Positions 1 through 64,000 of a DNA stretch of 64,000 nt are shown piece after piece. Both the position numbers and the translations under genes were made by a program. The stretch is from contig JABIAY010000035.1 of the NCBI GenBank assembly GCA_018653085.1, positions 1 to 64,000 of the forward strand, given 5' to 3'. Origin of the DNA: Nitrospina sp. (GTDB taxonomy: Bacteria; Nitrospinota; Nitrospinia; Nitrospinales; VA-1). Under the pieces are notes generated by a model. That model saw only the letters and a list, made by a program, of their open reading frames with translations. It had not been told where the DNA came from and made no database searches. Numbering within the stretch: the first letter of the stretch is position 1; every line of letters starts with the position of its first letter.

Positions 1-627
1 CACGTAGTAAAGGACTGCAAGAAGGTAACTATTGGTGATAACGCCAACAAACAAGTTCCAGCAAAACTTATCAATACAGATAGTAGTAATGACCTTGCCC
101 TCTTAAAACTGTCGACTCTAGAAATGGCATCTGCTGAAAGTAAGTCCCTTATCCAGAAACTTAGCATTGTAGTTGTCCCTCTTGCGTCTAAGGGCTTGTT
201 GCGATCTGAAGATGTTAGGCTTGGTGAGAAGGTGCTGGTTGCGGGTTACCCGTTTGGTGATTTCTTCAGCAACAGCATAAAAGTCACAACGGGCGTTGTA
301 AGTTCCACACGTGGTGCTGGCGATGATTCAGGGCAGTTGCAACTGGATGCCGCAGTGCAACCTGGTAACAGTGGTGGCACGATCTATGACAGTAGTGGAA
401 ACATTGTAGGAGTTGTTATCTCCCAACTGGACAAACTGAAGGTGGCTAAAGCCATTGGCTCCCTTCCAGAGAATGTGAACTTTGGCATCAAAGCCTCTAC
501 TGTCAGACAGTTTCTTATGTCCAGCGGACTTCCTTCCAAGAAGTCTAAAAGAACAGAAGATAAATCCACCGAACAACTGGCAGAGATTGCACAGAACCAA
601 GCATTAATGGTAATGTGCCTTGAATAG
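1..627 (+). CDS. Trypsin-like (S1C/HtrA-type) serine protease, 5' truncated by window edge
   Basis: The frame is open from base 1 (HVVKDCKKVTIGDN...SSNDLALLKL) into the 124..627 ORF. Catalytic-like H (HVV), D (NDLALLKL) and S (QPGNSGGTIYD) are present. Confidence 0.8.
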   Translation, partial: HVVKDCKKVTIGDNANKQVPAKLINTDSSNDLALLKLSTLEMASAESKSLIQKLSIVVVPLASKGLLRSEDVRLGEKVLVAGYPFGDFFSNSIKVTTGVVSSTRGAGDDSGQLQLDAAVQPGNSGGTIYDSSGNIVGVVISQLDKLKVAKAIGSLPENVNFGIKASTVRQFLMSSGLPSKKSKRTEDKSTEQLAEIAQNQALMVMCLE

Positions 628-712
628 CCGAAGCTCAAAAACTGGCGAGGGAGTGGATGAAGATGGAGACGCATAAATGAAAAAACATACCTAGTATGGG
701 GATAGGGGGAGA

Positions 713-958
713 ATGATTGGCAAGGGATTTACTATGACTGGGCTGGTAGTCTTGGGTTGCTTGGTAATAGGTGGCTGCGGTATGAAAGTCAACGAGTCAG
801 GAAGAAATATTATGATTGAATTTCACCCGGGTGATTCTTCGCCGGCTTATAAGAAAGCACAGGAAATCTGCGAAGCCAAGGGAATGAACGTTAAACTTGA
901 AAGAACTGATTGCCCCCAACGTTGTGTGAGTACCTATGAGTGTGTTCCCAAAGATTAA
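713..958 (+). CDS. Small putative lipoprotein
   Basis: 81 aa ORF with hydrophobic N-terminus and lipobox-like VIGGCG; Cys-rich C-terminus. Confidence 0.55.
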   Translation: MIGKGFTMTGLVVLGCLVIGGCGMKVNESGRNIMIEFHPGDSSPAYKKAQEICEAKGMNVKLERTDCPQRCVSTYECVPKD

Positions 959-1091
959 TAAAATATTGGGATAAATGCTATTGGCACTTGCGAGAAGTTA
1001 GATGCCCCCGAATGAATTCATAATTCCCCAGGAAACCTACCAATGCACGTCCAAGTGCTGTCCTTGTGGTGACTTATTGGTGACTTTATAG

Positions 1092-1125
1092 AAAAAGGGC
1101 TTGCGAGATAAACCCGCAAACCCTT
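1092..1125 (-). terminator. Rho-independent terminator downstream of tRNA-Pro
   Basis: Minus strand AAGGGTTTGCGGG-TTTAT-CTCGCAAGCCCTTTTT: GC-rich stem plus T run just 3' of the tRNA. Confidence 0.7.
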
Positions 1126-1136
1126 GTCCTATATGA

Positions 1137-1211
1137 TCGGGACGAGAGGATTTGAACCTCCGACCCCTTGACCCCCAGTCAAGTGCGCTAACCAGGCTGC
1201 GCTACGTCCCG
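1137..1211 (-). tRNA. tRNA-Pro (anticodon GGG)
   Basis: Minus strand CGGGACGTAGCGCAGCCTGGTTAGCGCACTTGACTGGGGGTCAAGGGGTCGGAGGTTCAAATCCTCTCGTCCCGA. Acceptor CGGGACG/CGTCCCG, anticodon loop CTGGGGG, TTCAAAT T-loop. Confidence 0.95.
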
Positions 1212-1505
1212 TTATTCTTTTGATTCTGAATTGTAAATCCGGATGTGCCCTCTGTCCTGCCTGAAAAGCACAGATTTGAAGTATCCCCCAAAATAGTGGA
1301 TCGTAATGGCGATGTCAATTAAATAGGGCGGAATAAAAACCACTGAACCTGTTTTTTTTGGTCGGATGCGGCTTCTATGTTACCATCTCTAACTCTATGA
1401 AATTTTAGGGTTTTTTGTGCGCTATCGGAAGATAGCCTCTTGGCCCTTGGTGGAAATTATCGAACAAATAGAGATCCTATAAATCCATTAGCGGAAACTT
1501 GCACT

Positions 1506-1832
1506 ATGACAATGAAAGTGGTCAATGTTCGGGATGCGGTTGAGTTCAATCCCGAAAAAATGAAAAAAGTCAGCCTGTTTGATACGGAACATTTCTTTTG
1601 TGATATATACTGTCTCGAACCCGGTCAGTTCCAGAAAGTCCATTCTCACGAGGGCTCGGACAAGGTTTATTATGTGCTGGAAGGGCAGGGTAAAGTAACA
1701 GTTGGTACGGAAGAAAAGGTGCTTTCGCAAAACGAAATCACTATGGCTCCGTCAGGTCAGGATCACGGTGTAGTGAACCACACCAATGACAAACTGACCA
1801 TACTGGTATTCATGGCTCCCAAACCCAACTAG
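1506..1832 (+). CDS. Cupin-domain protein
   Basis: The ORF track starts at 1440, but the ATG at 1506 is more likely. Cupin motif PGQFQKVHSHEGSDKVYYVLEGQGKV. Confidence 0.8.
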   Translation: MTMKVVNVRDAVEFNPEKMKKVSLFDTEHFFCDIYCLEPGQFQKVHSHEGSDKVYYVLEGQGKVTVGTEEKVLSQNEITMAPSGQDHGVVNHTNDKLTILVFMAPKPN

Positions 1833-1955
1833 GCGTTGGGCCAACTGGCAATAGCTTTTTACTGCTAGCAACGATGGTCTCGGCGCAATCAAGTTTTTGC
1901 CCAGTTGCCTCCCCTGTGAAGGGGTGGTGAGCAGAGAATTATCTCGGCTTAATTG
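1831..1955 (+). repeat. Dispersed intergenic structured repeat, copy A (starts at the cupin stop codon)
   Basis: TAGGCGTTGGGCCAACTGGCAATAGC...GCTAGCAACGATGGTCTCGGC...TTTTTGCCCAGTTGCCTCCCCTGTGAAGGGG...ATCTCGGCTTAA matches copies near 3.75 and 23.5 kb. Confidence 0.7.
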
Positions 1956-1976
1956 AAATATTGGACGTTTATTAAA

Positions 1977-3752
1977 ATGATTTATCTGGTTTTCCCGACA
2001 TCCTGGCATCCTTCGCAACCTTACCTGAGTTTGCCCAGTCTGAAAGCGTTCCTCAATATGCATGGGGTGCACGATGTGGTTCAGCGCGATCTGGCGATTG
2101 AACTGCTCAATGATCTGTGCACCTGGGAAAAAACCAAACCGCTCTACGAACGAATCATCCGGGAACTGAACGAACTTCGCTCCCGGCCCCGGCTCACGCA
2201 GATGGAGGCGGAAAAGTTTAACAAGCTTCAGGAAGCGGAAGAGATTGTCATGGCCCTGAAAGACCAGATCGACTCTGCCGTGGCCTCGCAACGCAGTCCG
2301 GAGTTTTATGAGATTGACCAGTACATGGAAAATCTCAAGATCATGGATGTCTGGCTGGATAATATTCTCGCGCCCTATTATCCGTCGCAGTTAACCGTTA
2401 TTGGCAGTCAGATGCGGTTTTCTCCGTATTCGTCCGAAGAGGTGATCGACTCTTTCAATCACCCGGAAGAAAATTTTTTCTATGACCTGTATCAGCAATG
2501 GTATCTACCGGGAATCCTGGAAGAAGATATCGACATTCTTGGCATCTCCATCACCTCAGTGGAGCAGATTATTTCCGGCCTGACTCTGGCTTATCTGGTC
2601 AAGCAGAACCGGCCCGAAATCCATATTACTATCGGGGGAAGTGTGTTCACCAAATTGGTGGATCGTTTGGAGAATAAAGGTTCGCATCTCTTCAATTTTG
2701 TCGATAGCTTCGTTGTGCATGAAGGTGAGACACCGCTTCTCAAGTTGGTCGAACACCTTCGCGGAGACGGCGACCTCAGTAAAGTTCCCAACCTGATTTA
2801 CAAGCAGGATGGCGAGGTCAAAGTGAACCGACCTTTTGCTAAAGAGGAACTCAATGCCTTGCCGACACCGGACTTTGATGGTTTGCCGCTGGATCTTTAT
2901 CTTTCCCCGGAACGGGTTTTGCCGGTGATGGGTTCCAGAGGGTGTTACTGGGAGAAATGCGCATTCTGCTCCATCCCTTTCGATCACATGACTTTCCATG
3001 TGCGTTACGCCGAGAATGTGGTGAACGATTTTAAGACGTTGCAGAAAAAGTATAACTGCAATAATTTTTTCTTCACCGATGAGGCACTTCCCATCAATTT
3101 TCTCAGAACCTTTGCCGCCAAGATTATCGAGGAGAAGGTCGATGTGCAGTGGACGGGCGAACTCAAGTTCGAGAAGAGCCTGCTAAGAGATGATCGTATG
3201 GAACTGTTGTATAAATCCGGTTGCAGAAAACTGATTTTTGGATTGGAGTCCTACAACCAGCGTGTTTTGGATTCCATGAAAAAAGGTGTTGAGCTGAGTT
3301 GGGTTGATGAAACGGCGGAACAATGCATGAAGTTGGGCATCGCTATGCATTTTTACCTGATTTGCGGATTCCCGACCGAAACCCGTGAAGAGGTGATGGA
3401 CTCGATCAATTTTATACTCAATAACCAGCGCTTGCTGGACTCCCCTGGTTTTTCCGCCATCCTTTCCCAGTTTGATCTGGAGCGAGGTGCGCCAATAGAA
3501 AATAATCCCATGGAGTGGGGCATCACAAAACTGTATACCCCGCCGGAGCATGATTTGAGTCTGGGTTATTCTTATGAAACATCGATAGGAATGAATGCCG
3601 AAGAAACCAACGAACTGTACCAGCAGTTGATCGAAAAGCTAGGGCGTGAGGTGACGACCTTCCCGCATAATTATTCTCTGTCCGATGGCTTGCTTTACCT
3701 CGCTCACCACCAGCGCAATTCCTTGACTGAAAGACTCCTCACTCTCGCCTAA
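1977..3752 (+). CDS. B12-binding-domain radical SAM protein
   Basis: N-terminal region resembles a B12-binding domain (DILGISITSVEQIISGLTLAYLVKQNRPEIHITIGGS). Radical SAM cluster motif GSRGCYWEKCAFCSIP, followed by FTDEALP and GLESYNQRVLDSMKKG. Confidence 0.85.
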   Translation: MIYLVFPTSWHPSQPYLSLPSLKAFLNMHGVHDVVQRDLAIELLNDLCTWEKTKPLYERIIRELNELRSRPRLTQMEAEKFNKLQEAEEIVMALKDQIDSAVASQRSPEFYEIDQYMENLKIMDVWLDNILAPYYPSQLTVIGSQMRFSPYSSEEVIDSFNHPEENFFYDLYQQWYLPGILEEDIDILGISITSVEQIISGLTLAYLVKQNRPEIHITIGGSVFTKLVDRLENKGSHLFNFVDSFVVHEGETPLLKLVEHLRGDGDLSKVPNLIYKQDGEVKVNRPFAKEELNALPTPDFDGLPLDLYLSPERVLPVMGSRGCYWEKCAFCSIPFDHMTFHVRYAENVVNDFKTLQKKYNCNNFFFTDEALPINFLRTFAAKIIEEKVDVQWTGELKFEKSLLRDDRMELLYKSGCRKLIFGLESYNQRVLDSMKKGVELSWVDETAEQCMKLGIAMHFYLICGFPTETREEVMDSINFILNNQRLLDSPGFSAILSQFDLERGAPIENNPMEWGITKLYTPPEHDLSLGYSYETSIGMNAEETNELYQQLIEKLGREVTTFPHNYSLSDGLLYLAHHQRNSLTERLLTLA

Positions 3753-3825
3753 CCACCACTTGGCGTGGGGCCAGTGTGCATCGCTTCATTTGGCTGGAAA
3801 AGAGTGATCTCGGCTGAATAGAGCA
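3750..3825 (+). repeat. Dispersed intergenic structured repeat, copy B (starts at the radical SAM stop codon)
   Basis: TAACCACCACTTGGCGTGGGGCCAGTGTGCATCGCTTCATTTGGCTGGAAAAGAGTGATCTCGGCTGAATAGAGC; nearly identical in order to the sequence after the dapL stop. Confidence 0.7.
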
Positions 3826-3864
3826 TCAGTTCAATACTTCCCTTTGTAATGTCTGGATTGTTTT

Positions 3865-4494
3865 TTATTGGGCCGCACGCCCAGTGCCGTTTTCTTGAAG
3901 TTCTACTTGGGCATCTTTGAAAATGCCGAATGAGGATTGCAGGATCAGTCCTGCGATGACAACTCCGACTGCCAGGTCGGGCCAGTGCGAACCTGTCCAT
4001 GCCACACCGCCTGCGGCGGCTATGACCCCAAGGTTAGCCAACACATCGTTGCGTGAACAGAGCCAGGCCGAACGCATATTGACATCATCATCTTTGAACC
4101 GCAGGAGCAAATAGGCGCAGAGCAGGTTTGTGGCCAGGGCCAGTCCGCCGATAATACCCATTGCTGACGCGTCCGGTACTGTTTGGTGATAAACCCGATA
4201 AATAGCAGAACCCAATATGCCAAGTGCGAAAGCACTCATGATGACTGCCTTAAGAATTCCGGCGCGGGTTCTCCAAACCGGATCGTGTTGAATCACGAAA
4301 AGGGAAAATCCGTATATGGCGGCATCGCCCAGCATATCGAGAGCATCGGCCATTAATGCGTTGGATTGAGCCAGCCACCCGGCAATGCCTTCGACAAAAA
4401 ACATAACGAGATTGATAGCGAGTACCAGCCAAAGAATTCTCCGTTTGGAGCCCTTCGCCAGTTCCTCTTCTATTTCGCAACAACCGTCACTCAT
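3865..4494 (-). CDS. Cation diffusion facilitator (CDF)-family transporter
   Basis: MSDGCCEIEEELAKGSKRRILWLVLAINLVMFFVEGIAGWLAQSNALMADALDMLGDA; CDF-like TM arrangement. Start chosen at MSDGCC. Confidence 0.75.
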   Translation of the reverse strand: MSDGCCEIEEELAKGSKRRILWLVLAINLVMFFVEGIAGWLAQSNALMADALDMLGDAAIYGFSLFVIQHDPVWRTRAGILKAVIMSAFALGILGSAIYRVYHQTVPDASAMGIIGGLALATNLLCAYLLLRFKDDDVNMRSAWLCSRNDVLANLGVIAAAGGVAWTGSHWPDLAVGVVIAGLILQSSFGIFKDAQVELQENGTGRAAQ

Positions 4495-4495
4495 G

Positions 4496-5317
4496 TCAGG
4501 CCTTTTTCCAGAATCGGGTGATGAACAAAGACAATAGGTAGAAGGCCCCGGCAACCAGAATGATAGTGGGACCCGGTGGCAGGTCGGGTTGATACGATAT
4601 TGCCAAACCTCCTGTGGTGAAAGCCACGCCCAGAAGTGTGGCTAAAAGCATCATCAGATTTAGTGAGCGGACATAAAGACCGGATACCGCCGCCGGAAGT
4701 GTTAACAGGGCGATGACCAGAATCAGTCCGACAATCTGAATCAAGATTACGACGGTCAGGGCAACGAGAACGAGAAAGAGCAAATAAAATCTTTCAACGG
4801 GAATGCCGCGCAGGCGGGCAAACTCTTCATCGAACGATACCGCCAGAAATTGTTTATAGAATAGAAAAACGATGAGTAGGATCAGGACATCCAGTCCGGC
4901 GATCCAGAAAAGGTCATCGGAGGAGATCATCAAAATATTTCCGAACAAAAAGCTCATCAGGTCAACGTTGTAACCGGGAGTCTGCGAGATGAACAATATT
5001 CCAACAGCCATGCCTCCTGCCCACAATGCGCCGATGACGGTATCTTCCTGCTGTTGCATTCTGAGACTCACCCAACCGAGGATCACTGCAAAAACCAGGG
5101 CCGCGACCAGTGCGCCCTCAATGGGAGGTCTGCCCAGGTAATAGGCGATGCCCATTCCGCCCAGCACCGAGTGGGCGATGCCGCCAGCCAGATAACCGAT
5201 GCGTTTTACCACAACGTAAGAGCCCACAACGCCACAAGCCACACTGGCGAGAATGCCGCCGATAATAGCGTTTTGCATAAAAGCCTGGGAAGAAACTGCA
5301 TCGAAAAAATTACTCAC
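4496..5317 (-). CDS. znuB: Metal (zinc/manganese-type) ABC transporter permease
   Basis: ZnuB/MntB-like multi-TM protein (GGIAHSVLGGMGIAYYLG..., SFDEEFARLRGIPVERFYLL). Adjacent to ATPase and binding protein. Confidence 0.85.
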   Translation of the reverse strand: MSNFFDAVSSQAFMQNAIIGGILASVACGVVGSYVVVKRIGYLAGGIAHSVLGGMGIAYYLGRPPIEGALVAALVFAVILGWVSLRMQQQEDTVIGALWAGGMAVGILFISQTPGYNVDLMSFLFGNILMISSDDLFWIAGLDVLILLIVFLFYKQFLAVSFDEEFARLRGIPVERFYLLFLVLVALTVVILIQIVGLILVIALLTLPAAVSGLYVRSLNLMMLLATLLGVAFTTGGLAISYQPDLPPGPTIILVAGAFYLLSLFITRFWKKA

Positions 5318-6069
5318 AATTTGTTCCCTTCCTCGTGCTCATGATGGTGGTGCACCATATGCATATGGGTGCCATACATATTTTCAATTGTTTCTCCGGT
5401 CAACTCTGAAGTGGGATGGCAGATGAGGGTGCGGTTGATGCAGGCTACCCGGTCAATGTATTGCGAAATAAAACCGATGTCGTGAGTCACCACGATGATG
5501 GTAACGTTCTCGTTCAATTGCTTGAGCAGGTCGAAGATGTCTTTTTCAACCTTCATATCGACATTAGCCGTGGGCTCATCAAGAATCATAATTTGTGGTT
5601 CGCAGGTGAGGGCTCGGGCGATCAGAACCCTTTGCAGTTGTCCGCCGGAGAGAGAACCGATAGCCCGTTTGCGAAGATCCAGAACTTCGACATCGTTCAT
5701 GGCTTTTTCAGCCGCGCGTTTATCAGCCTTGTTAAAAAAACCAATGCTCGAAGTTTTACCCAAACGCCCCATCAAAACCACTTCTTCCACACTGATCGGG
5801 AAATCGCGGGAAAACGGTGTCAACTGCGGCATGTAACCAATTTCTTTAACCGAATGGGAAGGGGGGGTGCCAAGAACTTTAACGGAACCTTTGTCGGGAG
5901 TCAAAACCCCCATGATAATCTTTAGCAGGGTGGTTTTTCCGCTTCCGTTCGGGCCGACCATGCCGATAAATTCGTTCCGATGGATATCAAGCTCGATATT
6001 TTCAAGTATTTTTGGGCCGCCATAACTGAAATGAAGGTCCTTTATTTTAATTACCGAATCCATACTCAC
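5314..6069 (-). CDS. znuC: Metal ABC transporter ATP-binding protein
   Basis: Walker A GPNGSGKTT, signature LSGGQLQR, Walker B IMILDEPTANVD; ZnuC-like His-rich C-terminus. Confidence 0.9.
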   Translation of the reverse strand: MSMDSVIKIKDLHFSYGGPKILENIELDIHRNEFIGMVGPNGSGKTTLLKIIMGVLTPDKGSVKVLGTPPSHSVKEIGYMPQLTPFSRDFPISVEEVVLMGRLGKTSSIGFFNKADKRAAEKAMNDVEVLDLRKRAIGSLSGGQLQRVLIARALTCEPQIMILDEPTANVDMKVEKDIFDLLKQLNENVTIIVVTHDIGFISQYIDRVACINRTLICHPTSELTGETIENMYGTHMHMVHHHHEHEEGNKL

Positions 6070-6926
6070 TGTGACGCTCCAGAAATGGCCGTAGCGGTCC
6101 GCCGCATGTTTGCCAAGTAGTCTTCCGCCAGAGGGTCCATTTCACGGACGGTGGCACCCATCATTCTCGCGATTTTCTCAGCAACGGAAAGACTGAATTG
6201 TTTCTGTACAAATATTACCTTAATGCCAAGCTTTTTGCCCTTTTCAATTATCTTTTGCAATGACCGGGCTCCGGGTTCTTTGCCTCCGGTTTCAATGGAA
6301 ACCTGTTCCAGACCATAGTCCTCAGCAAAATAAGACCAGGCGGGATGAAACACCATGAAACGATGAGTATCGCTTCTGGCTAGGATTTTCCGGATGTCCC
6401 TGTCCAGAGTATCCAGATCATTGTGGAATGCTCGAAGGTTTGCTTCAAAGTATTTTTCCTGGCTTGGCTTTGTGCGAGCCAGAGCTTCCTTGATTTTTTT
6501 TGCCAGGAGCTTGACCTTTGCCGGGCTGGTCCAGATATGCGGATCGCTGGAACCATGGGCATGGTCATGATCATGATCGACTGCTGGGTTCTCGTTGTCG
6601 TGCAAAGGAACGAATTGTAAGTTTGAGTGGATGGACTGAATCCGGTCGATCCAAATGGTTTCAAAAGGCACACCGATGCTGAAGTAGAGTTCTGCCTGGG
6701 ACAGGAGGCCCATCTTTTTCGGGTTGGGATTAAAAGTGGCAGGACTCTCTCCAGGGTTCACCATGACCTCAACCTTGACCTGCTCTTTGCCTATTCGTTC
6801 GACAAAATATTTTTGTGGAACAATGCTGACAAAAACCGGGATCGGTTCGGTCCAGCCTTTATCAGGGAAACAGAGTAGTTGTGCCAGGGCAACTATAAAC
6901 AGGCCCATTTTAAGAAAATGATTCAT
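6066..6926 (-). CDS. znuA: Zinc ABC transporter substrate-binding protein
   Basis: Signal peptide, PVFVSIVPQKYFVERIG, His-rich loop DHDHDHAHGSSDPHIWTSP, FHPAWSYFAEDYGL. Confidence 0.88.
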   Translation of the reverse strand: MNHFLKMGLFIVALAQLLCFPDKGWTEPIPVFVSIVPQKYFVERIGKEQVKVEVMVNPGESPATFNPNPKKMGLLSQAELYFSIGVPFETIWIDRIQSIHSNLQFVPLHDNENPAVDHDHDHAHGSSDPHIWTSPAKVKLLAKKIKEALARTKPSQEKYFEANLRAFHNDLDTLDRDIRKILARSDTHRFMVFHPAWSYFAEDYGLEQVSIETGGKEPGARSLQKIIEKGKKLGIKVIFVQKQFSLSVAEKIARMMGATVREMDPLAEDYLANMRRTATAISGASQ

Positions 6927-6997
6927 TTGTTTGCCAGTATTCTCAATCAAAAGTGGAAAGCTTTCAGTATAAAGTATAGCGGTCACCGGCTATAGGT

Positions 6998-7852
6998 TTA
7001 TTTTAACCAATGACCCCAGTCCAGGTGATTCCTGAGTTTGAAGTGGATCTGGTAGTCGCTATTCCTATAGGCGCTTAATGGTAATTCTGCACCGAGGGCT
7101 GCTTGCCAGCCGCTGACCGGGCTCCATAACTGGATGCCGGGTAAAACTGTGAGGCTGTCATTTTCTTTCTCCAGTCCGCTCACAATATTTTCCGAGATCA
7201 ATTCCAGGCTGAGAACCGGGACGATGGGTTGGTTGGGTTTGGAAGGGGCGACTCCCTGGTCGGTGCCTTTTATTAATGAATAGCTGACAGCAAAGGCCAG
7301 CTCCACTTCGGTTTCGGTGGGACCCGACACGACAGACTCGAACTCGGCGTTGGCCCCGAAAAACCAGTTTCTCCAGGCTTGATCGAAAAATAATAACGCT
7401 CCAAGTTTCGTCTGCTCTTCTCCAAACCCATAAGTTTTGTCGCCGGTGGGCAGGCTTATGCTCATTGCTCCAGTCAAAATAGTTTCCGGTTGGTTTAGAA
7501 AGGCGTACTTGATAGGCCAGATTTCAATGTCCCCGAGAGCGTAGCGATCGTCACCGTTACCCTTGTTTGAAAAGGGGATTAATACTTCAGATCCAAGATT
7601 GAAGTCATCGTTCCAGGTCGTTGCTAATTCCAGCGAAGATTCAAAAGCAAAGCGTTTGTTACTGTCTTCCTCTTTCTGAAAGTTATCAGAGAAAGAAAAA
7701 TTGAGGCTCTGCTCATCTTCGATATGGGCATGATGAACCTTTATAGGTTCGCTGATTGCGCCGGAAAAGGGTGCTCCCTCCTCATGCCCGAATGTGGTGC
7801 CTGATGTTGAGAGGATAAAAACCATGCATAAAATAAATCGAACAGATTTCAT
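6998..7852 (-). CDS. Secreted/outer-membrane beta-barrel-like protein of unknown function
   Basis: Signal peptide MKSVRFILCMVFILSTSGTTFG; beta-rich sequence, adjacent to znuA. Confidence 0.5.
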   Translation of the reverse strand: MKSVRFILCMVFILSTSGTTFGHEEGAPFSGAISEPIKVHHAHIEDEQSLNFSFSDNFQKEEDSNKRFAFESSLELATTWNDDFNLGSEVLIPFSNKGNGDDRYALGDIEIWPIKYAFLNQPETILTGAMSISLPTGDKTYGFGEEQTKLGALLFFDQAWRNWFFGANAEFESVVSGPTETEVELAFAVSYSLIKGTDQGVAPSKPNQPIVPVLSLELISENIVSGLEKENDSLTVLPGIQLWSPVSGWQAALGAELPLSAYRNSDYQIHFKLRNHLDWGHWLK

Positions 7853-7981
7853 AGGTGCCTTTCCGTAGAGATGCATTCCCGCAGCTCTATCGAATACAAC
7901 AGACCGTCCCCTTGTTTCTGTCAACAGAAGCCAAGGACTATCGTGCGGGAATATATATTTTGTGAGTAAAAGAAACGCTAT

Positions 7982-8275
7982 CTATGAAAAGGTGGGGGGA
8001 GCCCGGCTCGAAAAGACTGAGGAAACGCTTGTGGCAGTTCGGTCGTTCAGTTTTTGAGGAGTGAACGTTTTGAATGAAAAATTGAAAGTTTCAGCAAGCG
8101 GGGTTGTGGTATCCAGGTTCACCTGGGTCCAGCCACAACTGAAACAATCTTCGTGGGTATCCTCGTCCAGATCATGATTGTGCAAAACGGGTTCCAGTCC
8201 GGCCAACCCTGTCAGGCAAGCAATGACCAGAAGAACCAATATTTGTTGTTGCAGTTTGGTTAGAGCAGTTTTCAT
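7982..8275 (-). CDS. Small membrane/secreted protein with His/Asp/Cys motif
   Basis: 97 aa; N-terminal TM then VLHNHDLDEDTHEDCFSCGW. Confidence 0.5.
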   Translation of the reverse strand: MKTALTKLQQQILVLLVIACLTGLAGLEPVLHNHDLDEDTHEDCFSCGWTQVNLDTTTPLAETFNFSFKTFTPQKLNDRTATSVSSVFSSRAPPTFS

Positions 8276-8325
8276 GAACTCATCAGTGGATTTGCTGGGT
8301 AGACATCTGTATTTATACTAACCTG

Positions 8326-9021
8326 TTAAATCAGCCAGAGCAAGCTGAAGGGCAGGGTGAATAAAAATAGGCCAATCAGTATGTTGACGATCTGGAATAT
8401 GAAAATGCTGTCGGTAATTGGGGCGATCATGACCTCTGTTCCGACTCTTCGTACAGCGTGTTCGATATCGGCGGAGGTGATTTCTCCCTTATCCTTTTTG
8501 TGCAGTTCTTCCACCACCTCATCCAGGAAAAAAAAGCGTAATGCCTTGAGTATGACTGCAAATAGAATTCCGGAAGAAAAACCTGCCAGGCCTCCCCGTT
8601 GTTTCAGCTTTTGGCGCAGTTCATTCCCGATCTGGTCATACTTTTCTGCCAGTTCATGTTTTGGAATATTTTTTTGAAACTTTGGGAAACGCCCAATCAC
8701 CTCGCGTGTTAACCAGTCCAACAATTCCTGTAGTCCCGACAAGGCTTCCCGCATTTTTTTGCTTAGAAGATGGAGGCTACAGGCTATCCAGCTGTGAAAC
8801 ACACCCAGGGCAAGATAACCTCCTCCTACTAGAATGAGAAGGGCTCCTTCCAACCAGATGCTCCACTCGGTGACATCGAGCACTTTGTGATCAAATACAA
8901 AGATGGCGAGAGCACCCAGAGAAAAACCCGCAACGCCGAACAAAAAAAGGTTCTTGAAGGTGCCGACCAGAAGATCTTTGAAAAATTCGATCCAGAAATC
9001 GAGGACTTGTTGTTTGTTCAT
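8326..9021 (-). CDS. Multi-TM membrane protein of unknown function
   Basis: 231 aa with several hydrophobic helices; overlaps the start/stop of the downstream DnaJ ORF. Confidence 0.6.
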
Positions 9022-9872
9022 TCTTTGGTGGGACTCATTTTAGGGTCAACCTGGATGGAAAGAATCAGGTCTCCGCGTTTCCCGTCCTGAGTTTTCCCTT
9101 TCTCGCGTATGCGAAGTTTTCCGCCTGAAGGAAAATTCGGCGGGATGCGTACCATCAACTGTTCCGTATTGCCGTTAACCTGATAGGAAATTTTCTTGCG
9201 GGACCCGTTGAGAGCTTCCCCCGGGGGGATGGAAAGGCAGAAGTCCATATCCAATGGGGACTTGGATTCTTTCTTTCCGAACATTCCCTTTAAACCCTCT
9301 ACCATAGGGTTGCCGGTTTTTGTGGAGGTCGGTCCCTTTTGCTGGTTCATTTTATGTAGTGCGTACAGGGATGAGCCGACCACTTGAGCCAGCCTTAATC
9401 CCATACCAATTCTTCCAATCGGACCCGGCACCATTCTGAGAATTTTTCCCAACCCTCCTACAGCACCGCCGAAAAACAGGCTTTGGAAAAATGGGTTTCC
9501 GGAGCGAAATCCGGAGCGGCTGAACTCCCGGTTGAGCTCCTCAAAAATTTCACGGGTATTTTCACCGCGGAACATGCTGGAAAAAATGTCTTCCTGGGAA
9601 TAGCGAAAATCAGAAGACCCTGTGGCGCGCCCGGCGAGATGATCGGCTCGAAACCGGTCATACTCTTTTTTCTTTAATGGATCGCTCAATACTCCATAGG
9701 CCTCCGTGACCTCCTTGAACCTCTCTTCACTTTCAGGATCATCAGGATTGTGGTCGGGATGAAGTTCAAGAGCCAGTTGGCGAAACGATTTTTTGATCTC
9801 CTCCTGACTTGAACTTTGAGAAACTTTCAGGATGGAGTAATAGTCTTTAAATACTTTTGTTTGGCGTGACAT
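9018..9872 (-). CDS. DnaJ (J-domain) protein with C-terminal substrate-binding-like domain
   Basis: [58 protein letters not shown] motif. Confidence 0.9.
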
Positions 9873-9878
9873 GGGTGC

Positions 9879-10412
9879 TTACATTCCCAGTTTCTGGGGA
9901 TAGATGGCTTCTGCCACCTCAGGGCCTTCCAGCCGGGTTTTGTGTTTCGTGGTGGATATCAGGTAGGTCTCGTCCGAATGCAGGCGTTGCTCCAGATTTT
10001 CAAAATGAACTTTAATAGGTTTGGATGAAATATCTTCATCCAATTTCTGCGGGGCGATTATAAAATGTTTTTCCCCTAGTACATCCCGGTACTTGCGTTT
10101 CATATTCATTTTATAGGACTGGTAACCTGGAAGAACCTCTGCGCCGGCATAGGGCGTTTCGTTCAAAACTTTATAGTGATCAGGAATATAAACATTGGCA
10201 AAATAGTCGGAGCCGAGGGAATGATGAACCGTAGTCTTGACCTTCAAAATCCTCAGGTTCTCCTCAGTAGGAATCATATCCATTTTTACCCAATAGGCCC
10301 GGTCGTGAAAATTAAGGTTTTCAAGAAATACGATGCCATACAAGGCGTTAAACTTGAATTGCAAAAAAATGCCTAAAAATACCCACCCAAAGACTCTCCA
10401 GAATTTTCTCAC
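9879..10412 (-). CDS. Hypothetical membrane-anchored protein
   Basis: 177 aa ORF with N-terminal TM, directly upstream of the dnaJ-like gene on the same strand. Confidence 0.5.
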   Translation of the reverse strand: MRKFWRVFGWVFLGIFLQFKFNALYGIVFLENLNFHDRAYWVKMDMIPTEENLRILKVKTTVHHSLGSDYFANVYIPDHYKVLNETPYAGAEVLPGYQSYKMNMKRKYRDVLGEKHFIIAPQKLDEDISSKPIKVHFENLEQRLHSDETYLISTTKHKTRLEGPEVAEAIYPQKLGM

Positions 10413-10781
10413 TGCGATAAACCTCGTCCCTTTTTGATCTTTAATTGAGAAGGGCAGAATTGTACCCTTTAATACTCCTTCGGCAAATTATTATCCGGAA
10501 ATCATCGCAGAAAAGCAACTGGGTGTGAGGCTCGGAGTCACGAAATACACGGACTGATTGTGTGGAAATATTAATTTACACGATTGTGACCAATTATTGG
10601 TAGCGAACGGTTGACAGATTTACACTTAAAATGGTAGAAATTCCGCTTCTTGTGCACAAATGGGATATTAGAATTACACGGATTTTTTTGGCCCTGACTG
10701 TTCGTGTTTATTTTGAAACTCTTGTCACTTTTAAGATGATCACTCGTTAAAAACACTGAACGACTACCCGGAGCCCTTGAG

Positions 10782-13262
10782 ATGAAAACCTTGACCATTC
10801 AACAGAAAGTATATGGTGCTATTGCCATCTTGTCTCTTTTGGTGATTGCTTCCGGTTTTGTGATTGATCATTTTTCATCCAAAATTGCGAGAGATACAGA
10901 TGTTATTGAGGCTCTGGGACGTCAAAGAATGCTTTCCCAGGCAATGGGAAAAGCGGCCTTTGGGTATGCCATGGCCCAGGGTCGCTTAAAAACTATAGAG
11001 AACAAAACCCTGGCGTTGAACTCTTACATTACAAATATGCGGGGTGCTTACGCCAAGTCAATTATTAAAACCGCAAAATCCGTTAAGCTGGCTATCAGTA
11101 TGGATCCTGAGGGGGAGCCGCATCCTGCCGTACCTTTTCCTGCAACCTTTACCAGGGTGGTCAATGAGAAGTTTGGTAAAACCAGCGATTTGACAGTGAA
11201 TATTATTTCAGAGCAACCGATCAATCCCGCTCAAAATTTAAAATCGGACAGTGACCGGGCGGCCAATGATTTTTTAAAGCAAAACCCGGATAAAATTTTT
11301 ACCCGGACTTTTGAAGAAAACGGAAAGCTTTATGTTGGCATGTATACGGCTGACCTGGCTGTAGTGCCTGTCTGTGCGAGTTGTCATTCCAAGATGATGG
11401 GGAAGGATTTTAAAGTAGGGGATATGCTGGGTATTCGTAGTTATAAAACGGTTTTTTCTGAAGATATTGCTATCGGAAAAGCTGAATTGCATGTCCAGCT
11501 GGATGAATACGAAAACGCAAAAAAAGTATTTACTCAAACCTTACAGGCCGCAAAAAGCGGAGGAGAGTATCCTGCCAACCTGGAAATGACAAAAACGGCA
11601 AGGTTGGAGGCCATTGAGGATCCAGATGTACGGAATTTAATTACCGTGATTGAAAAACAGTTTGCAAAATTTTCCCGGTCTGTGGATAGTCTCGTCAAAT
11701 CAGAGGTGAACTCTCCCCCTTACCGTAAGGCGCAGGTTGATATCCAGACTGGCTCGAATGAGCTTCGAAGAGAGAGCCACGAATTGGTCAGCCTTTATCG
11801 TACTCATATCAATGACCTGAATCGGCGCAATATGGATTGGGCTAATACGGGTTCTGGACTGTTGGCACTGGTGATTCAAATAGGAATCGCTCTGTTCCTG
11901 ACGAAAGTGGTCATTCGTCCTATCCAGCGCACCTCCGCGGTATTAAGTCACACGGCCCAAGGTGACTTGAAGCAGGAAAGACTGCTGGTCACTTCTGACG
12001 ATGAAGTAGGGGTATTGAGTCAGTCCTGCAACACATTAGTTGAAGGGCTACAGAACTTCATCCGATATTCAGAGGAAATTCTGGCGGGAAAAAGTAGTCG
12101 ATCTGAGTTTGGCTTGAAGGGAGAGTTTGAAAGTTCCCTGGAAAGAATGGTTCAGCAGGGAGAAGAAAAGAAAAAGGCGGAAGAAAGAGAAAGAATGCTG
12201 GCCATCGAAACCCAGGAAAAAGAACGCCAAGAAGTCCATGAACAGGAAGAGAGACAAAAGCGGGAGAAGCAAGAGGTTCAGGAAAGGCAGGAAAAAGAAA
12301 GAAAATTAGCTAACGAGCTTCAGGCCAAGGTGGATAGCATGCTCGAAGTTGTTAGTGCCGCGGCTCAGGGGGACCTCACGAAAAGTGTTCCGGTAAAGGG
12401 GAGTGATGCCATCGGACAGATGGGAGAGGGACTCGGCGCTTTTTTTGAAGATTTGAGAGGCAGTATTTCCAAAATGGCTAAAACCGCGCAATCCCTGGGA
12501 GAATCCTCGACAGAATTGTCTTCGGTCAGTCAGCAAATGGCGGGTAACGCTGGTGAAACCTCCGCCCAGGCCAATGTGGTTTCCGCCGCTTCCGAGGAAA
12601 TCAGTCGAAACGTGCAGACGGTAGCCACCGGGACCGAAGAGATGAGCGCGAGTATCAAAGAGATATCAAGTAATGCCCAGGAAGCGGCAAGGGTGGCGGG
12701 TTCAGCGGTTAAAGTGGCCGAGACCACCAATGAAACCGTTGGTAAACTGGGAGAAAGCAGTGCGGAAATTGGAGAGGTTGTCAAGGTGATCAATTCCATT
12801 GCCGAGCAAACCAACCTGCTGGCGTTGAACGCGACCATTGAAGCGGCTCGGGCAGGGGAGGCGGGGAAAGGCTTTGCCGTTGTTGCCAACGAGGTCAAGG
12901 AACTGGCTAACCAGACCGCAAGAGCCACCGAGGAGATAGGCGGGAAAATCCAGGCCATTCAGACCGACGCCAAGAGCGCGGTAGACGCCATTGGTGAAAT
13001 CAGTATGGTTATCAATCAGATCAACGATATCTCCAACACGATTGCCAGCGCAGTTGAAGAACAAACTGCGACGACATCCGAAATTGGCCGGAATGTTAAC
13101 GAAGCGGCCAAGGGCAGTTCCGAAATCAATCAAAATATTGCTGGCGTGGCCCAGGCGGCAGAAAATACTTCCGCCGGGGTCAGCCAGACTCAAAAAGCCG
13201 CAGAACAATTACTCGCCATGGCCAGCGACCTGAAAAACCTGGTTGGTCAGTTTAAATACTAG
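10782..13262 (+). CDS. Methyl-accepting chemotaxis protein with DUF3365-like CxxCH periplasmic domain
   Basis: [10 protein letters not shown] in the periplasmic domain; HAMP-like segments; hairpin [36 protein letters not shown]. Confidence 0.9.
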
Positions 13263-13430
13263 CCCCTTGGCAGGGGAGGCAGATAGCAGAGACTCGTCAA
13301 GCTAAGAGTATCGTTGCTGAAAGTACATGGCATTCTGCCGTAGCAGTTATGACCTCTTCACCACCCTTCATGTTTCGCATGGGGTAAATTAGCAATAGCC
13401 CTGCTAGCGGACAACAACTCACCCCGGCAG
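13262..13430. repeat. Probable degraded copies of the dispersed intergenic repeat (copy C)
   Basis: Directly after the MCP stop: CCCCTTGGCAGGGGAGGCA...ATCGTTGCT..., then CACCACCC...CATGGGG...AGCAATAGCCCTGCTAGC. Partial similarity to copy A and its reverse complement. Confidence 0.4.
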
Positions 13431-13527
13431 ATAAAGTGCCTGCCAGTAGTCACACGCTTGGTGGTTCCTCCCTCTCAATACTTCTTGTTGTACAAAATCC
13501 CATTTTTTTACAGGTATTTTTTTTTGC

Positions 13528-13555
13528 TTGCCTAAATAGTGTCTTAGTGTATAGT
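13528..13555 (+). promoter_or_regulatory. Candidate sigma70-like promoter for MCP2
   Basis: TTGCCT-16 bp-TATAGT upstream of the 13704 ORF. Confidence 0.35.
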
Positions 13556-13703
13556 CCGTCTACCGCCACTGAATTACATTGGATTGCATTGATTATTAAT
13601 TGGGGCGGCATTGTCTTTTTTTCTGACTACCAAATAAAGGGTAGGGTTTTGTCGCTGGATTTTTGATTTACTTATCAAGCAATAGCATTCGGGGAGGCTA
13701 ACA

Positions 13704-16157
13704 ATGAACGAAGATATTTTAAAACAACATTTGGGAAAAATCATGTTCTCCATTGTAGGAATTTTGGGGATCAGTCTTGTTGGTTTGATCATTTATATCT
13801 CCAATGCGAGCTTGAGTAATACCATCAACGCCAGTAAAGAGAATGCGGTTTCCATCATCGATCAATATAAAACCCTGCGTGGATATTATGTGAAAAGCAT
13901 CATCAAGAAGGTTAAAGCCAATGAGACGGGCTTGAAAATTTCTTACGATCATAAAAAAATGAAGGATGGCATTCCGCTTCCCGCCACCTTGATTCACGAT
14001 ATGAGTGAACTGCTGAGTAAAAAAAGTGGAGAAAATGTCAAATTAAAACTTTATAGCGAATACCCCTTCCCGAACAGGGCGGATCGGAAACTGGATGAGT
14101 TTGGCAAACAGGCGATGGCATTTTTCAAGAATGAGCCTGACTCTCCATTTGTGAAGCAGGAAAAATACGAGGGCATGGATGTGGTTCGCGTTGCGGTGGC
14201 AGACAAAATGATCGCCAAAGCCTGTGTGAACTGCCACAACAGCCGACACGATACTCCCAAAAATGATTGGAAGCTGAACGATGTCCGGGGCGTGCTGGAA
14301 GTCATTTCTCCCATCAGTAGTCAGCTTGCCAATAACAGTTCCATGCTGAACAAGGTGATCGGCATAACTTTGTTTGCGGTAGCCCTTGTAGTCCTGATGG
14401 TAGCCGGGATCTGGTTTTTCATGAAATCAATGAAGAGGACCGAAACCGAGACGGCGAAAATCGTATCGATGATGGAAAATACCACCAGTGCCACCCTTTT
14501 CGCCGACAGGAATTTTGACATTCAATATATTAATCCTGAGTCGCAAAGGCTACTCGAAAAGTTGAGGGATGTTCTGCCTGTTAAACCGGATCAGATATTC
14601 GGCCAGTCCATGGATATTTTTCACAAAAATCCTGCGGCACAGAGAAAAATTTTGGAAGACCCGAGAAACCTGCCTTACAGCGCCACGGTTATCGTTGGGG
14701 TGGAGACGATTACCCTGACGGCCAGTGCGGTCATCGACCAGAACAATAATTACCTGGGGCCGATGATTTCCTGGGAAGTTGTGACAGAGAAAGTGAAAGC
14801 CGACCAGGCAATGGCGCAAATTGTGGGACTGGTCGAAAACAATCCTGTCAACATGATGTACGCCGATAAGGACTTGAATTTGGCCTACCTCAACCCAGCT
14901 GGTCAAGCTGTCTTAAAAACTGTGGAAAATGTGATCGGCATAAAAGTGGATGATATGGTGGGTAAATCTATAGATGTGTTCCATAAGAACCCTGCCGGAG
15001 CCAGGAAAATTCTCTCGGACCCGAGAAACCTTCCCCACAGGGCAGAGATTATGGTGGGCGAAGCCACTCTCGATTTGTTGGTATCCGCTCTTTACGATGA
15101 CGAGCAAAACTATCTTGGGCCGATGGTCACCTGGGAAAACATCACCGAGAAGCTTCAGAAAGAACAGGAAACCCGTGATCTGATTGAAAGAGACCGCCAG
15201 CAGGCTGAAGACTTGCAACATAAGGTTGATGGCATGCTGGTGGTGGTGGACTCTGCCGCACAAGGCGACTTGACCAATGCTATTGAGGTCAAGGGAGAGG
15301 ATGCCATTGGCAAGATGGGAGAAGGACTCAATAAGTTTCTTACCGATATGCGGGGCAATGTTTCCAGCATAGCCGATATGGCAAAAAACCTTGCGGGTTC
15401 CTCTGAAGAAATGAATGCGGTGAGCCAGGAAATGGCGGGTAATGCCGAGGAAACCACAGCCCAGGCAAACGTAGTATCTGCCGCATCGACAGAGATCAGC
15501 AAGAATGTTCAAACGGTGGCCACCGGAGCAGAAGAAATGGGGGCCAGTATCAAGGAAATTGCCCAGAATGCCAACGAAGCGGCAAGGGTGGCTGGCAGTG
15601 CTGTGAAAGTTGCGGAAACCGCCAATGATACGGTCGGGAAACTGGGCCAGAGCAGTGCCGAAATTGGTCAGGTGATCAAGGTCATTACCTCGATTGCGGA
15701 ACAGACCAATCTACTGGCCCTTAACGCCACCATTGAGGCGGCCCGGGCAGGGGAGGCTGGAAAAGGCTTTGCGGTGGTTGCCAACGAGGTTAAAGAACTG
15801 GCCAATCAAACTGCGCAAGCGACCGATGAGATCAGTTCAAAAATCCAGGCGATCCAGACGGATACGGAAGGCGCGGTTGGAGCGATCGAAGAAATCAGCA
15901 AGGTGATCAACCAGATCAACGATATCTCCAATACCATTGCCAGTGCGGTGGAGGAACAAACGGCCACGACAGCTGAAATCAGCCGCAATGTCAATGAAGC
16001 GGCAACAGGGTCGGATGAGATCGCCCGTAATATTTCCGGGGTGGCTCAAGCCGCTCAGGATACCTCAGCAGGGATCGGTAGAAACCAGGCCGCCGCCAAT
16101 GAATTAGCCAATATGGCAGATGAATTGCAAAAACTGGTTAGCCGGTTCAAATACTAA
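13704..16157 (+). CDS. Methyl-accepting chemotaxis protein with DUF3365-like CxxCH domain and two PAS-like repeats
   Basis: [10 protein letters not shown]; duplicated PAS-like units ([18 protein letters not shown] / [18 protein letters not shown]); MCP signalling hairpin. Confidence 0.9.
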
Positions 16158-16185
16158 AGTTCCGAGCAAACTTGCAGATTTAAGA

Positions 16186-16236
16186 GCCCCGGTGAGGTGG
16201 GTACAAGCGTATCCAACCTGTCGGGGGCCTTTTTAG
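16186..16236 (+). terminator. Rho-independent terminator-like hairpin after MCP2
   Basis: GCCCCGGTGAGGTGGGTAC-AAGC-GTATCCAACCTGTCGGGGGC followed by CTTTTT. Confidence 0.65.
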
Positions 16237-16311
16237 GCACTCTTTTTGAAAAGTCCGTGTTCCAATCGTAATAACTTTTACTGTTTCTGTGAAAAAAGTT
16301 GCTAAATACAA

Positions 16312-16340
16312 TTGACATACCTATAGTGTAGTAATAATCC
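16312..16340 (+). promoter_or_regulatory. Candidate sigma70-like promoter
   Basis: TTGACA-17 bp-TAATCC ahead of the 16442 ORF. Confidence 0.35.
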
Positions 16341-16456
16341 TACATTGTTGCCGGGCGTGTTGTCAGGCTGAAATATATTTGTTCCATAAGTAAGATCGGG
16401 AAGTTCCGGTAATGCTGGTACTTTCAAACCTGTAAAATTATTTGGAGGGAGATATT

Positions 16457-17227
16457 ATGGGAAGGAATAGGTATTTCACAAAAACCCTGCCTTTTGGTTT
16501 GGCGCTCTTTATCGTGTCGCTTTTCTTTTCGGTTCCTGCGGCTACCGCTTTATCCGATGCTGATAAAACCGCTATCGGAACGGAAATCACCACGATTTAC
16601 CGGGCCGCACGCGGTGTTATCGCCAAAAGCCAGAAATTGATCAATGATGCTTCAAAAGGGGATAAAGGACTTTCTGCAGATGCGGTCATCGCAAAAACAA
16701 AAGAAAACTATAAAAAAGCAACAGGTGGCGATTTCAAAATGGCCGATGCCGGAAGCCTGAAGGGACAAACCCAGGCGGCGTTGATAGATGCCATCAAGAA
16801 TGTCATGAACGATGCCCAGTCACTGATCAATGAAAAGGGTAAAGGATTAAAAGGATTTCTCCCTGCAATATTTGCCAAACAGATGGGAGATGGTTTCAAT
16901 AAAAACATTAGTGGCAAAGCTTATATCAAACTGACGGCGCCCAAAAGTTATGTGAGGAACCGGGCCAACCGCCCAGACAAATGGGAAGCCAATGTCATTG
17001 AAAAAATGTTCAAGAGTGCGGGTTATGAGAAGAATAAAGTTCATACTGAAAACGCCAAGCATAAAGGCAAGGATGCGTTTCGACTCATACTTCCTGAGTA
17101 TTACAAAAAAGCCTGCCTGAATTGCCACGGTGAACCCAAAGGTGAGAAGGACATTACCGGTGGTAAAAAGGAAGGTGGCAAGCTGGGTGAGTTGGGTGGA
17201 GCCATCAGCTTTGTGATTTATAACTAG
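16457..17227 (+). CDS. Secreted stand-alone DUF3365-like (CxxCH) protein
   Basis: Signal peptide [43 protein letters not shown] near the C-terminus. Start taken at the second Met of the 16442 ORF, after the GGAGGGAG RBS. Confidence 0.8.
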
Positions 17228-17247
17228 AAAAAGGGGGGCGATTCGCT

Positions 17248-19203
17248 ATGAAGGGCTTTAATTTAAACATAGGAGCAAAAATCATACTGCTCAACGGTTT
17301 TGTTCTCCTTTTGTTGGCCGGATCTCTCCTTTATATTTTTAGCGAACTGGGTAAAGCGAATGCTGTGATCCAGGAACAGCAGGACACTATGGCGCATCTG
17401 GAGGCGGTTAGCACCGCCTCCAGTACTTTTTCACAATTGCGTTATTGGATGACAGATCTGGCGGTGAGCTGGCAGAATGAAGCCGAAGACAACGCTATGG
17501 CCAATAAGGCAAAACTGGATAAAATTTTAAAAGGTTTAAAGAAATCGGAACCTAAGTTGGTGGCTAAAATCCAGCCCAAGGTCGAGAATTTCACAGAAAA
17601 ACTGATGTCCTCGGTTGATGCTTATATCGATGAAAACCGTGTGCTGGGCAATTCCATGGTTTCCGATGGACGTAGTGAAGCTGTAAGTATTGATGAGGAA
17701 TTGAACAAGTTATTGTTGAAATCAAAAACCAGTGTTCATGCAGCGGGTAAAAGGGTGGTGGAAGCCAACGCCGCAATTCGAAATGTTTCCCTTATTTTAA
17801 TCGTTGTAGCCATTGTTTCTGGAGCTATTTTTTCCATTATGTTTTCACGTAACATCGCTAGAAGGCTTCAGAGACTTATGGTGTCCATGAAGACCATAGC
17901 TGAAGGCGATTTGAAGCAGGAAAACCTGGTCATTGAATCCACGGATGAAATTGGCCAACTGGGAATGGCCTATAACGATATGACCGATTCCATGCAACAG
18001 ATTGCCCGGCAGGCTGAAGACATTGCGGCAGGTAAGTTGGATGGGAATTATGATTTGAAAGGAGACCTGGCTGTTGCGTTCGAAAAAATGACTGAAGAGT
18101 TGGAGGAAAAGAAAAAGTCAGACGAAAGAGAAAGAGAACAGGCTATCGAACGCCAGGAAAAAGAGCGTCAGGAAGCTCAGGACTTGCAGGAAAGGCAGGA
18201 ACGTGAGCAACGCGAGATTCAGAAAAGACAGGAGCAGGAAAGAAAAGTGGCTCAGGAACTTCAGCATAATGTGGATAGCATGCTTGAAGTTGTTACCGCC
18301 GCCGCCGGAGGTGATCTCACCCAGGAAATTACAGTCAATGGAGATGATGCCATCGGTCAAATGGGCAGTGGGTTAAAGGCTTTTTTTGATAATCTCAGGA
18401 AGAATATTAAACAGATGGCTACCACGGCCCAGACTCTGGCTTCCTCTTCAGAGGAGATGACCTCAGTCAGTCAGGAAATGGCTGGAACGGCTGAAGAAAC
18501 TTCGGCCCAGGCCAATGTTGTTTCGGCCGCCTCCCATGAGGTTAGCAAAAACGTGCAAACAGTTGCTACGGGAACGGAGGAAATGGAATCCAGCATCAAG
18601 GAGATTGCTCAAAATGCTAATGAAGCGGCAAGAGTAGCCGCATCGGCGGTTCAGGTTGCTGATTCTGCGAATACCACGATTTCAAAATTAGGTGAAAGTA
18701 GTGCTGAAGTGGGGCAGGTCGTCAAGGTAATCACTTCCATTGCAGAACAAACCAACCTTCTGGCCTTGAATGCCACCATCGAAGCCGCGAGGGCCGGTGA
18801 AGCGGGTAAAGGTTTTGCGGTGGTTGCCAATGAGGTTAAAGAACTGGCCACCCAAACTGCGAGAGCCACCGATGAGATCAGTTCCAAAATTCAGGCTATC
18901 CAAAATGATACGGGCAGTGCCGTTGATGCGATAGGGGAAATCAGCATGATCATCAACCAGATCAATGATATTTCCAATACCATTGCCAGTGCTGTTGAAG
19001 AACAGACTGCAACCACGGCTGAGATTGGTCGTAATGTGGGTGAGGCCGCGCAAGGCACTACTGAAATCACCGAGAATATCAACGGTGTGGCTCAGGCCGC
19101 CAAAGACACCTCGCAGGGAATTGGTCAGACTCAGACTGCTGGCAACGAACTGGCAAAAATGGCTGCGGACCTGCAAACTCTGGTAAGCCAATTTAAATAT
19201 TGA
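17248..19203 (+). CDS. Methyl-accepting chemotaxis protein (no heme motif)
   Basis: Two TMs, helical sensor domain, HAMP, long charged linker, MCP signalling domain. Confidence 0.92.
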
Positions 19204-19416
19204 TTTGAACAACAACCATATCTTGATCCTCGCGGAATCGGCATAATAGCTGGTTTCGCAAGGTTTCCTACGATTTATCCCAACCTTCTTTTAAAGCTTG
19301 AAAACCCGCATCGATTTTATTACATTGCGCCCTTCCACTTACCATTAAATAATTCGTAAAAACCCTGTAGATTTTATAGACTGAGGGCAATTGGGAATTT
19401 TTCAGGAAGGACGACC

Positions 19417-20031
19417 TTGAAGCAAGGAACTTTAATTGTTTTTGAAGGAATAGACGGAACAGGAAAAAGCACTCAGTGTGGTCTGCTGGCAAAGTCGTTG
19501 AGCGAAATGGAGGTGCCCAATATTGCTTTGGCTGAGCCAACCCGAGGAGCATGGGGGATGAAAATTCGCAAGCTTCTCAGCGATGGCAGGCAAGGTATCA
19601 GTCCCCAGGAGGAGTTGAGTTGGTTTATCAATGACCGTAAGGAAGATATTGAAAAGAATATTATGCCGGCGTTAAAGGAAAATATAGCGGTACTCATGGA
19701 TCGGTATTATTTTTCAACGGCGGCTTATCAGGGAGCTTTAGGTTTGGAGCCCGATCAAATTCGCCTGGAAAATGAAAAATTTGCTCCGGTTCCGGATCGA
19801 GTTTTAATTTTTTTGACTTCCCCTGAAAAATGTTTAGAGAGAATTGAATCATCCCGAGATCAGAAAAGTGCTTTTGAGAAACTGGACTATTTGAAAAACG
19901 TCCAGAAAATTTTTAAAAGTTTTAGCGGACCCAATATAAGGTTTATAGAGAGTGTTGGCTCAATTTCGGATGTTCATGAAAAAGTTTTGGCGGCGACAGA
20001 TGACTTGTTTGATTTTGGCCTAAAATTATGA
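19417..20031 (+). CDS. tmk: Thymidylate kinase
   Basis: LIVFEGIDGTGKSTQ; DRYYFSTAAYQGALGL. Confidence 0.92.
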   Translation: MKQGTLIVFEGIDGTGKSTQCGLLAKSLSEMEVPNIALAEPTRGAWGMKIRKLLSDGRQGISPQEELSWFINDRKEDIEKNIMPALKENIAVLMDRYYFSTAAYQGALGLEPDQIRLENEKFAPVPDRVLIFLTSPEKCLERIESSRDQKSAFEKLDYLKNVQKIFKSFSGPNIRFIESVGSISDVHEKVLAATDDLFDFGLKL

Positions 20032-20582
20032 AACGAATTGTATTGGCAATCACAGGAGCAAGTGGGGTTTGTTATGGCAAGCGGCTTTTCGATTGCCTTA
20101 AAACCAAAGCAGAAGTTCATGTGATCATTTCGGAGCGAGGCGCTGAATTGTTGAAGCTTGAGTTGAACCTGGCTCCCTCCTATTTTTCTGGTGAGCAGGT
20201 GACCCTGCATAAAACTTCACGCATGAATAGTTCCATTGCCAGTGGTTCTTTTCATGTTGACGCAATGGTAGTGGTGCCCGCAAGCATGGGGACGGTGGGA
20301 AGAATCTCTGCCGGTGTGTCAGGAACCCTGATTGAACGTGTTGCGGATGTTATGTTAAAGGAAAAACGGAAATTGATAATTGTTCCCCGTGAAACTCCTT
20401 TTAGCACCATCCACCTAAAAAATCTTCTGGCCCTCGATCAGGCAGGAGCGGTGATACTTCCTGCATCTCCCGGATTTTATCAGGGGCAGGATTCCCTGGA
20501 AAGCCTGGTAGACTTTGTTGTCGCTCGAATTCTCGACCAGTTGGGAATGGAACAAGACCTTCTTAATCCCTATGAGCCGTAA
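20028..20582 (+). CDS. ubiX: UbiX-family flavin prenyltransferase
   Basis: VLAITGASGVCYGKRLFDCL; VVPASMGTVGRISAGVSGTLIERVADVMLKEKRKLIIVPRETPFSTIHLKNL. Confidence 0.92.
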   Translation: MKRIVLAITGASGVCYGKRLFDCLKTKAEVHVIISERGAELLKLELNLAPSYFSGEQVTLHKTSRMNSSIASGSFHVDAMVVVPASMGTVGRISAGVSGTLIERVADVMLKEKRKLIIVPRETPFSTIHLKNLLALDQAGAVILPASPGFYQGQDSLESLVDFVVARILDQLGMEQDLLNPYEP

Positions 20583-20588
20583 AATGTG

Positions 20589-21779
20589 ATGATTTACCTT
20601 GATAATGCCGCCACCACTCCTATGGATGAGGAGGTTGTAGGGCGGATGAATGATTCCATGCGCGATTTTTTCGCCAATAGCGGAACGCCTTACCGAATAG
20701 GTTTGGATGCGAAACGCCTCATTGAAAAATCAGCTGAATCGATTGCGGAATATCTCGGGATTCCTTCAACACACCGTATTGTTTTTACCAGCGGTGGAAC
20801 GGAGTCCAATAATCTTTTCATTAAGGGATTGTGTTTCCCCGACAAGAAAACCGCTTTCCTGGATCTGGAGCATCCAAGTGTTACCGAGAGTCTTGCGTTC
20901 CTGCAACAGTTTGGCAATGAACCGTTTTCTCTACTGCCTTTTCAAAAGGAAGGTCGGCTTGACTTAAACTCGATTTCCACTTTGGGGGGGGAACGTGTGA
21001 AGCTTCTTTGCCTTTCTCATGTGAACAATGAGTTAGGCACGGTGAATGATCCTTTACAAATTATTTCTGCTTTGGCAAAAGAATCTCCACAAACCAAGCT
21101 GTTTCTGGATGGAGTGCAGGCAATAGGCAAACTAAAATTAGACCCCGATATGTGGAAGGGTCTTGCGGGTTATTCGATTTCGGGTCACAAGATTCATGGG
21201 CCAAAAGGCATCGGTCTGCTGATTTATGATTCAAGGCTGGTTCTTAATCCGCAAATGCACGGAGGAAAACAGCAGTTCGGTGTTCGTTCCGGCACTCTTC
21301 CATTACCGCTGATCGTGGGACTGGAAACAGCCATCAAACTTGCTGTAGCGCGAACCGAACAAACTCAAAAATATCTTCAGGGCCTATGCCGCCATTTGGT
21401 TCAAGGGCTTAAAAATATACAGGAACGGTTACCTGAACTGAAGATTTGTTTCAACTCACTTGTTGATGGAGATGTGACACGCCAGTCACCGGGGATGGTT
21501 AATTTTTCCTTTCCTCCCGTTGAGGGGGAAGTCATCCTGCATCACCTGGAGGAAAAAAATATTTTTGTGGGATTGGGTAGTGCCTGCAGTGCTCACTCCA
21601 AAAAACCTTCCAGAATTCTTATGGGAATCGGGTTGAGTGAAGAACAGGCCCGGTGCAGTTTACGGGTTTCCTTTTCTCACAACAATACAACTGATGAAAT
21701 CGACCAGTTTCTGGAGGCTTTTGCGAAAGCCTATCAGGCTCTTTACGCAACTTTTTTGCATAAGGCGGAACATCGATGA
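20589..21779 (+). CDS. Cysteine desulfurase (NifS/IscS family)
   Basis: IYLDNAATTPMDEEV; SISGHKIHGPKGIGLL (PLP Lys); GLGSACSAHSKKPSRIL (active-site Cys). Confidence 0.9.
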   Translation: MIYLDNAATTPMDEEVVGRMNDSMRDFFANSGTPYRIGLDAKRLIEKSAESIAEYLGIPSTHRIVFTSGGTESNNLFIKGLCFPDKKTAFLDLEHPSVTESLAFLQQFGNEPFSLLPFQKEGRLDLNSISTLGGERVKLLCLSHVNNELGTVNDPLQIISALAKESPQTKLFLDGVQAIGKLKLDPDMWKGLAGYSISGHKIHGPKGIGLLIYDSRLVLNPQMHGGKQQFGVRSGTLPLPLIVGLETAIKLAVARTEQTQKYLQGLCRHLVQGLKNIQERLPELKICFNSLVDGDVTRQSPGMVNFSFPPVEGEVILHHLEEKNIFVGLGSACSAHSKKPSRILMGIGLSEEQARCSLRVSFSHNNTTDEIDQFLEAFAKAYQALYATFLHKAEHR

Positions 21780-22963
21780 CGGATAGAAGAACTGTTTTGA
21801 TCCGTTATGATGAGATCGGACTCAAAGGAGGAAATAGAAAGTTTTTTGAAAAATGCCTTCTGCGCAATATCAAGCGTGTGCTTTCTGGCACCAACGATAT
21901 TATTTATCGCTCACCCCGTGGCAGAATTCTTTTGGACATTCCGGCAAGCCTTGGAGCGGAATGCACGGTCCGATTGAAGACCGTTCCTGGTATTGCTTCA
22001 TTCAGTATTGGCATTTCCATGGCACCCGATTTCGATGCGATGGCGGATTTGGGAGTTCAATGGATTGAGCCTGCATTAGAATCTGTGAGTTCTTTGAAAT
22101 TTTGCGTTAAGACCCGGCGTTCTGCAAAGTCCTTTCCCAAAACCTCACCGGAAGTGAATTTCGAAGTGGGTTCACGCATCATGACAAAATTGAGTTCAAG
22201 GGGGTTGACCGTCAACATTAAAGAAGCGGAATACGTTCTTGAAATAGAAATTGGAAGTTCAGAAACGGTGGTCTTTGATAATCGTGAGCCGGGACTGCGC
22301 GGGCTCCCTGTAGGGAGTTCCGGAAATGTGCTTTGCCTGCTGTCCGGGGGAATTGACAGTCCTGTTGCCGCTTTTATGATGGCGTGCAGAGGGTGCCGGG
22401 TGCATTTTGTGTTTTTTGATAACCAGCCATTCCTGGGCAGGGGAGGGTACGACAAAGTTTTGAGCCTGGCAAAAAAGATCAACCATTTTCAGGCCCGGGG
22501 AACCTTGTTTGTGGTTCCTTTTCAGGATATGCAGGCGGCCATTCGTGATCATTGCAATGAGGAAAACAGGATCGTTCTTTATCGGCGGATGATGTATCGC
22601 ATTGCCGGAGAAATAGCTGAGCGCCATGGTTCTATGGCATTGGTCACAGGTGAGGCAATGGGGCAGGTGGCTTCGCAAACTCTGGAAAACCTTGCCGCGG
22701 TGTCCTGTGTCACTTCGTTAAGCGTGTTTCGACCTTTAATCGGGATGAATAAAGAAAGCATCATCAGCCGGGCAAAAGAAATTGGCACCTATGAAACCAG
22801 TATTGAGCCCCAACCCGACTGCTGCTCGGTTTTTATGCCTAAAAATCCAGTTACCCGGAGTAAGATTCCTTTTCTGGAAAGGGATGAGGAAAAAATCCCC
22901 TGGCAGGAATTACAAGATGACGCTTTGACCCGAATGGAAATCATCAAGGTGGATGACCTATGA
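21776..22963 (+). CDS. thiI: tRNA 4-thiouridine sulfurtransferase ThiI (no rhodanese domain visible)
   Basis: IRYDEIGLKGGNRKFFEK; PP-loop LLSGGIDSPVAAFMM; TGEAMGQVASQTLENL. Confidence 0.9.
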   Translation: MTDRRTVLIRYDEIGLKGGNRKFFEKCLLRNIKRVLSGTNDIIYRSPRGRILLDIPASLGAECTVRLKTVPGIASFSIGISMAPDFDAMADLGVQWIEPALESVSSLKFCVKTRRSAKSFPKTSPEVNFEVGSRIMTKLSSRGLTVNIKEAEYVLEIEIGSSETVVFDNREPGLRGLPVGSSGNVLCLLSGGIDSPVAAFMMACRGCRVHFVFFDNQPFLGRGGYDKVLSLAKKINHFQARGTLFVVPFQDMQAAIRDHCNEENRIVLYRRMMYRIAGEIAERHGSMALVTGEAMGQVASQTLENLAAVSCVTSLSVFRPLIGMNKESIISRAKEIGTYETSIEPQPDCCSVFMPKNPVTRSKIPFLERDEEKIPWQELQDDALTRMEIIKVDDL

Positions 22964-23455
22964 AGTCGATAATACCTTTTTGACCTGAGGTGATTCTGGA
23001 AGTTCTTGCAACAGGGTATGAATCGTTTTATTTTCCACCGGATGCATATAATCTCCGGCAAACTCACTGAGCGGTAAAAGGACAAAACGTCTTTTCGTCA
23101 TTTCCGGGTGGGGGAGTGTGAGAGCAGTGGTATGAATCACGCGATCCTCATAAGCCAGTATATCCAAATCGATAATCCTTGGTCCCCACTTTTCCCGCCG
23201 TTCTCTACCCAGAGTCTTTTCAATTTTAAAAAGTGCATTCAGTAATGCTTCAGGAGTCAGGGAAGTCCTTATGGCAACTGCCGTATTGACGAACCAGTCC
23301 TGCTCGATTTTGCCAACAGGTTCTGACTCGTAGAGGCTGGACCGGGCAATGACTTCAATTCCCGGCGGGGTGTGGAGAAGGCGAATGGCCTGCTCGCAGT
23401 TTTCCGCCGGGATTCCAAGATTTGATCCGATTCCGATGAAGGCTTTATATTGCAT
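22958..23455 (-). CDS. folK: 2-amino-4-hydroxy-6-hydroxymethyldihydropteridine pyrophosphokinase
   Basis: FIGIGSNLG, LGRERREKWGPRIIDLDILAYEDRVI, LPHPEMTKRRFVLLPLSE. Confidence 0.92.
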   Translation of the reverse strand: MQYKAFIGIGSNLGIPAENCEQAIRLLHTPPGIEVIARSSLYESEPVGKIEQDWFVNTAVAIRTSLTPEALLNALFKIEKTLGRERREKWGPRIIDLDILAYEDRVIHTTALTLPHPEMTKRRFVLLPLSEFAGDYMHPVENKTIHTLLQELPESPQVKKVLSTS

Positions 23456-23477
23456 AAAAAGAATTCGCTCTCCTTAT

Positions 23478-23714
23478 GTGGGCTAGCCCAAGGGAGCGAC
23501 TGGACAAAGATTTCTTGAGCCGAGAACACGGTTGCTCACCAAATAAGGCGATTACCCCTTCGGGGCATGAGAGCCAAGGAAGAATATCACAGGCACATTG
23601 GCCCCACGCCTAGCCCACTCCCGTGGGATGGAACTGGCAAGAGCTCTTTCAGCCGAGATAACTCTTTGCTAGCCTGAGAGAGTTATTGCACATTGGCCCC
23701 ACGCCTAGTGGTTA
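23478..23714 (-). repeat. Dispersed intergenic structured repeat, tandem copies D/E (starts at the dapL stop codon)
   Basis: Minus strand TAACCACTAGGCGTGGGGCCAATGTGCAATAACTCTCTCAGGCTAGCAAAGAGTTATCTCGGCTGAAAGAG... then a second TAGGCGTGGGGCCAATGTGC and a second TCTCGGCTCAAGAAATCTTTGTCCAGTCGC. Confidence 0.75.
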
Positions 23715-24950
23715 GAATTCAAACTCTACGGTGGAAAGACGGGTTTTGATTTCCTTCATGATCTGGGTTTCTTCCTCTTCGCCCTTGGCCGCGAACGTTG
23801 CTGAAAACCGGACGTAGTGGCCGACATCATCCCAAGGGACGGTGGATATCAACATTTCGGTGATCATGAACTGGGAAAATTCCTCACCGTTTGCAAACCG
23901 ACGCCCACCCTTGATTCCTTTGGGTGCCCCCACATAGAGAAAGAATGAGCCGCCGGGCATTTTCGCGTTGAAACCAACCGAGTTAAGCAGTTCAACCAGC
24001 ATGGCTAGCCGGCGTTTGTACTTGGCAACGGTTCGGTCGGTGATTTCCGGATGTTCCAGCGCATAAATTCCCGCTTTTTGGATTCCTGCAAACTGACCGG
24101 AGTCTATATTGTCTTTAACATGTGAGAAACCTTTCACAATGAGCTCATTACCAACAATAAAGGCAATGCGCCATCCTGTCATGTTATAGGCCTTTGAAAG
24201 GGAATGGAACTCAACGCCGACATCCATTGCTCCGGGTATCGATAAAAAACTTTCAGATTTCCCGTCATAAGTCAAAGATGCATAAGCCGCGTCTTGAATG
24301 ATGATAATATTGTTTTGTTTCGCAAACTCAATGGCTTCCTCATAAAACTCGCGAGTGGCCTTGGCCCCTGTTGGATTATTAGGGTAATTCAATAACAAAA
24401 TTTTCGCTCTCTTGCGAGTATCTGCATCGATGCCTTTTAAGTCTGGAAGAAACTGATTGGCTTCTGTCAGAGGCAAGTTGACAACTTCTCCACCCAGATA
24501 TTGCGTGTGGGTTCCCATAACAGGATAGCCGGGAACGGTCATCAGAGTGATGTCCCCCGGGTTGATAAAGATTGCCGGTGTCATAGCCAGACCGGGTTTG
24601 GACCCGATGGTATGATTGACATGTTTGCCCGGTTCCAGTCCCTTAACGCCGAAAACAGTTTCCATATATTTGCAGGCGGCGGCCTTGAATTCATCGATTC
24701 CGTTATCTGTATAGCCTCTGTTTTCCGGTTTTTCCGCTTCCTGTTGCAGGGTTTTTACAACACCGGGATCGGCCATTTCGTCTGGTTCACCGACTCCCAT
24801 ATCGAATAGTGTTTTTCCCGGGTTGGCCTCCATTGCCGCCCGCTTAGCTCGTTTGATTTTTTCAAATTTGTAAACCTTGGTGTCTTTACCGAATTGACTG
24901 CCGCCCAAGTTGTCGGCAAAAAGGGATTGAATATAACTTTCATCTGACAT
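23712..24950 (-). CDS. dapL: LL-diaminopimelate aminotransferase-like class I aminotransferase
   Basis: FDMGVGEPDEMADPGVV, LNYPNNPTGAKATREFYEE, EFHSLSKAYNMTGWRIAFIVGN. Confidence 0.85.
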   Translation of the reverse strand: MSDESYIQSLFADNLGGSQFGKDTKVYKFEKIKRAKRAAMEANPGKTLFDMGVGEPDEMADPGVVKTLQQEAEKPENRGYTDNGIDEFKAAACKYMETVFGVKGLEPGKHVNHTIGSKPGLAMTPAIFINPGDITLMTVPGYPVMGTHTQYLGGEVVNLPLTEANQFLPDLKGIDADTRKRAKILLLNYPNNPTGAKATREFYEEAIEFAKQNNIIIIQDAAYASLTYDGKSESFLSIPGAMDVGVEFHSLSKAYNMTGWRIAFIVGNELIVKGFSHVKDNIDSGQFAGIQKAGIYALEHPEITDRTVAKYKRRLAMLVELLNSVGFNAKMPGGSFFLYVGAPKGIKGGRRFANGEEFSQFMITEMLISTVPWDDVGHYVRFSATFAAKGEEEETQIMKEIKTRLSTVEFEF

Positions 24951-25109
24951 TCTGAAACTCCAAATTATAATGAGGAAGATTTGATTGTGGGTTAAAAGAA
25001 GGGCTCAATCTAGCCAAAAATAGGACCTCTGTCAAGCGCTTCAAAGCTGATTTTTGAATGGCTGAATACTGAAATATTATTACTGTAAAGCGCAAGGTTT
25101 TGACACCCT

Positions 25110-26018
25110 TCACTCGCTTATTAATTGTCCCATTTTCCACAGGCGTCCTTTTTCGTCTGTATAGATCACTTCTCCGGTTCCGGTGAAGCTGAAGTTCAGA
25201 ATACGATGGGACCCGGCAGAAAGGTTCCGGTCTTCAAAATAAAGGTTTCTGGATGCACCGTCTGTCAGATAGGCGACCTGACCCTGGGTGTTTAGTTTGA
25301 ATGCCTTTACTTTGACAGGTTTCTGGAGGACTTTGTTTTTATTTTTGAACAAGCGCCCCAAATCATCCAGGTAAAATACGGTTGCCTGTGAATCGACCTT
25401 GAACTTCAGGACTTTTGCTGTATGAAGACTCATAGGTATCTGGTCGACATAGAGCAGGCCCATGTCGTTAATATAAACAGCTCGACCATTTTGGGTTATT
25501 GCCAGATTGGGAGCGGAAAAAAAAGCACGGCTGGACGTTTCGCTTGTCTGGTAGAGGACCTTTCCTTGATTTTGGTTAAGAGGTTTCCCGTTTTTAAAAA
25601 CGATTCCCTGATCGTTCAAGTACACGACATCTCCATTGGTAGAAACGAGATAGACGATTACCGCCCCTCCCAGACTTTCCAATTTCCCTGACTCATCAGA
25701 TAGAAACGGGCCATTTCGGGTACGATAATACACCTTGCCGTTTCTACTCACTTTGAAATCCAGAACGGAAAAATGGGAAATCATTTTTCCGTTTTTTATC
25801 AGGACTGCGTTGCGGTTCTGGAGGTAAACAACATCTCCCTGGCAGGACGACTTGAGGGTAGGGGTATCATTGAGAACCTGATTGTTTTTGCATAGAGTAT
25901 TACTGACTGCTGAACGGGTATCATCCCTTGAGTCATCATTAAAGGCCAAGGCCGGAGAAATGATTGTAAGCAGTAACAGATAAGAAACGGGATAGATGCA
26001 GAGAGAGGAGAAACGCAT
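25110..26018 (-). CDS. Secreted repeat-containing protein of unknown function
   Basis: Signal peptide; repeated VVYLNDQGIVFKNGK / AVYINDMGLLYVD / VFYLDDLGRLFKN / VIYTDEKGRLWKM units. Confidence 0.6.
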   Translation of the reverse strand: MRFSSLCIYPVSYLLLLTIISPALAFNDDSRDDTRSAVSNTLCKNNQVLNDTPTLKSSCQGDVVYLQNRNAVLIKNGKMISHFSVLDFKVSRNGKVYYRTRNGPFLSDESGKLESLGGAVIVYLVSTNGDVVYLNDQGIVFKNGKPLNQNQGKVLYQTSETSSRAFFSAPNLAITQNGRAVYINDMGLLYVDQIPMSLHTAKVLKFKVDSQATVFYLDDLGRLFKNKNKVLQKPVKVKAFKLNTQGQVAYLTDGASRNLYFEDRNLSAGSHRILNFSFTGTGEVIYTDEKGRLWKMGQLISE

Positions 26019-27082
26019 CAGTCTTTGGCACTACCTGAAATGCCAGCACTTTGGAAAGTTGCCATCTCAGAGTATATTTTCACTGCGGCTTCTATAAGGT
26101 TAAAAGCTAATACAGCCCCGGTTCCTTCTCCTAGCCGCATTTTCAAATCGAAAAGGGGGGGAGCTTGAAGCAGGTCAAAAAACACCTCATGCCCAGGCTC
26201 TGCCGAGCGGTGTGAAGAAAAAATATAATCTTTTATCGCGGGATTTAGCTTGATGGCCAGAGATGCGCCGGCACTGGAAATAAAACCATCGATAACAACA
26301 GGAATATTTTTTGAAGCGGCACCCAGCAAAAGACCCATGATCCCGCCAATCTCGAATCCGCCTACTTTAGCGAGAATATCTATAGGGTCATCCAGGTCGG
26401 GGGCATGTCTTTCAAGTGCCTGCTGAATCACAGATATTTTTTTGTCCAGGGTCTTGTCATCAATGCCTGTTCCCCGTCCCGTAACTTTATTTACGGGAAG
26501 GCCACTCAACACAGAAAATATTGCGGAACTGGCTGTGGTATTGCCTATTCCCATCTCGCCGGTGGCCAGGAGGTCAACGTCAGTGTCGGCAAGTTGTGCG
26601 GCGATCTGGATACCAATTGCGATGGCTTCTTCGGCCTCGGCTCGGGTCATGGCAGGTTCTTTAGCCAGGTTTCGGGTTCCGAAGGCTATTTTTCTATCCA
26701 GCAATTCCGGATGCGGGGCGAACTTATGGTTAACGCCAATATCTACCACTAATATTTCCGCGTTCTGTTGTTTTGCCAGAACATTTACGGCGGCTCCACC
26801 ATCAAGAAAATTCTGCACCATTTGAGGAGTGACTTCGGCGGGATAAGCACTAATGCCTTCCTCGGTGACACCATGATCCGCCGCGAATATAATGACCGAC
26901 TTTTTGTTGATAGCAGGTTGACTGGTGTCGCGGATGGCCGCGTATTTTTTTGCCAGATCTTCCAGAAGGCCGAGGCTTCCCGGGGGTTTAGTGAGGGAAT
27001 CGAGATGAGTCTGAGCCGTCTCAAACCGAAGCAGTGGGATCGGTTTTATTGAGTTCAGGGTGTCTTGAATGAGATCAAGCAT
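26018..27082 (-). CDS. cobT: Nicotinate-nucleotide--dimethylbenzimidazole phosphoribosyltransferase
   Basis: LDSLTKPPGSLGLLEDLA, IFAADHGVTEEGISAYPAEVTPQMV, GEMGIGNTTASSA, RSAEPGHEV. Confidence 0.95.
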   Translation of the reverse strand: MLDLIQDTLNSIKPIPLLRFETAQTHLDSLTKPPGSLGLLEDLAKKYAAIRDTSQPAINKKSVIIFAADHGVTEEGISAYPAEVTPQMVQNFLDGGAAVNVLAKQQNAEILVVDIGVNHKFAPHPELLDRKIAFGTRNLAKEPAMTRAEAEEAIAIGIQIAAQLADTDVDLLATGEMGIGNTTASSAIFSVLSGLPVNKVTGRGTGIDDKTLDKKISVIQQALERHAPDLDDPIDILAKVGGFEIGGIMGLLLGAASKNIPVVIDGFISSAGASLAIKLNPAIKDYIFSSHRSAEPGHEVFFDLLQAPPLFDLKMRLGEGTGAVLAFNLIEAAVKIYSEMATFQSAGISGSAKD

Positions 27083-27109
27083 GTTGATATGAGGTGATTG
27101 ATAAAACCA

Positions 27110-27511
27110 TCATTTTCCTTGTGGGGAAGGTGTTGTTTTGCTTTCCTCTTCATCATCATCTTCTTCCGGTTCGAGTCCCGCCGCTTTTTGCGAATAACGC
27201 AGGTACTTGATGATTTCTGTGATTTCCTCAGACGTCACGTTCTTTTTTTGCGAAGGCATTTTATCGGACCCGTCCAGCACCATTTCGCGGATATCTGTAT
27301 CAGAGAAATTATCGGCAAGGTATTCCTCGTCAATGAGCCTGGGGGCCTGAGTATGCTTTCCCATCGCGTCTGAGCCGTGGCAATTTGAACAAACTCTGTG
27401 GAAAACCTGTTGTCCCTTTTTAAACGGTTCCGGAACGTCCAGTGTGGGTTTTGGGGCGCATGAAAAAGAAAAAAGTACGCAAAACGATAAAAGAAGAGAA
27501 GGTTGCTTCAT
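27110..27511 (-). CDS. Lipoprotein-like monoheme cytochrome c
   Basis: N-terminal lipobox-like FSFSCA; heme motif CSNCH; acidic C-terminus. Confidence 0.8.
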   Translation of the reverse strand: MKQPSLLLSFCVLFSFSCAPKPTLDVPEPFKKGQQVFHRVCSNCHGSDAMGKHTQAPRLIDEEYLADNFSDTDIREMVLDGSDKMPSQKKNVTSEEITEIIKYLRYSQKAAGLEPEEDDDEEESKTTPSPQGK

Positions 27512-27520
27512 GAGTCGGGG

Positions 27521-28261
27521 TCAGGGTTTCCTTTTTATAAGGTCTAGCTTTCCATCGTGGTTTCTGTCTACTTCAACGCGTTCCATTTTTCCGTACTCGT
27601 CAAAATATTCCCAACGGTCAACCTTGCCATTAAAGTTTGTATCGTGTTCCACTTTTATTAAGAGTGTAGAATTTTTAAAGTACTGCCACTGGTCCGGGTT
27701 TCCATCGTGGTTGATGTCGAAGTTGGTTGACTTCAGAGTCTCATCGTCCCCAAAAAATTCCCACCGATCAATTTTTCCATCATGGGAAGCATCATATTCC
27801 ACTCGGTCCATATGACCATCCTCAGAAAAATATTGGAAGACATCCATTTTGCCGTCCTGATTTTCATCAGTTTCCAGAAGTATCACTTTGTTACCTGGCC
27901 CATAGACTTCGCGCCAGTCAATTTGTCCGGAAAATTTGGAGTCTTTTTCAATATGTTTCAGAATAAAGCCTTTGGCGTAATACTGCACTTGATCCAAAGT
28001 TCCATCAAAATTGCGGTCCAGTTCAACGCGGATGGGTTTTTCATTGCCGTCAAAAATATCTATCTGATCAACTTTTCCATCGCCGTTTTTATCGTATTCC
28101 ACTTTCAACAGACGGTCATCCTCTGATTTATGCTGCCATTGGTCCAGCTTGCCATCGAAATCACTATCGACTTGGATCACCACAGCTTCCGCAAGGGAAG
28201 TCAGAGCTATAAAGAGGCATCCGCATAAAATACAAGTTTTCTGAAACCGGGTCGTCATCAT
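27521..28261 (-). CDS. Secreted protein with nine EF-hand/dockerin-like DxNxDGxxD repeats
   Basis: Signal peptide; DSDFDGKLD, DKNGDGKVD, DRNFDGTLD, DSKFSGQID, DENQDGKMD, DASHDGKID, DINHDGNPD, DTNFNGKVD, DRNHDGKLD at regular ~22-26 aa spacing. Confidence 0.8.
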   Translation of the reverse strand: MMTTRFQKTCILCGCLFIALTSLAEAVVIQVDSDFDGKLDQWQHKSEDDRLLKVEYDKNGDGKVDQIDIFDGNEKPIRVELDRNFDGTLDQVQYYAKGFILKHIEKDSKFSGQIDWREVYGPGNKVILLETDENQDGKMDVFQYFSEDGHMDRVEYDASHDGKIDRWEFFGDDETLKSTNFDINHDGNPDQWQYFKNSTLLIKVEHDTNFNGKVDRWEYFDEYGKMERVEVDRNHDGKLDLIKRKP

Positions 28262-29319
28262 GGTTCCGCTAGTATAAAGGAAATGGGGAGCTTAAATCTA
28301 ATAGAATCCAATTTGAGTGCTTCCGGGAATTTTGGGTAAGGGACGGCATTTTTCACCGCACCCAGCGCGGCCTCGTTCAAAATCTCATAGGGCGAATAAG
28401 AGGCGATAGAAGAGCTTAAAAGTTCTCCATTGCGTGCCAGCCTGAATTCTATGATGGGTTTTCCTTCCCATCCCCGTTTTCGGGCCAAGGGAGGGTAATA
28501 TTTTGCTTTTGCGATTCTTCCCCATACGCTGGAGGAAAATCCTTTACGAATAGAATCCAAGTCTTCACCGGAAGAATCTATTTCTCCGCCAGGAGGACTG
28601 GATTTTGAAGGTGCCGAGACTTGTAAAGCGTCTTCTCCCATATCATCAACGAAATCGGAGGGTATGGATGCTACCTGAACAGCATTAGTTTTTGAAGCCG
28701 TTATTCCAAGTTCCACCTTATGTATTCCTGGTGATGCTGTCATGGGAGCGGAAAAAATTTCTTCCGGTATCGCTCTGGCTGTAATCCCTCCCCGAGATGA
28801 GGGCAAGGAGTGTGCCGAATGGAAAGAAACCTTCGCAGGGTTCAAGTCGATTGTTCTGCCCAAACCGGGTGTAGGAGTCCGGGCGGTATAGGTTGTACTT
28901 GACTTGGCTCGCAGAACCGTTTTGCCAGTCAAGGGAGCCGGTTTTGTGGATAAAAACTCTACCAATCTGGGAGTGCTGGCTTGGATAGGCAATGGGCCTT
29001 TCCTTGAGACATTACTGGTATGTCGCTGGGCTGGCTGGAACGATTGCGGTGTTTCCAGTGTTGTGGGTTTACTTGGTTTTGAGGTTTCCTGATGAGCTAC
29101 CGCTAATGTATTTACTCGGTTAATTTCTTGAGCAGACTTGATTTTTTCGGGCTCCAGAAAAACCGTTGCGATTTTTATAGGGGGTACTTCAGGTTTGGAG
29201 GCGGTTTTTTCCCAGGACAGGAATATCAAGCTGGCCATCAACAGAGCATGAATGCCAGTAGAGATACCCATTGGAAGGGCTAATAAATTTCTGCCTGAAC
29301 GCCTGAATACCATACTCAT
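28258..29319 (-). CDS. tonB: TonB-family energy transducer
   Basis: N-terminal TM, Pro/Ser-rich middle, C-terminal YYPPLARKRGWEGKPIIEFRLARNGEL...YEILNEAALGAVKNAVPYPKFP. Confidence 0.85.
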   Translation of the reverse strand: MSMVFRRSGRNLLALPMGISTGIHALLMASLIFLSWEKTASKPEVPPIKIATVFLEPEKIKSAQEINRVNTLAVAHQETSKPSKPTTLETPQSFQPAQRHTSNVSRKGPLPIQASTPRLVEFLSTKPAPLTGKTVLRAKSSTTYTARTPTPGLGRTIDLNPAKVSFHSAHSLPSSRGGITARAIPEEIFSAPMTASPGIHKVELGITASKTNAVQVASIPSDFVDDMGEDALQVSAPSKSSPPGGEIDSSGEDLDSIRKGFSSSVWGRIAKAKYYPPLARKRGWEGKPIIEFRLARNGELLSSSIASYSPYEILNEAALGAVKNAVPYPKFPEALKLDSIRFKLPISFILAEP

Positions 29320-29323
29320 AAAT

Positions 29324-30274
29324 TTAAGAAATAACCGTTAATAAAGTTACTGAAATTATTATGGCCAATGCCAACAGGGAAGTTGTGAACATAATTTTAT
29401 GGCTTTGGCTGATGTCGGATAATTCAAGTTCGCGCAAATTGTCCCCAATGAACGGTTTTACATTTATTTTTCCAGAATAAAAACTGGTTCCTCCAAGGCG
29501 TACTCCCAGTGCTCCCGCCATAGCGGCCTCGGGCAATCCTGAATTGGGACTGGGGTGTTTGGAGCCATCTCGCATTGCCATTGCAAGGGAATTTCTGCCA
29601 CTCAGTCCGCAAAGGGCCGCGCTTACAGCAATGACAGGTAAGGCCAGTCTCGCTGGAAACCAGTTTGCCAGATCATCCAGACGGGCAGAAGCCCAACCAA
29701 AATCCCGATAGGTATCGTTTTTATAGCCAAATAATGAATCCATTGTGTTGATGGCCTTAAAAGCAACCGCCAACGGAGCACCTCCAAGCACGGCAAAAAA
29801 TAAAGGGGCGATGATTCCATCTACGGTACTTTCTGCAACCGTTTCCACCGTAGCTCTAACAATTTCCCCCTTTTCAAGGTTGGTAGTGTCGCGCCCGACA
29901 ATATTTGACAAGCTTTCTCTGGCTTTAAAAAGATTGGGTTCCTTGAGATATTGCAATACAGGCCGACTTTCATCAAAGAGGCTTCGCACGGACAAGGTGG
30001 TATAAATAAAAAAACCGGATGCCACCCAGCCCAGCCATGGTTGAACTTGGTCCAATCCTCGAACAATCAGCCATACTGATACAAAAGAGACGGCGACAAC
30101 AGTTATTGTTGTGATTATTCCTGCTAGCCTGAGGTTGGAAAAAGTTTTCCGGGAAAAGGCTTCCACACCGCAAGCCAGACGCGCAATGATTTTTACAGGA
30201 TGGGGAAAACCTTTAGGATCCCCTATTAAAAGATCGGCGATAAAGGCAATGGCGATTTGATAAGTCAAACTCAT
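29324..30274 (-). CDS. cbiB: Adenosylcobinamide-phosphate synthase
   Basis: FIADLLIGDPKGFPHPVKIIARL, ESTVDGIIAPLFFAVLGGAPLAVAFKAINTMDSL. Confidence 0.92.
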   Translation of the reverse strand: MSLTYQIAIAFIADLLIGDPKGFPHPVKIIARLACGVEAFSRKTFSNLRLAGIITTITVVAVSFVSVWLIVRGLDQVQPWLGWVASGFFIYTTLSVRSLFDESRPVLQYLKEPNLFKARESLSNIVGRDTTNLEKGEIVRATVETVAESTVDGIIAPLFFAVLGGAPLAVAFKAINTMDSLFGYKNDTYRDFGWASARLDDLANWFPARLALPVIAVSAALCGLSGRNSLAMAMRDGSKHPSPNSGLPEAAMAGALGVRLGGTSFYSGKINVKPFIGDNLRELELSDISQSHKIMFTTSLLALAIIISVTLLTVIS

Positions 30275-30278
30275 TTTT

Positions 30279-31424
30279 TTAAATCCGGTCCCGGGATGAA
30301 AAATATTCAGTCATCGAATGCAATAACTTTTGGTTGTCTTCTCGCTCCCTCAATGAAATTCGGAAAAAACTTTCATCGAGTCCGCGAAAGTTCCCACAGT
30401 TTCTTATAAGGAGAGACTGCGATAACAAATGCTGATATAAACCTCTGGCAACTTCGGCGCTTTGGTCTCGTGTGCGGATTAAGAAAAAATTGGTTTCAGA
30501 AGGAAAAGTTTCGACTTGCGTTACAGACTTTAAAGTCTCAAGCATAAAACTCCTTTCATGCCTGACCCAGTTCAGGGTTCTCTCCTTAAAGGCACTATCC
30601 AAAATAACTTCCGCCCCTACGGCCTGGGCTAAAGCGTTTACCGACCATGGATATTGGTAGGGGGCTATTTGCCGGATTCTTTCCGGGTGCAGGATGCCGT
30701 ATCCAATTCTAAGCCCGGGAATCGAATAAAACTTGGTCAGGGATCGAACCAGAATCGTGTTTGGACTCCTCGTCAATAAGTTCCACGCGGAATTATCGAC
30801 GGAAGAAAAATCGATGAAAGCCTCATCAATAATTAAAATAATATTTCGGTCCTCGCAGTATTCCTGAAAAGAAGGGAGAAATTCACTATAGAGTTTTCCG
30901 GTGGGACTGGCAGGGTGACCTAAAACAAGGGCTCCAAGTTGCTTGATGGCATCCAGTTTCGGGAATAACAGTGAAGGCTCGATTTGGAAACCATTGTTCG
31001 CCGCCAAGGCAATTGAATGAGGGCGAAAGCCAAATGCCGTGAAAGATTTTTCATATTCGGAGAAACACGGATCCAAGATAGCTACCTCTTGCCCTTCGCG
31101 GAGTAAATGGGGGAGAAGATAAATCAACTCTGTGGAACCGTTTGTCACCCGAATCCAATCCTCAGGAACTCCTGTAGTCTGAGAAATACTTTGCGTAACG
31201 ACTGAGCAATGAGGATCTGGGTATTCCTTTAAGAGCCGTGGTGTTTCCAATAACAATTGAGATACACAGCCGGGCGGGGATAAAGGATTGATGCTGGCAC
31301 TGAAATCAATGAGTGTATCCGGGTCGGTTCCGCAAGTCTTAGCGATGGCCTGCGGATTTCCGCCGTGAGTGGGATAGGGGGTGTCCGCTGATTGCAGATT
31401 TATAGAGGATTTTTTATCAATCAT
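30279..31424 (-). CDS. cobD: Threonine-phosphate decarboxylase-like aminotransferase
   Basis: THGGNPQAIAKTCGTDPDTLIDFSASINPLSPP; PLP Lys in VRSLTKFYSIPGLRIGYG. Confidence 0.9.
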   Translation of the reverse strand: MIDKKSSINLQSADTPYPTHGGNPQAIAKTCGTDPDTLIDFSASINPLSPPGCVSQLLLETPRLLKEYPDPHCSVVTQSISQTTGVPEDWIRVTNGSTELIYLLPHLLREGQEVAILDPCFSEYEKSFTAFGFRPHSIALAANNGFQIEPSLLFPKLDAIKQLGALVLGHPASPTGKLYSEFLPSFQEYCEDRNIILIIDEAFIDFSSVDNSAWNLLTRSPNTILVRSLTKFYSIPGLRIGYGILHPERIRQIAPYQYPWSVNALAQAVGAEVILDSAFKERTLNWVRHERSFMLETLKSVTQVETFPSETNFFLIRTRDQSAEVARGLYQHLLSQSLLIRNCGNFRGLDESFFRISLREREDNQKLLHSMTEYFSSRDRI

Positions 31425-32709
31425 TTTTAGTTGAGTCAGGAAAACGAACCTTAAAGTCAGAGGCTGTTCCCTGCCATTTATTGTAGTAAATTAATTTTTC
31501 AACCGGCAGGCGCTTGCCCCACCCGGCCGTTTCGAGCATGGGTTTGGAATAAAACGCTTCCGTATGACCGATACACAAATAGGCCACGGGCTGAATATGA
31601 TCAGGAATATCCAGGTCCTCCTTTAACTGATCATGTGATAAAATGCTCACCCATCCTACTGCGATCCCTTCTGCCCGGGCCGCCAGCCAGAGATTTTGCA
31701 CTGCGCAACAAGTGCTGAACAGGTCCGTTTCGAAAACCGTGCTTCGCCCTAAAACATTGGGACCAAACCGTGTGCGGTCGCAGGTCACACAAATATTGAC
31801 CGCGGCATCCCGAATTCCTTCCAGTTTGAGGGAATTGTAAAGCTTCTGCCGGTCGCCACTGAATTTTTGCGCCGCATCCTCATTGGCATTTTTAAAGTTC
31901 AATGCGATTTTATTTTTCACTGTGGGGTCAGTGATCACCAGAAAATTCCAGGGTTGCATGTACCCGACTGAACCGGCGTGATGGGCCGCATCCAGAATTC
32001 GGCCTAATTTTTCGGGGTCAATGGGTTTGTTGGTAAAGTGGCGCATATCACGACGTTTGTATATGGCTTCGTAAAGCCCCTGTTTTTTTCCGGGAGAAAA
32101 CTCGTGCTCGGATGTTTTGTCTTCCGACTGTTCCGTGTTATTTGTTTTTGAACAAGTTTTTATGCTCATGGGAATTCCCGATACCATACTAACCACTTCA
32201 TCGAACTCTGCCGCGAGTACCTGGTTGGTTTCACCTGCGATATCGCGAAAGGATCTCGCGGAAGGTTCCATGGGAATAATTCCAGAGCCTAACTCATTGG
32301 TGATGACAATAATATCGCTCGCGCAGTTTTTGCATTCACTGATAAATTCATGGACCCGTTGCAGAATGACTTCCCGTGTCATGTTTTTCATGACCATATT
32401 GCTCAACCATAAAGTCATGCAGTCCAGAACGATAGTCCCAGGCTTACCGCCTCTCTCTCTCAATACGCTTGTTGGGTCAAGCGGCTCCTCAATGGTGGTC
32501 CATTCTTTGCCGCGCTCGTTCTGATGTTTTTCAATTCTTTCCGCCATTTCCTCATCGAGAGGTTCTGCGGTAGCGAGAAATATTTTTTGGCCCTCAATAG
32601 TGCTCGTTAATTGGAGAGCATGACGGCTTTTCCCGCTCCGACTTCCGCCTGTAACTAAAACAGTTTTTCCGGACATAAAATCACCCAATTCCCCGTTAGA
32701 GGGCTCCAT
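31417..32709 (-). CDS. Fusion: adenosylcobinamide kinase/guanylyltransferase (CobU/CobP) + BluB-type DMB synthase
   Basis: N-terminal TVLVTGGSRSGKSRHA...IVLDCMTLWLSNM...VITNELGSGIIP (CobU). C-terminal YEAIYKRRDMRHFTNKPIDPEKLGRILDAAHHAGSVGYMQPWNFLVI...TDLFSTCCAVQNLWLAARAEGIAVGWVSI (BluB). Confidence 0.9.
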   Translation of the reverse strand: MEPSNGELGDFMSGKTVLVTGGSRSGKSRHALQLTSTIEGQKIFLATAEPLDEEMAERIEKHQNERGKEWTTIEEPLDPTSVLRERGGKPGTIVLDCMTLWLSNMVMKNMTREVILQRVHEFISECKNCASDIIVITNELGSGIIPMEPSARSFRDIAGETNQVLAAEFDEVVSMVSGIPMSIKTCSKTNNTEQSEDKTSEHEFSPGKKQGLYEAIYKRRDMRHFTNKPIDPEKLGRILDAAHHAGSVGYMQPWNFLVITDPTVKNKIALNFKNANEDAAQKFSGDRQKLYNSLKLEGIRDAAVNICVTCDRTRFGPNVLGRSTVFETDLFSTCCAVQNLWLAARAEGIAVGWVSILSHDQLKEDLDIPDHIQPVAYLCIGHTEAFYSKPMLETAGWGKRLPVEKLIYYNKWQGTASDFKVRFPDSTKND

Positions 32710-33433
32710 AAAATAGTGAAGTGCCGCCGATTAATAAAAATAAGGTCTCTATAATTTCTGTGGTGGCACCAAGAGTGTCCCCTGTGATGCCTCCAATTTT
32801 ATTTCTAAAATGTAATAGTAAGCCGCTAAGTAATACGGCAAATATCATTAGGCTTGCCAATGCCATTACCCCGTCTATATACAGCAAGGCGGCGAAGGGC
32901 AGGGGACACAATGCTAAAAGATAATATTTCCCCTGCTGGTAAAAAGTTTCTGCCAGAGTTTTTTCGGACGGAACGTGGTTGACAAAAACCAGAGCAATAA
33001 CCAGAGCCGTTCGCGCCAGGGCCGGAGCCATGGCAAGCCAGATTAGAGATTCTGCGCGAATTAGTCCAGCTACCCCCGCCAGTTTCAGGAGCACACAAAA
33101 AAGGATTGCCAGCACTCCCATCACGCCAATGCGTGGGTCTTTCATAATCTCCAGCATTTGTTCCCTGGGCCGGTGCGAGAAAAGTCCGTCTGCTGTATCG
33201 GCCAGACCATCCAAATGTAAAGCCCCGGATATAATGACCATGAACAACACATCCCCTACTATGCGAATTTCCGGGTAGGGTGCCAGGCTCAGTAGTTGGT
33301 CTAGGCCATAAAGCAGGCCTCCGATGAAAAGACCGACCAGAGGAAAATAAAGAACCTGCCTTCCATCGGTGCTGATCGCCGGAGACGGTACCGGGATAAT
33401 GGTTAAAAAACCTATTGCGGATAAAAATTTCAA
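32696..33433 (-). CDS. cobS: Adenosylcobinamide-GDP ribazoletransferase
   Basis: AIGFLTIIPVP, ALHLDGLADTADGLFSHRPREQMLEIMKDPRIGVMGVLA. Confidence 0.92.
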   Translation of the reverse strand: MKFLSAIGFLTIIPVPSPAISTDGRQVLYFPLVGLFIGGLLYGLDQLLSLAPYPEIRIVGDVLFMVIISGALHLDGLADTADGLFSHRPREQMLEIMKDPRIGVMGVLAILFCVLLKLAGVAGLIRAESLIWLAMAPALARTALVIALVFVNHVPSEKTLAETFYQQGKYYLLALCPLPFAALLYIDGVMALASLMIFAVLLSGLLLHFRNKIGGITGDTLGATTEIIETLFLLIGGTSLFYGAL

Positions 33434-33453
33434 GTTTAAAGCTCTTCAATAGA

Positions 33454-34038
33454 TTAAAATTCAATACCCTTTTGTGCGGGAATTCCCTGTTCCTTGAAAG
33501 GGTGTTTGATCATCTTCATCTCCGTAACCAGATCGGCTATTTCTATCAATCGGTCAGACGCATTTCTTCCTGTGCAGACAACATGAACCTTTTCAGGTTT
33601 GTTTTTGAGTAATTCCAGAAACTCGTCCTCAGGAAAGAACTGGTAATGCAAAACGTAGTTGATCTCTTCAAATATGACCATTTGATATTTTTCACTCAAT
33701 AATTTCTCTTTGACGATTTCAAAAGCTTTTCGAGCGGTGGCTTTGTCCTGCTCAATATTTTCAGTGTCCCAGGTAAAGCCATCTCCCATAGGGATCACCT
33801 CTACATAAGGAGCCAGTTTTTCAAAAGCCTTACGTTCCCCTGCCTTCCATTGGCCCTTCATGAACTGCATGATGAACACATTCATTTTGTTTCCTGCGGC
33901 ACGCATGGCCAGGCCAAAAGCGGCGGTCGATTTTCCTTTGCCATCGCCTGTATTGACGATGATCAATCCTTTACGTTTTTTTGGGTCTGCCCCTGAAGGT
34001 TTTCTCATGATGTTGGTCTCGTTAGATAATTCAGCCAA
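33454..34038 (-). CDS. cobO: Cob(I)yrinic acid a,c-diamide adenosyltransferase
   Basis: KGLIIVNTGDGKGKSTAAFGLAMRAAGN, FIMQFMKGQWKAGER, FEEINYVLHYQF, VVCTGRNASDRLIEIADLVTEM. Confidence 0.95.
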   Translation of the reverse strand: MAELSNETNIMRKPSGADPKKRKGLIIVNTGDGKGKSTAAFGLAMRAAGNKMNVFIMQFMKGQWKAGERKAFEKLAPYVEVIPMGDGFTWDTENIEQDKATARKAFEIVKEKLLSEKYQMVIFEEINYVLHYQFFPEDEFLELLKNKPEKVHVVCTGRNASDRLIEIADLVTEMKMIKHPFKEQGIPAQKGIEF

Positions 34039-35384
34039 TCCTTATTAGATGCCCAGTAGATATGTGTGTAAAAGGAGTGGCAGTTTTTTATGCGATACCC
34101 GTCCTTTAGAACCACGGGTTTCTTGCTATGACAATCCGTCCACTGCGTTCGTTCCTTATTAACTGTGAAAGTGGAATAGTGGAATTCATGGCCAAAGAGT
34201 ACCGGGTTTTTATTCTTGCTTGAGGTATTGGTCAGTTTTCGGTAACCCAGAGTCAATTTTCTGGCTTTGATGGATGTAGCGAAGTTGAACAGTCCAGCCA
34301 TGGAGAATTTTTTTCCTGTCTCGCTGGTGATATGTTTTCCGAGGTACATGAGCCCACCGCATTCGCCTAGTATCATTTTCCCGGAGGTTCCTGCCTTTTT
34401 GACCTCCTTTAAAAGCGACCGATTTTTGCTCAGGGCTTCAGCGTGTAATTCCGGATAACCGCCAGGGAAATAATACCCATCCATATTGGCTGGCAAATGG
34501 GCATCATGAAGTGGTGAAAAAAAGGAAATATTGAAACCCTGGTGGGACAGAAAATCCAGAGTGTCCTGATAGATGAACTGAAACGCTTCGTCTTTTGCCA
34601 CAGCGATATTGTATGAACCCGATTTTTGTTTTGTCCTCCAGCGTTTTGGTTCCTGTTTCGCAGGAGAAATAGCCCGTGAAGGTTTTTTTAATTTAAAGAG
34701 TTTCAAAAAGGGGCTCAGGTCCATATGGGACTCGATATGCTTGGCCCATTTTTGATAGATGTCATTTTTTTGTTCAAATCCCTGATGCAGTCCAAGATGA
34801 CGGCTGGGTATGCTTAATTCCGGTGATGTCGGCAGGCAGGCGAGAAGTTTTGCCGGAGTGTGGTGTTCAATCGCAGTTTTTATGATGTCCGCATGACGGG
34901 CACTGTTGACGTTGTTAGCAATGACGCCGATCAGGTTCAGTTTTGGGTCGAGCTTCATATATCCCAGGACCAGAGCCGCTGCGGACCGAGCCATGGCTTT
35001 GCCATCGATGACCAGTATAACAGGGAGGTTGAGCAGTTTGGCGATCTGGGCTGTAGATCCCTTTTCAGATTTTGGAGACGCGCCGTCATGCAGGCCCATA
35101 ACCCCCTCAACGATTGCGAGGTCATTCTTACACATAATATCGTTGAATAAATCCTTGACGTATTTTTTACTGCACATGACAGTATCCAGGTTGTAACTTG
35201 GCTGGCTGCACGCCCTTTTGTGATGACTGGGGTCGATATAATCTGGCCCCACCTTGAAGGGTTTGACGGACCATCCCTTATTTTTCAGCAGACGCATGAG
35301 CCCCATAGAAACCGAAGATTTCCCGGCAGAACTATGAGTTCCCGCTACGACCAATCCCTGGTGTTTTTTTAAAGAGTTCGTCAT
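34005..35384 (-). CDS. cbiA: Cobyrinate a,c-diamide synthase
   Basis: GLVVAGTHSSAGKSSVSMGLMRLL, VGPDYIDPSHHKRACSQPSYNLD, GGYPELHAEALSKN, GECGGLMYLG. Confidence 0.93.
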   Translation of the reverse strand: MTNSLKKHQGLVVAGTHSSAGKSSVSMGLMRLLKNKGWSVKPFKVGPDYIDPSHHKRACSQPSYNLDTVMCSKKYVKDLFNDIMCKNDLAIVEGVMGLHDGASPKSEKGSTAQIAKLLNLPVILVIDGKAMARSAAALVLGYMKLDPKLNLIGVIANNVNSARHADIIKTAIEHHTPAKLLACLPTSPELSIPSRHLGLHQGFEQKNDIYQKWAKHIESHMDLSPFLKLFKLKKPSRAISPAKQEPKRWRTKQKSGSYNIAVAKDEAFQFIYQDTLDFLSHQGFNISFFSPLHDAHLPANMDGYYFPGGYPELHAEALSKNRSLLKEVKKAGTSGKMILGECGGLMYLGKHITSETGKKFSMAGLFNFATSIKARKLTLGYRKLTNTSSKNKNPVLFGHEFHYSTFTVNKERTQWTDCHSKKPVVLKDGYRIKNCHSFYTHIYWASNKDWLNYLTRPTS

Positions 35385-35695
35385 TAGGGTTTACTTTTTT
35401 CAATCAAATAAAGTTTTCCTGTTTTGGGGTCTCTAAAAACATTGCCAAGAGATTCATAACCCTCTCCCATACCTTCGATGTTCTTCAGGCCAGGTGGCAT
35501 GTCGGCGAGTTCTTTCCCCCGTTCTATTTTTTTAGCCGTTGTCAGGTGGTCTATCAAGTCCGGACTCAAGGCCGCCAGTGCCGCGATCAGGCCGCAGGCA
35601 AAAACAAGCATGATATCTACAAAATTGGCAAGAGGGCCCAGAGGGTCTTCCTCTTGTTGATCGAATCGACTGCTTCTCCAGGTCGGTGTTTTCAT
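35384..35695 (-). CDS. DUF2149-like protein, ExbD-like single TM with membrane Asp
   Basis: 103 aa; DPLGPLANFVDIMLVFACGLIAALAALS; between exbB-like gene and cbiA. Confidence 0.75.
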   Translation of the reverse strand: MKTPTWRSSRFDQQEEDPLGPLANFVDIMLVFACGLIAALAALSPDLIDHLTTAKKIERGKELADMPPGLKNIEGMGEGYESLGNVFRDPKTGKLYLIEKSKP

Positions 35696-35700
35696 ATATT

Positions 35701-36138
35701 CTAATTTGCGGAACGTAGAGCTTCATCATACCAGCGGCGGCGCAGGCGGCCGAGAATGAAACCGATAATTCCAGCCAGCAGCCCCAGAACTGTCGTGTCG
35801 AAAGCTATGGTTACCGAATCTGTTAATATTGAAAGATCGCCTTGACCCAATCCAGCCAATCCCGGGCCGAGGGGTATTAATGTCCCCATTAAACCGAGCA
35901 TAGGAGACACCCGGGTGAGGATGTCTGTTCGTTCAATCCTTGTCCTGGCAGTGTTTTCAAAAATTTCCCGGTTGTTCTCGTTCAGAGAAATATTTTTAAG
36001 CACCCAAAACCGTTCGCCGATGGCGATTCCCATTTCCCATAAGGCCAGCAAAAGCATTACCCCGAGTCCGATAATAATAGGGTAAAGGAGTGAAGAGACG
36101 AAGTTGTGCATCACGGGCACTGCCCAGTTAGTAGTCAT
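35701..36138 (-). CDS. MotA/TolQ/ExbB-like proton channel protein
   Basis: TRVSPMLGLMGTLIPLGPGLAGLGQGDLSILTDSVTIAFDTTVLGLLAGIIGFILGRLRRRW. Start at 36138 overlaps the cobN-like stop by one base. Confidence 0.85.
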   Translation of the reverse strand: MTTNWAVPVMHNFVSSLLYPIIIGLGVMLLLALWEMGIAIGERFWVLKNISLNENNREIFENTARTRIERTDILTRVSPMLGLMGTLIPLGPGLAGLGQGDLSILTDSVTIAFDTTVLGLLAGIIGFILGRLRRRWYDEALRSAN

Positions 36139-39100
36139 TAATTCTTCTCCCAGGGTTTTTGGCTTCCACGCCGGACTCCTGCCAGGATGAATCCCGCAAT
36201 GGCGCTCCATGCCAGCCATTGATGTTTCATCAAACCATTTTGAATTCCTGCCAGTTCCGACAGGTTTTCCTGTGGATCATTTTCATCGGTTTCATCATAT
36301 TCAACTTCTGCTATTGCGGTCACCATGGAATCTGGGGCTTCTTCCACAATGCGTGCATTGTCCAGAATTGTTTCGAGATTTTTCAATTGCTCGGCGGTAA
36401 GATGTGATGCGATCCAATCATAAATAGGGTGGCCGGGGTGGGTATGCCCACTCCCTGGTAAACCATTTTTGATGATCAGGTCGGCAAAGTTCCGGCTTAA
36501 ATTTTTCAACGTTTCTTCATCTGCTTGCCAAAATCCTTTTTGCGCGGCAACCAGCATGATCGCCAGCATATTGGTTTTCACGTGTGCGTTATGCCCTTTT
36601 TCCAGGAACTCATCGAGCCCAAGTTCATACCGGTCATCCATATAGACCGATTTTACCTCATCCCACATCCAGCTCTTTATAATATCCGGGTTGGTGATTT
36701 GCCAGCCCCAGAGATACTCGAGAAATTCGCTACCTATGGTTCGTGCTCCGGCATAATCGTGCTCCATCAGAGGTTTCAGCCAGGCGGGATTGAGAAACTG
36801 TCCCCTGAGTTCTGCCATAAGGGCTTTATCCAAAGAGGTGAGGGTGGCGTTTTTCGGGTCGGCATGGTGTATCACTTTGGCGGAGGGGGCTTTTCCCGTC
36901 AGGCTTTCTACAGCAAGGCTCAAGCCGCCAAGGTAATCGAAGGCATCATTGTTATCCATCAGTCCGTAAAGGTTGCTGGCTCGTCCCAGATAGGTGTTTT
37001 TAACTTTTGCCAGATTGGCGGTGAAGCGTTTATTCATCCGTTGGCCGCGATAACCCATTCCATAAGCATGTCCCATGCGATTGAGATAAGTCTTGGCAAC
37101 TTCCATTCTGTCCTGCCAGGCTCCGGACCTTTCGGCAAGTTTGTTGACTCCTGCACCATAGGAACCTGGAGCCGCGCCAAAAATACGCAGGCTTGCCTCG
37201 CGCCCCGCCTGACTGCCAGCTACGCCCTGAGAGAGCAACTCCCGAGTTTCCTGAACCCATTGCTGGGCCACCCGGTTTTCTACCAGATTCTCTGTGCCCC
37301 CTGTGGCAAGGTTTTCCAAAGGTGCGAGCGCCGAAGCAAGTGGCATAACCAGCTCAGGGAATTTTTCCCGGATCGTTGTGCTCGCTCCATCCAATGCCAG
37401 AAGAACGGATTTATCCAGCCATTCCAACTGGGCTCCATAAAGATCGCGAAATAATCCTGATGTTACGAAGACCACATCACGTCGCTTGCGGGCATTTTCC
37501 AAAGGAACCCGGCGTACGCCAGTTATTATACCTCGCCCGTTCCATACAGGCTCCAGGCCGAGCATATCGAATCCGAAAGCGATCATGGCACCTTCATCAC
37601 GCACAGCGTCCGAGGCCCAGAGTATGACCGCTTCCTTTTCATCTTTTTCTGCTGGAGTCTCTTTGCGTGCTTTGGCGGCAAGTTCCTTGCCAAGGTTGTA
37701 CCCAAGCCGGGTCGGGAGAAGGCTTCCATCGAGAGCATGAAAGTTTCTCCCAGTGGGCAGAGCCTCAGGAGTGCGGATAGGGTCATTGCCTTTGCCGGGT
37801 TCAACATATCCGCCAGCCAGTGCGTTGAAAAAACTTCGGCGTTCCTCGGCAGGTGAAGACGACAGGTCTGCCAATGCCTTTTTTCGTTTCTGGGTGTCCT
37901 TCTCATCGCCGAGCATGGATTTGAGCATCGTGTCGATGGCTTTTTGTTTCCAGTCGAGACCAAATATATGCAGGCCAAGGGGCATATAGTTTTCCTGCAA
38001 TTGAGTGAGATAATGTCCTGTCTCGTGAACCAACAGCTCATCGTCCACTTCCTCAAAACGAATGCCTCGGACTTTCAATTCGGCGGCCATGCTTGCAGTC
38101 AATTCATCCTTCATATTAAGAGTGTCGATTCGTTCCCGAATTGCTGAAATGGCGCGCACACGTGCCGGGGAACCGGGATCAGGGTCTGCGGCTTCAAAAC
38201 TTTCTACCAATTGTCTCAACCCCAAAAGATCATCATAGAGTTCGGTGGTGCTCAAGGGAGGTGTCAGGTGATCGATCATGACCGCCAATCCGCGTCGTTT
38301 TGCCTGAATGCCTTCACCCACACCATCGACAATATACGGATAGATTCCTGGGGTCTCCCCGGCGATATGCCAGGAGTAGTCCAAAGAACCGACGCCTGTA
38401 CTATGGCGAGGTAAAAATTCGTAGGTGGAATGCCTGCCAACATGAATGATTGCGTCTGCCTTAAAAACGTGGCGTAACCAGAAATAAAATGCCAGATACT
38501 GGTGAGTGGGTGGAAAGGTTGTGTTGGCATGCAAAAGTTCTTCATTGAGTTCCCAGCCTCTTGGCGGTTGGGGGCCCATGAAAATATTTTCAAAACGAAT
38601 GCCCGGGATGAGAATTTGTTCGTCATGAACCATGACTTTTCCCGGTGCGTCGCCCCAGCCGCGGATTGCCTCGATATTTGTTGCGCGAATGGCCTGGCTC
38701 AACGCTTCGGCTTTTCCCCAGTCCCCGTCACCTTTTAAAAGCTTGTGATACTCCTCTTCCAGTTGGTCCAGTAATGAACGTGCCCTGTCCCGGGCTGGAT
38801 GACTGGTCCCCTCCAGAACAAACCTCACATCTCCCATGATTTTTTGTATGAGTCGCTCGGTAAGGAATTTTTCGCCGGTTTGCAATGCGGTTCGCAGATT
38901 TTCATGCAGGAAACCCAGTGGACCTTGTTCCAGTTCTGCACGTAACGTGGTGGGAAGTTGACCCAACCATTGCCGGTATTTATCCGGGGTGACGGTGATT
39001 CCCGATTCGGCCATTTCTTTTAACGCGTCTGCCTGCTCAGGAAGATTGATACCTCTTTCCTGAATGAGGTCCAAAAGGGCTGTCGGGTCTTTCGGCAGGG

Positions 39101-40487
39101 AGCCGGTTGAATAACCTTCGGCATTCATCAGGTTAAGAATGTTCCAAAGGCTTGCGGGAACATCAAGGTTGTCGGCACCGATATTATGCCTTCCCGGAGG
39201 ATGGTTGTAGTAAATGACGGCAACCTTTTTGTCGGAATTATTTTTTGATCGCAGATTGTGCCATCCCGTTACCCGCCGGATCATGCGCTCTACCTGTTCG
39301 GGATGGGGCTCGGTGATGCTGAGACGCAAGCCTGTTTTTTCGTGCATCCAGGCTTTTGCGGCTGTGGCTAAAACCAATGATTGGGAAACGCCCTGAATTT
39401 CCGGCATGGCAACACGGTAATGCACCGAATTCCACGGAAGCCCATCTTCCGATAGACGCCATTGCTCTCGTGACCGATCTGTTAGTCGGATGCCTTTCAA
39501 TACGGGAACATTTAACTGCTTTAAAACCTCTGTTGTTTCCTCGCGCCCCCCTCCACCACCGATGACAAAATCCTGTAGCGAAATAATTCCCGCCAGGGGA
39601 GCCTGTTTCGCAAAACCCAGTAAAGACTTCAGGCCCTGAGTACTACTTTTCCCCCACGCGGAAAGAATGGCAACGCAATCCATTCCCTCACTTTTTGCTG
39701 AGGAACATAAAAGATTTAGCAGGTCGATATTCCCTTTCCTGTCACCTGTGTCATGATCGACAAGTGCAACCCAGGGTCGCCCGGATTTTAAGGCGATTTT
39801 GTTTTTGCTGACAAAAGTACGGTTCTGGTAGAACCGGATCTTGTCCTGCGGTTTCATGGCACCCGGTTGAATGTCCGCGCCTGTGGTTTGAAGGAGCAGG
39901 GCGATCAGGTTTGCCAGGTTTTCCGGTCCGCGGGCATGCCAGTAGCCTTTGAGCTCAAGCCAGAGTTTTTGTTTTGGGAATTCATCAATTAGTTTTCCAA
40001 TCCATTCGTGTGGATTTTCATTCTCACGGGCAGACCTGCCAATGCGCTTCATTTTTTTTCTGTCAAAATCCTGGAAAAGCAGATGCTGGTGATCCTGCGA
40101 GCGTTTAATGAGCGCGAGTGTTGAACTGAGGGCCAGAAAAGTGCGTGAATCTTTTACCTTGTCCATGAGCATTTGCAGGCGAACGGCTGTGTCGCCGAAT
40201 ACACCAACCGCCAGAACCGCATCGGCGGTACTCCATAGAGCAAGGATTTGAGCATCGGTCATGAGTGCTAACTGAGAGGTCGAGCGAAACTCCAGTTTAT
40301 GATCCGCATGACGCTCAAGGAAATAGTCGGCCCCAGCCGCGAGTGCGGTGGAGGACCGGTCCGAGACAACGGCAAAAAGAACCTTCGCCGACACTTGCTC
40401 GGCGGTGCAAGTCAGGAGGATGAGACTCATGCAGAAAAACCGCATCCTCCTGACAATGCTAGTCTTTATGTGGTGCCGTATATCCAT
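36138..40487 (-). CDS. CobN-like (cobaltochelatase/Mg-chelatase large-subunit family) protein with apparent signal peptide and C-terminal TM
   Basis: Family-like blocks YYNHPPGRHNIGADNLDVPASLWNIL, HVGRHSTYEFLPRHSTGVGSLDYSWHIAGETPGIYPYIVDGVGEGIQAKRRGLAVMIDHLTPP. N-terminus MRFFCMSLILLTCTAEQVSA; C-terminus HQWLAWSAIAGFILAGVRRGSQKPWEKN. Confidence 0.88.
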   Translation of the reverse strand: MDIRHHIKTSIVRRMRFFCMSLILLTCTAEQVSAKVLFAVVSDRSSTALAAGADYFLERHADHKLEFRSTSQLALMTDAQILALWSTADAVLAVGVFGDTAVRLQMLMDKVKDSRTFLALSSTLALIKRSQDHQHLLFQDFDRKKMKRIGRSARENENPHEWIGKLIDEFPKQKLWLELKGYWHARGPENLANLIALLLQTTGADIQPGAMKPQDKIRFYQNRTFVSKNKIALKSGRPWVALVDHDTGDRKGNIDLLNLLCSSAKSEGMDCVAILSAWGKSSTQGLKSLLGFAKQAPLAGIISLQDFVIGGGGGREETTEVLKQLNVPVLKGIRLTDRSREQWRLSEDGLPWNSVHYRVAMPEIQGVSQSLVLATAAKAWMHEKTGLRLSITEPHPEQVERMIRRVTGWHNLRSKNNSDKKVAVIYYNHPPGRHNIGADNLDVPASLWNILNLMNAEGYSTGSLPKDPTALLDLIQERGINLPEQADALKEMAESGITVTPDKYRQWLGQLPTTLRAELEQGPLGFLHENLRTALQTGEKFLTERLIQKIMGDVRFVLEGTSHPARDRARSLLDQLEEEYHKLLKGDGDWGKAEALSQAIRATNIEAIRGWGDAPGKVMVHDEQILIPGIRFENIFMGPQPPRGWELNEELLHANTTFPPTHQYLAFYFWLRHVFKADAIIHVGRHSTYEFLPRHSTGVGSLDYSWHIAGETPGIYPYIVDGVGEGIQAKRRGLAVMIDHLTPPLSTTELYDDLLGLRQLVESFEAADPDPGSPARVRAISAIRERIDTLNMKDELTASMAAELKVRGIRFEEVDDELLVHETGHYLTQLQENYMPLGLHIFGLDWKQKAIDTMLKSMLGDEKDTQKRKKALADLSSSPAEERRSFFNALAGGYVEPGKGNDPIRTPEALPTGRNFHALDGSLLPTRLGYNLGKELAAKARKETPAEKDEKEAVILWASDAVRDEGAMIAFGFDMLGLEPVWNGRGIITGVRRVPLENARKRRDVVFVTSGLFRDLYGAQLEWLDKSVLLALDGASTTIREKFPELVMPLASALAPLENLATGGTENLVENRVAQQWVQETRELLSQGVAGSQAGREASLRIFGAAPGSYGAGVNKLAERSGAWQDRMEVAKTYLNRMGHAYGMGYRGQRMNKRFTANLAKVKNTYLGRASNLYGLMDNNDAFDYLGGLSLAVESLTGKAPSAKVIHHADPKNATLTSLDKALMAELRGQFLNPAWLKPLMEHDYAGARTIGSEFLEYLWGWQITNPDIIKSWMWDEVKSVYMDDRYELGLDEFLEKGHNAHVKTNMLAIMLVAAQKGFWQADEETLKNLSRNFADLIIKNGLPGSGHTHPGHPIYDWIASHLTAEQLKNLETILDNARIVEEAPDSMVTAIAEVEYDETDENDPQENLSELAGIQNGLMKHQWLAWSAIAGFILAGVRRGSQKPWEKN

Positions 40488-40488
40488 A

Positions 40489-42327
40489 TTAGTTAAAGGT
40501 ATAGGTGAACCCGCCATAAACGGCGCCATCGGAAGTTCCGCGCCTGGCTATTTCTTCGTATTCTTTATCAAGAATATTTTCACCCCGGGCATTCAGCTCC
40601 AAACTTTTATTGACCTTATACCTCATGGCAATCCGCACTGTGGCAAAACCGGGGACGGTTCTGGAACCGGAACTGTTATCCAAAACACCGCTTCTGGCCC
40701 TTACCCCCAATTGTGTGAAAAATTTGTTTCTCCAGCTATGGGACAATGTGGCCGAATACTGATGTTTCGGGCGGCGCCTCAAAGGAATATCATCGATTTC
40801 ATCCACCGCTTCGGTCCACGTGTAGTTGTTGGAAAGGTACAAATTATGGGGCAGTTGAATTCCCACATGGGCTTCAATACCTCTGGATTTTGCCTTGCCA
40901 ATATTGAGGGTAGGGGTAGAGGAAGTTTGAAATGCAATCAGATCTTCAAACTCGATATTAAAAAAGGCGAGTTCCAGCCGCACTAACTGGTTGAAGAGGT
41001 CCTTGTCCATCCCAATTTCAAAAGATTTCGATTTTTCCGGTTTTAAGTCAGGGTTACCACTTCCTGGAAAAGTAAGATCATTGAAAGTGGGTGCCCGAAA
41101 CCCTGTTGCATAGGCACCACGCAGTCGGAAATCCCATTGCTTGAAATTATAGGATCCTTCAAACTTATATGTCAGGGAATCCTCAAATGTGTCACTTATA
41201 TCTTTTCTGAACCCGGCAGTAAGAAGAACTCTATCCTGCCAATCGAACTGGCTCTGCAAAAAATATCCCTGGTTGAAGGTGTTCTCGGTAAATCCTCTCC
41301 CGCTATTCCTTGCATTTTGTGTGCGGAGCTCAACACCAAATACGGCTGAAATATTCTCATTGATATCGACATTGTTTTGCAGATCGGTAATATAGGTCCT
41401 GTTGAAAATTTGTTGACTTGCTGTATCCACTTCATTGGCATCGTAGGCTATATTGGGGGTTAATTTAATTTTCCACCAAGGGGTGATCGATTTTGAAATT
41501 GGTAAGGCGAGATAAAATGACTCAATTTCAGTGTCGCGGTTCTGGTCCCCGCTTGTGTTATCCACATCCGAATTTGAGCGCGTGTATCGCCCAATAAAAT
41601 CTATTCTTCCATCTTCTGAAAAGCTCGTACCCAGTCGGCTGGTGAGAGAATTGTTTTCATAGCTGTCTTTTTCAGCTCTGCCTCCACTTTCAGCGGTCCT
41701 ATTTTCATTGAAGTCTGAGTAACCGGAAATATCGGTTCGAGATGCTGAGACGGAGTAGTCGATATCGTTAAGAGTTCCAGAGCTTGCCAGGGTTTCTTTG
41801 AATGTCCCGAAATTGCCGGTTTCAAAAGACAGCGTGTGGGTGGGAGTGCCACGGCCCTTCTTGGTAACTATGTTGATCACGCCTCCTACTGCGTCCGCGC
41901 CCCAGACAGGAGTTTGTGAACCTCTTAGAATTTCAATGCGCTCAATATTGTCAGTGGTCAGGCTTCTAAAATCAAAACTTCCGGTTGTGTTTCCATTAGC
42001 CCTCACTCCATCTATAATTACCAATACACTTTTTGCGTCTGCACCTCGCATGCGAATGGTAGACTCCCCTCCTACGCCACCCTGTTTGAAGATGCCGATG
42101 CTCAGTTGGTCTCGCAGAACATCTTCCACCATGGTAGAGCCGGACTGCTTGATTTCCTCTTCCGTGATGATGCTGATGGAACCGGCGTATTTTTTGGCTG
42201 TAGTTTTCAGCCTGCTGGAAGTTATTTCGATGGACTGGAGTTCTTCTGCCGCTTCTTCGGAATATGCGGGTGAGACCGAGATGCAGAGGATGGTGAATGC
42301 TGATAAAAAACGGTTAATCTTTTTCAA
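40489..42327 (-). CDS. btuB: TonB-dependent cobalamin receptor BtuB-like
   Basis: Signal peptide, plug GSTMVEDVLRDQLSIGIFKQGGVGGESTIRMRGADAKSVLVIIDGVRAN, terminal aromatic GGFTYTFN; preceded by cobalamin riboswitch. Confidence 0.9.
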   Translation of the reverse strand: MKKINRFLSAFTILCISVSPAYSEEAAEELQSIEITSSRLKTTAKKYAGSISIITEEEIKQSGSTMVEDVLRDQLSIGIFKQGGVGGESTIRMRGADAKSVLVIIDGVRANGNTTGSFDFRSLTTDNIERIEILRGSQTPVWGADAVGGVINIVTKKGRGTPTHTLSFETGNFGTFKETLASSGTLNDIDYSVSASRTDISGYSDFNENRTAESGGRAEKDSYENNSLTSRLGTSFSEDGRIDFIGRYTRSNSDVDNTSGDQNRDTEIESFYLALPISKSITPWWKIKLTPNIAYDANEVDTASQQIFNRTYITDLQNNVDINENISAVFGVELRTQNARNSGRGFTENTFNQGYFLQSQFDWQDRVLLTAGFRKDISDTFEDSLTYKFEGSYNFKQWDFRLRGAYATGFRAPTFNDLTFPGSGNPDLKPEKSKSFEIGMDKDLFNQLVRLELAFFNIEFEDLIAFQTSSTPTLNIGKAKSRGIEAHVGIQLPHNLYLSNNYTWTEAVDEIDDIPLRRRPKHQYSATLSHSWRNKFFTQLGVRARSGVLDNSSGSRTVPGFATVRIAMRYKVNKSLELNARGENILDKEYEEIARRGTSDGAVYGGFTYTFN

Positions 42328-42346
42328 TTGCTTCTCCCTCGAGATT

Positions 42347-42500
42347 AAAAATCCGGCAGGTCTCCTGACTTCGGGCTATCTACTCACCGCGCCTTCCCAT
42401 CAAAAATGACAGTGGCTGACTGCGGCTTTCGTTCCCTTTACAGTTGCGGGGCAGTGTTGGAATTTCACCAAGCTTCCCTTGACCGGATTTGGGTTGATGA
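42347..42500 (-). promoter_or_regulatory. Cobalamin riboswitch upstream of btuB
   Basis: Minus strand GGTGAAATTCCAACACTGCCCCGCAACTGTAAAGGGAACGAAAGCCGCAGTCAGCCACTG...GGGAAGGCGCGGTGAGTAGATAGCCCGAAGTCAGGAGACCTGCCGG; includes B12-box-like GCCACTG and GAAGTCAGGAGACCTGCC. Confidence 0.95.
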
Positions 42501-42544
42501 CATCTCTGTAAACAGAGATACTATTTAAAATAGTTAACGTGTTA

Positions 42545-44044
42545 TTAAAGCTTCCTTTCAATTGTTTCCATGTCAATGGAGGTCTTAATTAAATCCGCGA
42601 GCCTGTCGAGCTCACGGGTTCTGAACTGTTCATAATCGAAACTGGTTTGCGGTTCAGGCAATCCTTTCTCGCTTCTTATATAGCGTAAAACGTTTTCCCG
42701 AAACAGGTCTTTGTCAAAAAAACCGTGGAGATAAGTGCCGAGAACAGTTCCTGTTTCGTTGATGATTCCAAAGCTCATGGGGTTGTCGCCATTGGAGGCC
42801 GAGAAGAGAGTCGGGTAGGGGGTCCCAAACGCGGTTTGCCCCATATGGATTTCATACCCTTCACACTGAATTCCCTCGGGAAATACACGGCTTTTGACAG
42901 TTTCAAGTTGTATCTGCCGGGTCAGTTTTTCGGCACCAAGCGTGGTTTCAAAATCGAATAATCCTAAACCTTCCACTTTATTTTCCAGACTTTCCAGGTT
43001 TTTAGGATCGTTTATTTTTTTTCCCAGCATTTGGAATCCGCCGCAAATTCCGAGGATCATACTTCCGGTCTGATGGCATTTTAGAATTTCACGGGTCAGG
43101 CATTGCTGGTTCAAAAAAACCATATCGTCAACGGTATTTTTACTGCCGGGGATGATAATCAAGTCAGGACTTCCCATTTGCGCAGGGTGACGAACATATC
43201 GAAGGGAGATAGATGGGTCGTGCGCGAGAGGGGACAAGTCGGTGAAGTTTGAAATCCGAGGGAGTTCGATAACGGCGATATCCAGAATCCCTTGTACATT
43301 TTTCTCCGCCGAATAAAATCTCTGTGGGATGGAATCCTCTTCGTCAATTACCATATCTTTAAAATAGGGGACGACTCCCAAAACGGGCTTGCCCACCATG
43401 TCTTCGAATTGCTCAATGCCCGGTTGCAAAAGTTCAACATCTCCACGGAATTTATTGATGATGAATCCCATTATTCTGTTCTGCTCATTTTTGTTGAGCA
43501 GGTCATAGGTTCCCTTCAACCACGCAAACACTCCTCCCCGGTCGATGTCGCCGACAAGAAGGACCGGTGCATCTGCCTTCTCGGCAATGAACATATTGAC
43601 CAGATCCGTTTTCTTTAAATTGATTTCCGCCGGGCTTCCCGCACCCTCGATGATTATCAGGTCAAACTTGTTTTTCATTTCCTCCAGGGCAGAGAGCACG
43701 ATTTGCTGGTGTTTTTGATACTGTGCGTAATAATTTTTAGCGTTTCGTGTTCCATTTGATTTTCCCATCAAAATGACCTGGGAATTATTATCTCCAGAAG
43801 GTTTTAACAGGATGGGGTTCATGGCGACTTCGGGTTTCAATCCGCAAGCCTCTGCCTGATAGGCCTGGGCTCGCCCCATTTCTTCGCCGCGTTCCGTTAC
43901 GAAAGAGTTTAAGGCCATGTTCTGAGCCTTGAAAGGAGCGACTTTATATCCAGCCTGATAAAAATATCGGCAGAATGCCGCTGTTAAAAGACTTTTCCCG
44001 ACACCGGATCCGGTTCCTTGAATCATTAAGGTCTTTGCTGTCAT
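42545..44044 (-). CDS. cobQ: Cobyric acid synthase
   Basis: LMIQGTGSGVGKSLLTAAFCRYF, FKAQNMALNSFVTERGEEMGRAQAYQAEA, GICGGFQMLGKKI. Confidence 0.95.
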   Translation of the reverse strand: MTAKTLMIQGTGSGVGKSLLTAAFCRYFYQAGYKVAPFKAQNMALNSFVTERGEEMGRAQAYQAEACGLKPEVAMNPILLKPSGDNNSQVILMGKSNGTRNAKNYYAQYQKHQQIVLSALEEMKNKFDLIIIEGAGSPAEINLKKTDLVNMFIAEKADAPVLLVGDIDRGGVFAWLKGTYDLLNKNEQNRIMGFIINKFRGDVELLQPGIEQFEDMVGKPVLGVVPYFKDMVIDEEDSIPQRFYSAEKNVQGILDIAVIELPRISNFTDLSPLAHDPSISLRYVRHPAQMGSPDLIIIPGSKNTVDDMVFLNQQCLTREILKCHQTGSMILGICGGFQMLGKKINDPKNLESLENKVEGLGLFDFETTLGAEKLTRQIQLETVKSRVFPEGIQCEGYEIHMGQTAFGTPYPTLFSASNGDNPMSFGIINETGTVLGTYLHGFFDKDLFRENVLRYIRSEKGLPEPQTSFDYEQFRTRELDRLADLIKTSIDMETIERKL

Positions 44045-44048
44045 AAAT

Positions 44049-45053
44049 TTAAACCTGCCTTTTTCTTTTTAGGAGCCAAACGAAAAAGGGCCCTCCCAAT
44101 ATCGCGGTAATAACACCCACCGGGATTTCTGTCGGCGCGAGAATCGTTCGTGCCAGTGTGTCGCAGGCGACCAGAAAACTAGCACCGAAAAGCATGCATG
44201 TGGGAATCAGTATGCGAAGGTCAGGGCCGACAAACAGCCGGACTGTATGCGGAACGATCAGCCCGACAAATCCAATGGGACCGCAGGTTGCTACCACTGT
44301 TCCGGTGATGAGTGAAGCGATGATGAACCCGATTTTTTGAATCCGGGCAACATTCACTCCCCGACTGGAGGCGGAATGAACCCCGGTGCTGATGAGGTTC
44401 ATATCCCGACTGATAAACAGCAAGCTGAATATTCCCACAAGTACTACCGGAGCAATGGATAAAACCGTTTTGTAATCGGTGATGTCCAACCCTCCCATAA
44501 GCCAGCGGATGATTACAAAAGACTGGCTGAAATCCGCCAGATAATGAATAAACATCACCATTGCCGCGAAGAAAAAATTTGCGGTCACCCCGGCCAGAAG
44601 AAGTACGCCAGTAGGGAATTCCCCGTGACGGGTCCGGACCAGGCTGAAAACCAGGATAATGGCACCGAGCGAACCTAAAAAGGCAAACAGGGGAACCACC
44701 GGAATCCCTAACATGTAAATATGCAAATTCAAGGCAATGGCAATCACCGCTCCCAACGCCGCGCCGCTGGAGACACCCAATGTGAAGGGAGCCGCCAAAT
44801 CGTTTCTCAGCAAAGCCTGAAAAATGGCCCCTGCTACTGACAAGGCGGCACCGGCTAAAGCACCGAGAAGGATTCTTGGAAACCGAACTTGAAAGAGGAT
44901 GATGGCATCCGGATTGCTGGAGATATTTATGCTGTCAGAAAATGCCCGAGCCAAACTGATTTTGCTGGAACCGATGAGCGGTGCAACGCAAAGGGTAACG
45001 ATGAATAATAAAAAAAATAGTGAAAGGGTCATTGTATAAGATCTTGAATTCAT
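44049..45053 (-). CDS. btuC: Vitamin B12 ABC transporter permease (FecCD family)
   Basis: RFPRILLGALAGAALSVAGAIFQALLRNDLAAPFTLGVSSGAALGA, CGPIGFVGLIVPHTVRLFVG. Confidence 0.9.
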   Translation of the reverse strand: MNSRSYTMTLSLFFLLFIVTLCVAPLIGSSKISLARAFSDSINISSNPDAIILFQVRFPRILLGALAGAALSVAGAIFQALLRNDLAAPFTLGVSSGAALGAVIAIALNLHIYMLGIPVVPLFAFLGSLGAIILVFSLVRTRHGEFPTGVLLLAGVTANFFFAAMVMFIHYLADFSQSFVIIRWLMGGLDITDYKTVLSIAPVVLVGIFSLLFISRDMNLISTGVHSASSRGVNVARIQKIGFIIASLITGTVVATCGPIGFVGLIVPHTVRLFVGPDLRILIPTCMLFGASFLVACDTLARTILAPTEIPVGVITAILGGPFFVWLLKRKRQV

Positions 45054-45069
45054 GTCAGGATGCCTGAGA

Positions 45070-45852
45070 TCAACGGCTGATAACCGGATGGACTCGGATG
45101 CTTCCATCGTGAGAACCCAGGTCGACTTCTATGCCGTATACCTGCTCAAGAATATCTTTTTTAAGTACCTGTTCGGGAGTTCCGTCACGCACAATTTGAC
45201 CTTCATCTAAAAGTATAAGGCGGTTGCAGAAACTGGAAGCAAGGTTCAAGTCGTGCATGGCCATAACCAGAGTCATTTTATGTCTGGCGTTGAGGTTTTT
45301 TAAAATACTCAGAATTTGGATTTGATATTTTAAATCCAGTGCGGCTGTGGGTTCATCCAGAAGCATCATTTCCGGATCTTGCGCCAGGGCACTGGCGATC
45401 ATGACCCTCTGTTTTTCCCCTCCGCTGATTTCATTGAAGTACCTGTCGGCAAACTGGGAGGTCATTGTGGTTTCCATGGCGCGCTGGCTTATTTCAAAAT
45501 CTTCCTCGCTTTCAAATGATAAGGGAGAAAGATAAGGATGCCGTCCCATCAATACAATCTCAGAAACCTTGAAAGGAAAAACCATAGGGTGGTCCTGGGG
45601 AATCCATGAAACAGACTGGGCGAAAAGTTTTTTATTAATTTTAGGTAAAGAGGATTCTTTGAACTGGATAGAACCTGAATCCGGTTTTAGTATCGCTCCC
45701 ATAATTTTTAGAAGAGTGGATTTCCCCGACCCGTTAGGGCCGATCAATCCTATAAAATCCTGTTCCCGGGTGGATAGGGATATATCCTTCAAGACCGGTA
45801 AGGTTTCATAGGCGAATGAGATATTTTCCAACTTCATCAATGCCGGGGTCAT
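45070..45852 (-). CDS. btuD: Vitamin B12 ABC transporter ATP-binding protein
   Basis: Walker A GPNGSGKST; signature ISGGEKQRVMIASALAQDPEMMLLDEPTAALD. Confidence 0.9.
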   Translation of the reverse strand: MTPALMKLENISFAYETLPVLKDISLSTREQDFIGLIGPNGSGKSTLLKIMGAILKPDSGSIQFKESSLPKINKKLFAQSVSWIPQDHPMVFPFKVSEIVLMGRHPYLSPLSFESEEDFEISQRAMETTMTSQFADRYFNEISGGEKQRVMIASALAQDPEMMLLDEPTAALDLKYQIQILSILKNLNARHKMTLVMAMHDLNLASSFCNRLILLDEGQIVRDGTPEQVLKKDILEQVYGIEVDLGSHDGSIRVHPVISR

Positions 45853-46856
45853 GGGTTTGAGATCGTCTTTTTTGTTGCGTCTGCGAATAAATCCGGGTGT
45901 ATGGCTTTGGAAAAGCGCTCAATAATTTTCAAAAGCCTGGGACCCGGTATCAAAATATAATCAGCACCGATAAAATGAATTTGTTTGTTCTTAACAGCTT
46001 TTATCGTGGGGAAGCGACTCCACTCCTGAATTCTGAGGTCAATTTCTTCCTGCGACAGGTTTGATCTGGGGCCTGCTTCTATAATGATCTCCGGTGATTT
46101 TTCAATGATATATTCTTTAGATAACTTGGGGTACCGGGCGGGAGAGCTCCGTACGATGTTGTTGCCTCCGGCGATATTGAGCAGTTCATTTAAAAATGTG
46201 CCGGGTCCTGCGGCATATAAATCCCGGGAGGGATCACTGCTATCTCCCAAGAGCAATAACACCTCTTTTTTAGGTAGATGCCGTTCCTTATAAAAGGCGA
46301 TTCCTTTATTCAAACTCCCGAGTAGTTTATCTGCGGATTCCTGACAATTTAAGGCCGTGCCAAGTTTTTCGATGGATGCAAAAATTTCTGCCAAATTTCC
46401 CATGTCCATCGTGAGGGTCTGGATGCCCAGACTTTTCGCGTTGCTGGCGATTCTCTGGTTGCCGGATGGATGGATGATCAAGTCAGGGTTCAAGGACACC
46501 ACCGTTTCCATGCTGGGATTGATCATGCCGCCAATGCTCGGGAGCTGGCAGGCTGTATCGGGGTACTTGCAATAATCGGTTACGGCAATGACCCGATCTG
46601 CTAATCCCAGTTCGAATAGGGTTTCGGTGATAGAAGGGGAGGTGGAAATGATACGCCTTGCAGACTGGCTATCGTTTGCCCAAAGAGGAGACAATGAGAG
46701 AAGGCAAAGCAACACCGCTGATACAACAGCAGTACCCGCTTTGGATAATGCGTGAGTTATCTGTTTGGTGGCTTGAAAACTATTACTTGGGGAAAAAAGA
46801 AATCTAAATGGAAAAAAAATCACCGGAATATCCTCGTTCCAGCGAAATGAGGGCAA
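45849..46856 (-). CDS. btuF: Vitamin B12 ABC transporter substrate-binding protein
   Basis: RRIISTSPSITETLFELGLADRVIAVTDYCKYPDTACQLPSIGGMINPSMETVVSLNPDLII; true start may be internal. Confidence 0.88.
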   Translation of the reverse strand: MPSFRWNEDIPVIFFPFRFLFSPSNSFQATKQITHALSKAGTAVVSAVLLCLLSLSPLWANDSQSARRIISTSPSITETLFELGLADRVIAVTDYCKYPDTACQLPSIGGMINPSMETVVSLNPDLIIHPSGNQRIASNAKSLGIQTLTMDMGNLAEIFASIEKLGTALNCQESADKLLGSLNKGIAFYKERHLPKKEVLLLLGDSSDPSRDLYAAGPGTFLNELLNIAGGNNIVRSSPARYPKLSKEYIIEKSPEIIIEAGPRSNLSQEEIDLRIQEWSRFPTIKAVKNKQIHFIGADYILIPGPRLLKIIERFSKAIHPDLFADATKKTISNP

Positions 46857-46911
46857 AGCATGAAGATTAAATGTCCTTAGCTTAACTCACCTCAGGCCGC
46901 GAAGGTTTAGT

Positions 46912-47070
46912 TAACGGGGTCAGAATCAGATGTTCTGGCTTCCGGATCAACCGAATTTCCGCGCCTTCCCGTTTGAAATTAAACAGTGGCAAATTGCGGG
47001 ATTCGTCCTCGGTTACAGCGGCGGGTCCGCGACGGATTTTAACCGTCTTTCCTGCGACCGACCCCAATGA
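46912..47070 (-). promoter_or_regulatory. Cobalamin riboswitch upstream of btuF
   Basis: Minus strand GGTCGCAGGAAAGACGGTTAAAATCCGTCGCGGACCCGCCGCTGTAACCGAGGACGAATCCCGCAATTTGCCACTG...GGGAAGGCGCGG...GGAAGCCAGAACATCTGATTCTGACC. Confidence 0.93.
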
Positions 47071-47146
47071 ATTGTATAGAGAATAACAAAATACGTTTGA
47101 ATGTCAATCTATGCTCAGTTTACTCTTTAAAATCAACGGTGTTTTT

Positions 47147-47800
47147 TCAGATGTTAAAAAAGTCGCATAAGTCCTGCAGGTTTTCCAAGTTGATTTCATG
47201 TGGCTGAGTGGTTTCTTTGGACTCCACCTGGTGACCATGATTTTTCATTTCCTCCAGAGCATGATCGGCGAGGAAAGAAGGAACAACCTCATCATTACTA
47301 CCAAAAATGCCGAGGATATCGAGAGCCTCTTTTTTCTCAATGATCTGGTCTGGAAATTCTGGCAGAAAACCGCAGATGGAAGCCACTTTGAACAAAGAGT
47401 GCGGGCCCAGAAGGGTATAAGTCAGGGAGGCGGCTCCTCCCTGGGAAAAGCCCCAGAGGCAGGTTCTAAGCGGTCCTTTTATATTTAAATAATGTTGGTG
47501 TGCGGAATCGATGATTTCTGAAGTATACGTGACAAAACTTTCCACACTCTCCTTTTGCCGCGGGCCATCTTCCCACCAACTCCAAATGTCATCTCCCGCC
47601 TTCACTGGGCCTTCCGGAAAAACCATCAAGGCATTCTGGAGTTTTAAGCGGTTGCCAAGCACCAGTATATTTTCGGGGGTGGAACTTGCACCATGAAAAC
47701 CGATCAAAAGGTTGACGGGTTTTTTTTCGTCAATTTCTGTTTCCCCTATTATGACCTTTTTATTGTTCCATTCAGTGGTTGAATATTTGGTTGTCATCAC
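47147..47800 (-). CDS. Phospholipase/carboxylesterase-like alpha/beta hydrolase
   Basis: GxSxG motif LWGFSQGGAASLTY; LLIGFHGASSTPENIL. Confidence 0.75.
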   Translation of the reverse strand: MMTTKYSTTEWNNKKVIIGETEIDEKKPVNLLIGFHGASSTPENILVLGNRLKLQNALMVFPEGPVKAGDDIWSWWEDGPRQKESVESFVTYTSEIIDSAHQHYLNIKGPLRTCLWGFSQGGAASLTYTLLGPHSLFKVASICGFLPEFPDQIIEKKEALDILGIFGSNDEVVPSFLADHALEEMKNHGHQVESKETTQPHEINLENLQDLCDFFNI

Positions 47801-49107
47801 TCGGACTCTGCTGATTGTGATTGAATAATATCTTTGGCCAGCGTCACTGCTTCTTCCCGGGTGCTTATACTACCAAGCACTTGTGCTTTTTGGACGCAGT
47901 GCAGGATTCTACCAAAAAGTGGGCAAGGAGAAAGCCGAAACTGACGAATTATATCTTCTCCATTCAGCAAGGGCTCCTTACTTATTACTGGCAGAAATTG
48001 ACGATAATAGAATTTAAGCACGCTGTTGCAGAAAGGAGTCACGTCTACCAAATGGGAGCCGCAGATAAACAGGATTACAGAAGCCGGTAGTTCTTCACCA
48101 GTCATTTTGACCAAGTCGTACAATTCAGCCTGGTCATGGTTTCCTTCCGCATGCATTTTCGCCAAATACCCGGCCCCATTCATAGTCTGATCCATAAATT
48201 TGGTTTCTGCATTGCTGACTCGGATATTCCAGTCTTTGGCAACAGCAACACCCGGACTCTCTGTTGAACGGGTTTCTGTTTCTTCTTTTATCCCTTTTAA
48301 CAATATGGAAACCTTTAAAAGGTATTGCTGGTTAAGAAAGCCGCTTGTGCTCAACTCGTCCGCATATTCTGGAAAGGTTTTTTTCGGTTCTCTTAATAGG
48401 GACTCCAGTCTCTGATACTGGGCAAAGGTGCTGGTTTCATCGGGTATTGGAAAAAGACAGTCCAAAAGTCCACAGTCATGCATGACCTGCAACAGCGATA
48501 GTGTGTCAGGGCTTTTAAAAAATAAAGTCAGCTCGTGCCAGATTCTTTCCTGGGCAGATTCCATTAACGCAGTTTTGTGAAGGGAAATCTGGCTTAATGT
48601 TTCCTCAGCAATCTCAAAATTCAGCACCGCCGCAAAACGGAAGGCTCGAAGCATGCGCAGGGGGTCGGACTGGAAAATGGGGCCTTGTAGTACGCGGATT
48701 TTTTTATTTTTAAAATCTTCCTGCCCGTTATGGGGGTCGACGATATTTTCCCTTCCGGATAGGAAGTCCGGTAAGAGTTGACCCATGGCATTAATGGTGA
48801 AATCCCGTTGCGATAAATCTTCTTCGATATTTTTTCCCTGCAAATCGGTGAAATCCAGATGCCGTTTTTGATCGAGAACAACGCGAACCGTTTGTCGGCC
48901 AGGGGTTTTGTCCAGAGGGATGCATGTGAGGTTGAAGGAGCGGGAAAAGCACTTTCCTGTTTCTGCGGCATTTTCCCCAGTTAGATCGAAGTCTGGCTTT
49001 GGGGATAGACGGTCCCTCAATGCACCTCCAACCACATAGAGCTTTTGGTTCCGGCTGGTGGAAAAATTCAAAAGTTCCGCCAAAATGGATGGGGTAGATA
49101 AATCCAT
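47797..49107 (-). CDS. tRNA nucleotidyltransferase / poly(A) polymerase family
   Basis: YVVGGALRDRLSPKPDFDLTG, DFTINAMGQLL, DPLRMLRAFRFAAVLNFEI. Confidence 0.88.
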   Translation of the reverse strand: MDLSTPSILAELLNFSTSRNQKLYVVGGALRDRLSPKPDFDLTGENAAETGKCFSRSFNLTCIPLDKTPGRQTVRVVLDQKRHLDFTDLQGKNIEEDLSQRDFTINAMGQLLPDFLSGRENIVDPHNGQEDFKNKKIRVLQGPIFQSDPLRMLRAFRFAAVLNFEIAEETLSQISLHKTALMESAQERIWHELTLFFKSPDTLSLLQVMHDCGLLDCLFPIPDETSTFAQYQRLESLLREPKKTFPEYADELSTSGFLNQQYLLKVSILLKGIKEETETRSTESPGVAVAKDWNIRVSNAETKFMDQTMNGAGYLAKMHAEGNHDQAELYDLVKMTGEELPASVILFICGSHLVDVTPFCNSVLKFYYRQFLPVISKEPLLNGEDIIRQFRLSPCPLFGRILHCVQKAQVLGSISTREEAVTLAKDIIQSQSAESE

Positions 49108-49219
49108 GTATCGAAAGAAGTGTTATTGATTAATAGTGATTTTATTGTACAGGAAATAGGGGGGGACGTTTTTTTATCTTGGACGTGATGGGAATATTAA
49201 GTGGGCCTACAAGAACGGA

Positions 49220-50197
49220 TCAGGCTTCCCAACCGGATGAGAGACGGACCTGCTTTGAAACAAAGATTCTACCGTCCCTTTTCACAAACTGCAGATCGGT
49301 GTTGGTCAATGCTCCGATAATCTGCTGGAGGTTTTCAGAAGGTTTGCTTTGTGGGTCTTTGATTAAAAACGGGATCATTTCGTCAATAGAATCCCGAACC
49401 CGGTCGCTTTCAATAATGTATCCCAGATAGGTGACATCGACTTCGAGGAATCTTTTGACCAGTTTAAGAAGATTATCTCCAGCCATCAGGTCTTTGCGGT
49501 TTCTTACCCGGTTCACCACGAGACCGGGATTAAAATTACTGATTAGCGCTTCGAGGCTCTCGGTGTGGTTGGGAAACTGTTCTTTGAATTTTGAGCGCAA
49601 TAATCCAGTGGTGTAGGATTCTATATCGGCACTAGTTGGATCGGAGTGATCCACCATTTTCTGGATTTCCGGATAAGCCTGGAAAGCAAGCGATATCCTG
49701 CGAAACAGGGCAGACCGGATGAAGCTGAAAGTCTTCATGACAGAAGTCATTTCCGGTGTCGTCAGTACCACGCCTTGCGTACTCATGTTGAAAAAATCAA
49801 TGACGTTGTAGTTGGTTCCCGGCCCCAAATCAAGGAGGATGGTATCGGCTTCCAGCTTTCTGATGAAAGATATTATGGTGCCGATTTTATCGGAATCAAT
49901 ATTTGCGCTTCCGGGATTGTCTCCCGCACCGCTGACAAATTTAAGGTTGCTGATGCCGGTATCAAGAAGAAGTGCTCTGGGGTCGATAATGTCGGTATTA
50001 AAGAAATCCTGAAAACCGTGTTCAGGGTTGCTGATACCCAATAGAGCGTGAAGGTTGGACGCGCCGAAATCGGTGTCCATGAGAATAACTTTTTGCCCAC
50101 TCAAGGCCATACCTGCCGCAAGATTGGTGCAGACAACACTTTTCCCTATGCCGCCTTTTCCGCCTCCTACCGCGATAATGTTAATTGGGTTTGTCAT
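49220..50197 (-). CDS. MinD/ParA-family ATPase (FlhG/FleN-like)
   Basis: IIAVGGGKGGIGKSVVCTNLAAGMALSGQKVILMDTDFGASNLHALLG; LLDLGPGTNYNVIDFF. Confidence 0.9.
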   Translation of the reverse strand: MTNPINIIAVGGGKGGIGKSVVCTNLAAGMALSGQKVILMDTDFGASNLHALLGISNPEHGFQDFFNTDIIDPRALLLDTGISNLKFVSGAGDNPGSANIDSDKIGTIISFIRKLEADTILLDLGPGTNYNVIDFFNMSTQGVVLTTPEMTSVMKTFSFIRSALFRRISLAFQAYPEIQKMVDHSDPTSADIESYTTGLLRSKFKEQFPNHTESLEALISNFNPGLVVNRVRNRKDLMAGDNLLKLVKRFLEVDVTYLGYIIESDRVRDSIDEMIPFLIKDPQSKPSENLQQIIGALTNTDLQFVKRDGRIFVSKQVRLSSGWEA

Positions 50198-50235
50198 TGT
50201 TTTTATGCTTTGAATGTTCCTGGCTTCGTAACAGG

Positions 50236-51885
50236 TTATTTATGTTTTCTCTGGTCTTTCATGAAAATAAATGATTCTAGCAAATCCATATACTTTTTGC
50301 TGTCCGGGGATACACCAGCGGGTGTGCTTGTGTACCGCCTGGGTTCTGCCAGACTCTCTGGGACATAGTCCGAAATTTTCTTTTCAAGAGGTGCACCCAT
50401 AGGCTCCGTAGGTTGATAACGGTTTTCAAAACGGGTCTGCAAAAACTTAAGCCGATCTATCAGGCTGTCAGTTTTTTCTGGAGAGGAGTATTTTGTCTCT
50501 GGCTCCATGGGTACTGGGGGCCGCTCCGTACCCAATTCGGGTTCCGGTATGTCCTCCAATTCGACGGATTCTGTTTCAAAAGTAAAACCCTCGGAAAGAA
50601 CTTCCGGCTCATCGCTTTCTGTTTCAAAAGTGAAGTTTTCGGAAATGACTTCTGGTTCATCATCAAGTTCGTGTGTTGAAATATCAGATTCCGGTTCAAA
50701 TGTAAAAGCTTCGGAAGAAATATTTGGTTCTGTTTCATAATAAATGCCCTCGGGCATTCCTTCAGGCGCTGTCACGGATTCCGGGCCATCTTCTTCCAGT
50801 TCAGGCTCTAACGATGCCAAAATTTCCGAGTCTGAGAGGTCTGAGATCGAGGTGTCAGAAGGTTCTTCCGAAAGGGGAGGGGCTTCTTCAATTTGGCGAT
50901 CTGGAGAACCAACATCAGGCATTTTTTCCAGGGGAGTTTCCAGAAAATACTCCTCCTCTTCCTCCTCCTCAGAGGAAAATCCCTCGTCAATGGTGGCATC
51001 CCCGCCAATATGGATTTCACTCAAATCCTTGATGGAGTTCGGAATCTCATCGGGCTCATCAATTTGCTGGGTCAGTTGATTGATAGTCCGCTCCATTTCT
51101 TCCTGAAGGTCCTTGATGGCTTTGTCTTGTTCATCCTCGTCAAGTTCGGAATAGTTCGAGAAAGGGTCATCATCGGACATTCCTTCATCCAACTTTGTCA
51201 ATTCTCCTTCCTCTTGGAGCTCTTTGATGGCTTCATCGTGGGAGGAATCATCAAGACTGAGCTCTGAGGCAACGTCCTTTTCCTCTTCCTCCCAGTCAGG
51301 TTCCTCCGTCATGAACTCATTCAGATCTTTGTCAAACTCGTCCTCCGTTAAAAGTGAGCTGACAGGCTCCATACTTTCTTGGGGGTCACCGATCTCTTCC
51401 TTGTCAGAGGAAGGTTCAGAAGACTCAAGTTCAAACTCTTCTAATTCGGCCTCAAAATCTTCGTCCTCTATATCTTTTCCCTCTATGTCATCAAGAACCT
51501 TCGTATAGCCCGGTGAAGTATCTTCATCGTCTCCAAATAGAGGCTTTGCCGCATCTTCATCTTCATCGTCCGGTTCGGATTCAGGCTGACGAAGCCTTCT
51601 CGGATCATCTTCATCGTATTCCTCCTCCATTTCCTCCATCAGCTCATCGAGTTTCTGTTCGCGTTCTCTGGAGACGCTTCTGATTTTTATCAGGGCATAT
51701 GGCACAAGAAAGAGTGCGGTAAGAGAAATACCAATATAGAGAGGATTGTCCTGAAGTTGGATAAGATAAGGTTTGAGGAATTTAAAAGCTTCTGTATTTT
51801 CCAAGTCAAATCGGGAATTCAGTTGGAACCAGATTTCTTTAAAAAACTCAATAGCAACTTGTAAATATTGTTCGATCATATTCAT
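50236..51885 (-). CDS. Highly acidic single-TM protein with internal repeats
   Basis: N-terminal TM (PLYIGISLTALFLVPYALI), then Asp/Glu-rich sequence with repeated EPEVISENFTFETES / EPEVLSEGFTFETES. Confidence 0.7.
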   Translation of the reverse strand: MNMIEQYLQVAIEFFKEIWFQLNSRFDLENTEAFKFLKPYLIQLQDNPLYIGISLTALFLVPYALIKIRSVSREREQKLDELMEEMEEEYDEDDPRRLRQPESEPDDEDEDAAKPLFGDDEDTSPGYTKVLDDIEGKDIEDEDFEAELEEFELESSEPSSDKEEIGDPQESMEPVSSLLTEDEFDKDLNEFMTEEPDWEEEEKDVASELSLDDSSHDEAIKELQEEGELTKLDEGMSDDDPFSNYSELDEDEQDKAIKDLQEEMERTINQLTQQIDEPDEIPNSIKDLSEIHIGGDATIDEGFSSEEEEEEEYFLETPLEKMPDVGSPDRQIEEAPPLSEEPSDTSISDLSDSEILASLEPELEEDGPESVTAPEGMPEGIYYETEPNISSEAFTFEPESDISTHELDDEPEVISENFTFETESDEPEVLSEGFTFETESVELEDIPEPELGTERPPVPMEPETKYSSPEKTDSLIDRLKFLQTRFENRYQPTEPMGAPLEKKISDYVPESLAEPRRYTSTPAGVSPDSKKYMDLLESFIFMKDQRKHK

Positions 51886-52191
51886 GGGGTGGGTTGGAGT
51901 CTAAGAGAAGGGTTGTGATGCAAGAAGTTTCTCCCATGCAAAAAAGGATGTCCTTCTTCTGGGTTTGGAGTTGGCTTTTTTGTCTGACCTAAGTCAAAAA
52001 TATCCTGTTTTGGCATTCTCGCCTCAATGAAATACAAGAAAATTCCAAAGTCTCACCATAGTTTTATTCCGGCCTAATAATAGCACAATAATCCAGAAAT
52101 GCAGTAAAATTAATCACTTGGAAGGTTTTTATAAGGACTGTTAGGTGTTATAATCGGGTCGCGTTTCAGGGATATTTCATTTTCGGAAAAT

Positions 52192-52938
52192 ATGCTTATG
52201 GAAAAGTTGTCGGTCACGATCATTACCAAAAATGAGGAGAAAAATATTGAGAGATGCCTCATGAGTGTGAAATGGGCCGATGAAATTGTTGTGCTGGATA
52301 GTCACAGTACGGACCGTACCGCGGAAATTTGCCGACAATTCACCGATCAGGTTTTTTGTGTGGACTGGCATGGCTACGGTAAACAGAAAAATTTATGTGC
52401 AGACCGGGCCAGCAATAACTGGGTCCTGAATATTGATTCAGATGAAGAGATCAGTCCGGAAGGGGCTGAGGAAATAAAGGAGGTTCTGCGACAAAGCGGG
52501 GCCAAACATTCTGTGTACCATTTTCCACGGAAAAACTTCTTTGCCCAGCGCTGGGTCCGCTATGGAGGGTGGTACCCGGATCGAATATCCCGACTTTATG
52601 ACAAGACACAGGTGAGCTTTACCGAATCCCAGGTGCATGAAAAGCTGGTTCCCGATGAGAATGTGGGTTCCCTCCGCAACCCCATTCTTCATTATTCCTT
52701 TGCTGGAATGGAAGACTATGTTGAGCGGCAAAATCGGTATTCCACACTTTATGCCCGTGAGAAAATCGCTAATGGGTTTCGGGCGAACTGGTCGCATTTG
52801 GTTCTTCGGCCCCCTATAGCATTTGTTAAAAATTACTTTATTCGTCAAGGGTTTAGGGATGGTTTCCTAGGGTTATTTCTAGCTATGGCTTTTGCTTTTT
52901 ATACCTTCTTGAAATATGCCAAAACCAAAAGCATTTGA
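52192..52938 (+). CDS. Family 2 glycosyltransferase (LPS-core type)
   Basis: LSVTIITKNEEKNIERCLMSVKWADEIVVLDSHSTDRTAEI...NIDSDEEIS. Confidence 0.9.
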   Translation: MLMEKLSVTIITKNEEKNIERCLMSVKWADEIVVLDSHSTDRTAEICRQFTDQVFCVDWHGYGKQKNLCADRASNNWVLNIDSDEEISPEGAEEIKEVLRQSGAKHSVYHFPRKNFFAQRWVRYGGWYPDRISRLYDKTQVSFTESQVHEKLVPDENVGSLRNPILHYSFAGMEDYVERQNRYSTLYAREKIANGFRANWSHLVLRPPIAFVKNYFIRQGFRDGFLGLFLAMAFAFYTFLKYAKTKSI

Positions 52939-53127
52939 TGTTTTCGATTCTGGTTTCAGCACTTCTTTCAGCGTATTAAATTATGACAGGGTTGAGGGAT
53001 TTGAGCTAAAATGAGACTGTATTCAGGTTTTGTCGGGTTACGTCCGCGAATTTGACCCCTCTTGCGTTCACCGTTTCGTCCTTGATGCATCCATCAGACC
53101 CATCCAGGAATTCCAGAGGCTTTTTTC

Positions 53128-53781
53128 TTGAATAAAACACAGTTAATGATATTAATGACACCGGTCATTTTATTTTCCCTTACGGTGCACGAATACTCCC
53201 ACGGTAAGATGGCCTTACTGCTCGGTGATGACACGGCGCGGCGTCTTGGCAGGCTTTCGTTCAACCCTATGCGGCACCTGGATATTGTTGGGGTGCTCTT
53301 TTTCTATTTTGTAGGCTTCGGCTGGGCCAAACCCGTCCCTGTAGATCCGAGAAACTTCGAAAGTCCACGTCGAGACATGATGTATGTGGCTATTGCCGGG
53401 CCGCTTGCCAACATTGCTCTTGCTGTAGGTTGCAGTTTTTTTATTCGTTTGATTTCCCCAGAGTTTTCTTATTTGTTTGTTATTTTAGCTTATGGTATAT
53501 GGATCAATGTTGCTTTGGCGATCTTCAATATGCTACCCATGTATCCCTTGGATGGGTCCAGCGTGCTGAAGGGAATGGTTTCTCAGAAAATCGCTGAAAG
53601 AATGACCCATCTGGACCGGTTCGGGGCTTTTCTGATTTTAGGAGTTTTTCTGCTGGATCATTTTGCCGACACGGGGATTCTCTCAACTATTTTAATGTTA
53701 CCCATCAATTACTCGGTACTTTTCCTGAGCCAGGAAACGTTTCCCATGATTATTGAAGTTTTAAAGGCGAGTTTTGCCTGA
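53128..53781 (+). CDS. Site-2 protease-family (M50) metalloprotease
   Basis: VHEYSHGKMALLLGDDTARRLGRLSFNPMRHLD; FNMLPMYPLDGSSVL. Confidence 0.9.
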   Translation: MNKTQLMILMTPVILFSLTVHEYSHGKMALLLGDDTARRLGRLSFNPMRHLDIVGVLFFYFVGFGWAKPVPVDPRNFESPRRDMMYVAIAGPLANIALAVGCSFFIRLISPEFSYLFVILAYGIWINVALAIFNMLPMYPLDGSSVLKGMVSQKIAERMTHLDRFGAFLILGVFLLDHFADTGILSTILMLPINYSVLFLSQETFPMIIEVLKASFA

Positions 53782-53795
53782 TTCGGACGAGGTCA

Positions 53796-54785
53796 ATGAA
53801 AGCAAAAAGAATATTGAGCGGAATGCAGCCTTCAGGAAAACTGCATCTCGGAAACTATTTTGGGGCTCTGAAAAACTGGGTGAGTCTGCAGGATGAGTTC
53901 GAATGCTATTTTTTTATCGCGGACTGGCATGCACTCAGTTCTCTTTATGAAGGCCCGGGGCGTATCAAGGATTTTTCTTTTGAGGTGGCGGTAGATTGGT
54001 TGAGCGCTGGACTCGATCCTGAAAAATGTACGATGTTTCTCCAGTCTGACATTCCCGAACACGCCGAACTCCACCTGATTTTATCCATGATCGTACCGGT
54101 ACCCTGGTTGGAGCGAAATCCGACTTATAAGGAAAAGCAGGACGAAATTAAAAATGTAGATATGAGTTCATATGGGTTTTTGGGCTATCCTGTTCTTCAA
54201 ACTGCAGATATTGTTTTATATAAAGCGGACTATGTTCCCGTTGGCATAGATCAAGCTCCGCATCTTGAATTATCGCGGGAAATCGTCAGGCGGTTTAACA
54301 AGCTTTATAAAAAGAAGGTGTTCATCGAACCGGGAGCGAAGATTTCGGATATTCCCAAGTTGAACGGGTTGGATGGCAGAAAAATGAGCAAGACCTATAA
54401 TAACGCCATTTTCCTTTCTGACGGTGAAAAGGAAATCACTAAAAAAGTTCAGTCCATGCTCACCGACCCCGCCCGTGCCCGACGCGATGATCCGGGTGAT
54501 CCAGAGGTGTGCAATCTGTATCCGTTTCATAAAATCTATTCGCCAAAAGCGATGCAGGATGAAATAGCCGCCGACTGCAAGACAGCAAAAATAGGCTGCG
54601 GAGACTGCAAAAAAATGCTTTCACAGACAATGATTGAAGGCATGAAACCGATTATGCATAAAAGGCAGGAGTTCCTGGCCTGCCCCGATGTGGTCAAAGA
54701 GATTCTGCGTGCAGGCACACTAAAAGCCCAGGCTGTGGCCAAGTCCACTCTGGAGCAGGCAAAACAAGCGATGAAACTGAAGTAG
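53796..54785 (+). CDS. trpS: Tryptophan--tRNA ligase
   Basis: RILSGMQPSGKLHLGNYFGALKNW; GRKMSKTYNNAI. Confidence 0.95.
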   Translation: MKAKRILSGMQPSGKLHLGNYFGALKNWVSLQDEFECYFFIADWHALSSLYEGPGRIKDFSFEVAVDWLSAGLDPEKCTMFLQSDIPEHAELHLILSMIVPVPWLERNPTYKEKQDEIKNVDMSSYGFLGYPVLQTADIVLYKADYVPVGIDQAPHLELSREIVRRFNKLYKKKVFIEPGAKISDIPKLNGLDGRKMSKTYNNAIFLSDGEKEITKKVQSMLTDPARARRDDPGDPEVCNLYPFHKIYSPKAMQDEIAADCKTAKIGCGDCKKMLSQTMIEGMKPIMHKRQEFLACPDVVKEILRAGTLKAQAVAKSTLEQAKQAMKLK

Positions 54786-54803
54786 GAGCTATCGTATTAT
54801 CTT

Positions 54804-57593
54804 ATGGAAATGAAAGACACACTTAATTTACCCAGTACAGACTTTCCCATGAAGGCCAACCTGACCCAGCGGGAGCCGGAACTGTTGGCCCGTTGGGAAA
54901 AGGAAAAGCTTTATGAAAAAATTCGCCAATCCGCCAAGGGTAAGCCCCAATTTGTTTTTCATGATGGGCCGCCCTATGCCAACGGCCATATTCATATTGG
55001 TCATGCATTAAACAAGCTCCTGAAAGATTTTATTGTCAAAATCATGAATATGAAAGGGTTCGATGCAGGGTTTATACCTGGGTGGGACTGCCATGGCCTT
55101 CCTATTGAGCATCAGGTAGGCAAAAAGCTGAAAGAAAAAAAACTGAGTCTGGAAAAATCAGAAATCCGTAAACGATGCAGGGTTTACGCTCAGGAGTTTG
55201 TTGATATTCAAAAGGAGGAGTTTAAACGATTGGGAGTGTTTGCCGATTGGGAGAACCCTTACCTGACGATGGACTTTTCCTATGAAGCAACCATTGTGCG
55301 GGAGTTTGGCAAGTTTGTTGAAAAAGAACTCGTGTATAAAGGTCTCAAGCCGGTCCACTGGTGTACTTCCTGCAAAACCGCTTTGGCTGAAGCCGAGGTG
55401 GAGCATGACGAACACACCTCGCCAACAGTCTATGTTAAATTTCCGGTGCAGTCGGGAATTCCCAAAAGTATGGGAGCGTTGAATTCACCGCATATGGTTA
55501 TCTGGACTACAACCCCCTGGACTCTCCCGGCCAACCTTGCCATCTGCCTGCATCCCGAGTTTACTTATGTTGCGGTCACCCATGGGGATGATACCTATAT
55601 TGTGGCTGAAGAACGATTGTCGGCATTGGTATCCGAATGGGAAATGACGGATTATAAAATAGTGGGGTCGTGCAAAGGCGCAGACTGGGAGAACGCGGTT
55701 TGTCGTCATCCTTTCATAGACCGGGAGTCGAAAGTTATTCTAGGTGAGCATGTTACCTTGGAGCAGGGAACCGGCTGTGTTCATACCGCGCCGGGGCACG
55801 GGCAGGACGACTATATCGTTGGCTTGAAATACGGCTTGGAACCTTATAATCCCGTTGATGATGGGGGTGTCTTTCGACCTGATGTAGAACACTTCGGCGG
55901 AATGTTTGTCAGGAAAGCCAACCCGGAGATCATCGAAAAACTCAGACAGGATGGTTTTTTAATTCGCGACGATAAGATCAAGCATTCCTATCCACACTGT
56001 TGGCGTTGCCACCAGCCCGTTATTTTCAGGGCAACGAACCAGTGGTTTATCTCAATGGATAAAACGGATCTGCGTAAAAATGCCTTGGATGGAATTGACC
56101 GCACCAAGTGGATTCCGCAATGGGGCCGGGACCGGATTTACAGCATGATTGAAAACCGGCCCGACTGGTGTGTTTCCCGGCAAAGGTCCTGGGGAGTTCC
56201 GATTACTTTATTCACCTGCAATGCTTGTGGAGATTTTATAAGTTCCAGCGATTTGTTCGAACGGATTGCTGAGGGGGTGGAAAAGCACGGGGCAGATTTC
56301 TGGTTTGATAGTTCGCCTGAAGAACTATTGCCGGAAGGGACGGTTTGCCAATGTGGGGGAAAAGAGTTTTCCAAGGAGAACGATATTCTGGATGTCTGGT
56401 TTGATTCCGGGGTCAGCCATGTTGCGGTTGTTGAAAAAAATCCCGAACTTAACTGGCCAGCCGATCTTTACCTTGAAGGTAGTGATCAGCATCGAGGATG
56501 GTTTCACAGCTCACTGCTGGAATCAATCGGGACAAGAGGCAAAGAGCCTTATAAATCGGTGTTGACACATGGTTATGTGGTGGACGGAAAAGGTAAAAAA
56601 ATGTCCAAATCCGCAGGCAATGTGATTGCGCCACAAAAAATTATTGATCAGCATGGTGCGGAAATACTCCGCCTTTGGGTTGCATCAGAAAACTATCGCG
56701 AAGACATTCGTGTGTCCAATGAGATTTTAAAACGCCTTACGGAGTCGTATAGGAAAATCCGTAATACCCTGCGTTACCTGTTGGGAAATCTTCATGATTT
56801 TGATTACAAGGAAGATCAGGTGCCTGTAGATGAGATGCTTGAGTTGGACCGATATATTCTCCATCGCTTTAATATTTTACGGGAAAAAATATTAACCGCT
56901 TATGAGAACTATGAATTCCATGTGTTTTATCATTCGTTTTCAAACTTTTGCATTATCGAATTGAGTGCGTTTTATCTGGATATTATTAAGGATAGGTTAT
57001 ACACCACTCCGGCTAACTCCCGCGAACGACGTTCAGGCCAAACTGCCTTGCATATTCTTTTAATGGGAATGGTGCGGTTGATAGCTCCCATACTTAGCTT
57101 TACCGCTGAGGAAGTCTGGAATCATCTGCCTAAGGCTAGTACGGATGAGGAAAGTGTTCACATGTCTCAGTTCCCGGATGTAGAGAACGTGAAATTTGAT
57201 GAAGAGCTTGTCAAGAAATGGGAATTTCTCGTCGAATTAAAAGGTGAGGTGAGCAAGGCTCTGGAAATAAGCAGGAGAGATAAAGTTATTGGTCACTCTT
57301 TAGATTCCACTGTTAAACTGGAATTGCCTGATAATTTCAAGGACATTGTTAAGAATGATGAGCTGAAATATATCTTTATTGTTTCCGAAGTAGTGTTGGT
57401 CGACAGTCTGGGCTCTGAAGGGAAAATATTTGAGAGTGATTCGCTACAGGGAGTAAAGGTTTTTTCAGAAATGCATCCTGGGAAAAAATGTGAACGTTGT
57501 TGGAATTATTTTGAGCCAGGAGTTAAGGAGGGCAAGGCAAATGATGAAATTTGCTCGCGTTGCGAGGACAACCTTCAGGCGGCAGGAGCTTGA
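54804..57593 (+). CDS. ileS: Isoleucine--tRNA ligase
   Basis: FHDGPPYANGHIHIGHALNKLLKD; KGKKMSKSAGNVIAP; C-terminal Zn-finger CERCWNYF...CSRCEDNL. Confidence 0.97.
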   Translation: MEMKDTLNLPSTDFPMKANLTQREPELLARWEKEKLYEKIRQSAKGKPQFVFHDGPPYANGHIHIGHALNKLLKDFIVKIMNMKGFDAGFIPGWDCHGLPIEHQVGKKLKEKKLSLEKSEIRKRCRVYAQEFVDIQKEEFKRLGVFADWENPYLTMDFSYEATIVREFGKFVEKELVYKGLKPVHWCTSCKTALAEAEVEHDEHTSPTVYVKFPVQSGIPKSMGALNSPHMVIWTTTPWTLPANLAICLHPEFTYVAVTHGDDTYIVAEERLSALVSEWEMTDYKIVGSCKGADWENAVCRHPFIDRESKVILGEHVTLEQGTGCVHTAPGHGQDDYIVGLKYGLEPYNPVDDGGVFRPDVEHFGGMFVRKANPEIIEKLRQDGFLIRDDKIKHSYPHCWRCHQPVIFRATNQWFISMDKTDLRKNALDGIDRTKWIPQWGRDRIYSMIENRPDWCVSRQRSWGVPITLFTCNACGDFISSSDLFERIAEGVEKHGADFWFDSSPEELLPEGTVCQCGGKEFSKENDILDVWFDSGVSHVAVVEKNPELNWPADLYLEGSDQHRGWFHSSLLESIGTRGKEPYKSVLTHGYVVDGKGKKMSKSAGNVIAPQKIIDQHGAEILRLWVASENYREDIRVSNEILKRLTESYRKIRNTLRYLLGNLHDFDYKEDQVPVDEMLELDRYILHRFNILREKILTAYENYEFHVFYHSFSNFCIIELSAFYLDIIKDRLYTTPANSRERRSGQTALHILLMGMVRLIAPILSFTAEEVWNHLPKASTDEESVHMSQFPDVENVKFDEELVKKWEFLVELKGEVSKALEISRRDKVIGHSLDSTVKLELPDNFKDIVKNDELKYIFIVSEVVLVDSLGSEGKIFESDSLQGVKVFSEMHPGKKCERCWNYFEPGVKEGKANDEICSRCEDNLQAAGA

Positions 57594-57598
57594 GTGGC

Positions 57599-58096
57599 TT
57601 GAGAAATAAATATTTTCTTCTATTTGTTGTTTCCGGAGTATTGGTCGTGATGGATCAATATACCAAGTTCATGGTTGCGCTTCATATTCCTCTCAATTAT
57701 TCAGTGGAGGTGATTGAAGGCATTTTCAATTTAACCCATATTCGAAATTCCGGGGTAGCATTTGGGCTGTTTGCAAGCCAGCAATCCGAATATAAAGCCC
57801 TGATGTTTATAATTATTTCCAGCATTGCTATTCTGGCGATCCTGGTGATTTTTCATCAAAACCCTAAAGAAAAGAAACTGGTGCAAGTCGGGTTGATTTT
57901 GATATTTAGTGGAGCGATTGGTAACCTTATTGACAGAGCCCTTCATGGGGAGGTGATCGACTTCTTTGACTTTGTCGTCAGAGGACATCATTTTCCGGCT
58001 TTTAATATTGCAGATTCCTGTATAACCGTTGGCGTAGCATTAATGGTGGTAGACCTGTTTCGTGGAGAATCGGCCCCTGACTCCTCAGTTGTTTGA
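57599..58096 (+). CDS. lspA: Lipoprotein signal peptidase II
   Basis: DQYTKFMVALHIPL, FNLTHIRNSGVAFGLF, GAIGNLIDRALHGEVIDFFDFVV, FNIADSCITVGV; TTG start at 57599 likely. Confidence 0.9.
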   Translation: MRNKYFLLFVVSGVLVVMDQYTKFMVALHIPLNYSVEVIEGIFNLTHIRNSGVAFGLFASQQSEYKALMFIIISSIAILAILVIFHQNPKEKKLVQVGLILIFSGAIGNLIDRALHGEVIDFFDFVVRGHHFPAFNIADSCITVGVALMVVDLFRGESAPDSSVV

Positions 58097-58114
58097 TTCC
58101 TTTTAACTTTTCCC

Positions 58115-58408
58115 ATGCCTAGAAAACCATTAAAACTAGTGATGATTCGCAGGGGCGAAAGCAAAGTCTCCAACGTACCCTCAGAGAACCTGATCACCTT
58201 CATCAGAAAAAGGGCCTTGCTTGGAACGGATGAACTTTCCGGCGATGGTAAAAACTGGATTCGAGTTGACCGACATTATCAGTTGCAAAAATATTTTCCG
58301 ATTGATGGCGAGGGGCCGGCGACACAAGCCGAGGTGGGTGAATTAAACCCTGGTCTTAAAGGTAATCTTGAGGAAGTGGCCGATCTTTTGAAGGATATCA
58401 ATGGGTGA
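58115..58408 (+). CDS. Hypothetical protein
   Basis: 97 aa ORF downstream of lspA. Confidence 0.5.
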   Translation: MPRKPLKLVMIRRGESKVSNVPSENLITFIRKRALLGTDELSGDGKNWIRVDRHYQLQKYFPIDGEGPATQAEVGELNPGLKGNLEEVADLLKDING

Positions 58409-58424
58409 CGGATTTTGGCCCTTT

Positions 58425-58733
58425 TTACATTTGAAAGTTTGTCGCTGTCAAATCATATTCTTTAAATTCAAGAGGGTCGATGGTTTCGGGGTATAAGACG
58501 CTAACAAAATGTGCTGCTGCTTTAGAAGAACGATGTAAGGTCAGCGCCACTTCATCCTTGAATATCATTGTATGTAAAAACGCATAGGGATTTAGTATTT
58601 CCTGTTGTGCCATGTAAAAAAGTGTTTCCTTTTCATTCTCTTTAACATGGTCTACCAGGAGTTGAATTGCTTTTTTGCAACGGTCTATAGCATGAGGCCG
58701 GACCTGATAGCGGGCTGTCATTAGGATAGGCAT
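58425..58733 (-). CDS. Antibiotic-biosynthesis-monooxygenase-like (ABM) domain protein
   Basis: TARYQVRPHAIDRCKKAIQLLVDHVKENEKETLFYMAQQEILNPYAFLHTMIFKDEVALTLHRSSKAAAHF. Confidence 0.65.
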   Translation of the reverse strand: MPILMTARYQVRPHAIDRCKKAIQLLVDHVKENEKETLFYMAQQEILNPYAFLHTMIFKDEVALTLHRSSKAAAHFVSVLYPETIDPLEFKEYDLTATNFQM

Positions 58734-58788
58734 AAAAAGCTCCTTAAATATTAAATATTTATTATATAGGGGTGGAGTTTGAAATAAA

Positions 58789-59328
58789 ATGGTGGATCCG
58801 CAACCCGCAACTATCCTGCTTGTTATTCCCCAAAATCGCTTTTGTGATCAGCAGTTATCGGAATTAACGTCTGTTTTTGCAAAGGTGAAAACCATTATCC
58901 TTTCAAAATCAGGAAATGAAGCTGTCGGGGAAATGAAAACGAAAGTGCTCCCCGATGGAATTTTAGTGGATTGGGATAAAAGATTGTTGCCAGGTCAAAA
59001 GTACGATGCAGTAGTGGTCGTAGGAGGGAAGGGCGCTAAAAATTCGCTATGGAATGATCCGATTTTGCCGCAAATTTTAACGGATCATTTTCGGGCGGGT
59101 AAAGTGGTCGGTGCGCTAGGACTGTCAGTGGTTTCTTTGGCTCGAGCCGGACTCCTCGCTCGCCAGGGAGTTTCCGCTCCGGATAATGAGCTATGCATTC
59201 GGGAACTTGAAGAGGCAGGCGCTTTTGTTGTCGATGAGCCCCTTACTTTTTCCGATCGTGTTGTGACCGCTGGAGCTGATGCCAGAGTGTTTGGAGAAAA
59301 AATTCTGGAACTTTTAGGTTTTAACTGA
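58789..59328 (+). CDS. DJ-1/PfpI-family protein
   Basis: KYDAVVVVGGKGAKNSLWNDPILPQILTDHFRAGKVVGALGLSVVSLARAGLL. Confidence 0.75.
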   Translation: MVDPQPATILLVIPQNRFCDQQLSELTSVFAKVKTIILSKSGNEAVGEMKTKVLPDGILVDWDKRLLPGQKYDAVVVVGGKGAKNSLWNDPILPQILTDHFRAGKVVGALGLSVVSLARAGLLARQGVSAPDNELCIRELEEAGAFVVDEPLTFSDRVVTAGADARVFGEKILELLGFN

Positions 59329-59354
59329 ACGTTACGTTTGCCACCTTTTGCGAA

Positions 59355-59858
59355 CTACCTATAGTTCGTGAACGACATATCAACTCCAAAATCTTTTTCT
59401 TTCAGACTTGCCATGATGGACTGTAAGTCGTCTTTGTCTTTTCCTGTCACCCGAACCTGATCGTCCATTATCTGTGCTTGTACTTTTTTCAATCCCAGGC
59501 CTTTTATAAACTTTACGATTTCTTTTCCTTTGTCTTGAGGGATTCCCTGCTGGACGGTAATAACCTGCCGGACAGCATCCCCGGAAGCGGATTCCACTTT
59601 GCCGTAGTCCATTGCCTTGATGGACACCTTTCTTTTGATCAGCTTGCCTTGCAAAATATCGATGACGGCGTTGAGTTTGTTCCCATCATCAGCATTAATG
59701 GTCACTTGAGCCTTTTTCAAATCCAGTTCGACCTGGCTTTTACTTCCCTTGAAATCAAACCGCTGTCTGATTTCAAGCATTGTCTGGTTGCAGGCGTTTT
59801 GGACTTCCGCCAAATCGGTGGTGGATGCAATGTCAAAGGACGAACTTTTAGAGGCCAT
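59355..59858 (-). CDS. yajQ: YajQ-family protein
   Basis: [42 protein letters not shown]-terminal [23 protein letters not shown]. Confidence 0.93.
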
Positions 59859-59924
59859 GTTTTATGTTTTTAGTTTTGAGGTTTGAGTAGCTTGAAAATT
59901 GTCTGGTGTGTCTCTCTCGCATTA

Positions 59925-61277
59925 TCAGATTACGCCATAAGCAACCATTGCTTCGGCAACTTTTACGAAGCCGGCGATATTTGCTCCCTTGATGTAGTCG
60001 ACGTGATCTTTTTCCGTTCCATGATTGACGCACTGCTGGTGGATATCATGCATGATGGTTTTGAGCCGCTCCTCCAGTTCCTCCCTTTGCCAGGAAAGAC
60101 GAATGCTGTTTTGCGTCATCTCAAGTCCGGATACCGAGACGCCTCCTGCGTTGGAGGCTTTCCCCGGTGAGAAAATGACTTTGGCTTTATGGAAGGCTTC
60201 GATCGCATCTTTAGTGGTGGGCATGTTGGCCCCCTCTGCGACGGCCTTGCATCCATTTTTTATGAGCTGTTCTGCATCTGGTAATTCAAGTTCATTTTGG
60301 GTGGCACAGGGGAATGCCAGGTCCGCTTTTATGGCCCAGGGTCTTTTATCTTTATGGAACTTGCATTTGAATTTCTCCGCGAATTCAGAAATTCTTCCCC
60401 GGCGGTTGGTTTTTAAATCAATAATGAAATCGAGTTTTTCTTCGTTCAACCCATCAGGGTCATGGATGAACCCGGAGGAATCAGATAGCGTTAAAACTTT
60501 CCCTCCCAACTGCATTATTTTCTGGGCGCAAAATTGGGCGACATTCCCGGACCCCGAGACAACACAGTTTTTCCCCTTGATAGCATCGCCCTGATGTTTC
60601 AGCATTTCTTCCATGAAATAGGCGCAACCATAACCCGTGGCTTCCTTCCGTATGAGGCTTCCGCCAAACTCAAGGGCCTTTCCAGTCAAAGTTCCTGTGA
60701 ACTCATTTTTCAGTCGCTTATATTGCCCAAACATATAACTGATTTCCCTGGCACCGACCCCTATATCTCCTGCGGGAACATCCATATTTTCACCGATATG
60801 TTTTGATAGTTCTGTCATAAATGCCTGGCAAAAACGCATGATTTCCCGTTCCGACTTTTCCTTTGGATTAAAATCTGCCCCGCCTTTTCCGGAACCCATG
60901 GGGAGAGTGGTCAGGCTGTTTTTGAATGTTTGTTCAAAACCCAGAAACTTGAGAATGCTCAAGTTGACAGAGGGGTGAAAGCGAAGTCCTCCTTTATAAG
61001 GTCCGATGGAATTATTGAATTGGACACGGTAACCCCGGTTGGTACGGACATTTCCGGCATCATCTTCCCAACAAACCCGGAAAATGATCGTTCGATCCGG
61101 TTCGGTCATTCGCTCCAGAATCTGATTTTTGATATATTTGGGGTGTTCGTTGATGAAAGGAATTACACTGGTGGCGACTTCTTCAACCGCCTGGTGAAAT
61201 TCTATTTCTCCAGGGTTCCTTTTTACTAACCCTTGCATGAACTCATCGAGATCCAAAGTCTGGCCTGGTGTCATCAT
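59925..61277 (-). CDS. gdhA: NADP-type glutamate dehydrogenase
   Basis: GYRVQFNNSIGPYKGGLRFHPSVNLSILKFLGFEQTFKNSLTTLPMGSGKGGADFNPKEKS; C-terminal HDIHQQCVNHG. Start at MMTPGQ more likely than 61373. Confidence 0.95.
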   Translation of the reverse strand: MMTPGQTLDLDEFMQGLVKRNPGEIEFHQAVEEVATSVIPFINEHPKYIKNQILERMTEPDRTIIFRVCWEDDAGNVRTNRGYRVQFNNSIGPYKGGLRFHPSVNLSILKFLGFEQTFKNSLTTLPMGSGKGGADFNPKEKSEREIMRFCQAFMTELSKHIGENMDVPAGDIGVGAREISYMFGQYKRLKNEFTGTLTGKALEFGGSLIRKEATGYGCAYFMEEMLKHQGDAIKGKNCVVSGSGNVAQFCAQKIMQLGGKVLTLSDSSGFIHDPDGLNEEKLDFIIDLKTNRRGRISEFAEKFKCKFHKDKRPWAIKADLAFPCATQNELELPDAEQLIKNGCKAVAEGANMPTTKDAIEAFHKAKVIFSPGKASNAGGVSVSGLEMTQNSIRLSWQREELEERLKTIMHDIHQQCVNHGTEKDHVDYIKGANIAGFVKVAEAMVAYGVI

Positions 61278-61401
61278 TATTATTGCCCTGTAAGTGAATT
61301 GTGAGTTATAGAGAAATAAGTGTCCTATAATGTTTGACACTTTCGGATAGTAATTATAGGAAGAAATCAGCAATTTTCAACCCCACTGGAACTCTTTTAC
61401 C

Positions 61402-61704
61402 ATGAATTCTCAATCTCATCCCATTTTAATTGAATTATCCCAACAACTGCCCGAGACTTCTAAAGCTTGCAAATATATCAGGGGTGCTGAAAATTTTTCC
61501 CAGGTGGTTACTCAGGCCCAGGAAGAGTTTTCGTGCCTGTGTGATCTTGATGCTGATCGGGGAAATGGATTCACAGGAAGTACCCAACTCGCCGAGAATG
61601 GTTATGAAAATTACTTAAAGGATATGGACGATGATGACCGCCTGCGACTTATGGGTACCCTCAAGCTGATCATTGAACTGGCGGAAGAGTTGGCGGAAGA
61701 ATAA
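61402..61704 (+). CDS. Hypothetical protein
   Basis: 100 aa ORF with RBS spacing compatible with translation. Confidence 0.5.
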   Translation: MNSQSHPILIELSQQLPETSKACKYIRGAENFSQVVTQAQEEFSCLCDLDADRGNGFTGSTQLAENGYENYLKDMDDDDRLRLMGTLKLIIELAEELAEE

Positions 61705-61773
61705 CAGAGCCCTCGTTTTTATTTGCAGATACAAAACAGGGAGGAAACCAGTAGTTTTTCAGACGGAGACATT

Positions 61774-62217
61774 ATGAATTACCTTTATACTTCCCTGGCA
61801 TTTTTTGTGGGATTCCTGTTGCCGGTTCAAGTTGGTATTAATGCGGAACTGGCGCGGTTTATCAACAGCCCACTATTGGCGGCGTTGGTTTCCTTTGTCG
61901 TAGGGGCATTCTGTCTGTTGGCAAGCGCGATTTTGTTACAAGTCCCGTTTCCTGCGTTTGGCAAGTTTGCCGTAATGCCTGCCTGGGCCTGGGGGGGAGG
62001 ACTCATCGGTGCCGCTGTGGTTTTGGGGTCCATACTTGCAGGACCCAAAATAGGCGCGCTTGCCCTGGTTGGATTACTGCTGACGGGTCAATTAGTCGCT
62101 TCGGTTTTAATGGACCATTTTGGATGGTTCGGTTTCCCCATTCAAAAAATGAGTGAAGCCCGACTGCTCGGCATTTTGTTGCTGGTGGGTGGATTTCTTT
62201 TGATTCGAAAGCATTAA
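61774..62217 (+). CDS. DMT/DUF606-like membrane protein
   Basis: VQVGINAELARFINSPLLAALVSFVVGAFCLL; four to five TMs. Confidence 0.7.
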   Translation: MNYLYTSLAFFVGFLLPVQVGINAELARFINSPLLAALVSFVVGAFCLLASAILLQVPFPAFGKFAVMPAWAWGGGLIGAAVVLGSILAGPKIGALALVGLLLTGQLVASVLMDHFGWFGFPIQKMSEARLLGILLLVGGFLLIRKH

Positions 62218-62236
62218 CTCTTTTGGAGATTACAAA

Positions 62237-62494
62237 ATGAGCACAACCACCATGGTGGGTTTTTTTGCAGGACTCCTGACCACTATTTCGTTCCTACCGC
62301 AGGTGGCGAAAACATGGAAAAGCAGGTCAGCCTCTGATCTTTCTTTGGGAATGTTTTCCGTTTTTAGCGTAGGGGTGATGTTCTGGCTGGTTTATGGGTT
62401 TTTGATCCAGGAACCTCCAATTATATTCTGGAATTTGATCACCCTGGTTTTAGTTTTGGCAATTCTGGCTATGAAACTGAAATTTGACTCCTAA
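62237..62494 (+). CDS. SemiSWEET/PQ-loop transporter
   Basis: GFFAGLLTTISFLPQVAKTWKSRSASDLSLGMFSVFSVGVMFWLVYGFLI; 85 aa, three TMs. Confidence 0.85.
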   Translation: MSTTTMVGFFAGLLTTISFLPQVAKTWKSRSASDLSLGMFSVFSVGVMFWLVYGFLIQEPPIIFWNLITLVLVLAILAMKLKFDS

Positions 62495-62638
62495 CAGGGT
62501 GCTGAAAAACTCCGAGAACCGTCATCCTCGAGGAGCCGAAGGCGACGAAGGATCTCGAAGTTCCTTATAAAACGATGGGTGAGATTCTTCGCTTCGCTCA
62601 AGAATGACAGGCAAAAGAATTTTTCAGCAACCTGCTAA
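62493..62638. repeat. MITE-like palindromic element
   Basis: Terminal inverted repeats CAGGGTGCTGAAAAACTC ... GAATTTTTCAGCAACCTG and internal inverted GTCATCCTCGAGGAGCCGAAGGCGACGAAGGATCTC / GAGATTCTTCGCTTCGCTCAAGAATGAC. Confidence 0.8.
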
Positions 62639-62649
62639 ATACCGTTTTC

Positions 62650-63126
62650 CTAATCTCTATCCTTTGAATAATGGCGAATGTAATGGATTAGTTGCCAGAC
62701 CTGTTCCTCCTCAAGATTCTTAAAGGCAGGCATGGCGGTTCCAGGGGAGCCGTTTCTGATAATCCAGAACAATTGTCCATCGGGTAGTGGATCCATGGTC
62801 TGGTTGCAGGTGAAATTGCGTGGACTGGGGGTCAGTTCGCGAAATAAAAAGCCCAGTCCATTCCCGCTTATGCCGTGGCACACTCTGCAAGGGCCTGGCT
62901 TGGCATCAAAGTGAAACAGGGTTTGTCCCGCAAAAATATTTTCAGGGGAAGGGCTTAACGGATTACTCAGCCGGAGAAACTCCTCCGGAGCACTGGGTGT
63001 ATTCCTCGCCTGTGGGCATATCGGCAAAAACTCCAATCCATCTGCTATTTTTTCTCCAGGATGCGACGCATGAGTTAACGAAGCCGACATCATTATCGTT
63101 ATCAAAAATAAAACTATACGAGCCAT
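62650..63126 (-). CDS. Secreted monoheme cytochrome c
   Basis: Signal peptide; CRVCHGISG; distal Met candidate GTAMPAFKNL. Confidence 0.85.
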   Translation of the reverse strand: MARIVLFLITIMMSASLTHASHPGEKIADGLEFLPICPQARNTPSAPEEFLRLSNPLSPSPENIFAGQTLFHFDAKPGPCRVCHGISGNGLGFLFRELTPSPRNFTCNQTMDPLPDGQLFWIIRNGSPGTAMPAFKNLEEEQVWQLIHYIRHYSKDRD

Positions 63127-63197
63127 GTATTACTCCTTTAAATACTCTTCATATAGAATGATCCGGATTCAAACAAGTTTATTCCTGCATAGTGAGT

Positions 63198-63683
63198 TTA
63201 GTTAGCGGTTCCGGATTGCGGACCTTTGCCCCATTGTAGGGATGCAACGAGAGATTTGAAATTTTCATGCGGATGGTAAAAGACAGAGTAGGTGCCTTTT
63301 TCATTTTCAACATCCGTCCACTCGTCTGCGGGAAATGCCTCAAGGTCATTAATTTCTAAAATCGAGTCATCCTTTTTTACAATGACCAGATAACCACGGT
63401 TAGTGCGGAAATCTTCCGATCCGTATAAGGTAACAGAGGTGCCAGCAGGCCCGGTTAGGTCTGCAACGAAATAACCCGACCGCAAGTTAAGATTATCGTA
63501 AGGAAAGAAATCAACCCGGTCTTTGTTTTCTACAGAACTGACCAGTTCCGCACAGTGTCCACAGCGGCCATAATAAAAGGGGTCTTTTTTCCAGAGGTTA
63601 AGTTGTGCCTTGCCAGACGCAAATGCGGCAGTGGGAAACATAAGGATAAAAAACAGAATGATGAGTTTTTTATAGCCTTTCAT
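63198..63683 (-). CDS. Secreted hypothetical protein
   Basis: Signal peptide KLIILFFILMFPTAAFASG; contains CGHC. Confidence 0.5.
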   Translation of the reverse strand: MKGYKKLIILFFILMFPTAAFASGKAQLNLWKKDPFYYGRCGHCAELVSSVENKDRVDFFPYDNLNLRSGYFVADLTGPAGTSVTLYGSEDFRTNRGYLVIVKKDDSILEINDLEAFPADEWTDVENEKGTYSVFYHPHENFKSLVASLQWGKGPQSGTAN

Positions 63684-64000
63684 AATGCGTCTCATGGAAT
63701 GGAGTATAAAAACCTGCTACAGGGGTTAGTCCCGCTAATGCCCCTTACTATATCAGCTTATCAAAGCGGGCACAGCATCTGCTGTAATCCTCTACTGATC
63801 AGGTAGAAATCCAACTCCCTTTAACATGTAAAGTTTGATAGATAAGGCCTTGAGAGCCTGTCAAAAATATTAGATAAAATTACAATATCTTTTTGGGTCC
63901 AATCCTGTAACCCGTTATAAAATAAATACCTTTTCTTTTGGCATATTCTTTGCTAATTAAGGAGCTAACTGACATAGAGTAGTCTTATGGATTAAGCCGA

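Follow-up and report, generated by a model that had tools for sequence, protein, structure and literature searches.

The operon described here raises the question of what a CobN-like protein does in a genome that appears unable to build the corrin ring. In this Nitrospina sp. genome, family searches found no corrin-ring synthesis (no CbiC), and neither another CobN nor an AAA+ partner for a chelatase, of the ChlI/D or CobS/CobT type, turned up. An orphan "cobaltochelatase CobN" in such a genome is easily misread as a sign of B12 production, and the gene and its two partners are widespread among bacteria from the sea and other environments that are unable to make vitamin B12.

To answer this we analysed the window, that is, the whole 64,000-nucleotide stretch of DNA in which the operon lies. 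On the minus strand, a cobalamin riboswitch is followed by genes for a BtuB-like receptor, an exported CobN-like protein, an ExbB-like protein, DUF2149 and CbiA (Table 1). Profile and Rfam matches found every part, tightly packed, where the original prediction had placed it, and direct reading of the sequence (TAATG) confirmed that the cobN stop and the exbB start share one base. A one-base overlap also joins DUF2149 and cbiA, and the operon continues past the coordinates of that prediction, down to about 26018. We call the receptor BtuB-like because its TIGR01779 score is below the 600-bit cut-off of this model.

Table 1. Features of the operon and its surroundings in the window
Feature	Positions	Strand	Basis and remarks
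cbiP/cobQ, btuC, btuD, btuF	42545..46856	(-)	under second riboswitch, 46908-47074
Cobalamin riboswitch	42338..42502	(-)	Rfam RF00174, 101.9 bits, E 2.4e-24; leads btuB-cobN-exbB-DUF2149-cbiA... operon
btuB-like TonB-dependent receptor	40489..42327	(-)	PF00593/PF07715; best NCBIfam model TIGR01779 (B12 receptor), 275 bits
Exported CobN-like protein, B12-type clade	36138..40529	(-)	PF02514, 825 bits; 1463 aa ORF
Predicted signal peptide h-region and cleavage site, MRFFCMSLILLTCTAEQVSA48/K	40386..40445	(-)	hydropathy
B12-type-specific insertion, ~75 aa, before H700-bearing domain	38694..38924	(-)	
Catalytic histidine H700 (= HmuS His-538), HVGRHS motif	38430..38432	(-)	invariant in all groups
HExGH motif H835-H839, possible metal site	38013..38027	(-)	B12-type specific
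Predicted C-terminal transmembrane helix of CobN-like protein, then RRGSQK (cytoplasmic side)	36174..36221	(-)	
ExbB/TolQ/MotA-like proton channel subunit, 145 aa	35701..36138	(-)	PF01618, 31.9 bits
DUF2149, single TM helix, invariant Asp27 (FVDIMLVF)	35384..35695	(-)	PF09919, 25.7 bits
cbiA/cobB, (hydrogeno/co)byrinic acid a,c-diamide synthase	34005..35384	(-)	NF002204, 473 bits
cobO/btuR adenosyltransferase	33454..34038	(-)	PF02572, NF004637
cobS (cobalamin synthase)	32696..33433	(-)	L044 orthologue sits at PF02654 CobS match, G077:C114:8950-9636
cobU-bluB fusion	31417..32709	(-)	NF004469 and TIGR02476, each above cut-off
cobD-like threonine-phosphate decarboxylase	30279..31424	(-)	TIGR01140, 289 bits, at cut-off
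cbiB	29324..30274	(-)	TIGR00380
tonB-like	28258..29319	(-)	TIGR01352, PF03544
c-type cytochrome, possible periplasmic electron carrier	27110..27511	(-)	PF13442; presumed functional link
cobT (DMB phosphoribosyltransferase)	26018..27082	(-)	TIGR03160, 474 bits

The CobN-like protein and its two partners

The start of the cobN-like gene is uncertain (M1, M15 or M29), and with each of these the signal peptide ends at VSA48. A48 is conserved in the alignment, where orthologues carry a [VA]xA cleavage site. At the other end, the C-terminal helix occurs in complete B12-type proteins that are accompanied by ExbB and DUF2149 and is weakest in the Nitrospinota members. The signal peptide and the helix indicate a protein that is exported and anchored in the membrane.

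In the phylogeny, B12-type CobN-like proteins form one clade (SH-aLRT 100) apart from both the cytosolic cobaltochelatase and the heme de-chelatase HmuS, the latter being the closest solved structure (9d26). H700 is common to the whole superfamily and, like it, E739 and the KRR motif are chelatase catalytic residues that are invariant in the alignment. Other features are peculiar to the B12-type. R699 and S701, which flank H700, are specific to it, H835 and H839 of the HExGH motif are kept in all 77 proteins, and no HExGH was seen at the same site in other CobN, HmuS or ChlH sequences of the alignment. The insertion of about 75 residues is found in the B12-type, including Marinobacter, and is absent from the other CobN-family groups.

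The exbB-like reading frame was listed from 36219; the conserved start is M28, at 36138. The protein matches PF01618 above the cut-off and has the conserved motifs PMLGLMGTLIPLGPGL and FDTT, with GLMGT and FDTT as the conserved Thr motifs of the channel helices. Its AF2 model (pLDDT 86) has ExbB, TolQ and MotA as nearest folds, the top match having an E value of only 0.016. The DUF2149 score is just below the PF09919 cut-off of 27.1, and the call is backed by about 60 homologues in the equivalent position. All 62 DUF2149 proteins have the Asp motif, which reads FVDIMLVF here versus FVDVMLVL in the genome's own ExbD. In this one transmembrane motif DUF2149 is ExbD-like. Homology to ExbD beyond the motif found no significant support: alignment of the two profiles (hhalign) covered 11 columns with a weak match (P 0.044) and the low-confidence DUF2149 model had no fold match.

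Distribution and known relatives

A genome-neighbourhood search had been suggested as a check on the original prediction. We surveyed 80 named loci from the Nitrospinota, Nitrospirales, many Gammaproteobacteria, Campylobacterales and Myxococcota and found the trio conserved in many phyla; the order cobN-exbB-DUF2149 was kept in all 62 complete loci of other genomes outside Marinobacter, with median gaps of +1 and -4 nt. The trio is a conserved system and not a local accident. A cobalamin riboswitch (RF00174) lies upstream on the same strand in 34 of the 42 loci scanned; in 23 its distance from cobN is no more than 700 nt. It often leads the trio alone, as in Methylophaga, Poseidonibacter, Marinobacterium and others, and the trio was also found alone, with neither btuB nor tonB. 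Nine loci contain PepSY_TM reductase-like genes, which in Parahaliea and Halioglobus lie between riboswitch and cobN. In Marinobacter, DUF2149 is missing from 13 of 13 genomes and the C-terminal helix from 16 of 16 proteins; helix, ExbB and DUF2149 have been lost together and the CobN-like protein kept.

CbiC is missing from the window's genome and from 46 of 50 genomes with an exported CobN-like protein, and the late salvage genes remain. Within the Nitrospinota, genomes with cytosolic CobN have CbiC (9/9) and those with the exported form do not (4/4). A strong homologue of the AAA+ protein CobS occurs in 5 of 47 genomes with the exported type; the Caulobacter control has such a homologue without CobN. 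The cobalamin synthase also called CobS is present in 29 of the 30 genomes in which it was sought, which makes it possible to carry salvage through to a finished cobamide. Gene order hinted at a strict partnership between CbiA and CobN. This was ruled out because CbiA is absent from 9 of 50 genomes, and salvage at the cobyrinate level is therefore not universal. A large and coherent class of orphan cobN genes thus appears to encode an exported salvage component.

The original prediction called the system a candidate undescribed one, but the module as a whole has been described. CobN-like, ExbB and DUF2149 together are on record for the heme operons known as hmu (PMC10434189, PMC12583661) and, in Pseudomonas aeruginosa, for PA1922-PA1925 (PMC4542158). 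The prediction had itself allowed that similar cobN/MotA-TolQ-ExbB/DUF2149 neighbourhoods may exist in annotations elsewhere. HmuS occurs with HmuT, HmuU and HmuV in the Bacteroidota hmu operon (PMC12583661, PMC10434189, PMC13227078) and is likewise an exported, membrane-anchored CobN-family protein adjoining a TonB receptor, a MotA/TolQ/ExbB gene and DUF2149. By contrast, the hmu system has a heme substrate, iron control, HmuY and HmuT, and HmuS has a Met-rich insertion, His-1209 and a Met-79/His-254 heme site. The B12-type has no permease and has its own insertion, HExGH and cobalamin riboswitch. The Met-rich insertion (domain IV) is absent from the window protein and from that of locus L045, the B12-type proteins examined, and the six-gene hmu operon is not matched, since none of the trio units that were inspected contains a gene for HmuY or one like HmuT. 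The His-1209/Glu-1212 motif of HmuS, LSLDHxxEFMGG, is absent from the B12-type, which has MDNNDAFDYLGG and Asp in place of His in 77 of 77 proteins.

PA1922-PA1925 and similar paralogues with the order TonB receptor-ExbB-DUF2149-CobN are modules of the same type, but the P. aeruginosa genes are controlled by Zur (PMC4542158), and the paralogues found here have another gene order and fall in another clade. The cobN cluster of T. lovleyi plasmid pSZ77 has TonB receptors, ExbB, DUF2149 and CobN near cobalamin genes, and its authors remarked on the absence of CobS/CobT (PMC3403914); it differs in belonging to a separate clade and in having a predicted transporter, DUF2162, together with an exbB-exbD-tonB set of its own. 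The CobNST cobaltochelatase and ChlHID Mg-chelatase share the large-subunit family and the catalytic His and Glu, and the Asp at 1195 is as in CobN, but they work in the cytosol, are powered by ATP via their AAA+ partners, serve de novo synthesis and have no ExbB or DUF2149. A third kind of CobN-related protein is the BtuS family (Rodionov 2003, cited in PMC6460266), predicted to act in metalloporphyrin salvage. As far as described in PMC6460266, the studied members (B. fragilis BtuS1 and BtuS2) are predicted to be periplasmic, like the B12-type, but are heme-related. Some B12-type members may already be counted within BtuS. In the literature we found no description of the B12-riboswitch clade of the trio, and no paper joining PepSY to a cobalamin riboswitch or a CobN-like protein to btuB and a riboswitch.

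A possible role in corrinoid salvage

We lean towards the view that the CobN-like, ExbB-like and DUF2149 proteins form a three-part machine for corrinoid salvage driven by the proton motive force (pmf). BtuB-type receptors would bring scavenged corrinoid into the periplasm. There it would be bound by the CobN-like protein, which is the large subunit of a class I chelatase, is exported by means of its signal peptide and is anchored by its C-terminal helix. Binding would take place in the conserved central cavity of the protein, where H700 and E739 lie and where position 1195 is Asp, as it is in cytosolic CobN. The ExbB-like protein and DUF2149 would be the proton channel driving its conformational cycle, in place of cytoplasmic ATP-driven AAA+ motors (CobST, ChlID), and processed corrinoid would enter via BtuFCD and be finished by CbiA, CobO, CbiP, CbiB, CobU, CobS and CobT. 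We infer the corrinoid substrate, the pmf coupling and the reaction. Coupling is likely because the ExbB/DUF2149 pair is present and was lost together with the C-terminal helix in Marinobacter. Class I chelatases require an ATP motor (PMC7689651). The motor is not always needed, since purified HmuS is active in vitro in the absence of its ExbB/DUF2149 partners (PMC12583661) and CobN has been retained in Marinobacter after loss of the pair. Of the pmf-driven periplasmic machine first proposed, export stands, here with a membrane anchor, and coupling is likely; the reaction can be suggested tentatively.

Our first guess at the reaction, and a tentative one, would be that cobalt is inserted into corrins that lack a metal or are incomplete. 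Metal removal is less likely because the unit has no metal permease; a membrane-transporter-like gene is present in the heme, nickel-type and T. lovleyi versions and missing from the B12-type. It is conceivable, if rather doubtful in this full form, that the machine is a periplasmic pmf-driven cobaltochelatase with which ring-less bacteria scavenge metal-free or incomplete corrins (e.g. hydrogenobyrinic acid), supply them with cobalt while they are still outside the inner membrane, import the product and finish it via CbiA-CobO-CbiP-CbiB-CobU-CobS. This would give class I chelatases a new energy source and bacteria a new salvage route to B12. Pmf coupling itself, if true, would mean that chelatases can be powered in a new way, and it would account for the function of ExbB and DUF2149 in the heme, zinc and B12 versions. 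The three-gene, riboswitch-controlled unit can easily be deleted and tested.

Annotation by homology as CobN would suggest that the protein has been wrongly taken for an exported one and is a cobaltochelatase of the cytosolic type, acting in de novo B12 synthesis. The predictions of this reading were tested and failed: the signal peptide and C-terminal helix, the missing CbiC and AAA+ partner, and a clade apart from cytosolic CobN rule it out almost completely. This agrees with the original prediction, which had named a cytosolic protein with AAA+ partners, or a neighbourhood not conserved, as evidence against itself; neither applies to the window's genome. ExbB and DUF2149 might instead merely energise TonB for the adjoining BtuB, with CobN an unrelated passenger, as btuB and a tonB gene in the same operon would allow. 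That is very improbable and we rejected it, because the trio also occurs alone and four ordinary ExbD genes lie elsewhere in the window's genome; moreover, in Marinobacter the pair vanishes with the CobN membrane helix and not with BtuB.

Harvesting of cobalt or another metal from periplasmic tetrapyrroles by an HmuS-like de-chelatase is suggested by the closest solved structure and by the module architecture common to hmu operons. We consider it unlikely. Cobalt in corrins is very inert, 46 of 50 genomes have no ring synthesis to use free cobalt, no permease gene adjoins the unit, His-1209 and the Met-rich insertion of HmuS are missing, and control is by a cobalamin riboswitch and not a metal regulator. 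There is a better, though still modest, chance that the CobN-like protein performs no metal chemistry and acts as a large corrinoid binder in the periplasm, with pmf pulling the corrinoid off BtuB, loading BtuF, or changing axial ligands or the base-on/base-off state. B12 control, the salvage context and the lack of a metal permease favour such a hand-off, and the PepSY_TM reductase-like genes would fit a redox or ligand step. However, mere binding would not require the invariant H700, E739 and KRR, and Marinobacter retains the CobN-like protein without the motor.

Composition of the cobalamin operon

On the minus strand of the window, a cobalamin riboswitch is followed by genes for a BtuB-like TonB receptor, a CobN-family protein, an ExbB-like protein, DUF2149 and cbiA, with one base (TAATG) common to the cobN stop and the exbB start. 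Further genes of this operon are cobO, cobS, a cobU-bluB fusion, a cobD-like gene, cbiB, tonB, genes for an Lsa25.6-like protein and a c-type cytochrome, and cobT. Upstream, btuF, btuD, btuC and cbiP lie behind a second riboswitch. Between them, the two gene sets encode the steps that turn cobyrinic or hydrogenobyrinic acid into cobalamin, but no ring synthesis.

Coordinates of features in the window and at loci of other genomes
Locus	Feature	Position	Strand	Remark
Window	Cobalamin riboswitch	42338-42502	minus	RF00174, 101.9 bits
Window	CobU and BluB fused in a single 430 aa ORF	31417-32709	minus	Each domain above its NCBIfam cut-off
Window	tonB, Lsa25.6-family/EF-hand protein, c-type cytochrome	27110-29319	minus	Between cbiB and cobT within the cobalamin operon
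Window	302 aa ORF downstream of cobT	25110-26018	minus	No family match
L043, Runella	Cluster on plasmid pRUNSL01	1110-9144
L072, Methylohalomonas	Tetrapyrrole methylase-family gene	14804-15475
L071, Colwellia	205 aa membrane protein	7756-8373
L091	PepSY_TM membrane protein	8319-9896
L097	PepSY_TM membrane protein	8298-9815
L045	PepSY_TM membrane protein	17459-18904

The window's genome (3.16 Mb, 95% complete), a Nitrospinota MAG judging by its closest named relatives, has one CobN-family gene. We found neither CbiC, a marker of corrin-ring synthesis, nor cobaltochelatase CobS in it, and the search for Cob-chelat-sub gave just generic AAA/VWA matches (at most 36 bits against a cut-off of 779). 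Among 77 Nitrospinota genomes surveyed, all nine with a cytosolic CobN of ~1235 aa also have CbiC, whereas it is absent from all four with the exported form (Fisher p = 0.0014, ignoring relatedness and MAG incompleteness).

Spread of the trio and corrinoid salvage

A genome scan gave 80 loci with a cobN of the B12-type, the clade of exported CobN-like proteins that includes the window's. The order cobN-exbB-DUF2149 occurs in 62 of these (median gaps +1 and -4 nt); the others are from Marinobacter (15) or interrupted by contig ends (3). Of 42 loci searched for riboswitches, 23 have one no more than 700 nt upstream of cobN and 11 have one at a greater upstream distance, on the strand of cobN; none was found in the remaining eight, some of which are near contig ends. 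The trio alone follows the riboswitch, amid unrelated genes, in loci of Methylophaga, Zhongshania, Pseudomonas, Poseidonibacter, Marinobacterium and Neomelitea. CobN-like/ExbB/DUF2149 modules are already known from hmu operons (PMC12583661, PMC10434189, PMC13227078), PA1922-1925 (PMC4542158) and pSZ77 (PMC3403914), and a passage of PMC6460266 cites a 2003 proposal of a third CobN kind, 'BtuS'. In open-licence papers we found the riboswitch-led trio described nowhere.

CbiC is absent from 46 of 50 carrier genomes (44 with the putative motor pair, ExbB-like and DUF2149, and six Marinobacter), the exceptions being Zhongshania (2), Spongiibacter and Thioalkalivibrio. CbiA is present in 41 of the 50, and CobS for nucleotide-loop assembly in 29 of 30 carriers tested, all nine CbiA-less genomes included. 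Carriers, mostly without CbiC and with this CobS, are therefore corrinoid salvagers. Most lack a second CobN-family protein; of nine second copies inspected, seven adjoin genes for ExbB and DUF2149, another is BchH-like, and the last is without an ExbB/DUF2149 match. Five genomes (G084, G089, G091, G093, G125) have strong homologues of the cobaltochelatase AAA+ subunit CobS, with the exported type as sole CobN.

The CobN-like protein and its putative motor pair

In a maximum-likelihood tree (quick search), exported CobN-like proteins form one group (SH-aLRT 99); the B12-type and cytosolic CobN are each a clade (both 100). H700 and E739 of the window's protein, equivalent to His-538 and Glu-577 of the heme de-chelatase HmuS, are invariant. 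By contrast, the B12-type has Asp in place of HmuS His-1209, as does cytosolic CobN, and lacks the Met-rich insertion of HmuS. It carries a ~75 aa insertion of its own and 68 clade-specific invariant positions, among them an HExGH motif that could be a metal-binding site.

The ExbB-like protein retains the channel motifs, and the top fold matches of its model (pLDDT 86) are ExbB, TolQ and MotA, with modest E-values (0.016). In the single TM helix of DUF2149 an Asp is invariant (FVDIMLVF), and the motif resembles FVDVMLVL in ExbD of the same genome; profile and fold searches left homology of the two unproven.

By hydropathy, B12-type proteins carry a hydrophobic signal at the N-terminus and, at the C-terminus, a membrane helix with positive residues behind it; the helix is weakest in Nitrospinota. 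All 16 Marinobacter members keep the signal and have lost the helix, and DUF2149 of the B12-trio kind was found nowhere in 13 Marinobacter genomes (it was detected in three positive controls). This joint loss of anchor and neighbouring genes is the strongest argument for the helix acting together with ExbB/DUF2149. Marinobacter also shows that the core CobN-like protein can work without the pair.

Possible reactions and variant loci

The periplasm is without ATP. Class I chelatases require an ATP-driven AAA+ motor (PMC7689651). A proton channel would therefore be a reasonable substitute for this motor in the periplasm. We favour a reaction in which cobalt would be inserted into metal-free or incomplete corrins; the main rival is corrinoid hand-off. 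The heme (hmu), T. lovleyi and Runella hydrogenase versions each have a membrane-transporter-like gene (HmuT, DUF2162 and a sub-threshold NicO/UreH-like match, respectively), whereas no such gene accompanies the B12-type, an argument against free metal being its product. PepSY_TM reductase-like genes lie near the trio in nine loci (L091, L097, L045 and six further); those of Parahaliea and Halioglobus come immediately after the riboswitch and before the cobN-like gene. Their products are candidate periplasmic corrinoid reductases and, with the cytochrome c encoded in the window's operon, may indicate a redox step.

On the Runella plasmid, a TonB receptor, NicO/UreH-like permease, ExbB, DUF2149 and CobN-like protein are encoded within a hyp hydrogenase-maturation cluster. 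This may be the module's counterpart for nickel. In Methylohalomonas, whose genome lacks CbiC, the methylase-family gene separates exbB and DUF2149. The unannotated Colwellia protein, without a Pfam or NCBIfam match, is flanked by a riboswitch and cbiA and may be a corrinoid transporter.
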